Of a DNA stretch of 48,351 nt, positions 1 through 48,351 are shown in pieces. The DNA lies in the IMG/VR virus record IMGVR_UViG_3300009285_012247, positions 1-48,351 of that record. One strand, written 5' to 3'. The translations under genes were made by a program, and so were the position numbers. A model generated the notes under the pieces. It searched no databases. It was not told where the DNA came from and worked only from the letters and a program-made list of their open reading frames with translations. Within the stretch, counting starts at the first letter, position 1. Every line of letters begins with the position of its first letter. This stretch comes from a virus.

Positions 1-632
1 ATATAAGCCGCATACTTAATTTTTTCAAAATCTGTCTTTGACGATTTTAATTTGAGAGAAAACTCAGACCGCTTTTTAACTAAATCATTGGCCGGTTTAA
101 GCTGAGTAAGCTTAAGCGTTTCAATTCTCGTCTCTATGACGGATTCAAGATTCCCAATCGTCTCATCCGTGGCTTTTCGGTATATCGAGTTTTTTAATTT
201 CTCGCTTCCCTCATTCACGATCGGCATCATCATATCCCAAGCCTTTGAGAAACCATGACTAAAAGACTCCACCCAAACGGAACTGGGAGACGCCTTTGCT
301 TCAATCAAGCGAATCTGGTTTCTTATCTCCTCGTTTGCTTTCTCAAGATCTGATTTTTTATCATGAAGCCTTTTTTCTAAGTCCTCTATGTCCCGCCTTT
401 TAAAATCCAGTTCCTTTTCCTTTTCATTTGTTTCTTCTTCTTTGACCTCTATGTCCCGCCTTTTAAAATCCAGTTCCTTTTCACTCGTTTCTAAATCCCT
501 AAGACGGGCAAGATAAAGTTCTTCTTTTTGATTGATTAAGCCGGTGTATTTCTCCCGAAGTCGGTTTTCCTCATTTTTTATAAAATTATCCTTAATTTTC
601 TTGAACGGCCAAAACAATCCGAAATGTATCAT
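1..632 (-). CDS. Coiled-coil virion-associated protein, C-terminus cut by window edge
   Basis: An open frame runs from the ATG at 632 to the left edge (about 210 residues, no stop), so the C-terminus is missing. The N-terminus begins MIHFGLFWPF and is followed by a long Glu/Lys/Arg-rich coiled coil (about residues 12-110) containing an internal duplication of EKELDFKRRDIE. A mixed region with SVWVESFSHGF and then a second helical stretch follow. The start overlaps the 3' end of the upstream gene by 41 bases, as is usual in this block. It is the last visible gene of the block after the capsid gene, so a structural role such as a tail-fibre stalk is likely. That role is inferred; no family is recognised. 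Confidence 0.7.
   Translation of the reverse strand, partial: MIHFGLFWPFKKIKDNFIKNEENRLREKYTGLINQKEELYLARLRDLETSEKELDFKRRDIEVKEEETNEKEKELDFKRRDIEDLEKRLHDKKSDLEKANEEIRNQIRLIEAKASPSSVWVESFSHGFSKAWDMMMPIVNEGSEKLKNSIYRKATDETIGNLESVIETRIETLKLTQLKPANDLVKKRSEFSLKLKSSKTDFEKIKYAAY
383..483. repeat. 63-base in-frame direct repeat in the coiled-coil gene
   Basis: About 37 bases (beginning CCTCTATGTCCCGCC on the plus strand) occur at 383 and again at 446, exactly 63 bases apart, which is 21 codons or three heptads. The duplication keeps the heptad register of the coiled coil, so it looks like a recent tandem duplication that lengthened the coil. Confidence 0.85.
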
Positions 633-894
633 CGGGACTCGCATTCGTAATATTTAATGTGTAAACTCCGGTAATGGGAAACGCGACATCGACATCATTG
701 AGTTCCCCCGTATGGTAGTCATAATTAAGCCTCGTAACAGCGTCGGAGTCTTCAAGATCAACCCTAAAGACCGTCGTAGATGTGTTGGCCCGAACGAGTA
801 CCTGCCTTAAGATCCCTCCCATGACGTTAAGGGTCGTAGATGAAACAGATGCGGAAGCGGTCGTGAGACTTGTCGTATGTTCGTAAATTGTCAT
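592..894 (-). CDS. Small beta-rich phage structural protein
   Basis: The 100-residue product starts MTIYEHTTSLTT, is rich in Thr, Ser and Val, and has no membrane segment or cysteine. The composition (alternating hydrophobics, ending in RIVLAVQEN) suggests a small beta-sandwich such as a head-decoration or fibre protein. It lies one base before the next upstream gene (896-1222) and overlaps the coiled-coil gene downstream, so it is translated from the same late message. The family is not recognised, and the role is inferred only from composition and position after the capsid gene. Confidence 0.6.
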   Translation of the reverse strand: MTIYEHTTSLTTASASVSSTTLNVMGGILRQVLVRANTSTTVFRVDLEDSDAVTRLNYDYHTGELNDVDVAFPITGVYTLNITNASPDDTFRIVLAVQEN

Positions 895-895
895 C

Positions 896-1222
896 TTAGG
901 TTAAATAGACCCAGCCAGTTCCTGCCGTCACGACGGGTACTTTTAAGGTGTTCAGCCTGATCGGCTCGGCAAAGCTTCTGTGCTCCACGGCCGGAATAAA
1001 CGTAAGACCGGCATTGCCGGTATTCACCTGAAGAAGCGAAAACCTGATAATGTGATCCGCTGTATTGGCAGCTGAAAGGTCTAAAGCGCCGTTCGTCCCG
1101 CCGTACCAAAAACTGATCGCGCTAATCACATAATTAGTGATGTTTCCCGTATCCATGAAGACTTGTTGGTTTCCCATTGCCGAGTCAATAATGATGACAT
1201 TGTCAACCAATCGATTTGCCAT
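896..1222 (-). CDS. Small phage structural protein
   Basis: The 108-residue protein begins MANRLVDNVIIID and ends in an aromatic strand (GTGWVYLT). It has no signal, membrane segment or catalytic motif. The start abuts the stop of the upstream gene at 1223, indicating coupled translation. Its Asn/Thr/Ile-rich composition matches the neighbouring fibre-like proteins. It is probably a minor capsid decoration or fibre component, but no family can be named. Confidence 0.6.
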   Translation of the reverse strand: MANRLVDNVIIIDSAMGNQQVFMDTGNITNYVISAISFWYGGTNGALDLSAANTADHIIRFSLLQVNTGNAGLTFIPAVEHRSFAEPIRLNTLKVPVVTAGTGWVYLT

Positions 1223-1744
1223 TTAGACCCTCCCCCTTGAGGTTTCGTTCCATGCTGTGTTTGACGTGTTGTAAATAAAAGTCACATAAGAGCCCGAAGT
1301 TAAAACAACCGGAACCGACCCAACAGTAGCCACACTATTTCCGTTCTGAATGGTAATTTGCGAATCGGTGCAGAAAAGCGTGAGGATATCGCTTTCTTTG
1401 CCTTGCGAAATCCTTGGATTTGAGGTGATTGTGACTGCCGCATTGGAGCCCGTTACGTTCATCCAGGCGCGGCTTAAGTCGGCTGAGATTCCGCCGGCCG
1501 CCGTAATGTAGTAAGTCGGCTTGTCGGTAACGGCGGTATTAACATTTGAGATCGTAAAATCAGAGCTTGATCTTGGATCTCCTGACAGATCCCCCTCTCC
1601 TCCGAGGGGCAACTCAGAGGGAGGAGGAGTGTCGAACTCGTTACCTGCTACGAGAAAACCCTTATCCCGAATCAGGTCAATCTCATAATGCTTAAAACCA
1701 GACCGGTCGGAATTTCTCCTCTTAAAACGACTAACGTTAGGCAC
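1223..1744 (-). CDS. Fibre-like structural protein with beta-rich C-terminus
   Basis: The protein has 173 residues. A basic N-terminus (MPNVSRFKRRN) is followed by a Pro/Gly-rich linker (residues about 38-60), then a Thr/Ser/Asn-rich beta domain. The end, with FIYNTSNTAWNE, resembles the end of the next upstream protein (FIYQGAKWLES), suggesting the two share a C-terminal domain. It is one gene of a compact run on the minus strand. It is probably a head-fibre or tail-fibre component, inferred from composition and neighbours. Confidence 0.6.
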   Translation of the reverse strand: MPNVSRFKRRNSDRSGFKHYEIDLIRDKGFLVAGNEFDTPPPSELPLGGEGDLSGDPRSSSDFTISNVNTAVTDKPTYYITAAGGISADLSRAWMNVTGSNAAVTITSNPRISQGKESDILTLFCTDSQITIQNGNSVATVGSVPVVLTSGSYVTFIYNTSNTAWNETSRGRV

Positions 1745-1745
1745 A

Positions 1746-2495
1746 TTATGTGGTATAGGTTACGCTTGTATTTGCCCAAACAGGAGTAGACTCAAGCCAC
1801 TTTGCGCCTTGATAAATAAAACTGATTGCGCCGCTTGAGGCAAGCCTGAATTGAGTTGAACTTGTCGAAGACGTTGAGACAAATGTGCCGGTTGCGTCCG
1901 TATTTACAATGACGCGAAGATCCGAAGGGCCCGCTGAAACCAAAGTCAAATGCTGTCCCTGCTGGCCGTTCAGCACCCGTCTAATAAGAAGCGGTGACGT
2001 CGCATAGGAAAGCCCGAAAATCGTCCTTGTGTTATTGGTCGCATTGATCGTCTGAGACGTCGTATCCGCCACATAATCCGCAATCGACATGCTTGTCACG
2101 CGGATCGTATCGGTCACTTGATTAATGCTTCGAGAAAGCTCAATCCAAGCTGAGTTGTGATAAAGAAGCTCAACCGAATTATTGGCACCCTGAAGATTCG
2201 ACGTACCCGACAGGACAAGCTGACCTGCATTCACAAGACTTGTCGAACCGTCAATCATCATAACAATGATCCGCTTTCCCTCAAACTGCTGGTGCCAGGT
2301 GCCTCCCGTATTCGACGCCATCGGCGTTAGGTCAAAATGCGTAATGGCCGTTGTGGTCGTATTCTGTGAAAAGAAAAGACAACCGTTCGTCACATCAGGT
2401 GTCGTATCGCCCTCAGAAAACAGATTGTCCGTTCTCGCAAAGAAATTGGCGTGCGGCCCCAAAGTCCAGCCGTTCCTTATATTAAACTGTCCCAT
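1746..2495 (-). CDS. Fibre-like structural protein related to its neighbour
   Basis: The 249-residue product starts MGQFNIRNGWTLG. It is Thr/Ser/Asn-rich and predicted almost wholly beta, with repeated strands ending in aromatic residues (LLYHNSAWIE, FIYQGAKWLE), each typical of the edge of a beta-prism or jelly-roll unit. Two such units appear to be present (about residues 50-125 and 150-240), and a similar one occurs in the neighbour at 1223-1744. It is the first gene after the capsid-gene hairpin. It is likely a receptor-facing or decoration fibre; the exact role is unknown. Confidence 0.6.
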   Translation of the reverse strand: MGQFNIRNGWTLGPHANFFARTDNLFSEGDTTPDVTNGCLFFSQNTTTTAITHFDLTPMASNTGGTWHQQFEGKRIIVMMIDGSTSLVNAGQLVLSGTSNLQGANNSVELLYHNSAWIELSRSINQVTDTIRVTSMSIADYVADTTSQTINATNNTRTIFGLSYATSPLLIRRVLNGQQGQHLTLVSAGPSDLRVIVNTDATGTFVSTSSTSSTQFRLASSGAISFIYQGAKWLESTPVWANTSVTYTT

Positions 2496-2540
2496 TTGAA
2501 GACTCCTTTTCCCCTCACCCCATATCGAGAGGCCGTGAGA

Positions 2541-2569
2541 AAGGCGGGTAAGGGTAACTTACCCGCCTT
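2541..2569 (-). terminator. Hairpin after the major capsid gene
   Basis: A perfect 12-base inverted repeat (AAGGCGGGTAAG / CTTACCCGCCTT) with a 5-base loop lies 6 bases past the capsid stop and is followed on the minus strand by a short TTTCTC run. The weak T-run suggests partial termination or protection of the 3' end of the capsid message, which would lower expression of the fibre genes beyond it. Confidence 0.7.
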
Positions 2570-2575
2570 AATTGA

Positions 2576-3511
2576 TTAACCGCCGGCGCTGTGATAAAGA
2601 TTATTAGGTTTATTGACTTCAACACTAAACCTAAAAGTCACCTTAATGAGCGCGTCCCCTGTATCAAAATCTCCATCTCGGCCAAAGGTCACCTTTCGAC
2701 GCTCAAACGCAATGACTCCCCCATTCGAAATCGGAGGGCGTGCAAGCAGCGTAAAAGCATCTGTATCCGTGTAATATGGAGTCGAGATCAGCTTTAAATT
2801 CCGCTCCTTAATCGTGTTAATCGCGTTGTTGGGTGATTCGGGATCATAGCCTGAGTTAAGCAACTCCTTTGCTTTCCACGCATTTGACGGATTGCAAAGA
2901 ATATACTCTGCCTTAATCATCTGCCATTTTCCCGTGTCGTCCTTTGTGTTTTCGAAGTTGTCCAAGGTCGTCTGAAGGACCGTTGCCGATAGATCGGCAG
3001 CCGGAGTAATCAGATTTGACCAAGTGCTTCCTCTAAGACTTGTGTGAGCGCTTGAAAAGATAGCAAGCCCATCACCACCCGTATGAGTTGTCGTTCCGGT
3101 GCCTGAGTTAAAAATATCAAACACAAGGAGCGTCATCGTCTCACGAGCACTCGATCCTAACTCCCGGCTGAATGACTCCATCTCGGTCGGAATATCAGGA
3201 TAGAGGCTGTCCTCAATTAACTCCTCCGTAATCTTGACACCCAGACCAAATGTCCGATGGGTCCATTTTTTCGTCGGTCCTTGGAGGAAATCACCATAGC
3301 TTATTGGTTCTCCTTCGGGCTTAGCCGGAATTGTGCCCAGACCAGCATAATAGGCTGATTCCTCATAAGTCCTTTTGGAGCTTTTAACAGATCCACAAGC
3401 CTCGACGACCTTCCGCCAAAGATTTCCTTCACCTGCTTGAAGCCTGTAGCTATCCAACGCAAAGGAGAATAGCCCAGGCACCGTTGCCTTATTAAACTGC
3501 GTCCTGTTCAT
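2576..3511 (-). CDS. Major capsid protein (HK97 fold, Mu gpT-like)
   Basis: The 311-residue protein has features of the HK97-type capsid families related to Mu gpT: an early region rich in Tyr/Thr (about residues 40-110), an E-rich helix with ITEELIEDSLYP near residue 94, the segment DGLAIFSSAH near residue 146, and a C-terminal strand region ending in FRFSVEVNKPNNLY. The length is normal for the family. It lies downstream of portal, scaffold-like and decoration-like genes and just before a strong hairpin, the standard setting for the most highly expressed virion gene. Assignment rests on motif and order, not on a search. Confidence 0.85.
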   Translation of the reverse strand: MNRTQFNKATVPGLFSFALDSYRLQAGEGNLWRKVVEACGSVKSSKRTYEESAYYAGLGTIPAKPEGEPISYGDFLQGPTKKWTHRTFGLGVKITEELIEDSLYPDIPTEMESFSRELGSSARETMTLLVFDIFNSGTGTTTHTGGDGLAIFSSAHTSLRGSTWSNLITPAADLSATVLQTTLDNFENTKDDTGKWQMIKAEYILCNPSNAWKAKELLNSGYDPESPNNAINTIKERNLKLISTPYYTDTDAFTLLARPPISNGGVIAFERRKVTFGRDGDFDTGDALIKVTFRFSVEVNKPNNLYHSAGG

Positions 3512-3526
3512 TTAATTCTCCTTTGG

Positions 3527-4159
3527 TTAGACGATGATACCAGGCTGAGCAATAAGACCAGCAGCTCTCTGGTGATGAAAAAACCGTACGATCCACTTTG
3601 CATAGTCGCCCACAGCATTTTCAGTGCCGTCTGAGTTCACAAGATCGGCAAGCCTCAAAATCTGGCATTGAGCGGCAGTGGTAGTAACCACGCCTGAAGC
3701 ATCCAACTCCACATTTGCCCAACCCGTATCTGAATTGCCGTTGGTTGCAATTGCCGTGGCACCGCGATAGATAAAGTCTGTCGCAGCCCCTACATCGGCA
3801 AGAGCAAGCGCAGTCCCGCCCGTATCCTCTTGGATGAGATACTCCATGCTTGGATCATCGGCAACTCCAATCCATCTGTCACCCGTATCCGAAGAAGGGC
3901 TCGGAGGTGTAAGATCCGATACATCCAAAAACGGATCCGGCGTCGCCAGTCCCCGTTTGAGTGTGCCCGCAAAGCTCACCGCTACACCTATAACCGGCGT
4001 AACACCGGTCGCTGTGGCAGCAGAAACATATCCACTCGCAAGCAACGTCACCGGAGAACCGATAAAAATATCGGTCGCCGTAGACACGCGATAGTAATGG
4101 ATATCCCTCGCTGTTAGGTTTAGCGGAATAAAGCCACGCGGGATGTTATCGTTAGCCAT
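3527..4159 (-). CDS. Probable head-decoration protein
   Basis: The 210-residue protein (MANDNIPRGFIPLN) is rich in Gly, Ala, Thr and Val and lies 15 bases upstream of the capsid gene. The early strands (FIGSPVTLLASGYV, VIGVAVSF) match the pattern of capsid-surface decoration or stabilising proteins that precede the capsid gene in many podoviruses. No catalytic motif is seen. The assignment comes from position and composition; a structural comparison would be needed to name the fold. Confidence 0.55.
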   Translation of the reverse strand: MANDNIPRGFIPLNLTARDIHYYRVSTATDIFIGSPVTLLASGYVSAATATGVTPVIGVAVSFAGTLKRGLATPDPFLDVSDLTPPSPSSDTGDRWIGVADDPSMEYLIQEDTGGTALALADVGAATDFIYRGATAIATNGNSDTGWANVELDASGVVTTTAAQCQILRLADLVNSDGTENAVGDYAKWIVRFFHHQRAAGLIAQPGIIV

Positions 4160-4170
4160 GACTTTCTCCT

Positions 4171-4914
4171 TTAAAAATCTCTGCCCTCCTGAATACTTCC
4201 AGGCTGGCTAGCCGACCCTTCACCCGTATCCGCCTCATCTGTTCCCATGTCGGGTTCATAGACGTATTCTGATTCTGGATTTCCCGTCATGAGTACACGA
4301 TTGGCTTTGGTTTTGGATGGGGTCATTCGTGAACGAAGTAACTCCTGTGAACGAACTCTCGGAAACTCCCTGATTTTAAGCGCTTTCTCAACCGGCATCA
4401 CCGCTAAAAGACTGTCTCCATTCTCCACTGCTCCTGAGGTAGAAAAAAGGATGTTGGGCGCGTCATGAAAAAGCACCTTGTTTACGAGCATCCATCCCCT
4501 CACATTAATCGCATAGTCAATGGCGCGCTTGTCTTTTAGGATCCAGCGCATGATGTACTTACCTCTCCCCTTCACGTCTTTGCCATTTTTTCTATGCACC
4601 TCACAAATCTCTCCCCGCGTACAATCGTAACTAAACTTCTCAAAGTACTCTGGAAGACTTAATCTGTGAAGCCCAGGAGCCTCAGTTCTTGAGACCTGTA
4701 AGTCAAGCTCTTTAAGCGATTTTGGCTGAGCTTTTAATCGTTCATGAATAATCGAATCAAGCTCAGTCATGATTAAGGTTGGCTTTGTTTCCGGTTCCCT
4801 CTGGCCGCCAATGGCCGCAGAACTTTCTTGGCCGCTCGCCTCTTCAGGCGGTATTTCGTTCTCGAAGTCGGTTTTCACTTCTTCAACCTCATCGGATCTT
4901 TTTGGTTTTGCCAT
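4171..4914 (-). CDS. Phage head-morphogenesis region protein of unknown function
   Basis: The 247-residue protein has acidic, low-complexity ends (residues 1-45 and about 220-247) around a folded core of roughly residues 50-205. That core contains a Cys pair (SYDCTRGEICEVH) and a basic segment KNGKDVKGRGKYI. It sits between the scaffold-like and decoration-like genes. It could be a virion-assembly chaperone or minor head protein; no family is recognised. Confidence 0.55.
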   Translation of the reverse strand: MAKPKRSDEVEEVKTDFENEIPPEEASGQESSAAIGGQREPETKPTLIMTELDSIIHERLKAQPKSLKELDLQVSRTEAPGLHRLSLPEYFEKFSYDCTRGEICEVHRKNGKDVKGRGKYIMRWILKDKRAIDYAINVRGWMLVNKVLFHDAPNILFSTSGAVENGDSLLAVMPVEKALKIREFPRVRSQELLRSRMTPSKTKANRVLMTGNPESEYVYEPDMGTDEADTGEGSASQPGSIQEGRDF

Positions 4915-4915
4915 C

Positions 4916-5746
4916 TTAAACCTCTAAACTTTCTCCGCTTTCAAGCCTTTTGGCATTGCGGGCGTACTCCTCATAAGGAATTTTATGACGATCACATAAT
5001 TCTTTCTGGTCTTTTGAAAGCACATAAGTATTCGGCTTTGCTGCGTGACGACCTGGGGTAACGCTTGCTGTGCTCACTCGTGAGCGTCTCTCAAGCTCCC
5101 GATCAATCAATGGCTCCACTTCTTTCGGCACTCTGCCCTGAGCCCTCAGCCTTTCTTCCATCTTATACATGGCAAGCTCAGGCCCATGCGTGTTCTTAAG
5201 ATAGCTTGGATTTTCGTTTAAGACTTCCATATATGCTTTCGCTTCTTCGGAACTCTCAATATCAACGGATGGGTAACGCTCTCTGACGCGCGACTTTGAG
5301 TGTTCAAGCTCGGCCCAAAGTGAGTTTTGTTTTTCGGCTTCAATCTGCTCTTTTTGAAGATCCCTCAATTTCTTTTCGGCTAAAAGCTCGACAGCTTTCT
5401 TCCAATCTCTCGTCGCAAGTTCATCAATTTCATCTTCCCTGTCTTCTACTGTAACGCCGGATGCGTTCGGCGCAAGAGCCGCATTTGAAATGCGGCTTCT
5501 TAAAGCTTCCATCTCTCGGCGCTCGCGTTCCATCTGTCGGGATTGATATTCCATGCGCTTGAGCGCCTTTTGAAATTCTTCCCGGTCTACATAATCTGTG
5601 CCTTTGTTAGCGCCTACCGCTTTTTTCGATTCACCAGCCGATTCAGCCGCTTCTTTCTTATCGAGATCAACTTCCGTTGCTCCCTCTTCTTTTTTTTCTT
5701 CAACTCCTAATTCAACTTCCGTCTCCTGATTCTCAGGGTTTTCCAT
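4916..5746 (-). CDS. Scaffolding-like protein
   Basis: The 276-residue, highly charged and mostly helical protein has an acidic N-terminal 45 residues, a coiled coil (about 50-95, with RMEYQSRQMERERREME), a helical middle section, and a more basic C-terminus. This composition and the place between portal and capsid genes are typical of internal scaffolds that guide procapsid assembly and are then removed. It lacks the Ser-His-Asp motif of protease-scaffold fusions. The assignment is inference from composition and order. Confidence 0.65.
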   Translation of the reverse strand: MENPENQETEVELGVEEKKEEGATEVDLDKKEAAESAGESKKAVGANKGTDYVDREEFQKALKRMEYQSRQMERERREMEALRSRISNAALAPNASGVTVEDREDEIDELATRDWKKAVELLAEKKLRDLQKEQIEAEKQNSLWAELEHSKSRVRERYPSVDIESSEEAKAYMEVLNENPSYLKNTHGPELAMYKMEERLRAQGRVPKEVEPLIDRELERRSRVSTASVTPGRHAAKPNTYVLSKDQKELCDRHKIPYEEYARNAKRLESGESLEV

Positions 5747-5759
5747 TTTTATCTCCTCT

Positions 5760-5999
5760 TTAGGTCTCAGACTCTTCCTTGAGTCTGGTGATTAAGGTCT
5801 CAAGCTCTTTTACCGCATGCTCAAGGCCGTCTACAAATCCCTGAGCAAGATACATTTCAAACTGGCGGCCCTGGCGTATAGCTTCCGCCTTCACCTTCTC
5901 TTTTGCTTTCGAGTGCTGCGCCAAGCGGTCCTTCAATTTGGCCCACGCCGGATGGCGTGCGAGTTCCTTCGCTTCCTCCAGCGTTAGATTTTGTTCCAC
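5760..5999 (-). CDS. Small helical protein overlapping the portal 3' end
   Basis: The frame can be opened at TTG 6005, but AGGAGG on the minus strand is 7 bases before GTG 5999 and touches the TTG, so GTG 5999 is the better start (79 residues). The protein is helical and charged (NLTLEEAKELARHPAW, ending in LITRLKEESET). Its first 143 bases overlap the end of the portal gene in another frame, whose C-terminal tail is low-complexity Gly/Ser/Pro, so the overlap probably constrains only this small protein. A head-assembly cofactor is possible; the function is unknown. Confidence 0.6.
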   Translation of the reverse strand: MEQNLTLEEAKELARHPAWAKLKDRLAQHSKAKEKVKAEAIRQGRQFEMYLAQGFVDGLEHAVKELETLITRLKEESET

Positions 6000-8100
6000 C
6001 CCCAACTCCTCCTATTTTTGAAATGATGCCAATCATAGCCTGCATCATGCCTTGATGCTCCAGAAGATGACTTTTTGTAAATTCCTGAATTTGGTTTACA
6101 AGGTGCGGGGGAAGGCTCGCAAGTGTAGGGGACTCTAAAAGTTCCATGTGTTTTTGAATGTGAAGAATGTGGTTCTCGGTAATTTGAGCTTTTACTCTTT
6201 CGAAATCTCCCTGAACGATCAGGGTATTTTCATCTCTAGGATCATCAATCATGTCGCTCGCAGGCTCGGGGCCCAAGAACTCCTCATAGTTAATGTCATA
6301 AGCTTTTAAGAGATTCGCCGTTACCTTATAGATCTTTACGGGATCCGAGCCGACGATCATATTTTGAAGCAAGATTGAATAAAGCATAGACGCAAGATTG
6401 CGCTCCGTTTCCTTTGAACCCATCGATGGATCGGCTAATAAATAAGCGTCGAACTCTCCGGCAATTCCTTCCTGGGTCAGTTCGTTCGGCCCAAATAAAA
6501 CCTCTCCTTTCTCTCCCAATACTCTGGATTCAAGCCCCGGCGGGATGTTGAGTTGCACAAGCGCAAGATGATGATTTACAATTCTTGCGGCCCCTTCCCT
6601 GAGTCGCTCCGCAGGAAGCGCAAAACGGCTTTCAGCAGCCTGGACAATTGCCTGAGTCCTTGTCGCGGTTCCCGATCCGCCCACAATTTCTGATTCTTTT
6701 CCAAGCACATAAGAACTCGCTGCCGTAAGCCGCTCAATAAATTCAAGCACCATTCTAACCGCCGCGATCAATTGATTTACTTGAATCGTGAAATCAGGAA
6801 AAAAAACATTCCGGCTCGGATCAGAGACCGGCGTAATTTTATTTGGAGCGAGTTTTAAGACCGGAGCATCCAGGTCTCCAGACGGATCATAAAAACCCGG
6901 GCGCATGACGGAAAGCGTATTCGCATCCGTCATTTGATTAAAGATTGCGTCAAGTTCATCAGAAAGCTCATGAACTTTCTCTAAAATGCCTTCGCCCAGA
7001 TTCTGCTGGGGGCTGTCGATGCGGCTGTCAAATTTCGTGTAATCAAGAGGCTGGACCCCATGGTAAGCGATGTTCGAGATCGCCGTTGCCCCCAAATAAA
7101 GGTCGTATTCTGTAGCGACATAGACTCTTATGCGTTCGGCAAACCCATCTTGGTCCGCGTCAAAATTTCCATACCACTTATGGATCTTAACGGGATGATT
7201 TCTAATTCTTATTTCCTTCACTCTTTCTTCATCAGCCGGATCCAGAGAGCCAATCCGCTCCTCTGAAATTGGAATTTTTTCTTTAAGGCGGTCAATGTTC
7301 ACAAAAGTGCCGCGTGCCTCGCCTTCCTTAAGTTCCCGGAAAAAAAGCGTTTCTTCCAAAATCACCGGCTCCTCAGAAATATTCCTGCTTCCATCCTGAA
7401 GATAAAATTGGTCCCGCATGTAAATTTTAGACTGCGTCCGCTCAAGCCTCCTTGGGACTGGTTCGGAAATAAGAGCGGGAGTTCCGTCTTGATTCGTAAG
7501 CGCGTTGCCGGCGTCATCCGTCACCGGAACGGACTCTCTCTTTCCCTCGTCTCTAAATTCTATTTTCCAGCTTGACTCCGTGATTAAATCCCCGTAAGCC
7601 AAAACCCCTTTCACCCATTCGTCAAAAAAGCCTCTCATCCGGCTTCGGACGAAAATCCACCACTTCATAAATTTTGTGATCCGGTCTACCTTCGGGACAT
7701 CCGTCACCTCGCCAGGCCTAAACCTAAGCAGGTCCTCATTGACGACCGCCGGAAAAAGCCTCGAATGAAGCATATCCAAAATGCTCGCGGAAATCCTGAG
7801 CGACCGGTTTGAACAAAACTTCCATGGAACGTCCTTTGACTCCCGCGTGCCATAATAAAGTTCCCGAAGCTTTTTAATCCACGAGTCAAAATCAAGATGC
7901 TCGCCTTTAGAAGTCTGGCCCCAATCCCGCTTATCACGAGCCTGGCGTGAAGATTCAAAGTCTTCTCGGATGATATCCACAAGAGTCTTTTCAAGCTCAG
8001 GACTTACCTCAAGCTGAATCGGGTTCCGAGCCACTTCGGGCTGGACCGTTTCCGTTCCAAAAGTCTCCCCGCTTAATTCATCTTTTAGCTCTCTTGCCAA
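5857..8100 (-). CDS. Portal protein
   Basis: This long 747-residue protein sits between the terminase genes and the scaffold. The N-terminal third contains the pattern KDVPWKFCSNRSLRISASILDM-like region (residues about 90-115), then FMKWWIFVRSRMRGFFDEW, and later a helix with SDELDAIFNQMTDANTLS; this arrangement is typical of large podovirus/P22-type portals. It starts at TTG 8100, supported by GAGGGAG seven bases upstream. The C-terminus is a Gly/Ser-rich tail. As the ring at the capsid vertex it would bind terminase and the tail adaptor. Assignment is from overall pattern and order. Confidence 0.8.
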   Translation of the reverse strand: MARELKDELSGETFGTETVQPEVARNPIQLEVSPELEKTLVDIIREDFESSRQARDKRDWGQTSKGEHLDFDSWIKKLRELYYGTRESKDVPWKFCSNRSLRISASILDMLHSRLFPAVVNEDLLRFRPGEVTDVPKVDRITKFMKWWIFVRSRMRGFFDEWVKGVLAYGDLITESSWKIEFRDEGKRESVPVTDDAGNALTNQDGTPALISEPVPRRLERTQSKIYMRDQFYLQDGSRNISEEPVILEETLFFRELKEGEARGTFVNIDRLKEKIPISEERIGSLDPADEERVKEIRIRNHPVKIHKWYGNFDADQDGFAERIRVYVATEYDLYLGATAISNIAYHGVQPLDYTKFDSRIDSPQQNLGEGILEKVHELSDELDAIFNQMTDANTLSVMRPGFYDPSGDLDAPVLKLAPNKITPVSDPSRNVFFPDFTIQVNQLIAAVRMVLEFIERLTAASSYVLGKESEIVGGSGTATRTQAIVQAAESRFALPAERLREGAARIVNHHLALVQLNIPPGLESRVLGEKGEVLFGPNELTQEGIAGEFDAYLLADPSMGSKETERNLASMLYSILLQNMIVGSDPVKIYKVTANLLKAYDINYEEFLGPEPASDMIDDPRDENTLIVQGDFERVKAQITENHILHIQKHMELLESPTLASLPPHLVNQIQEFTKSHLLEHQGMMQAMIGIISKIGGVGGGTKSNAGGSEGTRTPSGVGQIEGPLGAALESKREGEGGSYTPGPPV

Positions 8101-8224
8101 ATTTTTTCTCCCTCATCTGAGTTGATTTTTGATGAGTCGATGCGGCGTGCCCCATCTTTCCGCACTCATCGCATTTCATAACCGGTTTGGCGCTCATAGA
8201 CTTTAAGTGATCCCCGTGTTTCAT
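8078..8224 (-). CDS. Zinc-knuckle-like microprotein
   Basis: The 48-residue frame starts at ATG 8224, with GGGGG-type Shine-Dalgarno bases about 5 upstream, and ends inside the portal gene, overlapping it by 23 bases. The core is CDECGKMGHAASTH, a CxxC followed by two His at plausible zinc-binding spacing; the tail is very basic (REKKFGKRAKR). It lies between the terminase and portal genes. A small DNA- or RNA-binding packaging factor is possible, but the role is not known. Confidence 0.65.
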   Translation of the reverse strand: MKHGDHLKSMSAKPVMKCDECGKMGHAASTHQKSTQMREKKFGKRAKR

Positions 8225-8236
8225 ATCCGTCCCCCT

Positions 8237-8437
8237 TTAAATATCGCCAAGCCCGCCTTCACGTTTCCTAAACTTTACCGGGCTTCCACCGCCTCCGCCC
8301 TTTCCCTTTAGATGGCGGAATTCCATCAGCTGTGACTTACTCATTTGAAGCACCTCTCTATTACCTTTGTAAATCCGGCTCGGATTGTGAAGCGCCATCA
8401 TCATTAGTTTTCTCTGACGCTCTGATTGTGCTGGCAT
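8237..8437 (-). CDS. Small basic phage protein, DUF3008-like
   Basis: The 66-residue product starts MPAQSERQRKLMMMAL, close to the MPAKSxxQQxLMxxA start typical of the DUF3008 family of small phage and bacterial proteins. It then has a Ser/Gln helix (MSKSQLMEFRHLK) and a Gly-rich basic tail. It overlaps the end of the putative small terminase gene by 77 bases. Function of the family is unknown; the link rests on the N-terminal pattern only. Confidence 0.6.
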   Translation of the reverse strand: MPAQSERQRKLMMMALHNPSRIYKGNREVLQMSKSQLMEFRHLKGKGGGGGSPVKFRKREGGLGDI

Positions 8438-8990
8438 GAATCTCCCTCCTTAAGTGTTCAAGTTTTTTCATGTGTTTTAGGTCGCTCACGATCTGGAGTC
8501 TCCGCTCCTCAAGCTCGCTATCGGAAAGGGAGTTGAATTGGACGACGTTATAGATTTGGTTTGTGACCCCTCTTCCGTCTTTCCTGTCTCCCTCCATTTC
8601 CTCACGGATTCCCCTTAAGTGCATCCCCGCAAGCCGGTGGTCCTTTTCCTTAAGTGCCTTTTCGAAAAGAGACGAAAATTCCTCAATCCTCTTCCGCTTA
8701 TTAGCAAGCGGGACCTCTAGCAGCATCTCGCGCCACCGCTCCCTATGCCTTTCTATAATGGGAGCCCAGATCTTGGATGAGCGGTACTGGACGATCTGCC
8801 TTTTTGTGATTGTCTTTTTCCTTGCCTCCGCCCATTCCTTTATCTCTTCATCCGTCTGGAAGGTCCCAATCCTGACGGCAATTTCTTCCTTCTCTTCCGG
8901 GGTAAAACGATTCTCAAGATTGAGTTTGAAATTTCCGCGCGCTTTAATCTTAATAGGGAGGTTTTGAGAGTTCATAGGTGTCGCTCGCAT
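8361..8990 (-). CDS. Putative terminase small subunit
   Basis: The 209-residue helical protein has a helix-turn-helix-like segment near residues 30-70 (FTPEEKEEIAVRIGTF, then TITKRQIVQYR) followed by long charged helices. This is the layout of small terminase subunits, which recognise the packaging site. It directly follows the large subunit and overlaps it by 41 bases (an alternative ATG lies at 8975). The order large-then-small is less common than the reverse. The assignment is inference from layout and neighbours. Confidence 0.5.
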   Translation of the reverse strand: MRATPMNSQNLPIKIKARGNFKLNLENRFTPEEKEEIAVRIGTFQTDEEIKEWAEARKKTITKRQIVQYRSSKIWAPIIERHRERWREMLLEVPLANKRKRIEEFSSLFEKALKEKDHRLAGMHLRGIREEMEGDRKDGRGVTNQIYNVVQFNSLSDSELEERRLQIVSDLKHMKKLEHLRREIHASTIRASEKTNDDGASQSEPDLQR

Positions 8991-10404
8991 TCAGCGTACC
9001 ATGAGTCGGCCTTGAGACAAGAAGATATCTGATACAGTCAGCTCCGTGGTCTTCGCGCTCTTTTTGTTTTTCTTTTGGATTTCGTTCGTTCGCGCGTTTT
9101 CCGATCCATTCGTCGTACTGAAGATTCATAACACTTCGGATCGTGGAAGGTGCGCGCTCACGCGAAAAAAATACTTTTGGCTTATTGACCGCTGTTACAT
9201 CCCTTGACTTATCGTAATGAAGATATTCACGAACAATCATATGACCTAATTCAATATTATCATTCGCCTCAAAAAAGTAAGCGCCCTGGCGCGAGAGCTC
9301 TTCAATCACAGTTTGGTTTGACCCAACGCGCGAAGGCTTGCGCCCGAAGTTGGGATCAATCAACCTACGTTTCATCTTGTACCCGCGCCGCGCCTCAATC
9401 TCCAGAATCTTTTTTGCGAGTTCTCCGAGTTCGATATGGCCAGTAAATTCATAGTCAATGTAAACGTCATCCTGACGGTCGATATAGGCCCAGACAACGT
9501 GATGCGGAACTCGGTCATGTGGGTCAAGCACGCAGATCACGGGATCCGGGTACGTGTAGGCAAAGTCGGAGGTGTGCACGCTTGAAAATTCTTTATAGAC
9601 CAAGCCCCTAAGATGAAAGAATTTCCCATGCACCCTTGTCTCGCGCACGTCTTCAGGAATAGAAGCCTCAAACTCCCGAATCGCCTCCTCCCTTAAAATC
9701 GGCTCGCCCGCAACCGTAAAACGGTTGTCTCGCATGTCCACCGTAATGAGATCGATCCTCTTTCCATCTGCCTTGTCCACGAGCTCTTCCTTCATCCATG
9801 GCTCCGTAAGAGGCGTAAATGTAATCACCTCATAACCTCTCCGGTCGATCAAGGCCCTTAAGAGCCCCTGGCGCTTACTCCTATTCTGAGGTTCATCCTC
9901 CCAAACAAAGTCCGCATCGAAACCCTCATATTGAAGATCATCCATTTCAAGCGTAAGCACATCCACCGTAGAGCCGTCCTTGTACTCGATTCTAGATAAA
10001 TAACTGCTTACCTTCCTTCGTACCTTAAACGATCCCTGAGGCAGATACTGCTTCAACTTCGGCTCAATCACCTTCGCAATCTTATCAAATGAGTCCACGG
10101 AAACAACCGCCCGAACAGGTCCCCTAAACCTTCTTACAGGCGAAAAGTAGGCCGGATAATCCTTGGTTAGGTGAAAACAAAGCTCCATTGCCCCAAAGGT
10201 CGTCTTTCCAGTCCGGTTCCCCCCGGAAAAAAGGATTGTACGGGCGTTTGAGCGATGTGCCTTTAGCTGCATATGGTTCGGCACATAATACGACATACCC
10301 GAATACCGCCTCCTGCGCGCGCGCTCCGTCTCCAAGCTCTCAAGCTCTCTAAGCTTCGCTTCAACCAAAATTTCCGGCTCTATAAGGAGAGGATCGTCTT
10401 TCAT
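8950..10404 (-). CDS. Terminase large subunit
   Basis: The 484-residue packaging motor has a Walker A motif GGNRTGKT (residues 61-68), a Walker B-type DADFVWEDEP (about 162-171), and a C-terminal RNase H-like nuclease half with an aspartate in VICVLDPHD (about 293). It translocates DNA into the procapsid through the portal and cuts concatemers. It is the first gene of the leftward late block and starts at ATG 10404. No clear Shine-Dalgarno is seen. Length and motif order are normal for the family. Confidence 0.92.
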   Translation of the reverse strand: MKDDPLLIEPEILVEAKLRELESLETERARRRRYSGMSYYVPNHMQLKAHRSNARTILFSGGNRTGKTTFGAMELCFHLTKDYPAYFSPVRRFRGPVRAVVSVDSFDKIAKVIEPKLKQYLPQGSFKVRRKVSSYLSRIEYKDGSTVDVLTLEMDDLQYEGFDADFVWEDEPQNRSKRQGLLRALIDRRGYEVITFTPLTEPWMKEELVDKADGKRIDLITVDMRDNRFTVAGEPILREEAIREFEASIPEDVRETRVHGKFFHLRGLVYKEFSSVHTSDFAYTYPDPVICVLDPHDRVPHHVVWAYIDRQDDVYIDYEFTGHIELGELAKKILEIEARRGYKMKRRLIDPNFGRKPSRVGSNQTVIEELSRQGAYFFEANDNIELGHMIVREYLHYDKSRDVTAVNKPKVFFSRERAPSTIRSVMNLQYDEWIGKRANERNPKEKQKEREDHGADCIRYLLVSRPTHGTLNASDTYELSKPPY

Positions 10405-10786
10405 CTTGTTATGATTAATTGTTAATGGTCCATCGCGGAGCGGTTTTGCATTTTAACAGCTTATAATAAAAAACAGCCTCTAAAAAGTGTGTAATCTGGT
10501 TATAACTAATCGTCATATTTTAACACCTTATCCCCGTCCCCGTCCAAAAAAACCCGATGAGAGCTTTTGGGTAAGGAAGGGCCCCTAGGAGTAAAAGAGC
10601 ATATATAGGAAGAGCAGAACACATAATAAGGATAAGATAAGGAGAGGGATAAAAAAAGAGGGGGATCATTAAAATTAAAATCAGCGCGGCGGAGAAATCT
10701 AACAGGTGGGGGGTCATTATTAAAGACATTTGAAATGAGGCAATAAGTCATAACTCTATCTAATATAAGGGGTTACGGAGCTTTAC

Positions 10787-10800
10787 ATAATCATGATTAT
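10787..10800. promoter_or_regulatory. Perfect 14-base palindrome, candidate operator
   Basis: ATAATCATGATTAT is a perfect palindrome. Its half-site ATAATCATG recurs in the spaced inverted repeat upstream of the ribbon-helix-helix gene (11017-11038), and a related ATCATG/CATGAT pair lies in the promoter at 11503. It is a candidate binding site for the same early regulator. Confidence 0.55.
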
Positions 10801-10870
10801 AGGACAAGAGAGCAATAAAAAAAGCGCGATTTTCACACAGCCTTTTATTTGAGCGTTCCCTGTTAAAAGA

Positions 10871-10930
10871 TTAATCCCCCCCACCTTATAATCAACCTTA
10901 TAATCCCCCTCTTAACCCAATCTTAATCCC
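10871..10930. repeat. Iteron-like repeats, candidate replication origin
   Basis: Short repeats of the type TTAATCCC and CTTATAATC(CCC) occur at 10871, 10885, 10898 and 10923 in a C/T-rich strand. They flank the early control region of a phage that encodes an initiator-like protein. The repeats are short and irregular, so an origin is only a suggestion. Confidence 0.35.
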
Positions 10931-11016
10931 ATCCACCCTATGCAGTTCTTTTCGTTTTCTTTATTGGATCTCGGCGGTTTTTTTCATGTTCACTGCTTGG
11001 ATTTTCAGCGGATTTT

Positions 11017-11047
11017 TAATCATGCCCGCACATGATTATGCTATACT
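11017..11047 (+). promoter_or_regulatory. Operator and extended -10 promoter for the early regulator
   Basis: TGCTATACT (TATACT at 11042-11047) is an extended -10 element. No good -35 is present. Instead an inverted repeat TAATCATG-6-CATGATTA (11017-11038) covers the -35/spacer region. After the -10 comes TTCTATCAAT, which also follows the -10 of the promoter at 11503. The layout suggests repression or activation by a dimeric regulator, perhaps the ribbon-helix-helix protein just downstream. Confidence 0.65.
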
Positions 11048-11099
11048 GTTTCTATCAATCATATTGTCACATAAAAACGCACCGGCGCAACCAAATAAT

Positions 11100-11267
11100 G
11101 TGAAAACAAAACGTTATTGCGTGTTGTTAGACGAAAATGAAACAAAAGAAGCACGCATTTTAGCGTTATTGGAAAATAAATCTTTCAGCATCATTTTGCG
11201 TAACATGATTCGCGACTACATTGAGAAAAAAAATGCCGAACTAATGTTGAAAAAAACTCAATTTTAA
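11100..11267 (+). CDS. Ribbon-helix-helix-like DNA-binding protein
   Basis: The frame is open upstream, but the protein-like part begins at GTG 11100: a basic strand (KTKRYCVLLDENETKEA) followed by two helices (ARILALLENKSFSIILRNMIRDYIEK). This is the strand-helix-helix pattern of Arc/CopG-type repressors at about 55 residues. It lies immediately after an operator-promoter with inverted repeats, so autoregulation is likely. No clear Shine-Dalgarno precedes GTG. Target sites may include the related half-sites at 10787, 11017 and 11509. The fold call is inference from pattern. Confidence 0.6.
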   Translation: MKTKRYCVLLDENETKEARILALLENKSFSIILRNMIRDYIEKKNAELMLKKTQF

Positions 11268-11287
11268 ATTATTGACTTATACATTCA

Positions 11288-11467
11288 GTGACCAGACTAA
11301 AAAATCCTCATGCGATTGCACTTGCAAAACTTGGCGCCCAAAAGGGCGGCCGGGCACGATGGTCAAAACTTACCCCTTTAGAACGTTCAGATCTCGCTAA
11401 AAAAATGGTTTTAGCGCGAGAACTAAAAAAAACTTCTCGTATCTCCTTACTTTGTAATGGTTTATAA
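11288..11467 (+). CDS. Small conserved-type protein with GGRARWSKLTPLERS motif
   Basis: The GTG-started 59-residue frame contains NPHAIALAKLGAQKGG followed by RARWSKLTPLERSDLAKK. This matches a widespread family of small bacterial and phage proteins with the consensus LGxxKGGxARAxxLTPEERxxIAxxAA, function unknown and often near toxin-antitoxin or regulator genes. It lies 20 bases after the ribbon-helix-helix gene with no evident Shine-Dalgarno. The C-terminus (SRISLLCNGL) departs from the family pattern. Confidence 0.65.
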   Translation: MTRLKNPHAIALAKLGAQKGGRARWSKLTPLERSDLAKKMVLARELKKTSRISLLCNGL

Positions 11468-11502
11468 AAACACTCTGCACGAAAAAATATTGATAATTTC
11501 GC

Positions 11503-11531
11503 TTGCACATCATGCACGAGCATGATATAAT
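11503..11531 (+). promoter_or_regulatory. Strong early promoter with overlapping inverted repeat
   Basis: TTGCAC (11503-11508), a 17-base spacer and TATAAT (11526-11531) form a near-consensus sigma70-type promoter. The spacer contains ATCATGC-4-GCATGAT (11509-11526), a 7-base inverted repeat overlapping the first base of the -10, which places an operator inside the promoter. Its half-sites resemble those at 10787 and 11017. It would drive the early block from 11577 onward. Confidence 0.8.
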
Positions 11532-11576
11532 TCTATCAATAGAACGAAGCAAATTAACAACAGGAGGATAAAAAAC

Positions 11577-11798
11577 ATGATTATCATTAAACACAAAGGT
11601 GATCCCAAACGGATCTCAAGATGGATATGGGACTATCCAGCTCCCGATACAGTTCGATGGGAAATAAAAACGCATATAGCTGGCTGTTATCAGGCAGCGC
11701 TTTCAAATTACGGCGAAATGAACCGATATGACTTTGAATCCAATTTAAAAGCCTTGCGTTCATTATCACCTGAATTCTTCGAAGTACAGGAAATCTAA
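11577..11798 (+). CDS. Small early protein of unknown function
   Basis: The 73-residue product begins MIIIKHKGDPKRISRW at ATG 11577, with AGGAGG nine bases upstream, a strong ribosome-binding site. It has aromatic and charged residues, no Cys pairs and no membrane segment. It is the first gene after the promoter at 11503, so it is expected to be made early and abundantly, a position where phages often place small host-takeover proteins. No family is recognised. Confidence 0.7.
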   Translation: MIIIKHKGDPKRISRWIWDYPAPDTVRWEIKTHIAGCYQAALSNYGEMNRYDFESNLKALRSLSPEFFEVQEI

Positions 11799-11854
11799 GG
11801 AAACGGAGGTTTAATCCCGCGATAAATCCGTCGGCCTCCTGCAATAAAAATCTG

Positions 11855-11895
11855 GCGTGTGGTTTTGCCCATCTCCAAACGGGCGTTTTCCACGC
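11855..11895 (+). promoter_or_regulatory. Hairpin in the leader of the 11920 gene
   Basis: GCGTGTGG pairs with CCACGC (one bulge) around an inner GCCC/GGGC stem with a 10-base loop, ending 13 bases before the GGAGG of the next gene. Outer bases CCCGCG (11817) and CGCGGG (11893) can pair as well. The 106-base gap between the two genes is therefore probably a structured leader or RNA-processing site. No T-run follows, so it is not a simple terminator. Confidence 0.5.
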
Positions 11896-11919
11896 GGGAA
11901 ATAAATGGAGGATAAAAAA

Positions 11920-12444
11920 ATGAAAGCAACAGTTGAATTGAAAGGAACAACGCCTTTGCTGATGCACGCTTTTCCGCTAGAACCTCTCGCAAATATTGAG
12001 AAAAAATCAAAAGAGGAACAAGCCGAATATGCTGCATACAGAATGGACGGAAAAAACCTTTGTATTCCATCCATTTGTTTGCAAAGGGCTTTGATTTCTG
12101 CGGCAAACTATTCAAAAGGAAAAGGCAGGAGTTCACTCGTTCGTCAGACAGCTGCGTGTCTGTTTGTAAGTCCCGAGTCTCTTGATCTTGGTGTTAAAAA
12201 CTATTGTATCGACTCACGTCCCGTTGTTGTCCCTGCCACAAAAGGAAGAATCATCAGGCACCGGCCGCGACTCGACGAATGGTCGATTCGTTTTAAACTT
12301 GAGTGGGACAGCGAGCTTTTAACTGAAAGGCAAGTCCGACAAATTGTGGACGATTGCGGTTTAAAAGTGGGTTTATTGGATTTTCGTCCAGAACGAAAAG
12401 GTCCTTTTGGAAAGTTTATCGTTACAAGTTGGAAAACTAATTAG
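11920..12444 (+). CDS. Conserved phage early protein, possibly RAMP/Cas7-like fold
   Basis: The frame opens at 11905, but GGAGG lies inside that first extension and is correctly placed for ATG 11920 (MKATVELKG), giving 174 residues. Features: VELKGTTPLLMHAF at the start, IPSICLQRALISAA (about 50), RPRLDEWSIRFKLEWD (about 125), and GLLDFRPERKGPFGKF near the end. I recall phage proteins with this same order (TPLLMH, RTRPxFxxWxLxFxxxxD, GxxDxRPxxGRF), generally of unknown function and sometimes likened to RRM/RAMP folds. It precedes replication genes. Function is unknown. Confidence 0.65.
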   Translation: MKATVELKGTTPLLMHAFPLEPLANIEKKSKEEQAEYAAYRMDGKNLCIPSICLQRALISAANYSKGKGRSSLVRQTAACLFVSPESLDLGVKNYCIDSRPVVVPATKGRIIRHRPRLDEWSIRFKLEWDSELLTERQVRQIVDDCGLKVGLLDFRPERKGPFGKFIVTSWKTN

Positions 12445-12466
12445 CTTTACAAAATCAGTAAGTCGT

Positions 12467-12581
12467 GGCTTGGCATGGCACGGTGAGGCATGGCGTGGCG
12501 AGGCGAGGCTGGGCATGGCACGGAGAGGCAAGGCTGGGCGTGGCGTGGTGAGGCATGGCAAGGCGAGGCGGGGCAAGGTCA
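12467..12581 (+). repeat. Pentanucleotide tract, 23 uninterrupted GGNNN units
   Basis: Twenty-three consecutive 5-base units all begin GG; most are GGCNN (GGCAT, GGCAC, GGCGA, GGCTG) with GGTGA, GGAGA and GGTCA variants. Longer patterns such as GGCAT-GGCAC-GG(T/A)GA recur at units 2 and 10. The tract fills the gap after the 11920 gene and ends about 12 bases before the GGAG of the 12603 gene. The strict GG every 5 bases suits two-layer G-quadruplex formation in the RNA or plus strand. Translations of it are low-complexity and probably meaningless. Confidence 0.9.
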
Positions 12582-12602
12582 TGATAGAAAAAAGGAGCTG
12601 AG

Positions 12603-12767
12603 ATGAGCTATTGGGAACCTGAAGGCCATACATTCGAGTGTCAAAAGTGTCATGCCGCCATTTTATGCGATCATGGTATTTACGGCATCGGAATTGAAAG
12701 TTGTGAGGAAGAACGAAATGGATTATGTGAAAAATGTGAAGAACTTCTTGAGAAAGAAAACAGTTAA
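12603..12767 (+). CDS. Zinc-ribbon microprotein
   Basis: The 54-residue product starts MSYWEPEGHTFECQKCH, with GGAG five bases before ATG. Two Cys pairs, CQKC (residues 13-16) and CEKC (42-45), plus C22, H24 and C34 between them suggest a treble-clef or zinc-ribbon fold. It follows the pentanucleotide tract, and its end overlaps the start of the RlpA-like gene in another frame. One of several Cys-rich microproteins in the early block; the function is unknown. Confidence 0.75.
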   Translation: MSYWEPEGHTFECQKCHAAILCDHGIYGIGIESCEEERNGLCEKCEELLEKENS

Positions 12768-13197
12768 AAATGGCCGAATTCCGCTCAAAAGAAGCCTAAT
12801 TTTCATACTTTGTCTTCTAATTTATAATATTCCAACCGAAGCTCAAACATTGAAAATAGGCCATGTTTTGCGCGGAATAGCCTCATTCTATGGGGTCGAG
12901 GCATGTCGTTACAATCCTGACCAAAAATGCCCGACAGCAAGCGGAAGGAGTCTTTATGACCTGCTCAAAGAAGAAAAGGAAACTGGAAAACATTTCGCCG
13001 CGATGTGGAATGTCCCCTTCGGCACAAAAGTTAAAATTACATCTCTTGAAAATGATCGATCTGTCATTGCAGAAATTGTGGATCGAGGGCCGGCTAAACG
13101 GTTACAAAAACGCGTTATCGACCTTTCGCAAACATCATTTGAAAAACTCGCCGATCCGAAAAAAGGCTTAATCGATGTAATTGTTGAGATTTTATGA
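12718..13197 (+). CDS. RlpA-like secreted cell-wall protein
   Basis: The ATG at 12718 is chosen because GAGGA lies about 8 bases upstream and it gives a signal-peptide-like N-terminus: basic residues 5-25, hydrophobic core SLIFILCLLIY (26-36) and a likely cleavage after TEA (40-42). The mature part is a double-psi beta-barrel of the RlpA type: GIASFYG (53-59), TASGRSLY (73-80), NVPFGTKV (98-105), VDRGP (121-125) and VIDLS (133-137). Bacterial RlpA binds or cleaves denuded peptidoglycan. Here it may act in lysis or host-wall remodelling. The catalytic Asp of active RlpA cannot be confirmed by eye. Confidence 0.85.
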   Translation: MDYVKNVKNFLRKKTVKNGRIPLKRSLIFILCLLIYNIPTEAQTLKIGHVLRGIASFYGVEACRYNPDQKCPTASGRSLYDLLKEEKETGKHFAAMWNVPFGTKVKITSLENDRSVIAEIVDRGPAKRLQKRVIDLSQTSFEKLADPKKGLIDVIVEIL

Positions 13198-13358
13198 AAC
13201 CGAGAAGCGACTGTTATTCAAAAGTGAACCAAGCACGAACTGAACGCGAGAAAGGAGCGCTTTATGCCTACTGGCGGTATGAGTTTTTTGACATGGCAGC
13301 GGATGTCGGAGAATTGGAATTTGAAAGTTCCGGAGATAACAAAAAACCGGCTGCTTAA
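13194..13358 (+). CDS. Small early protein coupled to the RlpA-like gene
   Basis: The frame starts at an ATGA overlap with the RlpA-like stop, a classic translational-coupling arrangement, and encodes 54 residues (MKPRSDCYSKVNQ, with an acidic C-terminal half ending NKKPAA). It is helical and contains one Cys. The second half shares DNA with another open frame (13264-13449) that has its own good Shine-Dalgarno, so one of the two may be spurious. The function is unknown. Confidence 0.5.
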   Translation: MKPRSDCYSKVNQARTEREKGALYAYWRYEFFDMAADVGELEFESSGDNKKPAA

Positions 13359-13449
13359 AAATAGGGGCACGCTTGAAGCTTACGTTGATGCCGCTTTTTT
13401 TTCAACGCTTGGGCGGCTTGAAGAATCTATTTGGAAAGGAGGGAAATAA
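13264..13449 (+). CDS. Small early protein in an alternative frame
   Basis: The 61-residue frame (MPTGGMSFLTWQRM) has AAGGAG 7 bases upstream of ATG 13264 and continues past the end of the overlapping 13194 gene into a helical, protein-like end (AYVDAAFFSTLGRLEESIW). Its last bases carry the AAAGGAGGG Shine-Dalgarno of the next gene. Both overlapping frames look usable. The function is unknown. Confidence 0.45.
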   Translation: MPTGGMSFLTWQRMSENWNLKVPEITKNRLLKNRGTLEAYVDAAFFSTLGRLEESIWKGGK

Positions 13450-13451
13450 AA

Positions 13452-13625
13452 ATGACTGGACAAGAATTTGTTGAAACAACAGAAGGCAAAATACGGTCGC
13501 GTATTGAACATGTGGAAGGAACGCTTCAGCGATGCCTAAGCAGTACTGAAAAAATGCTTTACCGCTCAGCTTATATGTTCGGAAAAGCGGATGGGCTTAG
13601 AGAAGCGAATAAGATTTTCGCTTGA
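13452..13625 (+). CDS. Small helical early protein
   Basis: The start at ATG 13452 is set by GGAGGG eight bases upstream; an earlier in-frame ATG at 13431 lacks this. The 57-residue product (MTGQEFVETTEGK, ending GLREANKIFA) is helical and charged, without Cys or membrane segments. The -35 box of the next promoter overlaps its stop. The function is unknown. Confidence 0.65.
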   Translation: MTGQEFVETTEGKIRSRIEHVEGTLQRCLSSTEKMLYRSAYMFGKADGLREANKIFA

Positions 13626-13650
13626 CAGCTGGATCGTTTTTTTGTATTTT
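13622..13650 (+). promoter_or_regulatory. Promoter for the replication-initiator gene
   Basis: TTGACA (13622-13627), a 17-base spacer and TATTTT (13645-13650) form a strong promoter overlapping the stop of the previous gene. Transcripts would begin near 13657, leaving a leader of about 135 bases before ATG 13791. Just before that ATG, GGGAAGAC and GTCTTTTCCC can pair around GGTGCGC, so the start region may be held in a hairpin. Confidence 0.75.
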
Positions 13651-13790
13651 TGAAATATGCGGATAATCAGGATGCAATCAAATGCATCGTTCAAAATCTA
13701 AAACGCGCCCGTTTTCTGTCTGCCCCCCGCAACTCTCTCCTCGGATTGAGTCCTGGGTCACGGGAAGACGGTGCGCGTCTTTTCCCCATT

Positions 13791-14546
13791 ATGAAGTGGT
13801 TTAAACACGATACCTCTGCCTTAAAAGACGAAAAAATCCAAGAAATTATAGAAAGTGATGGGTTGATTGCTTATGCGATTTTTTTTGCTGTTTGTGAGCT
13901 TTGCGGCGAAAAAATTAAGGAGGAAAACGTAAAACCTGAAATCGCCATTAGTTGGTCGTATGTTGAACGGCTGTTGCGCGTCCGTCGCTCGACTGTTCGC
14001 CGGGTGTTGGACAGCTGTGCGTCGTCCGGACTACTAACACACGATAGCTCTCAAGATATGATGATTTGCAAAATCCCTAAGTTATTGAAACGATTAGATA
14101 ATTGGACAAAACGCTCTGTAGCAACTACAGAGCAACTACCCAATAAACAAGAAGAAGAACAAGAAGAAGAACAAGAAGAAGAAGTAGAAAAGAAAAAGAA
14201 AGAAAGAAAGAAAGAAAAAGAGTACTCCAATGATTTTTTGTTTTTTTGGAATGTTTACCCTAAACGCAAAAGTAAAGGCACTGCCTGGAAAGCTTGGCAA
14301 AAAGTGAAACCTGACGCTGCGCTCTTAGAGGCAATCATGCATTCTTTAAGTGTCGCCAATGGCTCGCTGGACTGGATAAAAGATGGTGGTCAGTTTGTTC
14401 CCTATCCCGCCACGTGGCTCAACGCAAAAGGATGGGAAGATGAGATCCCACCCAAAAAAATAGCGCGTGAAAACTGGCAGCCGCCTAAAAAGGATGACTT
14501 AGCACCTCCGACAGATGAGTTCTTATCTTTGAAAGAAAAATTATGA
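13791..14546 (+). CDS. Replication initiator / replisome organiser-like protein
   Basis: The frame is open from a TTG at 13650, but ATG 13791 (MKWFKHDTSALKDEK) matches the usual N-terminus of the Lin1244/DnaD-type phage replication proteins: a winged-helix domain (residues 1-105) with a recognition-like helix VRRSTVRRVLDSC. A long Glu/Lys linker (about 125-145) and a C-terminal helical domain (FFWNVYPKRKSKGTAWKAW to PATWLNAKGWED) follow. Such proteins bind the origin and recruit host helicase. No Shine-Dalgarno is visible, and a hairpin may cover the start. The phage has no polymerase or helicase in the window, so it probably relies on the host replisome. Confidence 0.75.
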   Translation: MKWFKHDTSALKDEKIQEIIESDGLIAYAIFFAVCELCGEKIKEENVKPEIAISWSYVERLLRVRRSTVRRVLDSCASSGLLTHDSSQDMMICKIPKLLKRLDNWTKRSVATTEQLPNKQEEEQEEEQEEEVEKKKKERKKEKEYSNDFLFFWNVYPKRKSKGTAWKAWQKVKPDAALLEAIMHSLSVANGSLDWIKDGGQFVPYPATWLNAKGWEDEIPPKKIARENWQPPKKDDLAPPTDEFLSLKEKL

Positions 14547-14579
14547 GTCAACTGTTAAGTAACAAGCCAAAAATAAGTT

Positions 14580-14630
14580 TGACAACCGTTACAGGATAGG
14601 CTATATTCTCCGTTAACGAGTCCGTTAACT
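14580..14630 (+). promoter_or_regulatory. Promoter with CCGTTAAC direct repeats at the start site
   Basis: TTGACA (14580-14585), a 17-base spacer and TATATT (14603-14608) form a near-consensus promoter. Immediately after it, CCGTTAAC occurs twice (14611-14618 and 14623-14630), separated by GAGT; each copy contains the palindrome GTTAAC. The repeats cover the expected transcription start, so they may be an operator distinct from the CATGAT type used upstream. Confidence 0.75.
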
Positions 14631-14646
14631 AGAAATAAATGCGTAG

Positions 14647-14787
14647 ATGAAGAAGATTAAGCACTGTAAGCAATGCGGCGCAAAATTTGAGACTTTTTAT
14701 CTCCTCCAAAAATACTGTTCTACAAAGTGCCGAATAATTAGTTGGGCCTTAAGAGAAGCAAACAAAGCAATGAAAGAAAAAAAGTAA
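14647..14787 (+). CDS. Zinc-ribbon microprotein
   Basis: The 46-residue product (MKKIKHCKQCGAKF) contains CKQC (7-10) and CSTKC (24-28), a four-cysteine zinc ribbon of the CxxC-CxxxC type often seen in small phage proteins that use the phrase KYCSTKCR, followed by a basic helix ending EKK. It is the first gene after the promoter at 14580 and lacks a good Shine-Dalgarno. It likely binds nucleic acid; the function is unknown. Confidence 0.7.
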   Translation: MKKIKHCKQCGAKFETFYLLQKYCSTKCRIISWALREANKAMKEKK

Positions 14788-14816
14788 AAAAAATATAGGT
14801 TTGAGGAGGCTGAGAA

Positions 14817-15029
14817 ATGAATCATATAACAGAGATTCTAGGCATTAGCGGGTATATAATAGCTATTGCTTGGATTTTAGTCGGTATTAAATTTATGTGT
14901 CTTCGATTCAAAAATAACGAAACTGATAATAGCTTGTTTCTTGGGTATATTTTGTCTCCGGCAATGGTCTTTGTCGTCGTCGGAGTCATCACGGCCGCGT
15001 TGGTGATCATCACAGGTTTGCTTCGTTAA
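14817..15029 (+). CDS. Small membrane protein, two helices
   Basis: The 70-residue product has GAGGAGG seven bases before ATG 14817. It has two hydrophobic segments (GYIIAIAWILVGIKF, residues 12-26; and MVFVVVGVITAALVII, about 50-65) separated by a charged loop (RFKNNETDN). It is located in the early block, so it is not an obvious late holin. Early phage membrane peptides often alter host envelope functions or exclude other phages, but that is speculation here. Confidence 0.7.
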   Translation: MNHITEILGISGYIIAIAWILVGIKFMCLRFKNNETDNSLFLGYILSPAMVFVVVGVITAALVIITGLLR

Positions 15030-15040
15030 AAGGAGAAAAA

Positions 15041-15094
15041 ATGAAGACCATGTTTCGATTATGGTCATATTCGGGGTTGCGGTGGCAGTCATGA
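15041..15094 (+). CDS. Very short frame (17 residues) over a degenerate hexamer stretch
   Basis: ATG 15041 has AGGAG 6 bases upstream and encodes MKTMFRLWSYSGLRWQS. The sequence is a degenerate run of the TGGTCN-type hexamers found again at 15446-15556. It may be a leader peptide or a decayed copy. A real product is doubtful. Confidence 0.35.
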   Translation: MKTMFRLWSYSGLRWQS

Positions 15095-15130
15095 AAAGTT
15101 TGGTTCGTCTTTTCATTTCTCGGTTAAATT

Positions 15131-15160
15131 GGGGTCGCGGTCGTGGTCGCAGCCGCCGTA
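15131..15160 (+). repeat. Hexanucleotide tract (GGTCGC/GGTCGT)
   Basis: Units of the kind GGTCGC-GGTCGT-GGTCGC followed by GCC and CTC variants repeat with a 6-base period. The tract ends about 10 bases before the AAGGAG of the next gene (15184), the same placement seen for the pentamer tract at 12467 and the hexamer tract at 15446. Confidence 0.7.
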
Positions 15161-15183
15161 CTCGTGCTCAAGGAGTAGATAAA

Positions 15184-15315
15184 ATGGATAATCAGCGGTC
15201 GTATCCGTTCGCGATCCTGTTCTGTGCCGCAATCATCGTCGGCTTCGTGCTGACGATCATTTTTATGGTTCGGGTACATTTTGTAGTTTTCGTTACCAAA
15301 GGTTTGTTTTATTAA
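15184..15315 (+). CDS. Small single-pass membrane protein
   Basis: The start at ATG 15184 is set by AAGGAG eight bases upstream; longer openings run into the hexamer tract. The 43-residue product (MDNQRSYPFAILFCAAII) is one long hydrophobic segment with a short polar N-terminus. The function is unknown. It follows another small membrane gene (14817), so the two may act together. Confidence 0.6.
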   Translation: MDNQRSYPFAILFCAAIIVGFVLTIIFMVRVHFVVFVTKGLFY

Positions 15316-15409
15316 TTGGATTTTCAATGTGGTTTTTTCCAACGCAGTACAGAATCAACAATTGGCGGGAAAAGAAAACTGAAAAAGAACAAAAGTAAAA
15401 GCCATTTAA

Positions 15410-15556
15410 ATGACCATTTCAAATTTTATGACTAAATTGTCTTCACATTCTGAATCGATTCCATGGTTAGTGTCATGGTCATTGTCTTTACCGCGGTCGT
15501 GGTCTAGGTCGCGCTCATGGTCGATATCGCGCTCAGGATCATTCTCATGGTTTTGA
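15410..15556 (+). CDS. Hexamer-tract reading frame with alternating Ser (possibly not a gene)
   Basis: The 48-codon frame begins MTISNFMTKLSSHSES and then runs as alternating X-Ser (WSLSLPRSWSRSRSWS), which is simply the hexamer tract read in frame. The stop overlaps the TGAGGAG Shine-Dalgarno of the exonuclease gene. There is no Shine-Dalgarno for this frame. It may be untranslated leader rather than protein. Confidence 0.3.
   Translation: MTISNFMTKLSSHSESIPWLVSWSLSLPRSWSRSRSWSISRSGSFSWF
15446..15556 (+). repeat. Degenerate hexanucleotide tract before the exonuclease gene
   Basis: About 16 units of the form NNGTCN/NNCTCN (TGGTCA, CGGTCG, TGGTCT, AGGTCG, CGCTCA) keep a 6-base period up to the GAGGAG of the exonuclease gene. 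Together with the tract at 15131 it forms a family of hexamer repeats that fill leaders in this operon. Confidence 0.75.
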
Positions 15557-15565
15557 GGAGAAAAA

Positions 15566-16423
15566 ATGAAAATTAAAGTTTCTGCATCCTATACAGGTGT
15601 TCTTCCGACAGCTCCTTACGCAAATGCTCGGCCGGGTTATACGGCTGAAGTAGAGTTTGAGTGTGATCCTCATGAATACGGAAACGAAACTTTGCTTGCG
15701 TTTATATCGGGGAAACAAAAAGAGCTGCAAGAAATCTGCTACACGAACTTCAAGGGCGACGAATCTAAAGCAATTGTAGAGCGGATCAATCGTGAACGGC
15801 TTGAGTTTCGTTTTTACTATATGAAAGACGGCTCTCCGGTTCCGTCGGTCACCTCCATTCTCGGAGTTGATAAGGACTGGTTTGTAGAGGCCGAAAAACT
15901 CAGAATACTTGCAAGCGAATCGAACGTCCGACATGGACTTGTGCGCGAATACATCAAAACGGGAAAAATGCCTCTTGAACCTTCAAGCGTCGACGGAATT
16001 GAGTTTGATTATATGCTGTCAAAAAAAGCAGGCATTGAGGTGAATGGAATGGGATTTCTCAATTTTATCGAAGCTTACCCACTAACTAACATGCAAAACG
16101 GAGAACCAGTCATAAGCGAGGAACACCGTTACGGCGGAACGCCGGACTTTTGGTGTGTTCCAAAAGCAAATGAGAAAGAAGAAATCAAGGCCGAGTCGAC
16201 ATGCTGCGATGTCAAACGCACGCCGGATGTCCATGAAAACATGATGCAAATCGCGGCCTACATAAAAGCATCGGGAAAAGAGTGCAAACAAATGCTCGTC
16301 ATCCCGATCAACGATAAGACAAAACAAGGTTTCTCAAAACCGATTGTTTCAAGCGCCGTAGACAAATATTTCGGAATGTTTCTAAAAAAACGAGCTGATT
16401 TCAAAAAGCGGTACGGAATTTAG
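15566..16423 (+). CDS. PD-(D/E)XK exonuclease (RecB/Cas4-like)
   Basis: The 285-residue product starts at ATG 15566 with GAGGAG six bases upstream. Nuclease motifs appear in order: EEHRYGGTPDFW (185-196, metal-binding Asp), CDVKRT (214-219, the D/E-x-K) and QIAAY (228-232, the QxxxY motif of RecB-type nucleases). The N-terminal third has no known motif. It lies in the same run as the SSB gene, fitting a role in recombination-dependent replication or DNA end processing. No RecT/ERF-type annealase is evident; the 17025 gene is the closest candidate for a partner. Confidence 0.8.
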   Translation: MKIKVSASYTGVLPTAPYANARPGYTAEVEFECDPHEYGNETLLAFISGKQKELQEICYTNFKGDESKAIVERINRERLEFRFYYMKDGSPVPSVTSILGVDKDWFVEAEKLRILASESNVRHGLVREYIKTGKMPLEPSSVDGIEFDYMLSKKAGIEVNGMGFLNFIEAYPLTNMQNGEPVISEEHRYGGTPDFWCVPKANEKEEIKAESTCCDVKRTPDVHENMMQIAAYIKASGKECKQMLVIPINDKTKQGFSKPIVSSAVDKYFGMFLKKRADFKKRYGI

Positions 16424-16606
16424 ATGGAAATTCGTTTGGACTTTAAACCTTTTGGCAAAACGAAAAAACGCTGGTGCTTTCGTTGTAGAAAATATGTGAT
16501 TCACGATAAAGTTTTATATACTGAGAAAACACCTTGTACTTATGATCCTTTTATTCAGTTCGAATGCCGTAGTTGTCATGAAGAACATTTGAAAATTGGG
16601 CAATAA
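16424..16606 (+). CDS. Zinc-ribbon microprotein
   Basis: The 60-residue product starts directly after the exonuclease stop. CFRC (18-21) and CRSCH (about 48-52) form a classic two-CxxC zinc ribbon with a basic N-terminal half. It probably binds nucleic acid or a protein partner. Its coupling to the exonuclease suggests a role in the same process. Confidence 0.75.
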   Translation: MEIRLDFKPFGKTKKRWCFRCRKYVIHDKVLYTEKTPCTYDPFIQFECRSCHEEHLKIGQ

Positions 16607-16626
16607 AATTCTGAGGAGGGTCTATC

Positions 16627-16791
16627 TTGAAAATTACAGATCTGATTTTTTTTCCTTTTAGAATGTTCGATATTTGGGATTGGATTTCAATAGGATTGAC
16701 TTATAAATACATTCCTAAAAGATGGTGTTTTTTTCACGGATACTACATCAAAAAAGAATGCAAAATATGTCGTGTCAAAACGAAAAAATAA
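16627..16791 (+). CDS. Small Cys-containing protein with TTG start
   Basis: TTG 16627 is preceded by GAGGAGGG at six bases, a very strong ribosome-binding site, giving 54 residues (KITDLIFFPFRMFDIWDW). An aromatic N-terminal half is followed by CFFH (34-37) and CKIC (45-48), a plausible zinc site, and a basic tail. Its end overlaps the following gene. The function is unknown. Confidence 0.65.
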   Translation: MKITDLIFFPFRMFDIWDWISIGLTYKYIPKRWCFFHGYYIKKECKICRVKTKK

Positions 16792-16991
16792 ACATACGTT
16801 TTAGCAAGTTAAAAATAAATTTATGGATCTCATCGAAATCCGCAACTGGTCTTATTTCTTATTGTGCTGCATCCAATCGAATTCTTGATGCGCCTCCGAT
16901 TTGGAGCAAATTCAAAAACTCCGACGTTGATACTTTGCTAAAATGGCTTGAGAAAAAAGACGGATCAAAGCCAAAGCTTGAAGTAATTTGA
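16767..16991 (+). CDS. Small early protein of unknown function
   Basis: ATG 16767 gives 74 residues (MSCQNEKINIRFSK), ending DTLLKWLEKKDGS then KPKLEVI. Earlier in-frame ATGs lie deep in the previous gene and are less likely. It is a soluble alpha/beta-looking protein without motifs. It lies between zinc-ribbon genes and the recombination gene cluster. Confidence 0.5.
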   Translation: MSCQNEKINIRFSKLKINLWISSKSATGLISYCAASNRILDAPPIWSKFKNSDVDTLLKWLEKKDGSKPKLEVI

Positions 16992-17024
16992 GTGAAATCT
17001 AAAATCAGGTAGACGTAAAACATT

Positions 17025-17369
17025 ATGGAATTGGACTTTCAAGATAAATTCAGAAAAGCAATTATGGAAATTGAAAAAACAGGAAAAGACTATGCACTTG
17101 CAAAAGGGATTTCTTGGCAATTGCAAGAAATGCGAAAAGTGGTTCTCGCTGAGCAAATCCGGACATTTGATCCCGAAAAGTCGGTTTCAGAACGTGAGAA
17201 CGCGGCAAGAACCACTCAGGAATATAAAACTCATCTTGAAGGGACCAAAGAAGCAATCCAAAATGAGTTACAAACAAAGATCATGTACGAAAAAGCGACT
17301 GCTACATTTGAGGCGCTTAGAAGTCTTTGCAGTTTAACAAAGAAAACGATTTCGGAGTTTAACGAATAA
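17025..17369 (+). CDS. Helical early protein, possible recombination partner
   Basis: The 114-residue product (MELDFQDKFRKAIMEIEK) is almost entirely helical with a charged middle (SVSERENAARTTQEYK). Its place 14 bases before the SSB gene and after the exonuclease is typical of accessory recombination or replication proteins. It is too short and lacks the fold signals expected for RecT or ERF. The function is unknown. Confidence 0.65.
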   Translation: MELDFQDKFRKAIMEIEKTGKDYALAKGISWQLQEMRKVVLAEQIRTFDPEKSVSERENAARTTQEYKTHLEGTKEAIQNELQTKIMYEKATATFEALRSLCSLTKKTISEFNE

Positions 17370-17382
17370 ACAGGAGAAAATA

Positions 17383-17895
17383 ATGGAAACAAACTTTCCC
17401 GACGATTTTGGCAAATTTATCAAACCATCGGATTTTCAAGACGCTGAGATCAAACTCGTTTTCCTGGGATGGGAAAAAAAGGCGAATGAGGATGATTCAT
17501 TTGACAGGAAAAACGCGAAAACATGGAAACAAAAACTCCTATACCAGCTAAGGTTTTCATATCCTGAATATGCGGTTGATGCAACGGGTGAGAAGATTTT
17601 AGGCAATGATGGAGAACCTTTTATAAACCACTATTGGGATTCAAACTATTCAAAAGGTTACACGATTCTATATCACTTCGAACAAGGGCAACTTGAATCA
17701 GGAAGCCTTCCGCTTTTCCGCGCCTTTTGCCGTGTTAAACCGACCCCTGGAGAAGAGATCATAATATCGAGAAGCGGAAAGCAACAAGAAACAAAATGGA
17801 CGATCAGAAGACTGAAATCCTCAGTTGTTTCAGGCGTTTCAAAAATTCAAATTTCAGAGGACGAGTTAGAACCCGATTCGGATGTACCGTTTTGA
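17383..17895 (+). CDS. Single-stranded DNA-binding protein (phage type)
   Basis: The 170-residue protein has GGAG 6 bases upstream. It has a beta-rich body (AEIKLVFLGWEKK, RFSYPEY, YTILYHFEQG) and an acidic C-terminus ending DSDVPF, which matches the DDDIPF-type tail that bacterial and phage SSBs use to bind partner proteins. The body does not show the canonical bacterial SSB sequence, so it belongs to a phage-specific OB-fold lineage. It would protect single strands during replication and work with the exonuclease. Confidence 0.75.
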   Translation: METNFPDDFGKFIKPSDFQDAEIKLVFLGWEKKANEDDSFDRKNAKTWKQKLLYQLRFSYPEYAVDATGEKILGNDGEPFINHYWDSNYSKGYTILYHFEQGQLESGSLPLFRAFCRVKPTPGEEIIISRSGKQQETKWTIRRLKSSVVSGVSKIQISEDELEPDSDVPF

Positions 17896-17916
17896 TATGA
17901 TGTGAATGGATTGATT

Positions 17917-17988
17917 GTGAAGAAAAATGACAAAATCGAAAATCTTTTGAAAATAATGATTTCCAAAATGCCAAAAGGCCAGGAATAA
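17917..17988 (+). CDS. Tiny in-frame helical peptide after SSB
   Basis: GTG 17917 opens 23 codons (KKNDKIENLLKIMISKM, ending PKGQE) in the same frame as the SSB gene and, after one TAA, as the next small frame. No Shine-Dalgarno is seen. It may be a real micropeptide or part of a read-through region. Confidence 0.3.
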   Translation: MKKNDKIENLLKIMISKMPKGQE

Positions 17989-17991
17989 GCC

Positions 17992-18075
17992 ATGGATGCG
18001 CTGCCACCGGAAGTCCAAGATCCGCCTCAATCGTCTCAACAAGAAGAAATTATTCGGGATGATGCGCCTTTTTGA
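17992..18075 (+). CDS. 27-residue peptide with an SSB-like DDAPF tail
   Basis: ATG 17992 encodes MDALPPEVQDPPQSS, ending in IIRDDAPF. The end copies the acidic-aromatic-Pro tail of SSB proteins, and the frame is that of the SSB gene 97 bases upstream. It could be a remnant of a second SSB C-terminus or a free peptide that competes for SSB-binding partners. There is no clear Shine-Dalgarno. Confidence 0.4.
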   Translation: MDALPPEVQDPPQSSQQEEIIRDDAPF

Positions 18076-18088
18076 TCAATGAGAACCA

Positions 18089-18232
18089 ATGACGAAACGT
18101 GACTGGTTTGCAGCCCTTGGAATGATCGGAATGATTTCAAGCGGTCAATGGAATACTACGGATAACCGAAAATTAGCCGAGTGGGCGTTCGAAATTGCAG
18201 ATAGAATGATTGAGATTAGTGAAAAAAAGTAA
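18089..18232 (+). CDS. Small phage protein of a common helical type
   Basis: The 47-residue product (MTKRDWFAALGMIGMI) continues with SSGQWNTTDNRKLAEWAFEIAD. This pattern (WFAxxAMxGLLASG then a helix AxxAWxIADAML) is familiar from many phage early regions; the function is unknown. No strong Shine-Dalgarno. It lies in the gap between SSB and the 18297 gene. Confidence 0.65.
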   Translation: MTKRDWFAALGMIGMISSGQWNTTDNRKLAEWAFEIADRMIEISEKK

Positions 18233-18296
18233 TCTTTCAAAGAGAATTGATGGAACTGAAGAACATAAAAAATGAATTGGGAAAAGGAGAAAGAAA

Positions 18297-18611
18297 ATGA
18301 AAACTCAAAGACAGCAAGGTGACGTCAATTACGAGCGTATCTCAAAACTACCGGAAGGCATCAGGAAGGTTGAAAAAAAAGAGCGGGGCTGGGTGTTAGC
18401 GGAAGGTGAAAGTACCGGTCACGCGCATATAATCGAGGAGGAATGTGAGTTATACGAAAAAGATGGCAAACTATATCTCGTAAACGAAAACAGCGTAACG
18501 TTGAAACATGAGGAACATGCGCCGCAGACAATCGAACCCGGTATTTGGGAAATTGAACGAGTGCGAGAGTACGACTATACGAAAGAGATGACAAAATATG
18601 TCGCGGACTAA
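18297..18611 (+). CDS. DUF6745-partner protein
   Basis: The 104-residue product has AAGGAG seven bases before ATG 18297. Motifs are QGDVNYERI, STGHAHIIEEEC (about 38-50), LKHEEHAPQTIEPGIWEI (about 69-86) and VREYDYTKEM. This QGDV/GHAH/HEEHAP/REYD order is found in small proteins that I know to be encoded next to DUF6745 genes in bacteria and phages. The adjacent gene here is such a protein and its start overlaps this stop by 14 bases, so the two are probably a functional pair. The role of the pair is unknown. Confidence 0.75.
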   Translation: MKTQRQQGDVNYERISKLPEGIRKVEKKERGWVLAEGESTGHAHIIEEECELYEKDGKLYLVNENSVTLKHEEHAPQTIEPGIWEIERVREYDYTKEMTKYVAD

Positions 18612-19851
18612 GATCGTCAGCTTAAGTTTATCGGAACGTGGCCGATTGCGCGAATGGCGGGACAAATGGGTTAAAATAGGATTGTCAACAGAACCGGCTG
18701 ATTTTGAAACATTTGAAAAAAATGTTGAACTTTGCTACAGATTCGCAAAGCTGAAACCGGTTCCCGTGATCAAAGTTGAATCGCCGATTGTCGGTGCTTT
18801 TGCCGCGTCGATTGCAATGCACGTCATTTGCTCCGTTTTTCAAGCAGCAATCAGAAGAACCGTTATGTTACCTGTCGATTCAACCGTCAAATCAGCTGCC
18901 GATTCAGCCGTCTATTCAGTCGTCTCATTAGCCAGCGATTCAGCCGTCGATTCAGACGTCGCATCAGCCGTCGAATCAGCCGTCGATTCAGCCGTCCGTT
19001 CAGCCGTCGATTCAGCCGTCGGATCGGCCGTCCTTTCAGCCGTCGATTCAGACGTCGCATCAGCCGTCGATTTAGCCGTCGGATCGGCCGTCCTTTCAGC
19101 CGTCGAATCAGCCGTCGGATCGGCCGTCCTTTCAGCCGTCGGATCGGCCGTCGGATCAAACATGGGATCGGCCGTCGATTCAGCTATTTATTCAGCTTTT
19201 AAAGATAAAAAACTCAACTGGCATAACTGGATAGGCGGACGATTTTGGAGCGCATGGCAGGCATACGTTACGTTTTTCCGATACGTGTGCGGCTGGACGC
19301 CGCCAACCGCTATCCTCGATAGAATGCGTGCTTACGAAAAGTGCCAATCCTCGGCAGGTTATTGGTGGGCTAACCGCGATTTTTGTATCGTTTCAAATAC
19401 GCCAAAAAAAATAGAGAGGAAGGAAAATGCGCTTCATTGTGAAAACGGAAAAGCCATTGAATACAGAGACGGATGGGGTCTATATTTTCTAAACGGCGTA
19501 AGAATGAAAGAAGAATACGTAATGACGCCGGCAGAAAAAATAAAGCCAGAAACCATACTGTCTGAAAAAAACGTTGACGTCCGGCGTGAATTGATCCGAA
19601 AAATAGGCGTTGAAAGACTTGTATCAGCAGGCAAACTGCTTGAGCAAAAAAACGGATATAGTCTATACGACATGTCGGCGGTTTTCCATCCGATTGACCG
19701 CGCCGTTTTTCTGCTCATGAAAAATCCAAGCGTGCCTGGAGTTTTCCACATGGAAGGCGTGGCTCCCAATGTCAAGACGATACAGGAAGCGCTTAACTGG
19801 AGGCGTTACGGAAACATGAAAAAAGAATGGAATCCTGAAATATTGACGTAA
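18598..19851 (+). CDS. DUF6745 protein with long SAVx repeat insert
   Basis: The 417-residue protein has an N-terminal part (about 1-75) with WRDKWVKIGLSTEPAD, then about 105 residues of SAVD/SAVG/SAVL tetrapeptides, and a C-terminal DUF6745-type domain (about 200-417) with GGRFWSAWQAYVTFFR, YWWANRDFCIVSNTPK, YRDGWGLYFLNGVRM and EVRRELIRK-like VDVRRELIRK. Family members elsewhere also carry variable V/S repeats between these parts. The repeat comes from a 12-base DNA tract, so its length may vary. The function is unknown. It is encoded with its partner at 18297. Confidence 0.8.
   Translation: MSRTKIVSLSLSERGRLREWRDKWVKIGLSTEPADFETFEKNVELCYRFAKLKPVPVIKVESPIVGAFAASIAMHVICSVFQAAIRRTVMLPVDSTVKSAADSAVYSVVSLASDSAVDSDVASAVESAVDSAVRSAVDSAVGSAVLSAVDSDVASAVDLAVGSAVLSAVESAVGSAVLSAVGSAVGSNMGSAVDSAIYSAFKDKKLNWHNWIGGRFWSAWQAYVTFFRYVCGWTPPTAILDRMRAYEKCQSSAGYWWANRDFCIVSNTPKKIERKENALHCENGKAIEYRDGWGLYFLNGVRMKEEYVMTPAEKIKPETILSEKNVDVRRELIRKIGVERLVSAGKLLEQKNGYSLYDMSAVFHPIDRAVFLLMKNPSVPGVFHMEGVAPNVKTIQEALNWRRYGNMKKEWNPEILT
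18877..19192 (+). repeat. 12-base repeat tract (TCAGCCGTCNNN)
   Basis: Some 25 degenerate copies of a 12-base unit (variable codon, TCA, GCC, GTC) encode Ser-Ala-Val-X. Longer blocks (GGATCGGCCGTCCTTTCAGC-type) recur at 19020, 19080 and 19120, showing recent duplication of multi-unit blocks. No spacers differ in the way CRISPR spacers would; it is an expanding coding minisatellite. Confidence 0.9.
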
Positions 19852-20250
19852 ATGAAAATAAAAATCACGGCTCTTGACCGGCTGTTTAGCCAGTATATCC
19901 GCGAGCGGGCAAATTGGAAATGCGAACGCTGCGGACGCGATTATAGCCCAAATAACGGCAGACTCCATTGCAGTCATTTCCACGGCCGCAGGAAAAAATC
20001 GGTTCGATGGGAACCGGAAAACGCAATGGCCGCATGTTTCACTTGTCACCAATGGCTCACAGAAAATCCTGAAGGACACACAGCTTTTTTCAAAAAGCGT
20101 CTTGGTGAAAAAAGATTTAACGCGCTGCTTATTCAAGCAAATACACCGAAAAAGCCTGATCTTCTTTTAATTGGAATTCAGTTGAGACATTTACTCAAAA
20201 AATTAATCGCACAGAAAAGCGGCTCTAATGCGTTATCTATTTCCCCTTAG
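19852..20250 (+). CDS. NinG/HNH-like zinc protein
   Basis: The 132-residue product begins MKIKITALDRLFSQYIRE directly after the DUF6745 stop. It contains CERCGRDY (25-32), HCSHFHGRR (40-48) and ACFTCHQWLTENP (about 62-74), a Cys/His zinc core with the NA-x-AxCxxCHxW pattern of NinG/Rap-type and HNH-like nucleases. A role in branched-DNA cleavage during recombination is plausible. It overlaps the radical SAM gene by 23 bases. Confidence 0.65.
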   Translation: MKIKITALDRLFSQYIRERANWKCERCGRDYSPNNGRLHCSHFHGRRKKSVRWEPENAMAACFTCHQWLTENPEGHTAFFKKRLGEKRFNALLIQANTPKKPDLLLIGIQLRHLLKKLIAQKSGSNALSISP

Positions 20251-21298
20251 TCCATGGAACCAGCAGCGCCAATATGAAAAGGCTGTATGGGTCTACCCTG
20301 CACATCTCGCTGCCTATGCTACTTATTTAAGAAATGAAGGACATGAAGTCTGGTGGGATAAAAGTTACTGGCATGAGAATATATCGGTTGAAGAAAAAAA
20401 TAATTACAATCCAAAAATTAAATTTATAAATAACGATTTTGATATTGATGTCCCATTTGAAAAACTCCCTTATCCTGACCGCATATTTACGGACGCAAAG
20501 CATCCCCGCTGGCAATCTTACGGCAACTATAAGCTGAAACCGGCCACGCACATGATGGCATCAAATCTATGCTGGTGGGGGCGATGTGTCTTTTGCATCG
20601 ATATGCTCAAATTAAAGCAAGGTGAAAAGCGTGGTCTTAGATCGGTTAACCATTGCATGGAAGAAATCGATGATTTGATAGCTAATGGTTATAAAGAAGT
20701 CTTTGACGATTCCGGTACCTTTCCGATAGGCGATTGGCTCGAAGAATTCTGCGTAAAGATGATAAAATCGGGACGAAACAAGAAAATTACGGTTGGCTGT
20801 AACCTCAAACCGATTTCAGAACGCGTAGTTCCTTTTAAACTTATGAAGGCCTCGGGATTCAGGTTTATTTTGGTAGGTGTAGAGTCTGCGAACCAAAAGA
20901 CAATAGATAAAATTGTAAAAGGCCAAGATTCCAGTAAAGTTATTGAGAACATAAAGGCTATGAATGATGCAGGTCTTGAAGTTCACACTACTTGGATGAG
21001 TGCATATCCGTTTGAGACATGGGAAGATGAAAAGAAGAGTATAGAATTATGTAACTTTTTGTTGAGAAAAGGCTATTCAAAAACAGCCCAAGCCTCAGTT
21101 TATTCGCCGCCTAGAACAACCCCAGACCCAAACTCACAAGGACATAAACGTGTACCAATGTACTTTAATGCATATAAACATCCAGAGTTCTGGTCTAATA
21201 AACTTAAGGATTTGAAAAAGTGGGAAGATTTTACTTATTATATTCGAGGAGGTAGATTAGTGTTTGAGGAATATTGGAGAAAGTTTTGGAAAAAGTAA
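20228..21298 (+). CDS. Radical SAM protein with CX4CX2C cluster
   Basis: The 356-residue product has an N-terminal Rossmann-like remnant (HLAAYATYLRNEGHEVWWD, about 26-44) as in cobalamin-binding radical SAM enzymes, then the cluster motif CWWGRCVFC (115-123), spaced CX4CX2C rather than the usual CX3CX2C, and a core barrel with FRFILVGVESAN (about 212-223) and TWMSAYPFETWED. The substrate is unknown. It is the last plus-strand gene and faces the cargo operon, with related enzymes there; it probably entered with that cargo. No Shine-Dalgarno is clear. Confidence 0.8.
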   Translation: MRYLFPLSPWNQQRQYEKAVWVYPAHLAAYATYLRNEGHEVWWDKSYWHENISVEEKNNYNPKIKFINNDFDIDVPFEKLPYPDRIFTDAKHPRWQSYGNYKLKPATHMMASNLCWWGRCVFCIDMLKLKQGEKRGLRSVNHCMEEIDDLIANGYKEVFDDSGTFPIGDWLEEFCVKMIKSGRNKKITVGCNLKPISERVVPFKLMKASGFRFILVGVESANQKTIDKIVKGQDSSKVIENIKAMNDAGLEVHTTWMSAYPFETWEDEKKSIELCNFLLRKGYSKTAQASVYSPPRTTPDPNSQGHKRVPMYFNAYKHPEFWSNKLKDLKKWEDFTYYIRGGRLVFEEYWRKFWKK

Positions 21299-21357
21299 AT
21301 ATTGTTTGTTACCTACGTAAGAAAAACTATAAAACTCCGCTTTTTAGATATGGTCTA

Positions 21358-22032
21358 TTAAATCTTCTTTCTCAACTTAAAAATAAAACCGCGAGCGAAT
21401 AATGATGGAAATAGTCTGGAAAGTAATTGCAGTAATGTGTGCGGTAGTAAGCGGACTATTATGGCTATGTATGGTTGCCTTGTGCCGCGAATCTCATAAG
21501 AACAATATGCGCTTTCTTGAACGATTAAAAATTGCTCTTTCAAAAACGTCCGACACTGTTTCAAATTTGGAAGGTGTAAATGTTTCCCGCCGTAGTTAAA
21601 ACATTCTTGATCTACAATTCCAAAGAGGCAGCGTAAGCGATGAAAAATCGTCGCCTCATTTGGAAGACTAATTACCGCGATTCCGTCATCATCTAACGTA
21701 GTCCAAATAGATTTGAGTGTACCCTTAGGCATTATCAAATGTTCCAACGTTTCCAGGCAAAGAATCCGATCTACTTTTTCGCGCCATACAAATCCTCCAT
21801 CGATATCAAGTTGAATCGTCTTTGGATGCATGATTTGACAATCGATTCCTTGATAAAAGGAGTCTGGGGAAAGGTATTCAGATGCTTCCTGTTTATGGCA
21901 TCCAATATCCAAAACCGTCATTCCGGATTTAACATCTAGAAGTGCAACTGACTTTTTGATCCTTTCCTGAGCGTCAGGATCATTTTCCATATCAAGCCAG
22001 TAATCAATCGGAATTCGTTCTTCTGTTTTCAT
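21358..22032 (-). CDS. SAM-dependent methyltransferase
   Basis: The 224-residue class I methyltransferase has motif I VLDIGCHKQEAS (about 40-51), DRILCLETLEHL (about 88-99) and GIAVISLPNE later. It has a basic hydrophobic C-terminus (LPHTLLQLLSRLFPSLF) that may sit at the membrane. It is the final gene of the leftward cargo operon, 12 bases after the glycosyltransferase. It could methylate a sugar or lipid-linked glycan; the substrate is unknown. Confidence 0.8.
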   Translation of the reverse strand: MKTEERIPIDYWLDMENDPDAQERIKKSVALLDVKSGMTVLDIGCHKQEASEYLSPDSFYQGIDCQIMHPKTIQLDIDGGFVWREKVDRILCLETLEHLIMPKGTLKSIWTTLDDDGIAVISLPNEATIFHRLRCLFGIVDQECFNYGGKHLHLPNLKQCRTFLKEQFLIVQESAYCSYEIRGTRQPYIAIIVRLLPHTLLQLLSRLFPSLFARGFIFKLRKKI

Positions 22033-22044
22033 CTTGAAGCACGA

Positions 22045-23055
22045 TCATCCATGTTTTCCGGTTTTCCAATAATTTAGCACGCGGTCAACAAAAAATCTGA
22101 GCGGAGGATTTTTCATAATTGTTTTAAAAAGTTCGTCGTCGGATTTTGTTCTAAGCAGTTGAACTTTTTTTCTGCGTTCTAATGTATCTTTCCAATAAGT
22201 TGGATTGAAGTGATAGGCCAACCCCTTTAAAATATTCCAACTCGCTTGTGGCTTTCCTGTAAGAAACATGCCACATGCGGCAATAAACCAGCCAAGCATA
22301 AGAATTGGAATAATTCTCAAGGCATTCTTTAACTCCAAGAATTTAAGGTGCATCAAAATATAATTTCTACATCCGTTGAAGTAAACCCGTTTATTGGTGT
22401 AAAAGTAATCCCATGGCTTATATTTTGTGTTAAATGCGTGATAAAGAAGCGCTTTCGGCGCCCACATAACCTTTTGACCAATCGACCATATGTTCCAAGA
22501 AATATCAGTTTCTTCTGCAAGAATTTCGTAAACAGGCTCAAATCCGCCTACTGTTTCGAATGTGCTTCGTTTTAACATCATGCAAGCACCCTTCCCTGCA
22601 AAAACAGGTTCTTCTCGATCATATTGACCTTCATCTATAATTCCATTTTCCTCTCTTGCCCATAGAAATCCAGTCCAAGTCAGGAAACTGCCGGCCCCGT
22701 CAAATCGATCTCGAAATTCCATATTTTTTGTTTTTCCGTAAACCATACCTACATTCGGCTGTTTTAAAACTTTAACCATTTCAAAAAGTGTGTTCGGTTC
22801 CACAACAGTATCATCATCGAAAAATGCAAGATACTCACCTCGCGCATATCGGGCACCAACGTTTCTTTTATTGGCGGGACCAGAATCTGAAAAAATGGTT
22901 CTTATGTTTTTAAATTTTTTTCCAGGTAAGCTTGTTACAACTATAAGCTCATAATTAATATCTTTTGTTGTCGTAAGACTTTCTGAAAGCTTTGGGACAA
23001 ACTCACCTTTATGATGACAAACAACGACTGAAACAAAATCATCTTTCTTTTGCAT
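22045..23055 (-). CDS. GT2 glycosyltransferase with C-terminal membrane helix
   Basis: The 336-residue GT-A enzyme starts with VSVVVCHHKGE, has the nucleotide-sugar/metal motif FFDDDT (78-83), GKGACMMLKRSTFETVGGF (about 148-166, acceptor side) and EETDISWN (ED-type catalytic region, about 176-183). A hydrophobic stretch near 240-265 likely anchors it to the membrane. It resembles rhamnosyl- or dolichyl-type transferases that extend surface glycans. It overlaps the upstream gene by 17 bases. Confidence 0.85.
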   Translation of the reverse strand: MQKKDDFVSVVVCHHKGEFVPKLSESLTTTKDINYELIVVTSLPGKKFKNIRTIFSDSGPANKRNVGARYARGEYLAFFDDDTVVEPNTLFEMVKVLKQPNVGMVYGKTKNMEFRDRFDGAGSFLTWTGFLWAREENGIIDEGQYDREEPVFAGKGACMMLKRSTFETVGGFEPVYEILAEETDISWNIWSIGQKVMWAPKALLYHAFNTKYKPWDYFYTNKRVYFNGCRNYILMHLKFLELKNALRIIPILMLGWFIAACGMFLTGKPQASWNILKGLAYHFNPTYWKDTLERRKKVQLLRTKSDDELFKTIMKNPPLRFFVDRVLNYWKTGKHG

Positions 23056-23347
23056 AATAGGGAAAAAGATCTCTCAGCTTTTGCGCGTTATAATCCAAAT
23101 AGTACCGACTTAAAAATATATCAAGACCCGTTCCGGTTACGAATGCGTATGCGCTTTGCGTTTCTCTAAAGTGTATTTTTTCATGATGGGTAAGCGATCT
23201 TGATGAATGAGTAAAAAAATAGGCTGCATCTCTCAAGGTCTCAACAAGAATTGAAGCTCCGATTGTGTTAATTAAAATCAGAATTTGAGCATGTGATTCA
23301 GTTAAAGCGAATGTTTGTCCGTTCTTCATGCAATCGAAAAGCTCCAT
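23039..23347 (-). CDS. Small cargo-operon protein of unknown function
   Basis: The frame is open from TTG 23356; ATG 23347 (MELFDCMKNGQTFALTE) or ATG 23329, which has GGAG about 12 bases upstream, are better starts. The product of about 100 residues has a hydrophobic helix (ILILINTIGASILVE) and a His-rich segment (SRSLTHHEKIHFRE) but no recognised motif. It overlaps both neighbouring cargo genes, so it is co-translated with membrane glycan genes. Confidence 0.6.
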   Translation of the reverse strand: MELFDCMKNGQTFALTESHAQILILINTIGASILVETLRDAAYFFTHSSRSLTHHEKIHFRETQSAYAFVTGTGLDIFLSRYYLDYNAQKLRDLFPYYAKER

Positions 23348-24458
23348 GATAATCAAAGTGTGGCTTTCCTGTAATGTACCCTGTTACATCATAAAGTTTT
23401 CTTAAAGGTTTGCTCCACGGTTGAGTAAAAGGAAAGCAAGGGTAGATATCGCGGTTTATAAGGAGTAAAACGGCTTGAAGGAAAACGATGACGTACGATT
23501 CCTGAGAACTTAACTGCCATCTCTTAAGCCCATCAACAGCAAGAATGCTTAAAGAGAGAGTCATAAGGTATAAAGCGCGTGCCGGAATTCTTTGAACAGC
23601 CGGAATAACACCTATCGTTACCAAAATCCCAAATAATAATACAATCCAAAACCGAGAGTGCGAAAACCACATAAAGAGAAATATCAAAGGACTCATGTAC
23701 ATACACATTTCCATGAACATCACGCCATGGGTATGAATACGCCTTTTGATCGGAAGAAAAAACTCAAGCAATTTAAGGATTGGAACTCGACCGAAATTTT
23801 TATCTTGATTCAATGGATTTTTCCATCGAACCGATTTTCTTAAGTAAACGAAAAAAAGAATAAGCTGAGGTAAACCTAAAATGCATCCAAAAAAACTTTC
23901 AACTGGATGAGCGTAAAGTATGAAAGGAAGTACATAAACAAAAATTGGGTAATAACCAGCGTAAACAACCATCGCAAATGAAAATGCTCCAAATCCGCCT
24001 CCCAAAAAAATACCTGGAATCCACGCAAGTGTATAAGCAATACAAGGCTGCTGGATCTTGATTGAATAACCGCTATACATAAGCGTTAAAGCACCGAATA
24101 AAGCAACAGGTGGACTTGTCCATAAAGAAAACATTTCAAACGCAAGAAATGACCCCAAAATGTAATGGCTTAAAATGAGGTAGGTAAATAAACGAAATGA
24201 GTTGTCTAAACTCAGAAATGAGCCAATAAAAGCGCTTAAGAAATGCGGAGGATAAAAGGTCGAAAGAAACGGAATAGAAGCAGGATATTTGTAGTAAAGC
24301 TGATCGGTAAAAGGAAACTTCAATTTTCTAAGACTGTTTCCGATCCAATGCCAATGAGGGAAAAAAGTAGTTGCTATTTCTGAGGTGTGATTTAGATATG
24401 GATTTTTCCAGAACTTTGAAAAGAACAAAAAATTGTACAATGCTATTAAAGCGTACAT
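23298..24458 (-). CDS. YfhO-like polytopic membrane protein
   Basis: ATG 24458 (MYALIALYNFLFFSKFWKN) overlaps the upstream methyltransferase stop by 13 bases and removes a spurious 25-residue extension. The 386-residue product has about nine membrane helices. The first outside loop carries NPYLNHTSEIATTFFPHW, similar to the DxxxQFxPW loop of YfhO/GT-C proteins, and later YPPHFLSAFIGSFL. YfhO-type proteins transfer sugars from lipid carriers outside the cytoplasm. The C-terminal domain is short, so it is a compact member or a truncated one. Confidence 0.65.
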   Translation of the reverse strand: MYALIALYNFLFFSKFWKNPYLNHTSEIATTFFPHWHWIGNSLRKLKFPFTDQLYYKYPASIPFLSTFYPPHFLSAFIGSFLSLDNSFRLFTYLILSHYILGSFLAFEMFSLWTSPPVALFGALTLMYSGYSIKIQQPCIAYTLAWIPGIFLGGGFGAFSFAMVVYAGYYPIFVYVLPFILYAHPVESFFGCILGLPQLILFFVYLRKSVRWKNPLNQDKNFGRVPILKLLEFFLPIKRRIHTHGVMFMEMCMYMSPLIFLFMWFSHSRFWIVLLFGILVTIGVIPAVQRIPARALYLMTLSLSILAVDGLKRWQLSSQESYVIVFLQAVLLLINRDIYPCFPFTQPWSKPLRKLYDVTGYITGKPHFDYHGAFRLHEERTNIRFN

Positions 24459-25063
24459 AAAATTCTGAAACTTGACGCAAAAGAAGGTACATGAGAGATA
24501 AACCGGTCGAACAATGTGATCGGCAGCGCACACGGATAAAATGAAGCCTCTCCAATAACCGACCTGATTTTAAATTGATGATCGTAAAGCATTTGGATAA
24601 GAGCAGGAACACTGAAAACTCGAACATGGCCTCCGGTTTCTTCTTGATTCCAATTAAATGCCCGTCCATAGCACTTTCGATAGGAAACCTCATAAGAATG
24701 AGGTAAGTAACCAAACAAAAAAAGGATTCGATTAAACCAAGCACATAAATTTGGCGTACCGATATCCAAAACAGTCTTTTCGTTCATAATTGCTTTTGCC
24801 TCATCAAGAAAAAAATCGGGATCATCAAGATGTTCAATCACGTGATTTGCAAAAATTACATCCCAATTTCCAATAGGAAGTCCTAATTCCATAATGTCCC
24901 AACCTGAAGTCTTATCCAGTCCCGTAACCTCGGCGTCTGGGTAAAAATCATAAACCCGCCTTGATGTTCCACTTCCTACATCAAGCACTTTTTGTCTTTT
25001 GCCATTTAAAGAAGACATCTGGATATTCCTTCCAAACATCGCACTTCGCGCAAATTCCCGCAT
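24446..25063 (-). CDS. SAM-dependent methyltransferase
   Basis: ATG 25063 (MREFARSAMFGRNIQ) has AAAGGGG four bases upstream. The 205-residue product shows VLDVGSGTSRRV (about 26-37), EVTGLDKTSGW (about 45-55) and DVIFANHVIEHLDDPDFF (about 70-87), the order expected of class I methyltransferases. The later hydrophobic NRILFLFGYLPHS region is typical of those acting on lipid-linked sugars. It overlaps the SPASM radical SAM gene by 83 bases in another frame, the largest overlap in the operon. Confidence 0.8.
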   Translation of the reverse strand: MREFARSAMFGRNIQMSSLNGKRQKVLDVGSGTSRRVYDFYPDAEVTGLDKTSGWDIMELGLPIGNWDVIFANHVIEHLDDPDFFLDEAKAIMNEKTVLDIGTPNLCAWFNRILFLFGYLPHSYEVSYRKCYGRAFNWNQEETGGHVRVFSVPALIQMLYDHQFKIRSVIGEASFYPCALPITLFDRFISHVPSFASSFRILCTL

Positions 25064-25871
25064 ATTTCCCCTTTAAATGAGAATCTCTGATTGACTTAAA
25101 TTTCTCTGATGTCCATGCGTTATGAATACTCATTTGCGGGAATTTTCCGATGACTTCTTTCTGATGAGGATCGGAGCAGCAGATTAAAATATTTCCGTTC
25201 CAAGAAATAGCTGGAGCGAACCAAAGATGGTAACAAGGCCAACGGAACTCCCATTTCGACGGCTGTGCTCGAGAACGTGTTTCTCCAAACTTCCACGTCT
25301 CTATATCGCCTCCGTAGTTGTGAAGACTCCTTGTCTCCAGATTCGGCCATTTTGACCATTTTTTGTACTGATCTTCTGGTGTTATTTCTTTAATAAATCT
25401 GACTCTAAAACGCCCCCATTTTCGTAGAGTTTCAAGAGTACTTTCATTGAAGGTTGCCTCAGTCCTCCATGTCCAAAAAACTTGGTCAATTTTGAGCGCA
25501 ATAAGTTCCTCTGCGAACTCATTAATTTTTGTTCCGTTTGTTGTAACAAGGACAACGTGTCTTTTATTTGTCTCCTTAATATACCTAATTGCATCAAGGA
25601 TTCGTGGATAGAGTAAAGGTTCTCCAAAAAGATGGAGACTAAACGACCTTGTTCCATATTTTGAGGCCTCATTTATAATTTTCCTGAAAAGCTCAAAATC
25701 CATATCCTGCCTAATCTTTTCACGAGGACAATAAGAGCAGGAAAGGTTACAAGTAGCCGTTGTCTCAATAAAAAGATGTCTTGGAAAGTTTTGATCCATA
25801 TAAAATTGAGCAAGAAGTTTATAGATTGGACTTGGAAGTTTCTTTGCAATTTGCGCATAAATAGGATTCAA
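24981..25871 (-). CDS. Radical SAM protein with SPASM-type C-terminus
   Basis: TTG 25871 overlaps the upstream stop (TTGA) and avoids a long spurious extension, giving about 296 residues. The cluster motif CNLSCSYC (41-48) is followed by SLHLFGEPLLYP (GE motif) and a C-terminal Cys-rich part: CYHLWF, ILICCSD and ICAKCDVW, as in SPASM domains that bind extra iron-sulfur clusters. Such enzymes modify peptides, cofactors or sugars. Surrounding glycan genes suggest a sugar or lipid-linked substrate. This is inference. Confidence 0.8.
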   Translation of the reverse strand: MNPIYAQIAKKLPSPIYKLLAQFYMDQNFPRHLFIETTATCNLSCSYCPREKIRQDMDFELFRKIINEASKYGTRSFSLHLFGEPLLYPRILDAIRYIKETNKRHVVLVTTNGTKINEFAEELIALKIDQVFWTWRTEATFNESTLETLRKWGRFRVRFIKEITPEDQYKKWSKWPNLETRSLHNYGGDIETWKFGETRSRAQPSKWEFRWPCYHLWFAPAISWNGNILICCSDPHQKEVIGKFPQMSIHNAWTSEKFKSIRDSHLKGKYAGICAKCDVWKEYPDVFFKWQKTKSA

Positions 25872-27205
25872 ATCAGATGTGAAATCGCTGTTTTTAAAAA
25901 ATAACCAAGATATCTGAATTTTAAACCGACTTTGGTAAAACCAATTCCCCTGTGTGAGAGGTACCATGTGTAATAAGCAATTTTTTGGAACTTTTTGACT
26001 GTTGAAACTCCCAAGTTTCGCTGATGAACCTGGGCTGAGTAATTTTGATCGAATGCTTTCCATCGCTGATCCACCAGCCATCCGTTTTCCTTTGCAATAT
26101 TCCCCCATTCGGTACCTGGATAAGGAGCGCTAATTGAGAAATTGACGATGTCGAATGGTTCCGACAAGGACAACTCAAGAGTTCGCTCCATACTTTCTCT
26201 AGTATCCCCATACATGCCCAGCATAAAATATCCCCACACTTTAAGGCCTGCTTCTTTTGCTTGCCTGACTGCTTTTCGCGCGTCTTCAACGGACGCCTCC
26301 TTTCGGTTTAGCTTTAAAACACGATCGCTTCCAGATTCACAGCCAAAACTGATCATCCACCACCCGGCAGATTTCATCTCTTTAAGCAAATCTAAATCAA
26401 CCGAATCTACACGAGAATTGCTAACGATTCTTACCTTAAAAGGAAGATTGCGAACCTGCTTGCAAAACTCATAAATCCACTTTTTATTTAACGTCATTGT
26501 GTCCCCATGAAGAATAAAATTTGTGAGTTTATATTTTGAGATTTCTTCAATCACACTTTCTACATGGCGATAACGAATAGCACGTTCTGTGGTTATCGTA
26601 GTACGGCAATAAATGCAGGCATAAGGGCAACCGCGAGAAGCGATAATCGCCGTATAGCTATTTCCGATAAACGGCATTGAGTATTTATGAATTGGCAAAA
26701 GATCTTGTCTCGCTGGAGGAAGATCCTCAAAATGAGTACCCTTTGCGCTTTCTCCTGTAATGATCTCTCGCAATTTATATTCGGCTTCAGGACCTGATTT
26801 TGAATGTTGAATTGAATAATCAAGATAAGGAAATTCGTTTAATGTTTCTTTTTCTAGGACCTTAATATGAGGGCTTATCGCGGCTGTCTTAGCTCCGATT
26901 TGTTTCGCCATGTACGCGACCGCCATATCTGAACTAATGGTGCAGGTAACCGGATTAAAAAAGACCCAGCTCGGACGAAATCTTTTCATTTCATCATTAA
27001 GAGCTGAATAAGACATTTGTTCAGCAATACAGTCAATTAACTTAACGTGATGATCAGGATAAAGTGAGGCAAATTGGGCAAGCCCTGCTTGGGGCCATAT
27101 CTCGTTTGCTTTTGATTGGCGTCCTGAACGGTTTGTGTCTCTGTAATAATTCAGGCCGTCAGGAGACGGCGGGTTCACGAAAAGTATGCGGACTTGAGAA
27201 TTCAA
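25868..27205 (-). CDS. B12-type radical SAM enzyme without the cobalamin His
   Basis: The 445-residue product starts at TTG 27205. The N-terminal domain has the ILFVNPP strand and Rossmann layout of cobalamin-binding radical SAM enzymes, but the usual DxHxxG is replaced by LIDCIAEQ, so base-off cobalamin ligation by His looks lost. The cluster motif RGCPYACIYC has Cys at 193, 197 and 200. The core has FGCESGSDRVLKLNRK and YFMLGMYGDTRESM. It probably methylates or rearranges a surface-glycan or lipid intermediate; the substrate is unknown. It overlaps the deacetylase gene by 47 bases. Confidence 0.8.
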   Translation of the reverse strand: MNSQVRILFVNPPSPDGLNYYRDTNRSGRQSKANEIWPQAGLAQFASLYPDHHVKLIDCIAEQMSYSALNDEMKRFRPSWVFFNPVTCTISSDMAVAYMAKQIGAKTAAISPHIKVLEKETLNEFPYLDYSIQHSKSGPEAEYKLREIITGESAKGTHFEDLPPARQDLLPIHKYSMPFIGNSYTAIIASRGCPYACIYCRTTITTERAIRYRHVESVIEEISKYKLTNFILHGDTMTLNKKWIYEFCKQVRNLPFKVRIVSNSRVDSVDLDLLKEMKSAGWWMISFGCESGSDRVLKLNRKEASVEDARKAVRQAKEAGLKVWGYFMLGMYGDTRESMERTLELSLSEPFDIVNFSISAPYPGTEWGNIAKENGWLVDQRWKAFDQNYSAQVHQRNLGVSTVKKFQKIAYYTWYLSHRGIGFTKVGLKFRYLGYFLKTAISHLI

Positions 27206-27746
27206 TTTCTCTACAAAGCCTTTCCAGTTTGTCTCTCACGTTTTTTAACCCAATTTGCCTTTTAAAATTTTGAATTGGGTTGTAGAGAGTAGGATGAACC
27301 AGCATAACATCGTAAGGATGAATATAAAAAATTCCAGAGCGCTCCAATAATCTCTTTGAAAGTAAATAAGGAAGCGCTCTAAACCAGAAGCCGCCTGAGT
27401 AAAGCCTTTTCTGACCTTTAAATCCAGGCGCTCTGTATAAACTCGGATCAACTGCCAAAGGCAGCGGTTCATATAATTTTTCCGACGAATTGTGGTATTT
27501 GCTGTGCCAGCCGATTAAATGACCTTCTTTTTGAATCATTTCACTTAATTGAGGTTTTTTAGCCATTAACCATCCCAAACAATACCAAATCGCTTTAATG
27601 TGATGTCGTCCTAAAAGATCAAGCAGATAATAAGTTGGTTCTTCTGTTTGGTCATCCCAATGTTCCCAATTATTAGAATAAGGTTCATACGAAAACCATG
27701 GCTCCCAATCAATGGTAAAAGTCATTTTCTGTTCACTAATGCGCAT
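27159..27746 (-). CDS. NodB-like polysaccharide deacetylase
   Basis: The 195-residue product (alternative start ATG 27725) shows the three family motifs: FTIDWEPWF (catalytic-base region, about 10-18), GHLIGWHSKYH (metal-binding His, about 75-85) and YRAPGF (about 104-109), followed by IHPYDV. It is short for the family, but the core motifs are present. It would remove acetyl groups from GlcNAc-type residues of a lipid-linked or cell-wall glycan. There is no signal peptide, so it acts in the cytoplasm, fitting modification before export. Confidence 0.75.
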   Translation of the reverse strand: MRISEQKMTFTIDWEPWFSYEPYSNNWEHWDDQTEEPTYYLLDLLGRHHIKAIWYCLGWLMAKKPQLSEMIQKEGHLIGWHSKYHNSSEKLYEPLPLAVDPSLYRAPGFKGQKRLYSGGFWFRALPYLLSKRLLERSGIFYIHPYDVMLVHPTLYNPIQNFKRQIGLKNVRDKLERLCREIEFSSPHTFREPAVS

Positions 27747-29286
27747 TCACAACTTGTCTTTGAACAAATTCAGGCAGCTTTCTTTTGTAAATAATAGTTT
27801 TAACAAACGCTTTAAAAGCAAGCCAAAGCCTTGCGACATCTTCAATTGTCCTTAACTTTTTCAATTCAGCGAACATAATGTGAGGCCTTAAGTAAAATCT
27901 TCTCCAAAAAGTCTTTGAATATCGAATCAAGTCATCACGTGTAAGACCAAAAGGAACGAAATTGATTGAAAAAGTATTGAAGCGATCCCATGAAGGATCA
28001 AATGTCCCAAACTTATTCGCTGTTTCATAAGATTCAGAGCCTGGCAATGGCTGTAAAAAAGTGTGCTGTGCATAGCTGAGTTTAAGAGTACAAGCAAAAT
28101 CAATTGTTTCCATAATAGAATCATGAGTTTCACCAGGATTTCCAAATATGAAGTTACCTTTAGAAATAATTCCAGCTTCCTGAACGGAATTAACACATTG
28201 TTTGATTCTTTCCTTTGTTACATTTTTTCTCATCGAATCAAGTATTCTTTGGCATCCTGATTCGATTCCTATTTCAACCATCCAGCAACCAGCTTTCTTC
28301 ATAAGTCTCATCATATCTGGATGAAGAAAGTCTGCCCGAGCGCAACAAGACCAGGTAAACGGAAGCTTTTCATTAATAATCGTTTCGCAAATTTCTTTAA
28401 GTCTTGGACGAGATCCAACAAATAAATCATCATAAAAAAGAAAATCTGAAACGCCGTATTTCGAGTAAAAGTCTTTCATAAAGTTAATCAAATATTCAGC
28501 AGAATTATGCCTGAATCCTCTGCCAACAACTCCCAAGTCACAAAAAGTGCATTTACCGGTACATCCTCTGCTCGTCACAAGACCAACGCTTTTAAATTTC
28601 TTCGTTCCGAAAACAGACAACCTGTAACTGGAAAATAGATTCGGAATCAAATCAAAAGCCGGAGGCGGAAATTCATCTAACGACTTAAAAAATTGCATTC
28701 GTTCGTTTACTTTTATGTTTTGACCATTTCTCCACACAAGACTTTTGATTTGATTGACCTCTGTTTTCGTTCTGATTTTCTCAAGAAACTCCGTAAAAAC
28801 GATTTCTCCCTCTCCGACAACTCCATAATCAAATTGAGGATACCGCTTAAGGGTTTCGATGGGTTCACTGGTAACATGGACGCCTCCTAAAATTGTAGTA
28901 ATCAAAGGATCACACAATTTAACAGATTTTGCTATTTGCGCAGCAGCGGAGATCATAACCGTCATGGCTGTAAGTCCTACCACTCTAGGCTTCCAGCCGC
29001 GAATGGCATCAACAATCGCTTTGACGGTTAATCCCTCCGCGTGCGCATCAAGGATTCGAACTTCGTAACCATATTTTCGAATAGTAGCGGCGAGTGAAAG
29101 AATGCCAATGGGAGGAGATGAACTTTTAACGTCGCTTAAATCCCATTCGCCGTAAAGTAAATCAAAACTAACAGGCGGGTTGATTAAAAGAACTTTAAGG
29201 TTTTTTTGACTTGACTTAAATCCATAATCATCTATTGACGAATGGTCTAAAGAAGCGTCTTTTCCAATCGTTAAAACTGCGCTCAT
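27736..29286 (-). CDS. Cobalamin-dependent radical SAM enzyme
   Basis: The 516-residue enzyme has an N-terminal B12-binding domain with VLLINPP (32-38) and a full DxHxxG motif, DAHAEG (80-85), whose His would bind cobalt in base-off cobalamin, and GGVHVTSEP (134-142). The radical SAM core has RGCTGKCTFC with Cys at 242, 246 and 249, then VEIGIESGCQRIL and NFIFGNPGETHDS. Class B enzymes of this type methylate unreactive carbons or rearrange rings in lipid, antibiotic and hopanoid pathways. It is the main catalytic oddity of the cargo operon. Confidence 0.88.
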   Translation of the reverse strand: MSAVLTIGKDASLDHSSIDDYGFKSSQKNLKVLLINPPVSFDLLYGEWDLSDVKSSSPPIGILSLAATIRKYGYEVRILDAHAEGLTVKAIVDAIRGWKPRVVGLTAMTVMISAAAQIAKSVKLCDPLITTILGGVHVTSEPIETLKRYPQFDYGVVGEGEIVFTEFLEKIRTKTEVNQIKSLVWRNGQNIKVNERMQFFKSLDEFPPPAFDLIPNLFSSYRLSVFGTKKFKSVGLVTSRGCTGKCTFCDLGVVGRGFRHNSAEYLINFMKDFYSKYGVSDFLFYDDLFVGSRPRLKEICETIINEKLPFTWSCCARADFLHPDMMRLMKKAGCWMVEIGIESGCQRILDSMRKNVTKERIKQCVNSVQEAGIISKGNFIFGNPGETHDSIMETIDFACTLKLSYAQHTFLQPLPGSESYETANKFGTFDPSWDRFNTFSINFVPFGLTRDDLIRYSKTFWRRFYLRPHIMFAELKKLRTIEDVARLWLAFKAFVKTIIYKRKLPEFVQRQVVNAH

Positions 29287-29296
29287 ATCAGATCTC

Positions 29297-30022
29297 TCAT
29301 AATTTTTCCGCCTTTACCATAAGCGACCAGCTCATCTTTTTAAGCCACGTCTTTGCTATCTTTTCATCAAGCCACATCATAACTCTGGCAATCGAAATCA
29401 GAATTTTAAAATTGACAATATCCGGAAAGCCAAGCAAAGGATATCCAAAATAACCGATATAACGTCTTTCTTTAATTTGAAATCCGGCATCCTCAATCAT
29501 GTTAAAAAGCTCTCGATCATTAAAGGACTTATGAAGATGAGAAAACCTGTCTGTATGCTGGAAAATAGATCGTATCACCTCATAAACAAAATTGTGATTT
29601 GGGTCATAACAAGACCATTTACCGCCAGGTTTGAGAACTCGAAACATTTCTTTGAGTCCTACGTGTGGGTTTTCTAAATGGTGAAGCAATGAACGGCACA
29701 CGACATAATCAAAATGATCATCAGGAAAAGGAATTTTTTCCGCACTTGCCTTGATCCACCGATGAGGATTATGAGCAAGCATTCCGTCTGAGACGTCTAT
29801 TCCGGTGATATCAAAATTGGGATAAAGCTGGCTTAAAAATCCATTTCCGCATCCAACATCTAAAACTTTATGCGACATTCGATCTGACATTCTGATCTCT
29901 TCCAGCATTTCACAAGCATAACGTGCATGATAAAGAAAACCTGTTCCGCTGTAACGCTTGGCGTAAAATTTAGAGGTATAATCCTGAACTAATTTTTCGG
30001 TGGTAGGTTCGCCTTTGGACAT
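29297..30022 (-). CDS. SAM-dependent methyltransferase (UbiE/Methyltransf_11 type)
   Basis: The 241-residue product shows VLDVGCGNGFLS (about 53-64), DITGIDVSDGML (about 70-81), SAEKIPFPDDHFDYVVC (about 93-109) and MFRVLKPGGKW (about 125-135), the complete class I signature. A hydrophobic C-terminal third (LISIARVMMWLDEKIAK) may contact membrane lipids. It overlaps the upstream GT2 gene by 34 bases. It probably methylates a sugar or a polyprenyl-linked intermediate. Confidence 0.88.
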   Translation of the reverse strand: MSKGEPTTEKLVQDYTSKFYAKRYSGTGFLYHARYACEMLEEIRMSDRMSHKVLDVGCGNGFLSQLYPNFDITGIDVSDGMLAHNPHRWIKASAEKIPFPDDHFDYVVCRSLLHHLENPHVGLKEMFRVLKPGGKWSCYDPNHNFVYEVIRSIFQHTDRFSHLHKSFNDRELFNMIEDAGFQIKERRYIGYFGYPLLGFPDIVNFKILISIARVMMWLDEKIAKTWLKKMSWSLMVKAEKL

Positions 30023-30708
30023 CGAAGATTCCTTAATACGCTTCTTAAACCGCGTGTTCTAAGCGCAAAACCGAGTTTCAAAATATAAAAAAGCGTTATC
30101 CATCCGTCTTTAAAAACATTGACCTTACTTTTTCCTTCTTTTCTATGAATCACATCAATTGGGAAAAATTCAACTCTATAGCGGTCACAAATCATGGAAA
30201 GTGTAAGACAGGTGGTAAATGAAAAGGATTGGCAAAGAATGTCTCTATATCCAAAAGCGATACCTTTTTTAAAAATTCTAAATCCGCTGTTCAAATCATT
30301 AAGCCAATAAAGGCAAATGAACGAAGCTGTCCAATTAAGAAATTTTCTTCCCAAATACCGGTACCAAATCTCATTTTTGATTCTTCTTTTTCCTATGATC
30401 ATATCCGCTTCAATCATCTGCCAAACTTGGTAAAGATTTAATACATCCTGAACTTGATGCTGGCCGTCTCCATCCATTGTGACAATAATCTCATTAGAAG
30501 CGTTTTTAATGCCCGTCAAAATAGAAGCGCCATAACCAAAAGAAACTCCGTGTTTGATTGATTCAGGGTAAGAATTATCCGAACCATCATCTACAATAAT
30601 TACCTCAGCTTCTCTTTCTTTAAGTCCAACGCGCAAAGAGTCTAAGACTTTGTGACTTTCATTCCGTTCAGGAATTATGACGCTAACACCAAATAAGCTA
30701 CCAGACAT
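29989..30708 (-). CDS. Polyprenyl-phosphate mannosyltransferase-like GT2 (DPM1 type)
   Basis: The 239-residue GT2 enzyme has VIIVDDGSDN (36-45), YGASILTGIKNA (59-70), MDGDGQH (78-84, the DxD metal motif) and GKRRIKNEIWYRYLGRKFLNW (about 106-126). This is the pattern of dolichyl/undecaprenyl-phosphate mannosyl- or glucosyltransferases, which make the lipid-linked sugar used by GT-C enzymes. The operon also encodes two GT-C-like proteins (23298 and 33117), so donor maker and user are encoded together. Confidence 0.85.
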   Translation of the reverse strand: MSGSLFGVSVIIPERNESHKVLDSLRVGLKEREAEVIIVDDGSDNSYPESIKHGVSFGYGASILTGIKNASNEIIVTMDGDGQHQVQDVLNLYQVWQMIEADMIIGKRRIKNEIWYRYLGRKFLNWTASFICLYWLNDLNSGFRIFKKGIAFGYRDILCQSFSFTTCLTLSMICDRYRVEFFPIDVIHRKEGKSKVNVFKDGWITLFYILKLGFALRTRGLRSVLRNLRCPKANLPPKN

Positions 30709-30917
30709 ACAGAACCTATTGTGATCAAGGTTTTAATAACATCGAAAATAAGACTTATGAAATACATCTTAAAAACTGGTTTCAATATTCTTGAAAGATT
30801 TTCTTCACTAAAATCAAACCCATATTTTTGAAGTTCTCCAAGAACAAATTTGAACTCTTCAAGCAATGGACGAATCGTATGCTCGACAAAAGCTCCGTAA
30901 GGCTTTAGATCAATCAT
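30675..30917 (-). CDS. Small protein with one membrane helix
   Basis: The 80-residue product (MIDLKPYGAFVEHTIR) is charged and helical in the first half and ends in a hydrophobic helix (LITIGSVCLVAYLVLAS). It is linked by an ATGA overlap to the GroES-like gene and overlaps the GT2 gene by 34 bases. It may anchor or adapt a partner at the membrane. No family is recognised. Confidence 0.65.
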   Translation of the reverse strand: MIDLKPYGAFVEHTIRPLLEEFKFVLGELQKYGFDFSEENLSRILKPVFKMYFISLIFDVIKTLITIGSVCLVAYLVLAS

Positions 30918-31219
30918 TCCGTCTTACCCAATAGATCCCATTCACTTATGACCCTGTAGGTCTCAGTTTTGAACTGAATATTGATACCAGAAAAAGGTTT
31001 AAAATAAATCTTATCCCCTTTTTTATGCTCATATTGACATCGAGATCCCCATGAAACAATCGTTCCGGTTGAAGCAACTTTTTTCAACGCAGTCTCATAT
31101 TTTTCAGGAAGAGTAATCTTTCCTTCCTTTAATATCCTCACAATTTCTGGATTTTGATCCATAAACTCATCTTGATCTTGTTTAATCAAAACGTTATCAT
31201 TAAGCACTTTTAACGGCAT
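30914..31219 (-). CDS. GroES-like co-chaperonin
   Basis: The 101-residue protein fits Cpn10 well in length and motif order: LKVLNDNVLIKQDQ at the start, then KITLPEKYETAL (mobile-loop region), STGTIVSWGSR (the GxVVxVG strand), KKGDKIYFKPFSG (the GDxVLF motif) and YRVISEWDLLGK at the end. Co-chaperonins cap GroEL; phages such as T4 (gp31) encode one to fold their capsid protein. Here it lies inside a glycan operon rather than with the head genes, which is unusual. The mobile loop differs from host GroES. Confidence 0.8.
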   Translation of the reverse strand: MPLKVLNDNVLIKQDQDEFMDQNPEIVRILKEGKITLPEKYETALKKVASTGTIVSWGSRCQYEHKKGDKIYFKPFSGINIQFKTETYRVISEWDLLGKTE

Positions 31220-31979
31220 AAAAACACCTCAAGAATATTTTGTAAAGTTCATTCCGCCAATGATATGGAACATGCCGATTAGAAAACTTCAAATAGTTTT
31301 CAAACCTGTTTTTTGAGTCCGTGAGTCTCAGTTTAAAAGCGCCTGATCTTGACGGACAATGATAAAGCTTAGCTCTCGGATTAAACCACAGTTGGGAACC
31401 TTCTTTCCTAATTCTGTAAGCAAGATCAGGTTCTGACCAGTCTCCAATTCCTCGATAAGATTCATCAAATCCGCCTACTTTTTCAAATGCCTCTCTTTTA
31501 AAAGCCATATTACATGCTTCAAGAAAATCAACTCTACCTTCATAACTGCATGACTCATTACACGCTCCAGTCGTCCAGGCTCCGCTAGAAGTGATATGTC
31601 CTGGAAGCTGTTCAAGCCCGTCAAGAAATAGCCAATCGTAAAGCTTTTTTAGCATGGGATATCGAAATAAGTCCCTATTTTTACGATAACCGCTATCAAT
31701 AATGCTAGGGCCAGAAACACCGCCAATCCGATTTCCATAAGTGAAACAAGAAAGAATCTCTTTAAGCCAATTTTTTGTCGCCACAATATCATCATCAATG
31801 AAAACAAGGATGGCTCCTTTTGCCCGTTTTGCTCCTTCATTTCTCAACTTTGTAAGTTCGCCTTTCTCACGGACGAGAACAATCTCAAAATCTTTCGAGC
31901 TTTGTTCTTCTAAGCTCTTGAGACAGGCGTCAAGGGATTTAGGTCTTCCAAGCGTCGGAATGATAATGCTCGCTTGCAT
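31200..31979 (-). CDS. GT2 glycosyltransferase
   Basis: The 259-residue GT-A enzyme has SIIIPTLGRPKSL (4-16), LTKLRNEGAKRAKG (42-55), the IDDD metal motif (61-64), CNMAFKREAFEKVGGFDE (about 155-172) and GDWSEPDLAYRI (acceptor/catalytic region). The type is close to rhamnosyltransferase-like family 2 enzymes. It overlaps the upstream GT2 gene by 70 bases and the GroES-like gene by 20. It lacks a membrane segment. It likely adds one sugar to a lipid-linked oligosaccharide. Confidence 0.85.
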   Translation of the reverse strand: MQASIIIPTLGRPKSLDACLKSLEEQSSKDFEIVLVREKGELTKLRNEGAKRAKGAILVFIDDDIVATKNWLKEILSCFTYGNRIGGVSGPSIIDSGYRKNRDLFRYPMLKKLYDWLFLDGLEQLPGHITSSGAWTTGACNESCSYEGRVDFLEACNMAFKREAFEKVGGFDESYRGIGDWSEPDLAYRIRKEGSQLWFNPRAKLYHCPSRSGAFKLRLTDSKNRFENYLKFSNRHVPYHWRNELYKIFLRCFYAVKSA

Positions 31980-32854
31980 AAAGTCCTCAAAACAAGAATC
32001 GTGTACATAATCAAAAATCCTACACAGACTGGCCAGTGCCAGAACCAGGCAAAGTCTCTAATTTTTGCAAATCCTTTAATGCTGACGAAGAGGGGCTGAA
32101 TAACTGTGACAGTAAAAAAGATGTACAGAGCAAGTCTAAGGTAATCTTCTTTTGCACTGACCATTCGCCAGCGTCTATCGTGACGGTTACAGTATAAATC
32201 TCTTGCATAGCGGTACCTCCTAAGTAAAAAGGTGAATAAGTTGTCCGATGTGCGATGCCAAATTTGTAATGCTCCCGACCTGAAATAAAAGTATTTTCCA
32301 AGTTTTCTTAAATCTTCAGCGTTATCCATCGGATAATAATGATCGAGATCAGACTGAAGAATATCGTCACGCTTGTAAAAAAATCCATTGCATCCGAGGC
32401 TTGGGATAAACTTTCTAAAATTTAACATCTCTCCAACTAAAATTTCAGGATCATCCCAATAAGGCAGGCGATCATTTTTACCAAGATAAAAACAAATCGG
32501 ATCATTTCCTCCAACCAAAGAAAAATAACGATTTAAAGAATTATCATCTTTCCTTACAGCATAATGTCTACCGTAAACCCCAGTAAATGGAAGTCCGCTG
32601 TAAAAGATTTTAAACACATCAGTAAAAGTTCTAGACGCTACAACGTAGTTATCCGCGCAAAACATAGCACAAATTTCTCCTCGGGCGCGCCTGATTCCAA
32701 TGGCCTTAGCTTGTTCTGAATCGCCTTCTGTAATGACCAGAATTTCTATTTGATCTTGTGGAAAATCTTGAACCTTGATTGAAGCAATAAGGTCTTTAAG
32801 CTTTTGAGATTCACTATCTTTTTTTGATGCTGGAATAATGCATGAAAAAATCAC
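31910..32854 (-). CDS. GT2-like glycosyltransferase with membrane C-terminus
   Basis: The 314-residue product starts at GTG 32854, with GAGGA just upstream. It has CIIPASKKD (5-13) and ARGEICAMFCADNYV (57-71), where the usual DxD is FCADN, a degenerate form. Two hydrophobic helices near the C-terminus (ALYIFFTVTVIQPLF and VCVGFLIMYTILVLRT) suggest membrane attachment. The altered DxD could mean changed donor or metal use, or loss of activity. It overlaps the downstream GT2 by 70 bases. Confidence 0.75.
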   Translation of the reverse strand: MIFSCIIPASKKDSESQKLKDLIASIKVQDFPQDQIEILVITEGDSEQAKAIGIRRARGEICAMFCADNYVVASRTFTDVFKIFYSGLPFTGVYGRHYAVRKDDNSLNRYFSLVGGNDPICFYLGKNDRLPYWDDPEILVGEMLNFRKFIPSLGCNGFFYKRDDILQSDLDHYYPMDNAEDLRKLGKYFYFRSGALQIWHRTSDNLFTFLLRRYRYARDLYCNRHDRRWRMVSAKEDYLRLALYIFFTVTVIQPLFVSIKGFAKIRDFAWFWHWPVCVGFLIMYTILVLRTLCKRALSFRRLEDLNPLTPVSRA

Positions 32855-32875
32855 TTCCTCTTTTATGTTAATCTC

Positions 32876-33163
32876 CTATTTTTGTTCGAGTCCTAATTGT
32901 TTCTCAAGTTCAATTAGTTCTTGCTTCGCCTTTGGAATCGAGTCAATTGTAAATCCGGTTATGGGACAATTCAGAAAGCGGACAAGTTCCTCTTTCGCAT
33001 TCACAAGGTCGTTTCTTTGCCTAAAAATTGCGTATAAATTAGCATGTGCGGGCGCATAAAAAAAGTCCATTTTTCCGCATTCCCTATAGGTCTCAATCGC
33101 CATATCAATTTTTCCGTCAGAGTGAAACTTCTGTGCTAAATCGAATATTTCGGTAACGTTCAT
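32876..33163 (-). CDS. TPR-like protein
   Basis: The 95-residue product (MNVTEIFDLAQKFHSDG) consists of helix pairs with TPR-style spacing: KIDMAIETYRECGKMDFFYAPAH is one clear repeat and NDLVNAKEELVRFL a second. TPRs are protein-binding scaffolds. The gene overlaps the end of the TMTC-like membrane protein, itself ending in TPRs, by 47 bases. It may be a split-off C-terminal TPR unit acting with that enzyme. Confidence 0.7.
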   Translation of the reverse strand: MNVTEIFDLAQKFHSDGKIDMAIETYRECGKMDFFYAPAHANLYAIFRQRNDLVNAKEELVRFLNCPITGFTIDSIPKAKQELIELEKQLGLEQK

Positions 33164-34829
33164 AATGTGCCTCCGTGACTCCTCTATTGATTGATTTTAG
33201 GTGTTCTTCCATTGGTTTCATGAGATAAAGCATCAGTTCAAGTTGATTCATCTCTTTGGACCATAATTTATCAAAGTGAACCACTTTTGCATTAAGACAT
33301 TTTATAAGCGCGTCTTTAGCCAAAGAAAACTGGCCTGCCGACTTATAGAGCGAATAAAGATTGTAATAAGGAACATCATAAAAAGGATTTACTTTTGCCG
33401 CTTGGAGCCAGACATCCAGCGCCGAACCCTGCCGGCCGCTGTTGGCCAAGACAACGCCTAAATTTCCCATAGCAACTTCAGATTTAGGAAAGTTCCAAAT
33501 GTTTGATTTGTAAAATGATTCTTCATCTTTAAAGGTAGGAATGTGAACCCAAGTTCTCATGATGTAAAGACCAAGAAGCGTACCGTAAAGAATTGGAAAG
33601 TCTTTTAGATAATAGGCTGCGACAAGTGAAAAACCAAGAATTGAATTAAAGGCATAACGATCAACCACAAACTGCTGTGCGGTAATCACATTCAAAAAAA
33701 GGCAAAGATAAAGAGAAAACCAAAGAAGCCCTAATCGAACCGTGAATGGAGCGAAATAAAATAGGAGACCCAAAAGAATGATATAGACAACCCCTCTCCA
33801 GAAAATAAAGTCAAAGCGCTCAAGAGTTTCGTCAAAATGATATCCAAACGTATGGAATAGACCCAGACTCCATGGCCAAATCATAAGCTCCACATAATAA
33901 GCAAAAGTCTTAACCATAAGAATAGGTTTTCTTCGGGTTAAATAAGTAGACTCACCCATGTTTTGGCTTTTGAATGCATCTTTCCTGTAATCGACATGCC
34001 AGCTAAAGATCTTGATTCCAAAACCAAATGCAATCCAAAAGGAAATGAGCGCATAAATAGGTTTTCCAATAAAGGCAAGAATAGCCCAATTGGCGGCTGC
34101 CGACATGAGGCCGGAACAAGAAATCAAGGTAAAAAATGCAATCAAAAGTGAATTGGGAAAAATGTGAATTGAGGAAAGAGCAAGGTTAAATGTTACAATC
34201 AAACCAAAATAATTAAGGAGGTATCCAAATCCTGAACACCAAGCTACCGCTTGACAGGAAATCGGATTAACGAGAAAAAGGAGAGTCGTAAGAAGCGCAA
34301 GATCTGAACCGAACAGTTTGGACAAAAAGGTATAGGTAAGGAAAGAATTGAGTAACTGCGTAATTAAAGAAAGTAAATGGTGCCTCAGCGGATTTTGAGT
34401 AAATCCGAAAATTTCATGTCCTTTTGTTGTCCTTCCAATAACCGTAAACTTCTTTCCTATTTGATGTCTTGCCCATCGAAGAATTGAAAAAGGGAAACCA
34501 ATATGAGGATTGAATTGTATATTTCTAAATTTTAGTTTCTTCTTTTCCGGTCCTACCTCTAATTCATACGAGTCAATCTTGTCGCCATAAGCGTCACTTT
34601 TATCAATATGGCATTTTGGACAAACGCTAGATCCTTTCGTTTCCTCCACAGCCCAAGTGTAACTACAAAGCCTGCATATAAAACCTGCTACTCTTAATTT
34701 ATCTGAAAAACGCTCAATTCCGTCATGGTCATCACTTACAAACCCGCCCCAAAGTGAATTGATCCAAGTTACGAAAAATACAATGGTTATGATTGAAAAG
34801 TGGGCAAATGAACCATGAAGAAGATCCAT
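33117..34829 (-). CDS. TMTC/PMT-like membrane O-glycosyltransferase with zinc ribbon and TPRs
   Basis: ATG 34829 is preferred to TTG 34871 and gives 570 residues. After the first membrane helix comes FVSDDHDGI, matching the catalytic acidic loop of PMT/TMTC-type GT-C enzymes. The region LLNSFLTYTFLSKLFGS to NPISCQAVAWCSG follows the TMTC consensus (LLNALLVYLLLRRL to HPVxxEAVAW). About ten helices precede C-terminal TPR-like units (MGNLGVVLANSGRQGSAL, YNLYSLYKSAGQFSLA). A four-Cys zinc ribbon (CRLC and CPKC, about residues 52-73) is inserted in the first loop, which I do not recall from the family. It is the first gene of the cargo operon. Confidence 0.78.
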   Translation of the reverse strand: MDLLHGSFAHFSIITIVFFVTWINSLWGGFVSDDHDGIERFSDKLRVAGFICRLCSYTWAVEETKGSSVCPKCHIDKSDAYGDKIDSYELEVGPEKKKLKFRNIQFNPHIGFPFSILRWARHQIGKKFTVIGRTTKGHEIFGFTQNPLRHHLLSLITQLLNSFLTYTFLSKLFGSDLALLTTLLFLVNPISCQAVAWCSGFGYLLNYFGLIVTFNLALSSIHIFPNSLLIAFFTLISCSGLMSAAANWAILAFIGKPIYALISFWIAFGFGIKIFSWHVDYRKDAFKSQNMGESTYLTRRKPILMVKTFAYYVELMIWPWSLGLFHTFGYHFDETLERFDFIFWRGVVYIILLGLLFYFAPFTVRLGLLWFSLYLCLFLNVITAQQFVVDRYAFNSILGFSLVAAYYLKDFPILYGTLLGLYIMRTWVHIPTFKDEESFYKSNIWNFPKSEVAMGNLGVVLANSGRQGSALDVWLQAAKVNPFYDVPYYNLYSLYKSAGQFSLAKDALIKCLNAKVVHFDKLWSKEMNQLELMLYLMKPMEEHLKSINRGVTEAHYERYRNIRFSTEVSL

Positions 34830-34849
34830 GATGTGAGGAAGTTGAAGAT

Positions 34850-34878
34850 ATGGTAATAAGAAGTTAACCAATTGTCAA
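34850..34878 (-). promoter_or_regulatory. Promoter for the leftward cargo operon
   Basis: On the minus strand TTGACA (34878-34873), a 17-base spacer and TACCAT (34855-34850) fit a sigma70-type promoter with a moderate -10. It is the only recognisable promoter before the 17-gene block. The -35 box is the mirror image of the opposite-strand -35 at 34892, making an ATTGTCAA-13-TTGACAAT inverted repeat. Confidence 0.55.
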
Positions 34879-34891
34879 TAACAATACGGAC

Positions 34892-34920
34892 TTGACAATT
34901 TTACTTACGAGTGGTATACT
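34892..34920 (+). promoter_or_regulatory. Strong rightward promoter for a structured RNA
   Basis: TTGACA (34892-34897), a 17-base spacer and TATACT (34915-34920) form a near-consensus promoter. Transcription would begin near 34927 and run away from the cargo operon. No protein-like gene follows until 35289; the intervening sequence is rich in base-pairing segments. Confidence 0.8.
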
Positions 34921-34926
34921 CTTTTT

Positions 34927-35245
34927 TGAGTGAAGTAGGACAACAAAGAAGCAATTTCCATTTTTGGAACCCTTCTCACCTGTCCTGTGATCACTCAACC
35001 ACATTGCTTCTTAGGTGTGAGGGTTCCGTCTTTATGAACCTTACCAGTGAAACTGAGGGATTTGTAGACTGTCACCGGCTAATCGATGCAAAAACAAGAG
35101 TCGTCCGTAAATTAGAATAACGGAATTAGTGGCAGTAATTTCCTTAAAAAAAATTTTCTTCGGTAAGTTATCTTTTTGTCTTTTTTCTTTTAAAGAATAG
35201 CAAGCAGCGTGCCAACGCTGTCTTGCTCAAAGCTTTTCTTTTTTC
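34927..35245 (+). ncRNA. Candidate structured RNA with pseudoknot
   Basis: Downstream of the 34892 promoter, AAGAAGCAAT (34946-34955) is perfectly complementary to ATTGCTTCTT (35003-35012), and GGAACCCTTCTCACCT (34966-34981) pairs over 14 bases with AGGTGTGAGGGTTCC (35013-35027) with one bulge and one mismatch. The two helices cross (order b-c-b'-c') and abut, as in an H-type pseudoknot. A third, competing pairing is TTGAGTG-AGGACA (34926-34942) with TGTCCT-CACTCAA (34981-34998). Later stems are CCAGTGA/TCACCGG (35044/35072) and CCGT/ACGG (35105/35120), ending at the hairpin 35199-35227. I recognise no known RNA family. Open frames inside are not protein-like. Confidence 0.6.
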
Positions 35246-35265
35246 TCTTTTTCTATAACTTACTG
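35161..35265 (+). terminator. Hairpin module ending the structured RNA
   Basis: A strong hairpin AGCAAG-CAGCGT-(GCCA)-ACGCTG-t-CTTGCT (35199-35227) is flanked by AAAG/CTTT and followed by CTTTTCTTTTTTC, so it can act as an intrinsic terminator on the plus strand, though the T-run starts several bases after the stem. Around it, CGGTAAGTTAT (35161-35171) and ATAACTTACTG (35255-35265) are complementary arms enclosing T/C-rich strands that cannot pair with each other. Confidence 0.5.
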
Positions 35266-35288
35266 GAGAGAATTTTAAAAAAAGCGCA

Positions 35289-35453
35289 ATGATTGATAAA
35301 CTTTCAACCTGGGAAAAGTTCTATTTCGGAGTTGTGATCGCGACCGGGATTTTGTTTGTCGCGCTCATGATGTTTATTATGTCCCTATTGCCTTCGTGGG
35401 TTTTACTGTTTATATTTTTTACGGGTTTTCTTGCTTTCTTTTTAATGGATTAA
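35289..35453 (+). CDS. Two-helix membrane microprotein
   Basis: ATG 35289 encodes 54 residues (MIDKLSTWEKFYFG) with two hydrophobic helices (VVIATGILFVALMMFIM and WVLLFIFFTGFLAFFL) joined by a short SLLPS turn. It lies 43 bases after the hairpin of the structured RNA, on the same strand, and is convergent with the virion genes. There is no good nearby Shine-Dalgarno (GGAGAG is about 20 bases away). It is holin-like in size and topology, but it is not in the late operon, so an early envelope function is equally possible. Confidence 0.6.
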   Translation: MIDKLSTWEKFYFGVVIATGILFVALMMFIMSLLPSWVLLFIFFTGFLAFFLMD

Positions 35454-35481
35454 TCAAAAAAACAACCTCGCGCTTGCGCAT

Positions 35482-36756
35482 TTATCGTTTTATTCGTCTA
35501 CGAAGAAATTCAAAACCTCCTAAAGCTCCTAGTGTTCCAACTGTAAAACCAACTGCTTTTCTTCGTCTTGTTACATCCTGGATTTCACGAGCAAGATCAA
35601 GCTTTCGTTTTTTTAAAGATTCCAATTGTCGCTCTGTTGCATCCATCTTTTTACCAATTTTAGATTGTCTTTGTTTTAAAGCCAATTCTTGAATCCTATT
35701 CTTTTCTCTTAAACCTTTAGCTTTTTGAACAAATTGAGTGCCTAATGGCTTTTCAGCAGCTTCAAGAGCAGATACTTCAGCAGGTGATATTTTTTTTACG
35801 CCCGAAACAGTTCTTTTGACCGCTCCCTTTGTCACTTTTGCCGCTTGTTTTGCCACATTATAAATTGGAGCATAAGCGGATTTTAATTCAGCTAAACCAG
35901 GAACAGAACTTGGAATTTGATCAAGGAGATGCTTATAAAATATGGCTTTTGATCTTGAGGTCGGCAAAGAACCGGTTATCCGTTTAACAAGTGCCTGGAC
36001 TTCTGTTGGAGAATATTTTTTGACAACGGTTTGAATGACACCTTCTTCAGGTTGAGCTTTTAATCCGAACTTACGAGCAAGTTGCATGAGTCCATGACCA
36101 GGAGTTCCTTCAATAAGTTCTGCCCCATGTTCTCTCGCGGCTTTTGTTAATATGTTCGCTAAATCTTCATCTGCAAGCGTGGATTGTAATTTACCTAGCC
36201 CTTTTTCAAAAACTTTTCCTGATTCTTTAAATAATTTGTCCACCTCTGTAGGAATTTTTTCTTTAGCTTGAAATCCAAGCTTTTCAGAAGCCCTAGCAGT
36301 TCTTTCTTTCAGTATTTTTCCGACTCTTTTAATTTGACCGGTCTCTTGAGATAAAGTTCCTTTAAATTTTTGTAAGGTGGGAATAATATCTTCTATACCT
36401 CTCACTTCTTTTATTCTTCCTTTGAGCCCGAACAATTTAGTTCCGGCTTTTGCAATGCCTTTTCCTGCCGCCATTCCCATCAGGATCGATGGTAGTACAC
36501 GTCTTCCAACTCCTGATGTTTCCGGTTCTCTTTCGTCAAATATTCCTGGAGGAGTGGGACCAGGAACTAGAGCTTCTGCTGCTTTTTGTCCTAAGGACCG
36601 CGCACGCGGTTCAAGCCCCAACGTATAAATTTCTGCAAATCCGCGTGGAAATTCGCCGATTTCTTTTCCAACTGTTGTAGCAGTTTCAAGCACACGTTGC
36701 CATGGAGGAATTTTACCCGTTACACGCTGTCTAAGTTTATCTTGTATTCTTCCCAT
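35482..36756 (-). CDS. Internal virion protein candidate
   Basis: The 424-residue product is basic and helical (MGRIQDKLRQRVTGKIP), with a Gly/Ala-rich hydrophobic segment (LPSILMGMAAGKGIAKAG, about 88-105), long coiled helices, and a C-terminal coil ending in a hydrophobic/basic tail (GFTVGTLGALGGFEFLRRR). These are features of proteins ejected with DNA by podoviruses. It is the last gene of the late block and shares one base with the upstream gene (ATG/TAA overlap). The role is inferred. Confidence 0.6.
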   Translation of the reverse strand: MGRIQDKLRQRVTGKIPPWQRVLETATTVGKEIGEFPRGFAEIYTLGLEPRARSLGQKAAEALVPGPTPPGIFDEREPETSGVGRRVLPSILMGMAAGKGIAKAGTKLFGLKGRIKEVRGIEDIIPTLQKFKGTLSQETGQIKRVGKILKERTARASEKLGFQAKEKIPTEVDKLFKESGKVFEKGLGKLQSTLADEDLANILTKAAREHGAELIEGTPGHGLMQLARKFGLKAQPEEGVIQTVVKKYSPTEVQALVKRITGSLPTSRSKAIFYKHLLDQIPSSVPGLAELKSAYAPIYNVAKQAAKVTKGAVKRTVSGVKKISPAEVSALEAAEKPLGTQFVQKAKGLREKNRIQELALKQRQSKIGKKMDATERQLESLKKRKLDLAREIQDVTRRRKAVGFTVGTLGALGGFEFLRRRIKR

Positions 36757-37550
36757 TAAATGTCTATCTTTCTTTTCTCAAGTTCATCAGAAATGAGCTG
36801 TGTTAAAAGCGGATCAAATTGATCCAAAGAACCAAACTTATCCAATCGAGTTGTTCCTTCCCTCATTTCGTCATCGCTAAGTGATTCTCTGCGCCTAATC
36901 AAATCCCCAAGCAAGATTTTTGAAGCACCTTTTCTGCCAAGCATCCCAGGAAGTGTTTGTGGAAACATTTGTTCAAATAAGTTCGTCTCAAGTTCAATTC
37001 CAGCTGTTCTTGCTCTATCATCCAACGTTCTTGAATTTTCAGAATAGTCAAGGTCTTCCTTAATTTCAGTATCCCATATCGGATTCCCGAACAGTTTTTG
37101 CATTCTTCGGGCATCTTCATTCGAGAATCTGCTTTCAGTTTCATTTGCCCTTAAAATACCAATGTTCCTCAAGGATGAATCTACAATATTCTGGTGCCTG
37201 GCCAACATACTTCCTGTCGGGTCTTGTTTCATTAAGCTAAGGTAATTCTTTGTTCCACCCGCTAAACGGTTAAACATTCCAGGAAGAGAATTCTCAACCT
37301 GCAAAGTAAGATCTCTCATTTGGATAAAGTCATTGCTCAAGCTTCTGTAAGCATTTCCAACGGCAAACTTTCTTTTAGCTCTTTCCGTTTCTTCAGCAGT
37401 TTCAGCAGCCAGTCTGGGTTTTCTTCTTTCTTCTTGTCTTTCTAAAATATCCCTTGCGACTAAATTCTGAAGCGCATCAGAACCGCTGCGCTTAAATGTA
37501 GGAGCTTTTATCTTAGGCGGGTTGACTTTAAATCTAAGTTCTTTTGCCAT
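36756..37550 (-). CDS. Internal virion protein candidate
   Basis: The 264-residue charged helical product (MAKELRFKVNPPKIKAP) has many Arg/Glu helices (ERQEERRKPRLAAETAEETE) and no membrane segment or Cys. It lies between the zincin-motif virion protein and the last late gene, with overlaps at both ends. Probably a virion-core or ejection protein; no family is recognised. Confidence 0.55.
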   Translation of the reverse strand: MAKELRFKVNPPKIKAPTFKRSGSDALQNLVARDILERQEERRKPRLAAETAEETERAKRKFAVGNAYRSLSNDFIQMRDLTLQVENSLPGMFNRLAGGTKNYLSLMKQDPTGSMLARHQNIVDSSLRNIGILRANETESRFSNEDARRMQKLFGNPIWDTEIKEDLDYSENSRTLDDRARTAGIELETNLFEQMFPQTLPGMLGRKGASKILLGDLIRRRESLSDDEMREGTTRLDKFGSLDQFDPLLTQLISDELEKRKIDI

Positions 37551-38686
37551 TAAATTCCAAACATCGAAAACGGACTTTGAACGCCAAGACCGCTCATCAG
37601 AATTTGACTGCCAAGATTGGAAAATGTTTCCTTAAACTGCTGGGCTTGGGCGATGTCCATGCCGTAATCACTTACCAATTTATTAAGATCAAGTTGGGCA
37701 ACAGTAGCAAGTTGATCTATTTCAGAATCGGTAAACCGACCCGCTTGCTGGATTGCCAGGCGCTGATTGACATCAAAAGCTTCTCTTGCCCCGCGTGTGG
37801 CAGAAGCTAAAATATCGGCTTCACCTTGCGCCGTTTGTTCATCAAATGCTCTTACGTCTCTGGCAAAACTTGAATCACTTAACATATCAGCACTCGGACG
37901 AAGAAACTTATATTGATCTGTAATCTGCGTTTTCTTCTGTTGTTCCCTAGTCAGCCTGTATTGCCTTAAAGCGACATCTATTTCCGGCTGAGTAAGTGGC
38001 TCAAATTGACGTCCGAGCTGCTGTTGTAAAACTCCTCGTGCCTGTTGGCCTAAAGGTCCTCCACCTCCCTGAATTTGAGCCCTTAAATCTTCTACGGATT
38101 GAGGCAGCTGGGGAGCTTTAGGAAATGGTTTTAAAAGCCCAAGACCTAGAAGACCGGATCCGAGCGCTGTTTTATTTTTAAGAAGCCCGCTAAATAAACC
38201 TGATAATGCTCCACCGCCTCGATCTTGCGGAGAACTCACTGTTTGGAAAGGACTGGTTCCTGGTAAGAAACCTTGCCCAAGACCTGCCGCAGATGTAAAT
38301 CCTTTTCTTATCCCAGTTACCGGACGAGAAGCAGCCCCGCCGCCGAATAAACTGCTGAGATATCCTCCCCCTGATTTTAATGCGCCTCCGATAGCCGGAA
38401 GAGCTTTGGTTCCCAGAAATGACCCCGCTGCTTTAAGACCGCCCCACAAAGCAGGAAGAATGGACGCAAAAGCAAAATATCTGACGCCATCTATCTCATC
38501 AGTCGGAGTTTCTTCAATTAAATGCTCAAACTCATGATTGACGAGATAACGGTTAAGCTCTGGGTAAGCCGTAAATCTTACAAAAGCTGAATTCGTCTTT
38601 GGATCAGCAAGTCCTAAAGCTTGATGAGCTCCCTTGTAAGGAAGCCGATCAAACTCTTTATTAGACAACAACTTGATCGTATACAT
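37550..38686 (-). CDS. Virion protein with N-terminal HEFEH zincin motif
   Basis: The 378-residue protein has an N-terminal domain of about 75 residues containing LADPKTNSAFVRFTAYPEL and YLVNHEFEHLIEE, where HEFEH (51-55) is an HExxH metal-binding motif of zincin proteases, with a further Glu/Asp cluster. The rest is Gly/Ala-rich with hydrophobic helices (ALWGGLKAAGSFLG) and Gln-rich coiled segments, typical of ejected internal proteins. The next upstream gene encodes a paralogous N-terminal domain. It may digest peptidoglycan-associated or virion proteins. Activity is inferred. Confidence 0.65.
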   Translation of the reverse strand: MYTIKLLSNKEFDRLPYKGAHQALGLADPKTNSAFVRFTAYPELNRYLVNHEFEHLIEETPTDEIDGVRYFAFASILPALWGGLKAAGSFLGTKALPAIGGALKSGGGYLSSLFGGGAASRPVTGIRKGFTSAAGLGQGFLPGTSPFQTVSSPQDRGGGALSGLFSGLLKNKTALGSGLLGLGLLKPFPKAPQLPQSVEDLRAQIQGGGGPLGQQARGVLQQQLGRQFEPLTQPEIDVALRQYRLTREQQKKTQITDQYKFLRPSADMLSDSSFARDVRAFDEQTAQGEADILASATRGAREAFDVNQRLAIQQAGRFTDSEIDQLATVAQLDLNKLVSDYGMDIAQAQQFKETFSNLGSQILMSGLGVQSPFSMFGI

Positions 38687-39255
38687 CAGAATTGGAGTCT
38701 TCCGACTCTACCTTGAAGAAAACCTTTTGTCCGTTCTAGAAGCTCAGGAGGAAGCGGCTGACCAAAACTTTGAAGGCCTTGTGTCAGTCCTTGACCGGAT
38801 ACTTGTCCGCCTGTCAGTTCTTCTGGAATACGGCCGCTTGCTAACTGAGGTACACTGAATTGTCCTAAAGGTCCTCCATATTGGCCCCCTACAAAGTCGC
38901 CTCCAAAAAGAGGAGTGGGAGGCAGCCGTTCGCCGGGAGTTTCCCTGCGTGCGCCGCCAAAAGAAGGAAGAAGACTTAAACCTCCTGTAACAATGGGAAG
39001 AAGAACTTCCTTAAAAAACTTCTTATGCCTGATTCCATTTGGATCTTCATGGCTAGATTGATCGGAAGTTAATTCTTCAAGTTCATGATTTACCAAATAC
39101 TTTTGGAGCTCAGGATGAGCCACATATCTAACATAAGCTGTGTTTTTAAGCGGATCAGCAAATCCAAGATTATCTTGATCCACATAAGAATACCTTTGAT
39201 CTGACTTTGCCACATTAAAGAAATCATTGTCGCTTAGAACTTTTATGTCATACAT
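38686..39255 (-). CDS. Paralogue of the zincin-motif virion protein, motif degenerate
   Basis: The 189-residue product shares the N-terminal domain of its neighbour (FADPLKNTAYVRYVAHPEL, YLVNHELEELTSDQ), but HELEE (57-61) lacks the second His of HExxH, so zinc binding is probably lost or moved; a nearby SSHEDPNGIRH gives other His candidates. A Gly/Pro-rich tail follows. The pair looks like a tandem duplication in which one copy kept the metal site. Probable virion component. Confidence 0.65.
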   Translation of the reverse strand: MYDIKVLSDNDFFNVAKSDQRYSYVDQDNLGFADPLKNTAYVRYVAHPELQKYLVNHELEELTSDQSSHEDPNGIRHKKFFKEVLLPIVTGGLSLLPSFGGARRETPGERLPPTPLFGGDFVGGQYGGPLGQFSVPQLASGRIPEELTGGQVSGQGLTQGLQSFGQPLPPELLERTKGFLQGRVGRLQF

Positions 39256-39659
39256 AGGTGCCTCCTATCAGGTCTGGTGTAAATTACTTTTCGATCGGAT
39301 GTTTTCCCCCAACGATGCCAGATCGCCTCTACTAAATTCGGATAAAGTTGGTGAAGATTTTTTTCGACGATCTTTCTGAGCTCTTTATTCCACGATTTTG
39401 CCACTAGTTTTTCGATATAAACCTTGTCGCCATTTTTATTATCCGAAACATATCTCCAAGTAGGCTTTTTATAATATGGCTCTATATCGTTGCAAATGCT
39501 GAAAAATAGATATCCATATCTGGTTTCATTATCGCACAACTCGATAACACGGCAACTGGCGATCATAGAGCGGATATAGTAAAAGATATCAGAGAGTTCA
39601 TCCTGTTTAAATCTGATTCCGGTTTCACCCATGAATTTCAAAATAGTAAGAATTTTCAT
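39243..39659 (-). CDS. Late protein of unknown function, GNAT-like end
   Basis: ATG 39659 forms an ATGA overlap with the upstream stop and gives 138 residues (MKILTILKFMGETGIRF); the longer opening to 39770 would overlap deeply and is less likely. The C-terminal part (NLVEAIWHRWGKTSDRKVIY) recalls small phage proteins with a GNAT-like fold found between tail and internal virion genes. No acetyl-CoA motif is clear. The function is unknown. Confidence 0.6.
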   Translation of the reverse strand: MKILTILKFMGETGIRFKQDELSDIFYYIRSMIASCRVIELCDNETRYGYLFFSICNDIEPYYKKPTWRYVSDNKNGDKVYIEKLVAKSWNKELRKIVEKNLHQLYPNLVEAIWHRWGKTSDRKVIYTRPDRRHLCMT

Positions 39660-39892
39660 AAAGTAAATGTCGCTAAAACCCTCCATGTCGTGCTGTTGTC
39701 CGTTGTACAAACATAAAGGCCTCCAGTAGATCCAAAAACCCAGACAAACTCGCCGGCTCTTCCTGTCCAAGTCGGAATCGCTGTAACTACCTGAGGCTGG
39801 TATTTTCCATAATTGATGATTGTTATGACATCATCCGTAAAGTCAATAAGCTCCGGTTTAACGTCGGAAATGTCATAAGTATCCAGTTTCAC
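39656..39892 (-). CDS. Small late protein
   Basis: The 78-residue beta-rich product (MKLDTYDISDVKPEL, ending TWRVLATFTL) has repeated aromatic strands (AGEFVWVFGSTGGLYV). It overlaps the large nozzle-like gene by four bases and the next gene by ATGA, so all three are translationally coupled. It may be a tail-tip component; no family is recognised. Confidence 0.6.
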   Translation of the reverse strand: MKLDTYDISDVKPELIDFTDDVITIINYGKYQPQVVTAIPTWTGRAGEFVWVFGSTGGLYVCTTDNSTTWRVLATFTL

Positions 39893-42729
39893 TGGACTTT
39901 TCCTATTCCCATTCCCTGGACAAAAGTATCCACTCGGTTAAGTTTCCAGGGATCGCTCGTTCCAGAGGATGAGGCAATCCGGTATTGATAAGTATTAAAG
40001 CTTGTTGGAATTCCTATCGATTTCATAACCTGAACCTGCCCGCCCGTGTTCTCCAACTTAAGAATATGTCTTGTCCTAAAGGTTCCCGAAAAGTCGGTCC
40101 GATCTTGAATGTAAACGTTATTCGAAGAAGTGGATGAAAAAAAGAAATCAACCTTGTAACCTTTGGTCGTTTGAGAAGGAGACTTATCAAAAAGAAAAGA
40201 ACTATCGAAAAGATCATTAATGGCTGTCGTCACATCCCTATTTGAAGTATCCAACATATGAATATAACCAGAACGGTCTGCCGCCAAAAGATAGCGGCGA
40301 TTTGCAGATTCAACCATTGCCATGGTGTTAAATGGCGTATTTGAATAAGGATAAAAGGCCAAGGATCTTCCGCTGAAATTTATGAAATTCGTCGTTTGAG
40401 TTGAATTTTCACCGAGAACCGTGCACAGTTTATAAACTTGCTCATTCTCGTCCGACTCGGCAAAACTGAGCGTAAGACCGGAACCTGAAAACGAAAGTTT
40501 GGACAATGCAAAATCGCACATCGAGTTGTCATTTTCTATATTGTCTGAAATAATTTTGTCCTCAGAACCGTCAAAAGCCCTAATTCTCCTGTCCCAAGAA
40601 AGCCCGATCGCAACCTCGCCAATGTCCTTAAGAAAAAGTTTCTTAACGGTTCTTGGAACAAAACCCCAATTTTTGATCTCCAAATAAGACCAATCTGGAT
40701 TTCCGCCAACATAGGAAACGCGGTAAAGCCTGTAACGAGTTGATACATAGAGCCTCTTTTTTAAAACAAATGCAGTTGTAATTTCATCATCACCTACGGA
40801 AGGAATGTCAAATACATTTGCCCATGTACCGCTTAATTGGGTATTTTCATCTTGATAAAAAAAAGCGCGTTTTCTTGAGCTCGTGTTTAAAAGAATAAGA
40901 AAGCCCTGAAAATTAATTGAGTACTTTGCCAGAGGCGCATTTGAATTTACGATTGCCGCATACGTTCCTCCAGAACCAGACCACTGAAGTGGATTGTTAT
41001 AAGCATCAGATGTGGCAATTAAAACATTTTTTGATCGTTCTAAAGTCTGATAAGCAGCGCTTCTATCACTCGCAATAGAGGTAAAATTAACACCTAAATC
41101 TGATGAAGCGTAAAGACCAGTTCCCGCTGCCACTACATACCAGCGATTTGCTGACGCTCCAAAATCAAAAGAGGCCCAGCTAAAACCACTAAAACCGTTG
41201 TCGTATGTTGTTCCAGAGCCGTCTCCGTAAAGACTTTTTATGCTTGCAAGATCACTAATCGCCCTCCGCCAAAACCCAGATTCGTCAATTCGTCCGTTAA
41301 AAAACAGGTCAACTCCGCTTCCGATTGAGCCAAAGGCAAATGGAGCTGTTCCGCTAAATACACCAGAAGAATAAGTGTTATCTGTTGTGACATTTGCATT
41401 TACCGATACGCCAATCACATTAGACGACTGGTGCCAAGCAAGTGCGTGATACCAAGTCGCTGTAGACACAGCGCCAAAACTTGTCGCCCGTACTTGCCCA
41501 TTATGAGCAGTGCCGGAACTTGATACTCTCCACGTAACAAAATTATCAGTATTTACATAAAGCTGATACTCATAACCTATGGCGTCCGTATTTCTGTATG
41601 CTTCGGAAGGAGGCGTAAAATTGGAAGTCCATCGTGCGGTGCCTTTTGAGATCCTTATCTCATCCAGCCAGCCGTTAAAAGCAAAGGTATCGGTTGTGCT
41701 TGCGCCTATTCTAATTCCAAGAGCGCCTGTAATATCGCTGGAATTAGCCGCTGTTGTGCCGATTTGGATGCCATCTATAAAAGCTCTTAAATCACTTCCT
41801 TTTCTAGAAACGGCTACGTGATACCAAATATTAATGCTCGGAGACCAGCTTGCGGAAATAGGTTCTCCGCTGGCAATTCCTACGATAAGCTTGCTTACAC
41901 TCGTTCTATACTCAATTGCAAAAGTACCTGCTCCATCATTATCTCCGCGATTTACTAGAAAATGACGGCCCGTAATGGCATTAAACCTAATCAAAAAGTC
42001 AATCGTCCAATCGCCGGTGCCAAAATCCCAATCGGCACTATCGGGAATGCTTAGGTAATCTCCGGTTCCGTCAAAAAGGCCTGAAGCACCTCCAAACTTT
42101 GATTGATCCGTATCGATTTGAGCATTTCCATTCGCGGTTACCGTATGAGAAGTATCAGAACTATCTGTAAACGTAGTAGCTCCGTCCGTACCATCGCAGT
42201 GGAGTAAAAGAACGGTTTGAGCGCCTCCCCCTGCTCCAGAATCTCGTTTCGAAGCAATAACGTATTCACCGGTCGAATTAAGATAAAACCAGCTTGAAAT
42301 CGTAAAATCTTCATCTCCGGCTACGAGACTGGATGTACTCGCGCGTGAAAGGTATTCGGAATTACCAGCTGTAAAAAGTGCCGCGTTTCCTAAAATACCG
42401 CCTGCATTTGATACCGTATTGTTGTCCGTTAAATGATTGGTCGAAAAACTATCGTCTCTCGCTCCGCCCGTCTCATCCATTTTCCACCAGGCAATGAGGT
42501 TGTTGGTGAGCGTACCAAGACCTGACGTAAATCCCGCGGCTCTCTGGCCGCCGAGGCTGACTGAATTCATTGTCGAGGTACCAAGTCTTTTTTGAACAGA
42601 TCCGTCAAAATTCACCTTCACATTCATCATGTTTGGAGACTGGTCTTTGGACAAGTTAAAGATATCAGAGATCGTATTGAGTCCCTTTGAAAAATCTTGG
42701 CTTGTAAGATCAGCAACGCCTTTAAGCAT
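39889..42729 (-). CDS. Tail nozzle/stopper-like protein with inserted LamG domains
   Basis: The 946-residue protein has the N-terminal pattern QDFSKGLNTISD then DQSPNMMNVKVNFDG and QKRLGT, typical of podovirus tail-tube/nozzle and stabilising proteins. It is followed by two LamG (concanavalin-like) units (about 75-400) with WWKMDETGG, LLHCDGTDGATTFTDSS, FDGTGDYLSIPDS and LDEIRISKGTARW, a third LamG-like part, and then beta-propeller-like repeats (RWYVVAAGTGLYASSDLG). The LamG modules are extra to the family core and could bind host glycans. The nozzle joins the adaptor and the tail tip. Confidence 0.75.
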   Translation of the reverse strand: MLKGVADLTSQDFSKGLNTISDIFNLSKDQSPNMMNVKVNFDGSVQKRLGTSTMNSVSLGGQRAAGFTSGLGTLTNNLIAWWKMDETGGARDDSFSTNHLTDNNTVSNAGGILGNAALFTAGNSEYLSRASTSSLVAGDEDFTISSWFYLNSTGEYVIASKRDSGAGGGAQTVLLLHCDGTDGATTFTDSSDTSHTVTANGNAQIDTDQSKFGGASGLFDGTGDYLSIPDSADWDFGTGDWTIDFLIRFNAITGRHFLVNRGDNDGAGTFAIEYRTSVSKLIVGIASGEPISASWSPSINIWYHVAVSRKGSDLRAFIDGIQIGTTAANSSDITGALGIRIGASTTDTFAFNGWLDEIRISKGTARWTSNFTPPSEAYRNTDAIGYEYQLYVNTDNFVTWRVSSSGTAHNGQVRATSFGAVSTATWYHALAWHQSSNVIGVSVNANVTTDNTYSSGVFSGTAPFAFGSIGSGVDLFFNGRIDESGFWRRAISDLASIKSLYGDGSGTTYDNGFSGFSWASFDFGASANRWYVVAAGTGLYASSDLGVNFTSIASDRSAAYQTLERSKNVLIATSDAYNNPLQWSGSGGTYAAIVNSNAPLAKYSINFQGFLILLNTSSRKRAFFYQDENTQLSGTWANVFDIPSVGDDEITTAFVLKKRLYVSTRYRLYRVSYVGGNPDWSYLEIKNWGFVPRTVKKLFLKDIGEVAIGLSWDRRIRAFDGSEDKIISDNIENDNSMCDFALSKLSFSGSGLTLSFAESDENEQVYKLCTVLGENSTQTTNFINFSGRSLAFYPYSNTPFNTMAMVESANRRYLLAADRSGYIHMLDTSNRDVTTAINDLFDSSFLFDKSPSQTTKGYKVDFFFSSTSSNNVYIQDRTDFSGTFRTRHILKLENTGGQVQVMKSIGIPTSFNTYQYRIASSSGTSDPWKLNRVDTFVQGMGIGKVQ

Positions 42730-42973
42730 TGATAATTGTCTTTACTTTATTTTCTAGGTGGGTTTTTAAACTTTGGAGCCCTGGAGCTAAAGATGCGTTG
42801 AAAAGAACAGCAAACGAATTTGCTTCAGCAATACTATCAATTTCAAAAAGTTTTTGACCGTTAAACGTAAGAAAAATAGTAGTCCCTTGACTTACCTCAA
42901 ACTTTGGGTCCTCTTGTTTAAATTGCCTTGCATATCGAACCGCATTTAATACTTTATCGCTGAGATCAGCCAT
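42722..42973 (-). CDS. Small late protein between adaptor and nozzle
   Basis: The 83-residue product (MADLSDKVLNAVRYARQ) has a beta hairpin middle (GTTIFLTFNGQKLFEI) and helical ends. It overlaps the nozzle-like gene by eight bases. Position between adaptor and nozzle suggests a head-tail junction part or a chaperone. No family is recognised. Confidence 0.6.
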   Translation of the reverse strand: MADLSDKVLNAVRYARQFKQEDPKFEVSQGTTIFLTFNGQKLFEIDSIAEANSFAVLFNASLAPGLQSLKTHLENKVKTIINA

Positions 42974-42987
42974 TCTATCTCCTATAC

Positions 42988-44094
42988 TTATCTGCGGTAT
43001 TTAAAGTCTTCTGCGACAGTTTCGATCTTTTGAGAATAAGTGCGTGTCGCATAAAGACGTTTCGCGTCAGACATCACCTCGGCAAATCGTATGTGGTAAA
43101 AAGCGCCTGTCTGGTCATTTTGATCCATAGCAAGCGCTCTTAAGGAACCCCACAAAACTGCTTGCTGAACCTTTATCGGATACTCGGGCGCTCTAGAAAT
43201 CACATAGTTGGCGCTTTCCACCAACGTATTCGCAAAAGCTGTATTTAAGGTTAATGTCGTTCCATTCGTAATAAGACTAACACGATACCAACTTGAGTCT
43301 TGTCCAATTCCCAAAGCGTCTACACGTAACCAATCACCGGTTCTCGCTTCCGTAAAAACGCTCCCATGTCCGGTCACCAAGGTCGCATCTGCTCCGATCG
43401 TGACGGTTCCGGCAGACGTTTCGGAAAGCGGGCTTAAAGAGCGGATGTAATCGTAGCCATAATTTTTCGCGTCCTTCGGAGCCGGTCTAAACTCAAATAG
43501 CTGATTACCCGCTGTATCCGTGCCTGCCAAACGAACTTTTTCTGGAGTCGAAGGAGTCGCGCTAAAGTTCGTGTTATATTCTTGATAAGGTTCCTCTCGC
43601 AGAATTTCCTTTCTTCCTCCACTCCATTTGTAGATTCCTCCATCCTTGGGAAAGCGGTCAAAATCACTTGCCAAAGCATAAATAGGCTGAAAGATTGTAT
43701 AAGACTGATTGGAAGCATTTGTTTCTCCCTCATAGCTCGGAAGAAGAGTTGCTGAGGTAACTCCGCCAAATGAGGTAATCTCATAAAGCGTGTCATTGCC
43801 GCTGACCTTAATTTTTCTCCCTACCATACCGGCCGTCAGCGTCACATCAGAAGAAAAGTTAGCTGATCTTGAACCTGTATTAATCGATACATTTCCGGTT
43901 TTATATTCGTCAATGGTTGTGATGCCGGAGGAGGCAAGCAGAAAAGTCCAGTCGTACTTCGAAGGTATCTCCCTCGTAAAAACGTCTTGAATAACACCTC
44001 TTACCTTTTCGTCTGTATTCTCAGGCGTACGCGCAAGCTCACGCACTCTTTCTGTAATTTCTCTATAAGGAATCTGAGAGATGTTTTTACTCAT
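42988..44094 (-). CDS. Tail adaptor / head-tail connector protein
   Basis: The 368-residue product starts with helices (ISQIPYREITERVREL) and then long beta regions including SRSANFSSDVTLTAGMVGRKI, GDWLRVDALG and TLVESANYVISRAPEYPIKV, a combination typical of podovirus gp11-type adaptors with beta-sandwich inserts. It directly precedes the nozzle-like gene in transcription, as expected. It would bind the portal ring and receive the nozzle. Assignment is from pattern and order. Confidence 0.6.
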   Translation of the reverse strand: MSKNISQIPYREITERVRELARTPENTDEKVRGVIQDVFTREIPSKYDWTFLLASSGITTIDEYKTGNVSINTGSRSANFSSDVTLTAGMVGRKIKVSGNDTLYEITSFGGVTSATLLPSYEGETNASNQSYTIFQPIYALASDFDRFPKDGGIYKWSGGRKEILREEPYQEYNTNFSATPSTPEKVRLAGTDTAGNQLFEFRPAPKDAKNYGYDYIRSLSPLSETSAGTVTIGADATLVTGHGSVFTEARTGDWLRVDALGIGQDSSWYRVSLITNGTTLTLNTAFANTLVESANYVISRAPEYPIKVQQAVLWGSLRALAMDQNDQTGAFYHIRFAEVMSDAKRLYATRTYSQKIETVAEDFKYRR

Positions 44095-44345
44095 GGGATC
44101 CCAAAAGCTAAATGCAGCGCAAGTCCGATAAAAAAGACTGAAGTTCCGCCTATAATCATCCAGCCCTTAATTGGATGAGCTTCATGATAGCTCCAGAAAT
44201 CTTTAGAAAGCGTCTTTTTTCTAACCAGAACTGAAGCGATTTCAAAAGCTAAAAATAAGATAACGACAATAGCCAAAAAAATAACCCACCACCAAAGACC
44301 CGCCAGCATAAAAGGCAGAATCCATGCCGTAAAGATTGCGATCAT
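44091..44345 (-). CDS. Small polytopic membrane protein, lysis-cassette candidate
   Basis: ATG 44345 has GAGG eight bases upstream and is preferred to GTG 44399, which would overlap the neighbour. The 84-residue product has about three membrane helices (AWILPFMLAGLWWW, VIFLAIVVILFLAFEI, GWMIIGGTSVFFIGLAL). In the lysis region beside a spanin-like gene this fits a holin. Two other membrane proteins in the cassette could instead fill that role. Confidence 0.65.
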   Translation of the reverse strand: MIAIFTAWILPFMLAGLWWWVIFLAIVVILFLAFEIASVLVRKKTLSKDFWSYHEAHPIKGWMIIGGTSVFFIGLALHLAFGIP

Positions 44346-44373
44346 ATAGAGAACCTCAACAAGTGAAGTTCCC

Positions 44374-44652
44374 TTATTGCGCAGGAGGAAGCTCCTCACG
44401 TTTCTTTCCTTTTTTAGCCAAGGCTAAAATCAAAACAATTCCGTAAATTGCGCCCCCTACTAAATTTGAGGAAAGAGGAATAGGACTTGCTCCTGAGACT
44501 GCAACCGCTATCTCCTTAGCGCTTCGCGCCTCACTCACTGCTTGCTCACGGCAAATAGGATCAGAAAAACATGCCTTTACGTCAAAGGTTGCTTCTTTTA
44601 GCTGTGCGCAGCCGAGGAAAAAAAGAAAACCAACGAGGTAGATACTTTTCAT
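44374..44652 (-). CDS. Candidate unimolecular spanin (lipoprotein plus C-terminal helix)
   Basis: The 92-residue protein has a lipoprotein signal ending FFLGCAQ, with the lipobox Cys at residue 15, a periplasmic segment with two more Cys (ACFSDPICRE), and a C-terminal hydrophobic helix (GGAIYGIVLILALAKKG) with a basic end. Lipid anchor at one end and membrane helix at the other is the layout of a unimolecular spanin, which links outer and inner membranes during phage lysis. This would imply a diderm host. It is shorter than T1 gp11. Confidence 0.6.
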   Translation of the reverse strand: MKSIYLVGFLFFLGCAQLKEATFDVKACFSDPICREQAVSEARSAKEIAVAVSGASPIPLSSNLVGGAIYGIVLILALAKKGKKREELPPAQ

Positions 44653-44846
44653 TTACTCACCTTTTCCGCAAAGAAGAACGCAAGAACCCACGCCAAGAAC
44701 TTGTTTATATTTTCCAAATCTTGAGGCGTGAGTTTCAAAATATCAAGCTGCGCCAATATATTCACAAGCCCCATTACAACAATTGTAATTTGGCTTCTCT
44801 TTCCTTTAAGAGGTTCAAGCGTTAAAATCTTAAGCAAGTCTTTCAT
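44649..44846 (-). CDS. Small membrane protein, holin candidate
   Basis: The 65-residue product (MKDLLKILTLEPLKGKRS) has a hydrophobic segment ITIVVMGLVNILAQL and a second near the end (FLAWVLAFFFAEKV). Two helices, small size and an ATG overlapping the spanin-like gene's stop make it a good holin candidate. The family is not recognised. Confidence 0.6.
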   Translation of the reverse strand: MKDLLKILTLEPLKGKRSQITIVVMGLVNILAQLDILKLTPQDLENINKFLAWVLAFFFAEKVSK

Positions 44847-44859
44847 TTGAGTCCTCCTT

Positions 44860-45090
44860 TTAAAATTTCCAAAGTTTGAGGAGAAATTGAATCACGATTA
44901 ATGCCCCAAATCCGGTCCAAAGCGCTTTCTCCATAAACCGGATCCTCGCCTCATGGTCTTCCAATATCTGCCGTTTCTCGTTTCTTGCCTCAGTAAATTG
45001 CTCAACAATATGGTTGAGTCTCTGATTGATTTCAATAATGAGATCGTGGTCGAGAGATTTTCTTCTTCTTTCAGGTTGGTCATATTCCAT
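44860..45090 (-). CDS. XhlA-like coiled-coil membrane protein
   Basis: The 76-residue product (MEYDQPERRRKSLDHD) has an amphipathic coiled coil (IIEINQRLNHIVEQFTEARNE-like, residues about 18-50) and one C-terminal membrane helix (TGFGALIVIQFLLKL). This matches hemolysin XhlA-type holin accessories that sit next to holins. It overlaps the upstream gene by 11 bases. Confidence 0.6.
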   Translation of the reverse strand: MEYDQPERRRKSLDHDLIIEINQRLNHIVEQFTEARNEKRQILEDHEARIRFMEKALWTGFGALIVIQFLLKLWKF

Positions 45091-45376
45091 TCGCTACGAC
45101 ATTGCCCTGAGCCATCGGATATTGCCCGCTTCTTAATGCCATGGTGTATTCCATCCGGCAATTATGCCGTTTCAGAGAAGCATTTATTTCCTGGATGCAC
45201 TTCATCTCACGCTCTCTTGCGTCTTTTAAAAGCGCCTGACGAGCCTGTTCTTTATCAATTGATTTTACAGCCTCCGATTCGTTTGACTCGTCCAGTTTAA
45301 CGCCTACTTGAAAATCATCCATTCCGGCTCCGAATCTTTCCGTTCGCCTTTTTGCCTTTTCGTTTTTTTCGCTCAT
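45080..45376 (-). CDS. Small late protein of unknown function
   Basis: The 98-residue product (MSEKNEKAKRRTERFG) is charged and helical with two Cys (MKCIQEI, RHNCRMEY). It overlaps the downstream gene by 11 bases and the upstream one by ATGA. It lies between small tail genes and the lysis cassette. No motif is recognised. Confidence 0.55.
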   Translation of the reverse strand: MSEKNEKAKRRTERFGAGMDDFQVGVKLDESNESEAVKSIDKEQARQALLKDAREREMKCIQEINASLKRHNCRMEYTMALRSGQYPMAQGNVVANGI

Positions 45377-45654
45377 GTGAATTTTACCTGATCTGCCGCT
45401 TGATCGGCGGCCTTTTCGGCGGCTTCCCTTGCTTGTTTGCGCTGATAAGCAACATAGTGGTTTCTCATAAAATCTCTTAAGATTCTCTGAAGCGCCTGGA
45501 CTTTCGTTTCGGGATTCGGAATCGATGTTTCATTACCCGACGCGTCGGGCGGTCCCGATATCGTGTCTGTATAACCGTTCACATAAACCACTCCGTCCAG
45601 AACTTCATCGCGTTTATTCACGGGTACGTCAATTGCAATGTTAAATTGCGCCAT
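45373..45654 (-). CDS. Small tail-region protein
   Basis: The 93-residue product (MAQFNIAIDVPVNKRD) has a beta N-terminus, a Pro/Gly loop, and a helix ending in an Ala/Gln-rich coil (AREAAEKAADQAADQ). Its beginning and overall plan resemble the next upstream protein (MADITFTIPNLKVQD), suggesting tandem paralogues. It may be a chaperone for the adjacent fibre; this is not shown by sequence. Confidence 0.6.
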   Translation of the reverse strand: MAQFNIAIDVPVNKRDEVLDGVVYVNGYTDTISGPPDASGNETSIPNPETKVQALQRILRDFMRNHYVAYQRKQAREAAEKAADQAADQVKFT

Positions 45655-45664
45655 ATTTTCCTCC

Positions 45665-45904
45665 TCATGAAACTATGTTTTCGTCAATTCCGGGATCTTG
45701 GAGATTAAATTGATTGATTACTTTATCCTGAAGAATTTGTTTTTTTCCTTCCCGGTACCAGGTTTTGAGGACATCAAGAAGGAGCGATTTAATCCATTGG
45801 TCGTCCGTCATAATGGGTATGTCCGGTTTCGGCGCATGTTTTAAAATTCCATTTCTGAAGTCCTGCACTTTTAGATTTGGAATTGTGAAAGTAATGTCGG
45901 CCAT
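45665..45904 (-). CDS. Small tail-region protein, likely paralogue of its neighbour
   Basis: The 79-residue product (MADITFTIPNLKVQDFR) has a short beta start and a helical end (SLLLDVLKTWYREGKKQ). It directly follows the repeat fibre gene and shares plan and length with the 45373 protein. Possibly a fibre-assembly factor. The function is unknown. Confidence 0.6.
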   Translation of the reverse strand: MADITFTIPNLKVQDFRNGILKHAPKPDIPIMTDDQWIKSLLLDVLKTWYREGKKQILQDKVINQFNLQDPGIDENIVS

Positions 45905-45913
45905 AAATTCTCC

Positions 45914-47278
45914 TCAGGTTCCGGTCGTATAGGCTGGAATGTAGTAAACTGTTCCGCCGACATCGACCGCAATTTGCGCACTTAATGTACCAAGACTTGT
46001 AATCGCATCGGCAGGCGCCTTGATGAGAGGCTCATCGACGGTAAATGCAGACATGTCGATCCCGCCCGGAAGTCCGGTACCTGCGTTATCATTCGTGATC
46101 GTCATCGCATAAACATTGCTCGCGGAACGCTGGTTAAGCGCCATCACGATTCCGGGAACATCCATCGTTAATGTTCCAAGCGTTTGAGTCGCAGTTGATG
46201 TGAGCCTGATCAAAGCGCCGTCGGCGTCCATCGTGCCGCCGGTTCCATTCATGACGGCAGTTCTCGACAACTGAAGAAGATCAAAATTATCGGTCGTTGT
46301 CAAACTCGTTCTTGTATCCGTTCTGCTCACACTAAGAGAACCATAATCGCCTGTCTTATTCGTAAGGGCGGCAGCTGAAGCCGTATGATCGAACTTAAAT
46401 AACTGCCCGCTTGAAAATGCCGTTGACGTCGACGTTAAATTGATTCCATTTCCGCTTGTCAGACTATTTGCATTAGATTCAAAAATATTTCCCGTCGTTA
46501 TAGTCGGCGTATCTATTTGGATCGCATGGGTTGTCGTTTGTTCCGTATCGATATAGAGCGAAATATTATCTCCATTTTGGTCGATAAACAAAGCGGTTTT
46601 TGCCGCATCTTGCTGAAGATAAAGGCAGCGCGCGTTCGTCGCTAACGTATTATCATTTGTAATCTCAACCAAATTTCTCGTGGATGTGCTTGAAGCGTTG
46701 CTGTAAAAAATGGCGGCTGATCCCGTTGTCAGCGAACTTGCGGTTACGTTGATTACATCCGTTGTCGCGCTTAATGCGATTATCGAAATTGCTCTGCCGT
46801 CCGCATTCTGATCGATTCTAACCGCAAACGTTGCGCCGTCTTGGATCACGCGTAAAGGGACTGCGCCCTGCGCAAGAGCATTGTCATTCCATATCTGTAC
46901 AAGCTGTCTACCGGCGATGCTGCTGGAATTGCTGTAAAGATTTAAAAGCGTTCCGGTTGTCAGCGAATCGCCGGTTATAGTAGCTATATTTTCTACATCC
47001 GCAGCGGATGTAATGATAAGTGCTTCAGAATCCGCGTCCTGAGTTATTCTCAGACCCACGACGCCGTTTGCAAGAGCATTATCATTGTGAATGAGAACAA
47101 GATCGCGCGCAGTTACATCGCTGGAATTCGAATAAAATCTGGCCGCATTTCCGGTTGTTAAACCGCTTGCGACGATATCAAGTCCTATTCCCGTTGTTAC
47201 CGTTGTATCCGCCGTTTCCATTTGGCCCCCAATCATTTGCCACTGTTCCCTGACACTCATCAAATTTCCAGTATCCAA
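45914..47278 (-). CDS. Repeat-containing tail-fibre protein
   Basis: The 454-residue product contains at least three copies of a unit of about 65-75 residues built on SLTTGxxxxFYSNSS, LVxIxNDNALA and LRIxQDA (starting near residues 37, 103 and 180), then Thr/Ser-rich beta repeats. Such repeated beta units fit a trimeric fibre shaft. Its first 100 bases overlap the LamG gene in another frame, and the only starts are weak (TTG 47278, ATG 47260), so it may be the continuation of the LamG protein by frameshift. No membrane or catalytic motifs. Confidence 0.65.
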   Translation of the reverse strand: MDTGNLMSVREQWQMIGGQMETADTTVTTGIGLDIVASGLTTGNAARFYSNSSDVTARDLVLIHNDNALANGVVGLRITQDADSEALIITSAADVENIATITGDSLTTGTLLNLYSNSSSIAGRQLVQIWNDNALAQGAVPLRVIQDGATFAVRIDQNADGRAISIIALSATTDVINVTASSLTTGSAAIFYSNASSTSTRNLVEITNDNTLATNARCLYLQQDAAKTALFIDQNGDNISLYIDTEQTTTHAIQIDTPTITTGNIFESNANSLTSGNGINLTSTSTAFSSGQLFKFDHTASAAALTNKTGDYGSLSVSRTDTRTSLTTTDNFDLLQLSRTAVMNGTGGTMDADGALIRLTSTATQTLGTLTMDVPGIVMALNQRSASNVYAMTITNDNAGTGLPGGIDMSAFTVDEPLIKAPADAITSLGTLSAQIAVDVGGTVYYIPAYTTGT

Positions 47279-48351
47279 CCGGCGCCCCGCGGTTGTACTC
47301 CCACGCGATCTGGGCCGGCGTCCGGGCGTAGTTGTAGATACGGACTTGGTCTATAACCACTGGATTTGATACTTCATTTGCTACATCGCTCCCAACATAT
47401 AACTTACCATTCGCCACATTTGGCGTATTTGAAGCTGAAAATGTTAAAGTTTGCAAAACTCCATTTATATACAATTTTGTTGTACTTGCTCCTATAGCAC
47501 CTGGTGTTTTAGTTGCAACTAAATGAAACCATTGTCCAGTAGTAACTGCTCCACTAACATATCCAGCATAAGACAACCCTCCATAAAACCCAACCGTAAC
47601 TTGTCCGTTGTTCCCTACAAAAATAGCAAAACCTTGACCGCTGCTACTTGAACCAAAACTTGCAACAGCTTTATACCAATTACCTCCTACTGAACTAAAC
47701 TTAGTCCAAACTGAAATGGTAGCTGCAATGTCACCGCTCAATCCAATGTTATTAGAACTCAACACAAAATCATCACTCCCATCAAAACTGCACCCCTTCC
47801 CAAACTTCCCCTGCACCGTACAATTCATACCGGTATTATTTGCTCCATCATCTGTTGTTCCATTGTTCGAGTTTCCCGATGAATCCACGATCGTTTGTCC
47901 ATTTCCAGAAACATTATCATCCATCTTCCACTCTCCAACAGGACCGACACAACTATCACTGTCTCCGGGAGGACAATAAGACGCCGCGTTTGAATTTAAA
48001 CCGGTACCACTCGTGTTTTGGGATTTTGATCCCATGACGATAGCTTTTCCGGCATTGAATTCTGTCTTGATTTGGTCTGTGGTGAGAGCTGCCCTGTAGA
48101 TTTTCAACTCATCTATATCTCCACTGAATTCTTCTCCATCGTCACTGGTGTCAATGTCTCCCACATAGAAGGTGTTGTTTCCATCAAGAGTTGCGGTGGT
48201 GGTATCTGAGTCTGAGTCTTTGAGGATTCCATCAATATAAATATATGTCTTATCTGTTGCTGTATAATCTCTCATGGCCAGAAGATGGTGCCATGCTCCA
48301 TCATAGACATCGTCAGTGGTACACGATGCTATGACCGGTCCCCAGGTGGTG
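47178..48351 (-). CDS. LamG adhesin/tail protein, N-terminus beyond window
   Basis: The frame is open to the right edge (GAWHHLLAMRDYTATD precedes the first ATG), so the start is missing. It contains two LamG domains: one ending in GDIDELKIYRAALTTDQ, the second with WKMDDNVSGNGQTIVDSS, FDGSDDFVLSSN and VIDQVRIYNYARTPAQIAWEY, then GAPVGYWKFDECQGT starting a third that breaks off at a stop at 47178. The phrasing (IYNYARTPAQIAW..YNRGAPVG) is like surface LamG proteins of Patescibacteria and similar lineages. It probably binds host surface sugar. The truncated third domain suggests a frameshift into the next gene. Confidence 0.75.
   Translation of the reverse strand, partial: TTWGPVIASCTTDDVYDGAWHHLLAMRDYTATDKTYIYIDGILKDSDSDTTTATLDGNNTFYVGDIDTSDDGEEFSGDIDELKIYRAALTTDQIKTEFNAGKAIVMGSKSQNTSGTGLNSNAASYCPPGDSDSCVGPVGEWKMDDNVSGNGQTIVDSSGNSNNGTTDDGANNTGMNCTVQGKFGKGCSFDGSDDFVLSSNNIGLSGDIAATISVWTKFSSVGGNWYKAVASFGSSSSGQGFAIFVGNNGQVTVGFYGGLSYAGYVSGAVTTGQWFHLVATKTPGAIGASTTKLYINGVLQTLTFSASNTPNVANGKLYVGSDVANEVSNPVVIDQVRIYNYARTPAQIAWEYNRGAPVGYWKFDECQGTVANDWGPNGNGGYNGNNGNRT

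Follow-up and report, generated by a model that had tools for sequence, protein, structure and literature searches.

Phages are better known for a few swappable sugar genes, which are usually treated as cargo. In phage P22, expression of gtrABC is described as reducing P22 infectivity (PMC3688519). The host recognition cluster of pelagimyophages is described as having hypervariable sugar islands and radical SAM cassettes, for which an anti-superinfection change of the host surface has been proposed (PMC7029224). The Arn pathway, as its published account has it, loads undecaprenyl phosphate, deacylates on the lipid and transfers outside with a GT-C enzyme (PMC12748117). Here, we describe an operon, a compact set of unusual sugar-modifying enzymes, which comparison among relatives assigns to the conserved core, not the cargo, of a lineage of uncultured phages. 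A search of open-licence papers found no description of a core phage operon of this kind.

Operon layout and gene content

The ORF listing of the window (the whole 48,351-nucleotide stretch analyzed, IMG/VR record IMGVR_UViG_3300009285_012247) has 17 consecutive, packed minus-strand ORFs at 21358-34871, which overlap at 13 of 16 junctions and leave gaps of 10-21 nt at the other three (longest-ORF starts), confirming the 17-gene minus-strand block with near-universal gene overlap of an initial annotation. The operon (~13.5 kb) is about a quarter of the phage genome and holds GT2, GT-C, methyltransferase, deacetylase, radical SAM, GroES and TPR families. Its range had been given as 21358-34829; position 34829 is a possible ATG start of the first operon ORF, the longest form of which opens with a TTG codon at 34871. 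Immediately beyond the stated range is a fourth radical SAM gene. Features are listed by window position and strand.

20228..21298, plus: rSAM4, fourth radical SAM gene, converging on the block (PF04055, 8.5e-14; orthologues)
21358..22032, minus: MT3, SAM-dependent methyltransferase (PF13489, 36 bits over cut-off 27)
22045..23055, minus: GT2c, glycosyltransferase family 2 type (PF13506 and PF00535 over cut-off)
23039..23356, minus: orf105, small conserved protein (no Pfam match; present in 10 of 11 relatives)
23298..24533, minus: GTC2, putative GT-C-fold membrane protein, nearest fold STT3 oligosaccharyltransferase (predicted structure)
24446..25063, minus: MT2, SAM-dependent methyltransferase (PF13489, 39.4 bits over 27)
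24981..26108, minus: SPASM radical SAM protein (PF04055 and PF13186 over cut-off)
25868..27205, minus: rSAM2, HpnJ-like radical SAM protein (PF04055, 9.2e-25)
27159..27746, minus: NodB-like/DUF3473 polysaccharide deacetylase (PF01522, 34.5 over 23.1; PF11959, 43.3 over 29.6)
27736..29286, minus: B12rSAM1, B12-binding and radical SAM protein, HpnJ-like (PF02310, 1.7e-23; PF04055, 1.6e-21)
29297..30022, minus: MT1, SAM-dependent methyltransferase (PF08241, 1e-22)
29989..30708, minus: DPM1/GtrB/ArnC-like polyprenyl-phosphate sugar synthase (PF00535; phrog_841, GtrB-like, 9.4e-16)
30675..30917, minus: orf80, small protein with one TM-like stretch (present in 9 of 11 relatives)
30914..31219, minus: GroES-like co-chaperonin, Cpn10 (PF00166, 2.4e-10; phrog_3188)
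31200..31979, minus: GT2b, glycosyltransferase family 2 (PF00535, 1.1e-13)
31910..32854, minus: GT2a, divergent family 2 glycosyltransferase (profile matches)
32876..33163, minus: small TPR-like protein, 95 aa (cross-match to TPR-bearing protein; no Pfam match)
33117..34871, minus: GTC1, putative GT-C-fold membrane protein with TPR tail, nearest fold protein O-mannosyltransferase Pmt4 (predicted structure and TPR)
34850..34878, minus: predicted promoter-like site directly upstream of the operon (10 of 12 consensus positions)

Six promoter-like sites occur in the 1 kb, where shuffled sequence gave an expectation of 2.3, a count that says nothing on function. No terminator-like site was found at the convergence point (21100-21600), and the Rfam and tRNA searches gave no matches. 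That the block is phage-borne is supported by the terminase, capsid and tail-type families that flank it in the window. A circular join of the record ends was considered and not made: the frames of ORFs 3-644 and 47178-48350 would fit, the former reading as a coiled coil and the latter beginning inside a LamG-like domain (our own reading), and identical ends are absent from the record.

Conservation among relatives

The terminase scan of IMG/VR gave 10 contigs of 34 kb or more, and all 10 carry the block (scored by GTC1 and the B12-type radical SAM gene), so that every long contig of the clade has it. The scan took in 30 records from 45 terminase loci, the omitted records at hand being short, and short contigs without the block were not scored as block-negative. 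Four contigs (G012, G013, G036, and G037) came via block-gene scans and lie outside this count. The orthologue search, gene-order map and distance analysis were run without G036, G037 and G024, which duplicates the G021 identities, and the map covers 10 relatives (G013, split across its ends, is unmapped). A few profile matches crossed stop codons, in the radical SAM genes of G016, G021 and G024 and in GTC1 of G008; for G016, G021 and G008, the genes proved to be uninterrupted frames (494, 447 and 544 aa, respectively).

The same gene order, which the initial annotation had proposed looking for in phage and bacterial databases, recurs in nine of the 10 mapped relatives; the exception, G022, is rearranged, and its DPM1-like, SPASM, GTC2 and NodB genes were absent in the profile search. 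Across phages with an average identity of 53% (terminase) and 64% (capsid), mean retention was 0.80 for the block, 0.89 for head, 0.41 for tail and 0.06 for early genes. The block is co-inherited with the head genes, as block-protein distances track head-protein distances (r 0.33 to 0.77). The weakest Mantel correlations (GroES, 0.33; rSAM4, 0.34; DPM1, 0.38; MT3, 0.45) suggest that some genes may have been exchanged. Some relatives carry extra nucleotide-sugar genes, among them G008 with a DegT aminotransferase. With its order largely kept and its retention above that of tail or early genes, the operon contrasts with the view of phage sugar genes as swappable cargo.

Block GC in the window (0.383) is below that of the head genes (0.482), as might be expected of a chimeric assembly or of host DNA beside phage DNA. 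We regard this explanation, which the initial annotation had raised against itself, as practically negligible: independent contigs of other metagenomes share the arrangement, three of them with identical ends like complete genomes, and block GC lies within 0.014 of the whole contig in eight relatives. Scans of genome contigs yielded 82 pattern stretches for B12rSAM1 and 48 for terminase, none confirmed; since these scans are sensitive to close relatives only, they leave room for bacterial homologues and a cellular donor.

Enzymes and their possible products

Four GT2 enzymes had been called, three of which (22045, 29989, and 31200) are upheld by Pfam and one (31910) by orthologues and profile. 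GT2a alone has no Pfam match; PF00535 is matched by nine of its 12 aligned orthologues, and its family profile matches solved GT2 enzymes. Against PDB, the DPM1-like profile scored best with ArnC chains and also matched dolichol-phosphate-mannose synthase chains. No TM-like stretch was predicted in this protein (29989), while GtrB has C-terminal membrane segments. The DPM1-like and deacetylase genes overlap in eight of 10 phages carrying both, recalling ArnC-ArnD (PMC12748117) and HpnI-HpnK (PMC12583986) as described there. The two do not adjoin in the window and are separated by a 420-nt gap in G011, and G010 has no deacetylase and a DPM1-like protein without part of the conserved first motif.

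Pfam matches likewise agree with the NodB-like deacetylase, GroES-like protein and three methyltransferases (21358, 24446, and 29297) first annotated. Across 10 sequences, the deacetylase metal-site residues D13, E15 and H81 do not vary and H85 is almost always kept, being missing from the G021 protein in the alignment. MT2 has a clear orthologue in three of 11 relatives.

B12rSAM1 has the B12-binding domain, radical SAM domain and CX3CX2C motif of B12-dependent (class B) enzymes, with the motif in 12 of 12 family sequences. In rSAM2 (25868) B12-binding PF02310 was not detected, and the protein is related to B12-type families across its radical SAM part. Of the two cobalamin-type enzymes and one SPASM enzyme originally proposed, the SPASM protein stands, the B12 domain is found in 27736 only, and 25868 is a related enzyme. 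The SPASM protein has an uncertain start (versions in relatives are about 80-100 aa shorter), and the PF13186 search of the window, with SPASM proteins in eight of 14 control genomes, is uninformative on the donor. The rSAM4 gene adjoins the block in most relatives.

Among curated families, HpnJ comes closest to both B12rSAM1 and rSAM2. Together with a deacetylase and GT2 in one operon, as in the cyclitol ether route in the account of PMC12583986, this could point to a small glycolipid or other membrane product of HpnI-HpnK-HpnJ type, altering host membrane or signalling rather than modifying a surface polymer. We think this quite unlikely: scores of 183.1 (B12rSAM1) and 153.2 bits (rSAM2) are far below the HpnJ cut-off of 577.6 (NCBIfam TIGR03471), and the presence of two GT-C enzymes implies a transfer step that draws on a lipid-linked donor.

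GTC1 and GTC2 (33117 and 23298) have no Pfam match; their predicted structures match GT-C enzymes, as the initial annotation had suspected. The GTC1 model (pLDDT 76.8) best matched Pmt4 (Z 15.9, 308 aligned, 4.3 Å), and structural rows 1-24 were all PMT, ALG12, OST/PglB/AglB or ArnT entries with Z of 13.1-15.9, a range in which helical bundles can score some 13-14 through arrangement alone. TPR proteins rank first in Foldseek on account of the GTC1 TPR tail. For the GTC2 model (pLDDT 73.7) the best row was STT3 (Z 20.5, 303 aligned, 3.8 Å), a predicted likeness to the oligosaccharyltransferases STT3/PglB/AglB in fold only. Foldseek gave nothing under 1e-3 for GTC2, 19 of its first 21 rows being GT-C-type enzymes or GPI-transamidase subunits. 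ArnT is among the structural matches of both proteins, which are candidate membrane glycosyltransferases for lipid-linked sugar. The TPR proteins annotated at first are supported in the GTC1 tail; at 32876 the label comes from a cross-match with a TPR-bearing protein.

The best folds, Pmt4 and STT3, are both protein glycosyltransferases, and GTC1 joins a DD pair near its N terminus (invariant in 12 sequences) to a TPR tail, as TMTC proteins are described to do (PMC7801869); the DUF1736 segment of TMTC had no Pfam match in the window GTC1 at 0.01. With GroES also encoded in the operon, the phage might decorate its own virion or exported proteins, the TPR-bearing GT-C enzyme acting as a protein O-glycosyltransferase like Pmt4 or TMTC. 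This is unlikely in our judgment, as the active sites of GT-C enzymes point away from the cytoplasm, where tailed phages are assembled, and the shared fold does not fix the acceptor, with ArnT and ALG12 matching GTC1 nearly as well as Pmt4. DNA hypermodification, in which the GT2, methyltransferase and radical SAM enzymes would act on phage DNA bases, has a precedent in phage glycosyltransferases that can act on DNA, as noted in PMC7029224. It is very improbable, as such a role would leave the two GT-C membrane enzymes and the polyprenyl-phosphate sugar synthase without a place, and no base-hydroxylating or thymidylate-synthase-like gene was found among the 30 window ORFs scanned against Pfam (a subset of all).

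As in the initial annotation, which suggested host-envelope remodelling, the explanation that we favor is a change to the host surface, gtr/Arn-like and made late: on this view the block, a core glycan module that is probably expressed late, may remodel the surface glycan of the infected cell. We hold this view with about even confidence. It is favored by carriage in 10 of 10, order, retention, the agreement with head-protein distances, the GtrB/ArnC matches, the deacetylase-DPM1 overlap in most phages, two GT-C folds and the nucleotide-sugar genes of relatives; the failure to find a flippase or initiating enzyme, deacetylase-DPM1 separation in the window and G011, the losses in G010 and G022, the GC gap and weak Mantel r count against it. 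Two cultured phages with related capsids encode GroES close to their capsid gene, but in relatives of the window it is encoded inside the operon, which ties the operon to virion assembly and hints at late expression.

In the pathway that we infer (substrates, step order, host, sugar, acceptor, late timing and benefit), the DPM1/GtrB/ArnC-like enzyme (29989) would load a sugar onto host polyprenyl phosphate at the inner membrane face, and the NodB-like enzyme (27159) would take off an N-acyl group. The HpnJ-like enzymes (27736 and 25868) may C-methylate or rearrange the sugar, which the methyltransferases and the three other GT2 enzymes may decorate or extend. A host flippase would turn the lipid-linked sugar over, after which the GT-C enzymes (33117 and 23298) would attach it, on the outer side, to an exported protein or to a surface glycan, be it lipopolysaccharide or another. 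The pathway would probably pay off through an altered receptor on the producing cell, blocking superinfection and keeping progeny off spent cells. No flippase, initiating phosphoglycosyltransferase, polymerase, ligase or nucleotide-sugar gene was found among those same 30 ORFs. A likeness to lipid-linked sugar chemistry with radical SAM enzymes stands from the initial annotation; its "complete lipid-linked sugar route" was too strong because no flippase was found. The sugar genes could also serve another product.

A bolder proposal is doubtful: a core, lineage-wide dependence on a radical-SAM/B12-tailored lipid-linked glycan made alongside virion assembly, with a GT-C enzyme as a viral glycosyltransferase of exported or virion-associated proteins, self-encoded and giant-virus-like in scope. 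If a late host-surface change is true, a costly multi-enzyme B12-radical pathway would be important enough to be core. The operon also makes it possible to test whether phages build surface glycans or merely edit them.

Comparison with known systems

HTVC023P-type pelagiphages and Roseobacter phage CRP-901, with GroES near the capsid gene, have related capsids (26.9% and 29.2% identity); no such operon is annotated in the stretches covered (40,756 of 60,878 and 38,290 of 53,013 bases, respectively). GTC1 resembles TMTC O-mannosyltransferases, as described in PMC7801869, in the DD motif of the first outer loop, GT-C fold and TPR tail. The hopanoid cyclitol ether route HpnI-HpnK-HpnJ, in its published outline (PMC12583986), shares glycosyl transfer, deacetylation and an HpnJ-like radical SAM enzyme, but scores here are far below the HpnJ cut-off and lipid-linked transfer enzymes are added. 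Like Arn, the block brings together an ArnC-like enzyme, a deacylase and an ArnT-like GT-C enzyme; it differs in a deacetylase of NodB/DUF3473 type and added radical SAM enzymes, and ArnA/ArnB were not found among the window ORFs scanned.

The gtrABC genes of P22-like Salmonella phages and Shigella phages are also phage-borne, with a GtrB-like synthase (phrog_841) and membrane glycosyltransferases acting on lipid-linked sugar. They number three, against 17 here, which include a deacetylase, methyltransferases and radical SAM enzymes. In a scan of ORFs of at least 80 aa, none of the 17 in the block belonged to a GtrA-like small multi-span flippase family; orf80, their one small membrane ORF, has a single TM-like stretch. 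In contrast to gtrABC, the GtrB-like protein is without membrane segments and the operon is a conserved core. Pelagimyophage islands, compared by their description in PMC7029224, likewise have several glycosyltransferase genes near tail genes and radical SAM genes; they are described as hypervariable, whereas order and content are kept here across a divergent lineage.

Gene content and order of the block

The window record (48,351 bases) was without identical ends. Its ORF listing contained 17 closely packed minus-strand ORFs at 21358-34871, overlapping at 13 of 16 junctions, and a fourth radical SAM gene (rSAM4) convergent with the block from the early-gene side. Domain searches bore out the gene list of the initial annotation with two corrections, namely this extra radical SAM gene and a B12-binding domain found only in the ORF at 27736, where two cobalamin-type enzymes had been proposed. 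That the block is phage borne was supported by its flanks, which carry terminase and capsid families and baseplate- and tail-fibre-type families.

Named genes of the block and rSAM4, with correlation (r) of protein distances to terminase, portal and capsid distances where calculated
33117-34871, minus: GTC1, GT-C-fold membrane protein; r 0.74
from 31910, minus: GT2a; r 0.60
from 31200, minus: GT2b; r 0.61
from 30914, minus: GroES; r 0.33
from 30675, minus: orf80
from 29989, minus: DPM1-like; r 0.38
from 29297, minus: MT1
from 27736, minus: B12rSAM1; r 0.70
from 27159, minus: NodB-like; r 0.54
from 25868, minus: rSAM2; r 0.66
from 24981, minus: SPASM; r 0.77
from 24446, minus: MT2
from 23298, minus: GTC2, GT-C-fold membrane protein; r 0.75
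from 23039, minus: orf105; r 0.50
from 22045, minus: GT2c; r 0.66
from 21358, minus: MT3; r 0.45
20228-21298, plus: rSAM4; r 0.34

Across 10 mapped relatives (related viral contigs in IMG/VR, with G handles), one order recurred with few changes: GTC1, GT2a, GT2b, GroES, orf80, DPM1-like, NodB, (MT1), B12rSAM1, (rSAM2), SPASM, (MT2), GTC2, orf105, GT2c, MT3, mostly followed by convergent rSAM4. In the window, NodB comes after B12rSAM1, not after DPM1. The block of G022 was reduced and rearranged; G021 had rSAM4 on the operon strand and an additional B12-type gene ahead of DPM1; G010 was without NodB and MT3 and had additional convergent genes; and G008 was without a convincing MT3 and had additional convergent sugar genes. 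A single B12-type gene stood in G016, G017, and G019 where the window has two, and the G019 contig terminated within the block.

The window's GTC1 carried an insertion rich in cysteines, among them two CXXC pairs (ORF residues about 67-95), that was absent from the 11 aligned relatives. Among true rSAM4 sequences (window and relatives, leaving out the G019 and G022 rows, which are another gene), cysteine spacing was CX4CX2C in 6/10 and CX7CX2C in 4/10. A repeat with a 12-base period, present in about 20 overlapping copies (18809-19204, plus strand, in ORF 18598-19851), encoded a Ser/Ala/Val/Asp-rich stretch of a DUF6745 protein.

The block as core of a phage lineage

Scanning viral contigs with a terminase profile yielded 45 loci, of which 32 had at least 47% identity. 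All 10 contigs of ≥34 kb among those 32 (including G024, which repeats G021) encoded a GT-C/TPR protein together with a radical SAM protein of the B12 type; neither these nor a DPM1-like gene was found in distant-terminase contigs (≤27%) of ≥40 kb (0/4). Each of the 14 loci found in viral contigs with the GT-C profile lay on a contig whose capsid protein belongs to the window's family, with 58 to 74% identity to the window. The block is a hallmark of this lineage. Chimeric assembly was rejected on the presence of the block in every contig of ≥34 kb at ≥47% terminase identity and on identical ends in three relatives (G011, 69 bases; G003, 127 bases; G013, 77 bases), as expected of complete genomes (52 to 53 kb).

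Averaged over 13 relatives, fragments included, tblastn found matches for a fraction of 0.89 of the window's head/packaging genes (11 genes), 0.80 of its block genes (17), 0.41 of its tail genes (13), and 0.06 of its early genes (12). This measure is somewhat biased toward the block because G036 and G037 (two of the 13), along with G012 and G013, came from block-gene scans. Block-protein distances tracked those of terminase, portal, and capsid (10 to 12 phages), as did two tail genes (r, 0.69 and 0.83); the values for rSAM2, B12rSAM1, and rSAM4 are not independent, since some phages supply one and the same gene to these sets. In the window and in the contigs of seven relatives, the block accounted for 24 to 31% of the length, and in the 95-kb G021 record for 19%. 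GC content of block and whole contig differed by at most 0.014 in eight relatives; in the window the block was 0.040 lower. The CX3CX2C radical SAM motif was present in 12/12 B12rSAM1 and 11/11 SPASM sequences, and acidic GT2 motifs were mostly retained, with lapses in G010 (DPM1-like) and G021 (GT2c); the block genes thus appear, from sequence, to be under purifying selection. The operon is core to the phage lineage, not cargo.

Contig L002 (IMGVR_UViG_3300002223_000074; 9,625 bases), from another metagenome, stopped short of the block and had 100% protein identity to the window's head genes, so two samples contained this phage or one very close to it. By eye, G021 (IMGVR_UViG_3300009105_000002; 95,319 bases) looked like two phages end to end, the left part carrying terminase-, portal-, and tape-measure-like ORFs of its own as well as sugar genes, the right part belonging to the window's lineage; a piece of the latter also stands as the separate record G024.

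Timing, role, and host

GroES is a core gene of HTVC023P-type phages (PMC9599517), and in cultured HTVC023P and CRP-901, whose capsid proteins are related to the window's at 26.9% and 29.2%, only a few genes separate it from the capsid gene. It was present in 11/11 relatives profiled, within the operon in 9/10 mapped (in G022, within the rearranged part). Its closeness to the capsid gene in those cultured phages, its inclusion in the operon here, and the operon's place downstream of tail genes suggest expression during virion assembly. A promoter-like site upstream of the operon (34850-34878, minus strand, 10/12) may indicate a separate transcript. Between the tail genes and the operon, the coding-poor stretch 34872-35481 held another promoter-like site (34892-34920, plus strand, 11/12), directed away from the operon, and a possible small plus-strand membrane ORF (by eye).

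Phage gtr operons are described as changing the receptor (PMC3688519), and such a role has been proposed for the sugar islands of pelagimyophages (PMC7029224). Receptor change would fit this operon best; its benefit, host, and acceptor we infer. An RlpA-like double-psi beta-barrel protein (PF03330) among the early genes (12652-13197, plus strand) and a lipoprotein-like ORF (44374-44652, by eye) hint at a diderm host.

Proposed sugar route and known systems

Sequence-family searches named neither GTC1 nor GTC2. AlphaFold models built from the phages' own alignments had pLDDT of 76.8 (GTC1) and 73.7 (GTC2; pTM, 0.81). In a second structural look, the first 24 rows for GTC1 were enzymes using lipid-linked sugars (top, Pmt4: Z 15.9, 308 aligned, 4.3 Å); the first 49 for GTC2 were GT-C-type enzymes or GPI-transamidase subunits (top, yeast STT3: Z 20.5, 303 aligned, 3.8 Å), and the 50th was an ammonia channel (Z 4.4). 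The shared GT-C fold, as modeled, does not fix donor or acceptor.

The DPM1-like protein matched the phage GtrB-like family phrog_841 and, in PDB, ArnC-type and dolichol-phosphate-mannose synthases; its gene is overlapped by the NodB-like gene in 8/10 phages with both. At the start of the proposed route, a sugar would be loaded Arn-like onto polyprenyl phosphate by the DPM1-like protein and then deacylated by the NodB-like protein. A GDP-mannose dehydratase gene was found in G008 and G017 (Pfam) and in G019, G021, and G022 (by eye), a DegT aminotransferase and RmlD-like gene also in G008, and an epimerase-type gene in G016; given these differences, the sugar probably differs from phage to phage, and the window's phage would depend on nucleotide sugars of its host. 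The "complete lipid-linked sugar route" proposed initially is not supported, as none of the window ORFs scanned was recognized as a flippase, an initiating enzyme, a polymerase, or a ligase.

The DPM1-like/NodB gene overlap recalls the ArnC and ArnD pairing of the Arn route, described as loading of undecaprenyl phosphate by ArnC, deformylation via ArnD, and transfer by ArnT (PMC12748117). It also recalls the transfer and deacetylation of HpnI-HpnK-HpnJ, after which the radical SAM step is placed (PMC12583986); among curated families, HpnJ came closest to both B12-type enzymes, with scores far below its cutoff. The three-part CsbB-GtcA-YfhO system for teichoic acid glycosylation in Gram-positive bacteria (PMC7389260) is comparable to the proposed phage route. 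GTC1 matched 0/50,697 GenBank phage records (E, 1e-5); records were matched by B12 radical SAM (6), GT2b (2), DPM1-like (8), and SPASM (7) proteins, all distantly (identity, 22.7 to 35.6%). The operon's chemistry is of known kinds, and surface-glycan modification by phage genes is also known; the new variation is that a phage lineage has as its core an operon of this size and order that includes B12 radical SAM enzymes.

Follow-up and report, generated by a model that had tools for sequence, protein, structure and literature searches.

A predicted structured RNA flanked by late genes and a cargo operon in an uncultivated tailed phage, tentatively read as a repressive leader of a small membrane-protein gene

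Between the leftward late-gene block (35482 onward) and the leftward cargo operon of an uncultivated tailed phage lies a predicted structured RNA, which we tentatively read, with a probability of roughly 45%, as a repressive, possibly switching, long 5' leader of an accessory gene encoding a 54-aa membrane protein. What sequence and calculation provide for this reading is a promoter, competing helices beyond chance, a helix that buries an SD-like site, an ORF, and a genomic slot whose content varies (Table 1). The phage carries an SU10-type portal and terminase and is represented by a 48,351-base virus record in IMG/VR (IMGVR_UViG_3300009285_012247), the whole of which is referred to here as the window. 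A profile search for its host, with two protein profiles against genome contigs, returned no match. The cargo operon (21358-34829, minus strand) encodes glycosyltransferases, a methyltransferase, and radical-SAM and B12-binding enzymes, and is conserved and common to related viruses.

Table 1. Sequence features at the RNA locus (positions in the window; predicted structures refer to the plus-strand RNA).
Feature	Position	Strand	Details
Cargo-operon promoter, TTGACA-17-TACCAT	34850-34878 (34878->34850)	-	Consensus scan 10/12
Perfect inverted repeat AATTGTCAA-13-TTGACAATT, operator-like	34870-34900		Repeat search
RNA promoter, TTGACA-17-TATACT	34892-34920	+	Consensus scan 11/12; TG-extended -10
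RNA transcription start	Expected near 34928	+	Inferred
Nested hairpin A	34926-34933/34991-34998 and 34935-34942/34981-34988	+	16 pairs plus inner hairpin; minimum-energy and growing-chain folds
Helix S1	34946-34955/35003-35012	+	10 perfect pairs; excludes A, crosses S2
Helix S2	34965-34981/35013-35028	+	15 pairs, one small internal loop; excludes A, crosses S1
Possible 28-aa upstream ORF MNLTSETEGFVDCHRLIDAKTRVVRKLE	35034-35120	+	SD-like GAGG 35019-35022, gap 11
Helix P1	35150-35171/35255-35276	+	22 unbroken pairs, 3 G-U, no mismatch; buries GGAGAG 35265-35270
Two 20-nt pyrimidine tracts	35172-35191, 35234-35253	+	Mirror at 19/20 positions; face each other inside P1
Terminator-like hairpin (35199-35227), then U-rich tract at a distance	35199-35254	+	-18.3 kcal/mol
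54-aa hydrophobic ORF	35289-35453	+	ORF list; probably two transmembrane stretches; likely gene served by leader

The promoter of the RNA is the top-scoring site across 33-37 kb in the consensus scan. A previous reading of the same DNA without database searches (referred to as the sequence-only reading) had picked out this promoter and had placed the RNA next to the cargo promoter and transcribed away from it, both of which we confirmed: the two TTGACA promoters are divergent and point away from each other. The 9-bp perfect inverted repeat contains the -35 boxes of both, and may serve as an operator through which cargo operon and RNA are regulated together.

Within the 5' domain of the RNA, two long helices (S1 and S2) cross each other, and their lengths agree with the 10 perfect and about 14 pairs described previously. 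The duplex energies are -11.6 kcal/mol for S1 and -24.8 kcal/mol for S2, and 0 nt separate their 3' strands. Scored as the best crossing pair of unbroken stems, the region has a summed stack energy of -36.1 kcal/mol, as compared with -23.1 +/- 3.0 kcal/mol in 300 dinucleotide shuffles, none of which was as good. The crossing element is unique in the window and has one other match in 377 kb of relatives (both strands scanned in each case), in a scan whose limits were set after the S1/S2 element was already known. The 344-nt RNA as a whole also folds better than its shuffles (z = -3.8).

The minimum-energy fold, however, is a nested hairpin (A) that takes up the 5' strands of both S1 and S2. For positions 34926-35050, hairpin A reaches -39.3 kcal/mol, as opposed to -29.2 kcal/mol with S2 forced and -25.3 kcal/mol with S1 forced; it is thus favoured by 10-14 kcal/mol, and growing-chain folds complete it at a stage when neither S1 nor S2 has its 3' strand yet. 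Very roughly, S1 and S2 together would come to about -30 kcal/mol with the usual pseudoknot penalty (an estimate rather than a computed pseudoknot energy), which would be less stable than A. Moreover, a full coaxial stack of S1 and S2 would oblige the 9-nt first loop to span about 25 bp, which would be sterically strained and past the reach of the loop, although a bent arrangement or partial S1/S2 helices may be accommodated. Hairpin A is therefore the predicted default state of the 5' domain and the pseudoknot at most an alternative or candidate second state, since the nested form is favoured in energy and folds first, and since the coaxial stack is strained. The H-type pseudoknot of the sequence-only reading accordingly survives as a crossing beyond chance, but is weak as a label for the RNA, with the nested fold favoured in energy and no homologue found whose covariation could bear on it; its helices do abut in their 3' strands, while their proposed coaxial stacking conflicts with the loop geometry; and the third pairing, seen there as a competitor of both helices, does exclude them and is itself the predicted ground state. 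These structural assignments derive from folding energies and shuffles of a single sequence.

The 3' domain is closed by a further helix (P1), missed in the sequence-only reading, which is longer than the longest stem found in 200 shuffles of the region (18 pairs) and encloses both the terminator-like hairpin and the two pyrimidine tracts. All three of its non-Watson-Crick positions are G-U, as would suit RNA pairing more than a DNA palindrome. The GGAGAG buried in it has a pairing probability near 1 in the predicted fold. The hairpin inside P1 had previously been taken as the end of the segment; it is indeed present, but its U-tract is non-canonical, beginning 6 nt past the stem, a terminator scanner gave no plus-strand listing for it, and P1 extends further. 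A candidate antiterminator (34924-34942/35216-35233) is weaker than the hairpin (-13.7 vs. -18.3 kcal/mol), and antitermination by the 5' strand would be feasible, if weak. On the minus strand, the scanner lists a terminator-like hairpin at 35220-35205. With late genes that point leftward into the region, and with a separate promoter for the cargo, a transcriptional insulator is conceivable, in which the hairpin and rightward transcription together stop late transcripts from entering the cargo operon. We regard such a role as very unlikely, given that late and cargo genes nearly adjoin in two relatives with nothing between them (L034 and L035, see below), and that crossing helices are unnecessary for insulation.

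The mirror arrangement of the two pyrimidine tracts is the sole repeat of its kind in the window, and was equalled in 10 of 50,000 shuffles. The two tracts, which face each other over an internal loop, could give rise to H-DNA or to an RNA triplex. One could imagine a nested-to-pseudoknot switched leader whose mirror loop joins a purine-rich strand in an RNA triple helix, as a triplex control or stability element, but we give this elaboration hardly any credence. In having a symmetric, U-rich internal loop with a stable stem on either side, the phage RNA recalls ENE-type triple-helix elements; its loop, however, is longer and of mixed U and C, and no poly(A) or purine partner is evident. ENEs are an element known from RNAs of eukaryotes and of their viruses.

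Two small ORFs, both absent from the sequence-only reading, lie at the locus. The 54-aa ORF has a codon score of 0.12 on phage codon use (off-frame 95th percentile, -0.08) and a hydropathy of up to 2.66 over 19 residues, while the 28-aa ORF, whose SD-like GAGG sits in the 3' strand of S2, has a codon score of 0.16 (off-frame 95th percentile, 0.03); coming from single short ORFs, these codon scores are supportive only. That the segment holds a structured RNA with a promoter of its own and outside known families is borne out at the level of sequence; the about 320 bases previously described as non-coding include the 28-aa ORF. The GGAGAG in P1 is the only SD-like site ahead of the 54-aa ORF, in a phage where 23 of 56 ORFs use SD sites (about 10% by chance). 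Its GGAG precedes the ATG by 20 nt, a distance beyond the range of normal initiation, so that the 54-aa ORF would be initiated either poorly or in an unusual way. A homologue search with the 54-aa ORF found none, and homology to the small ORFs of relatives was rejected because the similarity falls short of significance (p about 0.1 at best). The predicted read-through fold pairs CAUUGC in the 3' strand of S1 (35002-35007) with GCAAUG at the start of the 54-aa ORF (35286-35291), which may be chance.

We found eight terminase relatives (49-63% identity), and synteny with the window is seen in two long records; L001, a 100%-identical fragment, does not cover the RNA region. The gene adjoining the RNA was found in five records, and together with its neighbour in a sixth (L037). 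None of these six syntenic relatives has the RNA; what occupies the slot instead, where anything does, is unrelated small ORFs pointing rightward, most of them for membrane peptides. In L031/L025, a TTGACA-TATACA promoter precedes a cassette made up of four or five small ORFs, all rightward; the first ORF of the L025 cassette (6240-7420, minus strand) encodes a zinc-ribbon-like 43-aa protein. In L033/L029, a short leader with a TTGACA promoter, a GAAA-capped hairpin, and a strong 12-pair terminator bearing a U-run stands before an SD and an ORF for a 26-aa hydrophobic TM peptide (L029 10300-10475, the L033 virus); the hairpin-like sequence recurs in a second copy immediately before the promoter. 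The L037 slot combines a TTGACA box with an SD-like site and a 44-aa peptide, and that of L032 an SD with a 25-aa hydrophobic peptide, while the slot is empty in L034 and L035, where late and cargo genes almost adjoin. To judge from these sequences, the slot is a variable accessory-gene site, the usual content of which is a small rightward gene, often for a membrane peptide and sometimes behind a terminator-bearing leader. This content is our main ground for preferring a leader over a free small RNA, and the relatives likewise point to control in cis of the small downstream ORF rather than of the cargo.

As the main rival explanation, the phage could make a free-standing small RNA, about 320 nt long, that ends at the U-rich hairpin and has as its trans target an RNA of host or phage, or a protein; the 54-aa ORF would then be incidental. 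A strong promoter of its own, a hairpin with a U-tract, the strong overall folding (z = -3.8), the poor SD spacing of the ORF, and the similar short promoter-to-terminator unit of L033 are all consistent with this explanation, which we nevertheless consider rather unlikely: P1 extends beyond the terminator and would be without a role, the slot in most relatives contains small ORFs and not RNAs, and the RNA does not pair with phage translation starts better than shuffles do. Against any translation start in the window, its best pairing is -33.8 kcal/mol, no better than that of shuffled RNA (-35.0 +/- 2.5 kcal/mol), which also gives no support to the previous suggestion that the RNA could regulate the cargo, as far as base pairing in trans is concerned.

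Homologues of the RNA were sought in several collections. Rfam 15 gave no match at the gathering cut-off, the best sub-threshold matches being far below it, in line with the previous statement that no RNA family of such form was known. No homologue was found by blastn in INPHARED (phages) and PLSDB (plasmids), in related virus records, or with three DNA patterns scanned against IMG/VR viral contigs, where exact matches are required and diverged copies would escape. Matches from the pattern scans were rejected as homologues, as they are pattern-only and have no flanking similarity. The RNA is thus represented by one sequence only. Its absence from every collection searched, along with a slot that is empty or different in 6/6 relatives, would also be expected if this variable slot held a remnant or a drifting intergenic sequence, with a real promoter and an RNA structure without a selected role. 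We find this distinctly unlikely, considering that two independent structures exceed shuffles and that the non-Watson-Crick pairs of P1 are all G-U.

Among known systems, the RNA would on paper work like timP-type toxin mRNAs, although it is not a member by sequence. timP (RyfA), the RNA of which was once taken for non-coding, is the toxin of the timPR type I toxin-antitoxin system and a small inner-membrane protein; in its mRNA leader, nested and pseudoknot forms are mutually exclusive and the SD is trapped in a stable stem (PMC11228461). Shared with timP are a long structured leader, a 5' hairpin competing with a pseudoknot, an SD in a stable stem, and a small membrane product (here predicted). 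Unlike timP, the phage RNA has a terminator-like hairpin ahead of the gene and an abnormal SD spacing, and the two share no sequence similarity or Rfam match. Two features of type I toxin mRNAs are present in the sequence, namely a small hydrophobic product (54 aa) and an SD sequestered by the leader, though 20 nt from the ATG; for an antisense antitoxin RNA, the consensus scan found weak minus-strand promoter-like sites nearby, none of them convincing. Attenuators and riboswitches likewise combine a promoter, alternative helices, a terminator-like hairpin, and then a gene, but the phage RNA has no known ligand domain (no Rfam match) and its candidate antiterminator is weaker than the hairpin. 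Type III (ToxI-like) antitoxin RNAs similarly have a promoter, a pseudoknot-capable RNA, a terminator, and then an ORF; the phage ORF, however, encodes a 54-aa hydrophobic peptide and not an endoribonuclease, and a repeat search for the tandem repeats of a type III antitoxin RNA found no tandem family in the region.

The leader reading is favoured by the promoter, crossing helices that exceed 300 shuffles, the exclusive nested state, P1 over the SD-like site, the codon score and hydropathy of the 54-aa ORF, the small rightward ORFs in the slot of relatives, and the timP precedent. It is weakened by the 20-nt distance between the SD-like GGAG and the ATG, the non-canonical terminator, the 54-aa ORF's lack of a homologue or significant similarity to the ORFs of relatives, the empty slot of L034/L035, and the expectation that an RNA of 350 nt will offer several alternative pairings in any case.

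In the leader model, transcription, termination, translation, switching, and its trigger are all steps that we infer. Transcription would begin near 34928, and many transcripts would end at the U-rich hairpin near 35245, giving an RNA of about 320 nt. In read-through transcripts, P1 would bury the only SD-like site and expression would be low. The 5' domain would switch between hairpin A, the default that forms first, and the crossing S1/S2 helices, and the small gene would be released at some stage, whether by refolding from A into S1/S2 or through cleavage of P1. Should the switch prove real, this RNA would be a phage example of control by leader refolding, so far described for timP, and would suggest that accessory membrane genes swapped at this slot can arrive with their own RNA locks.
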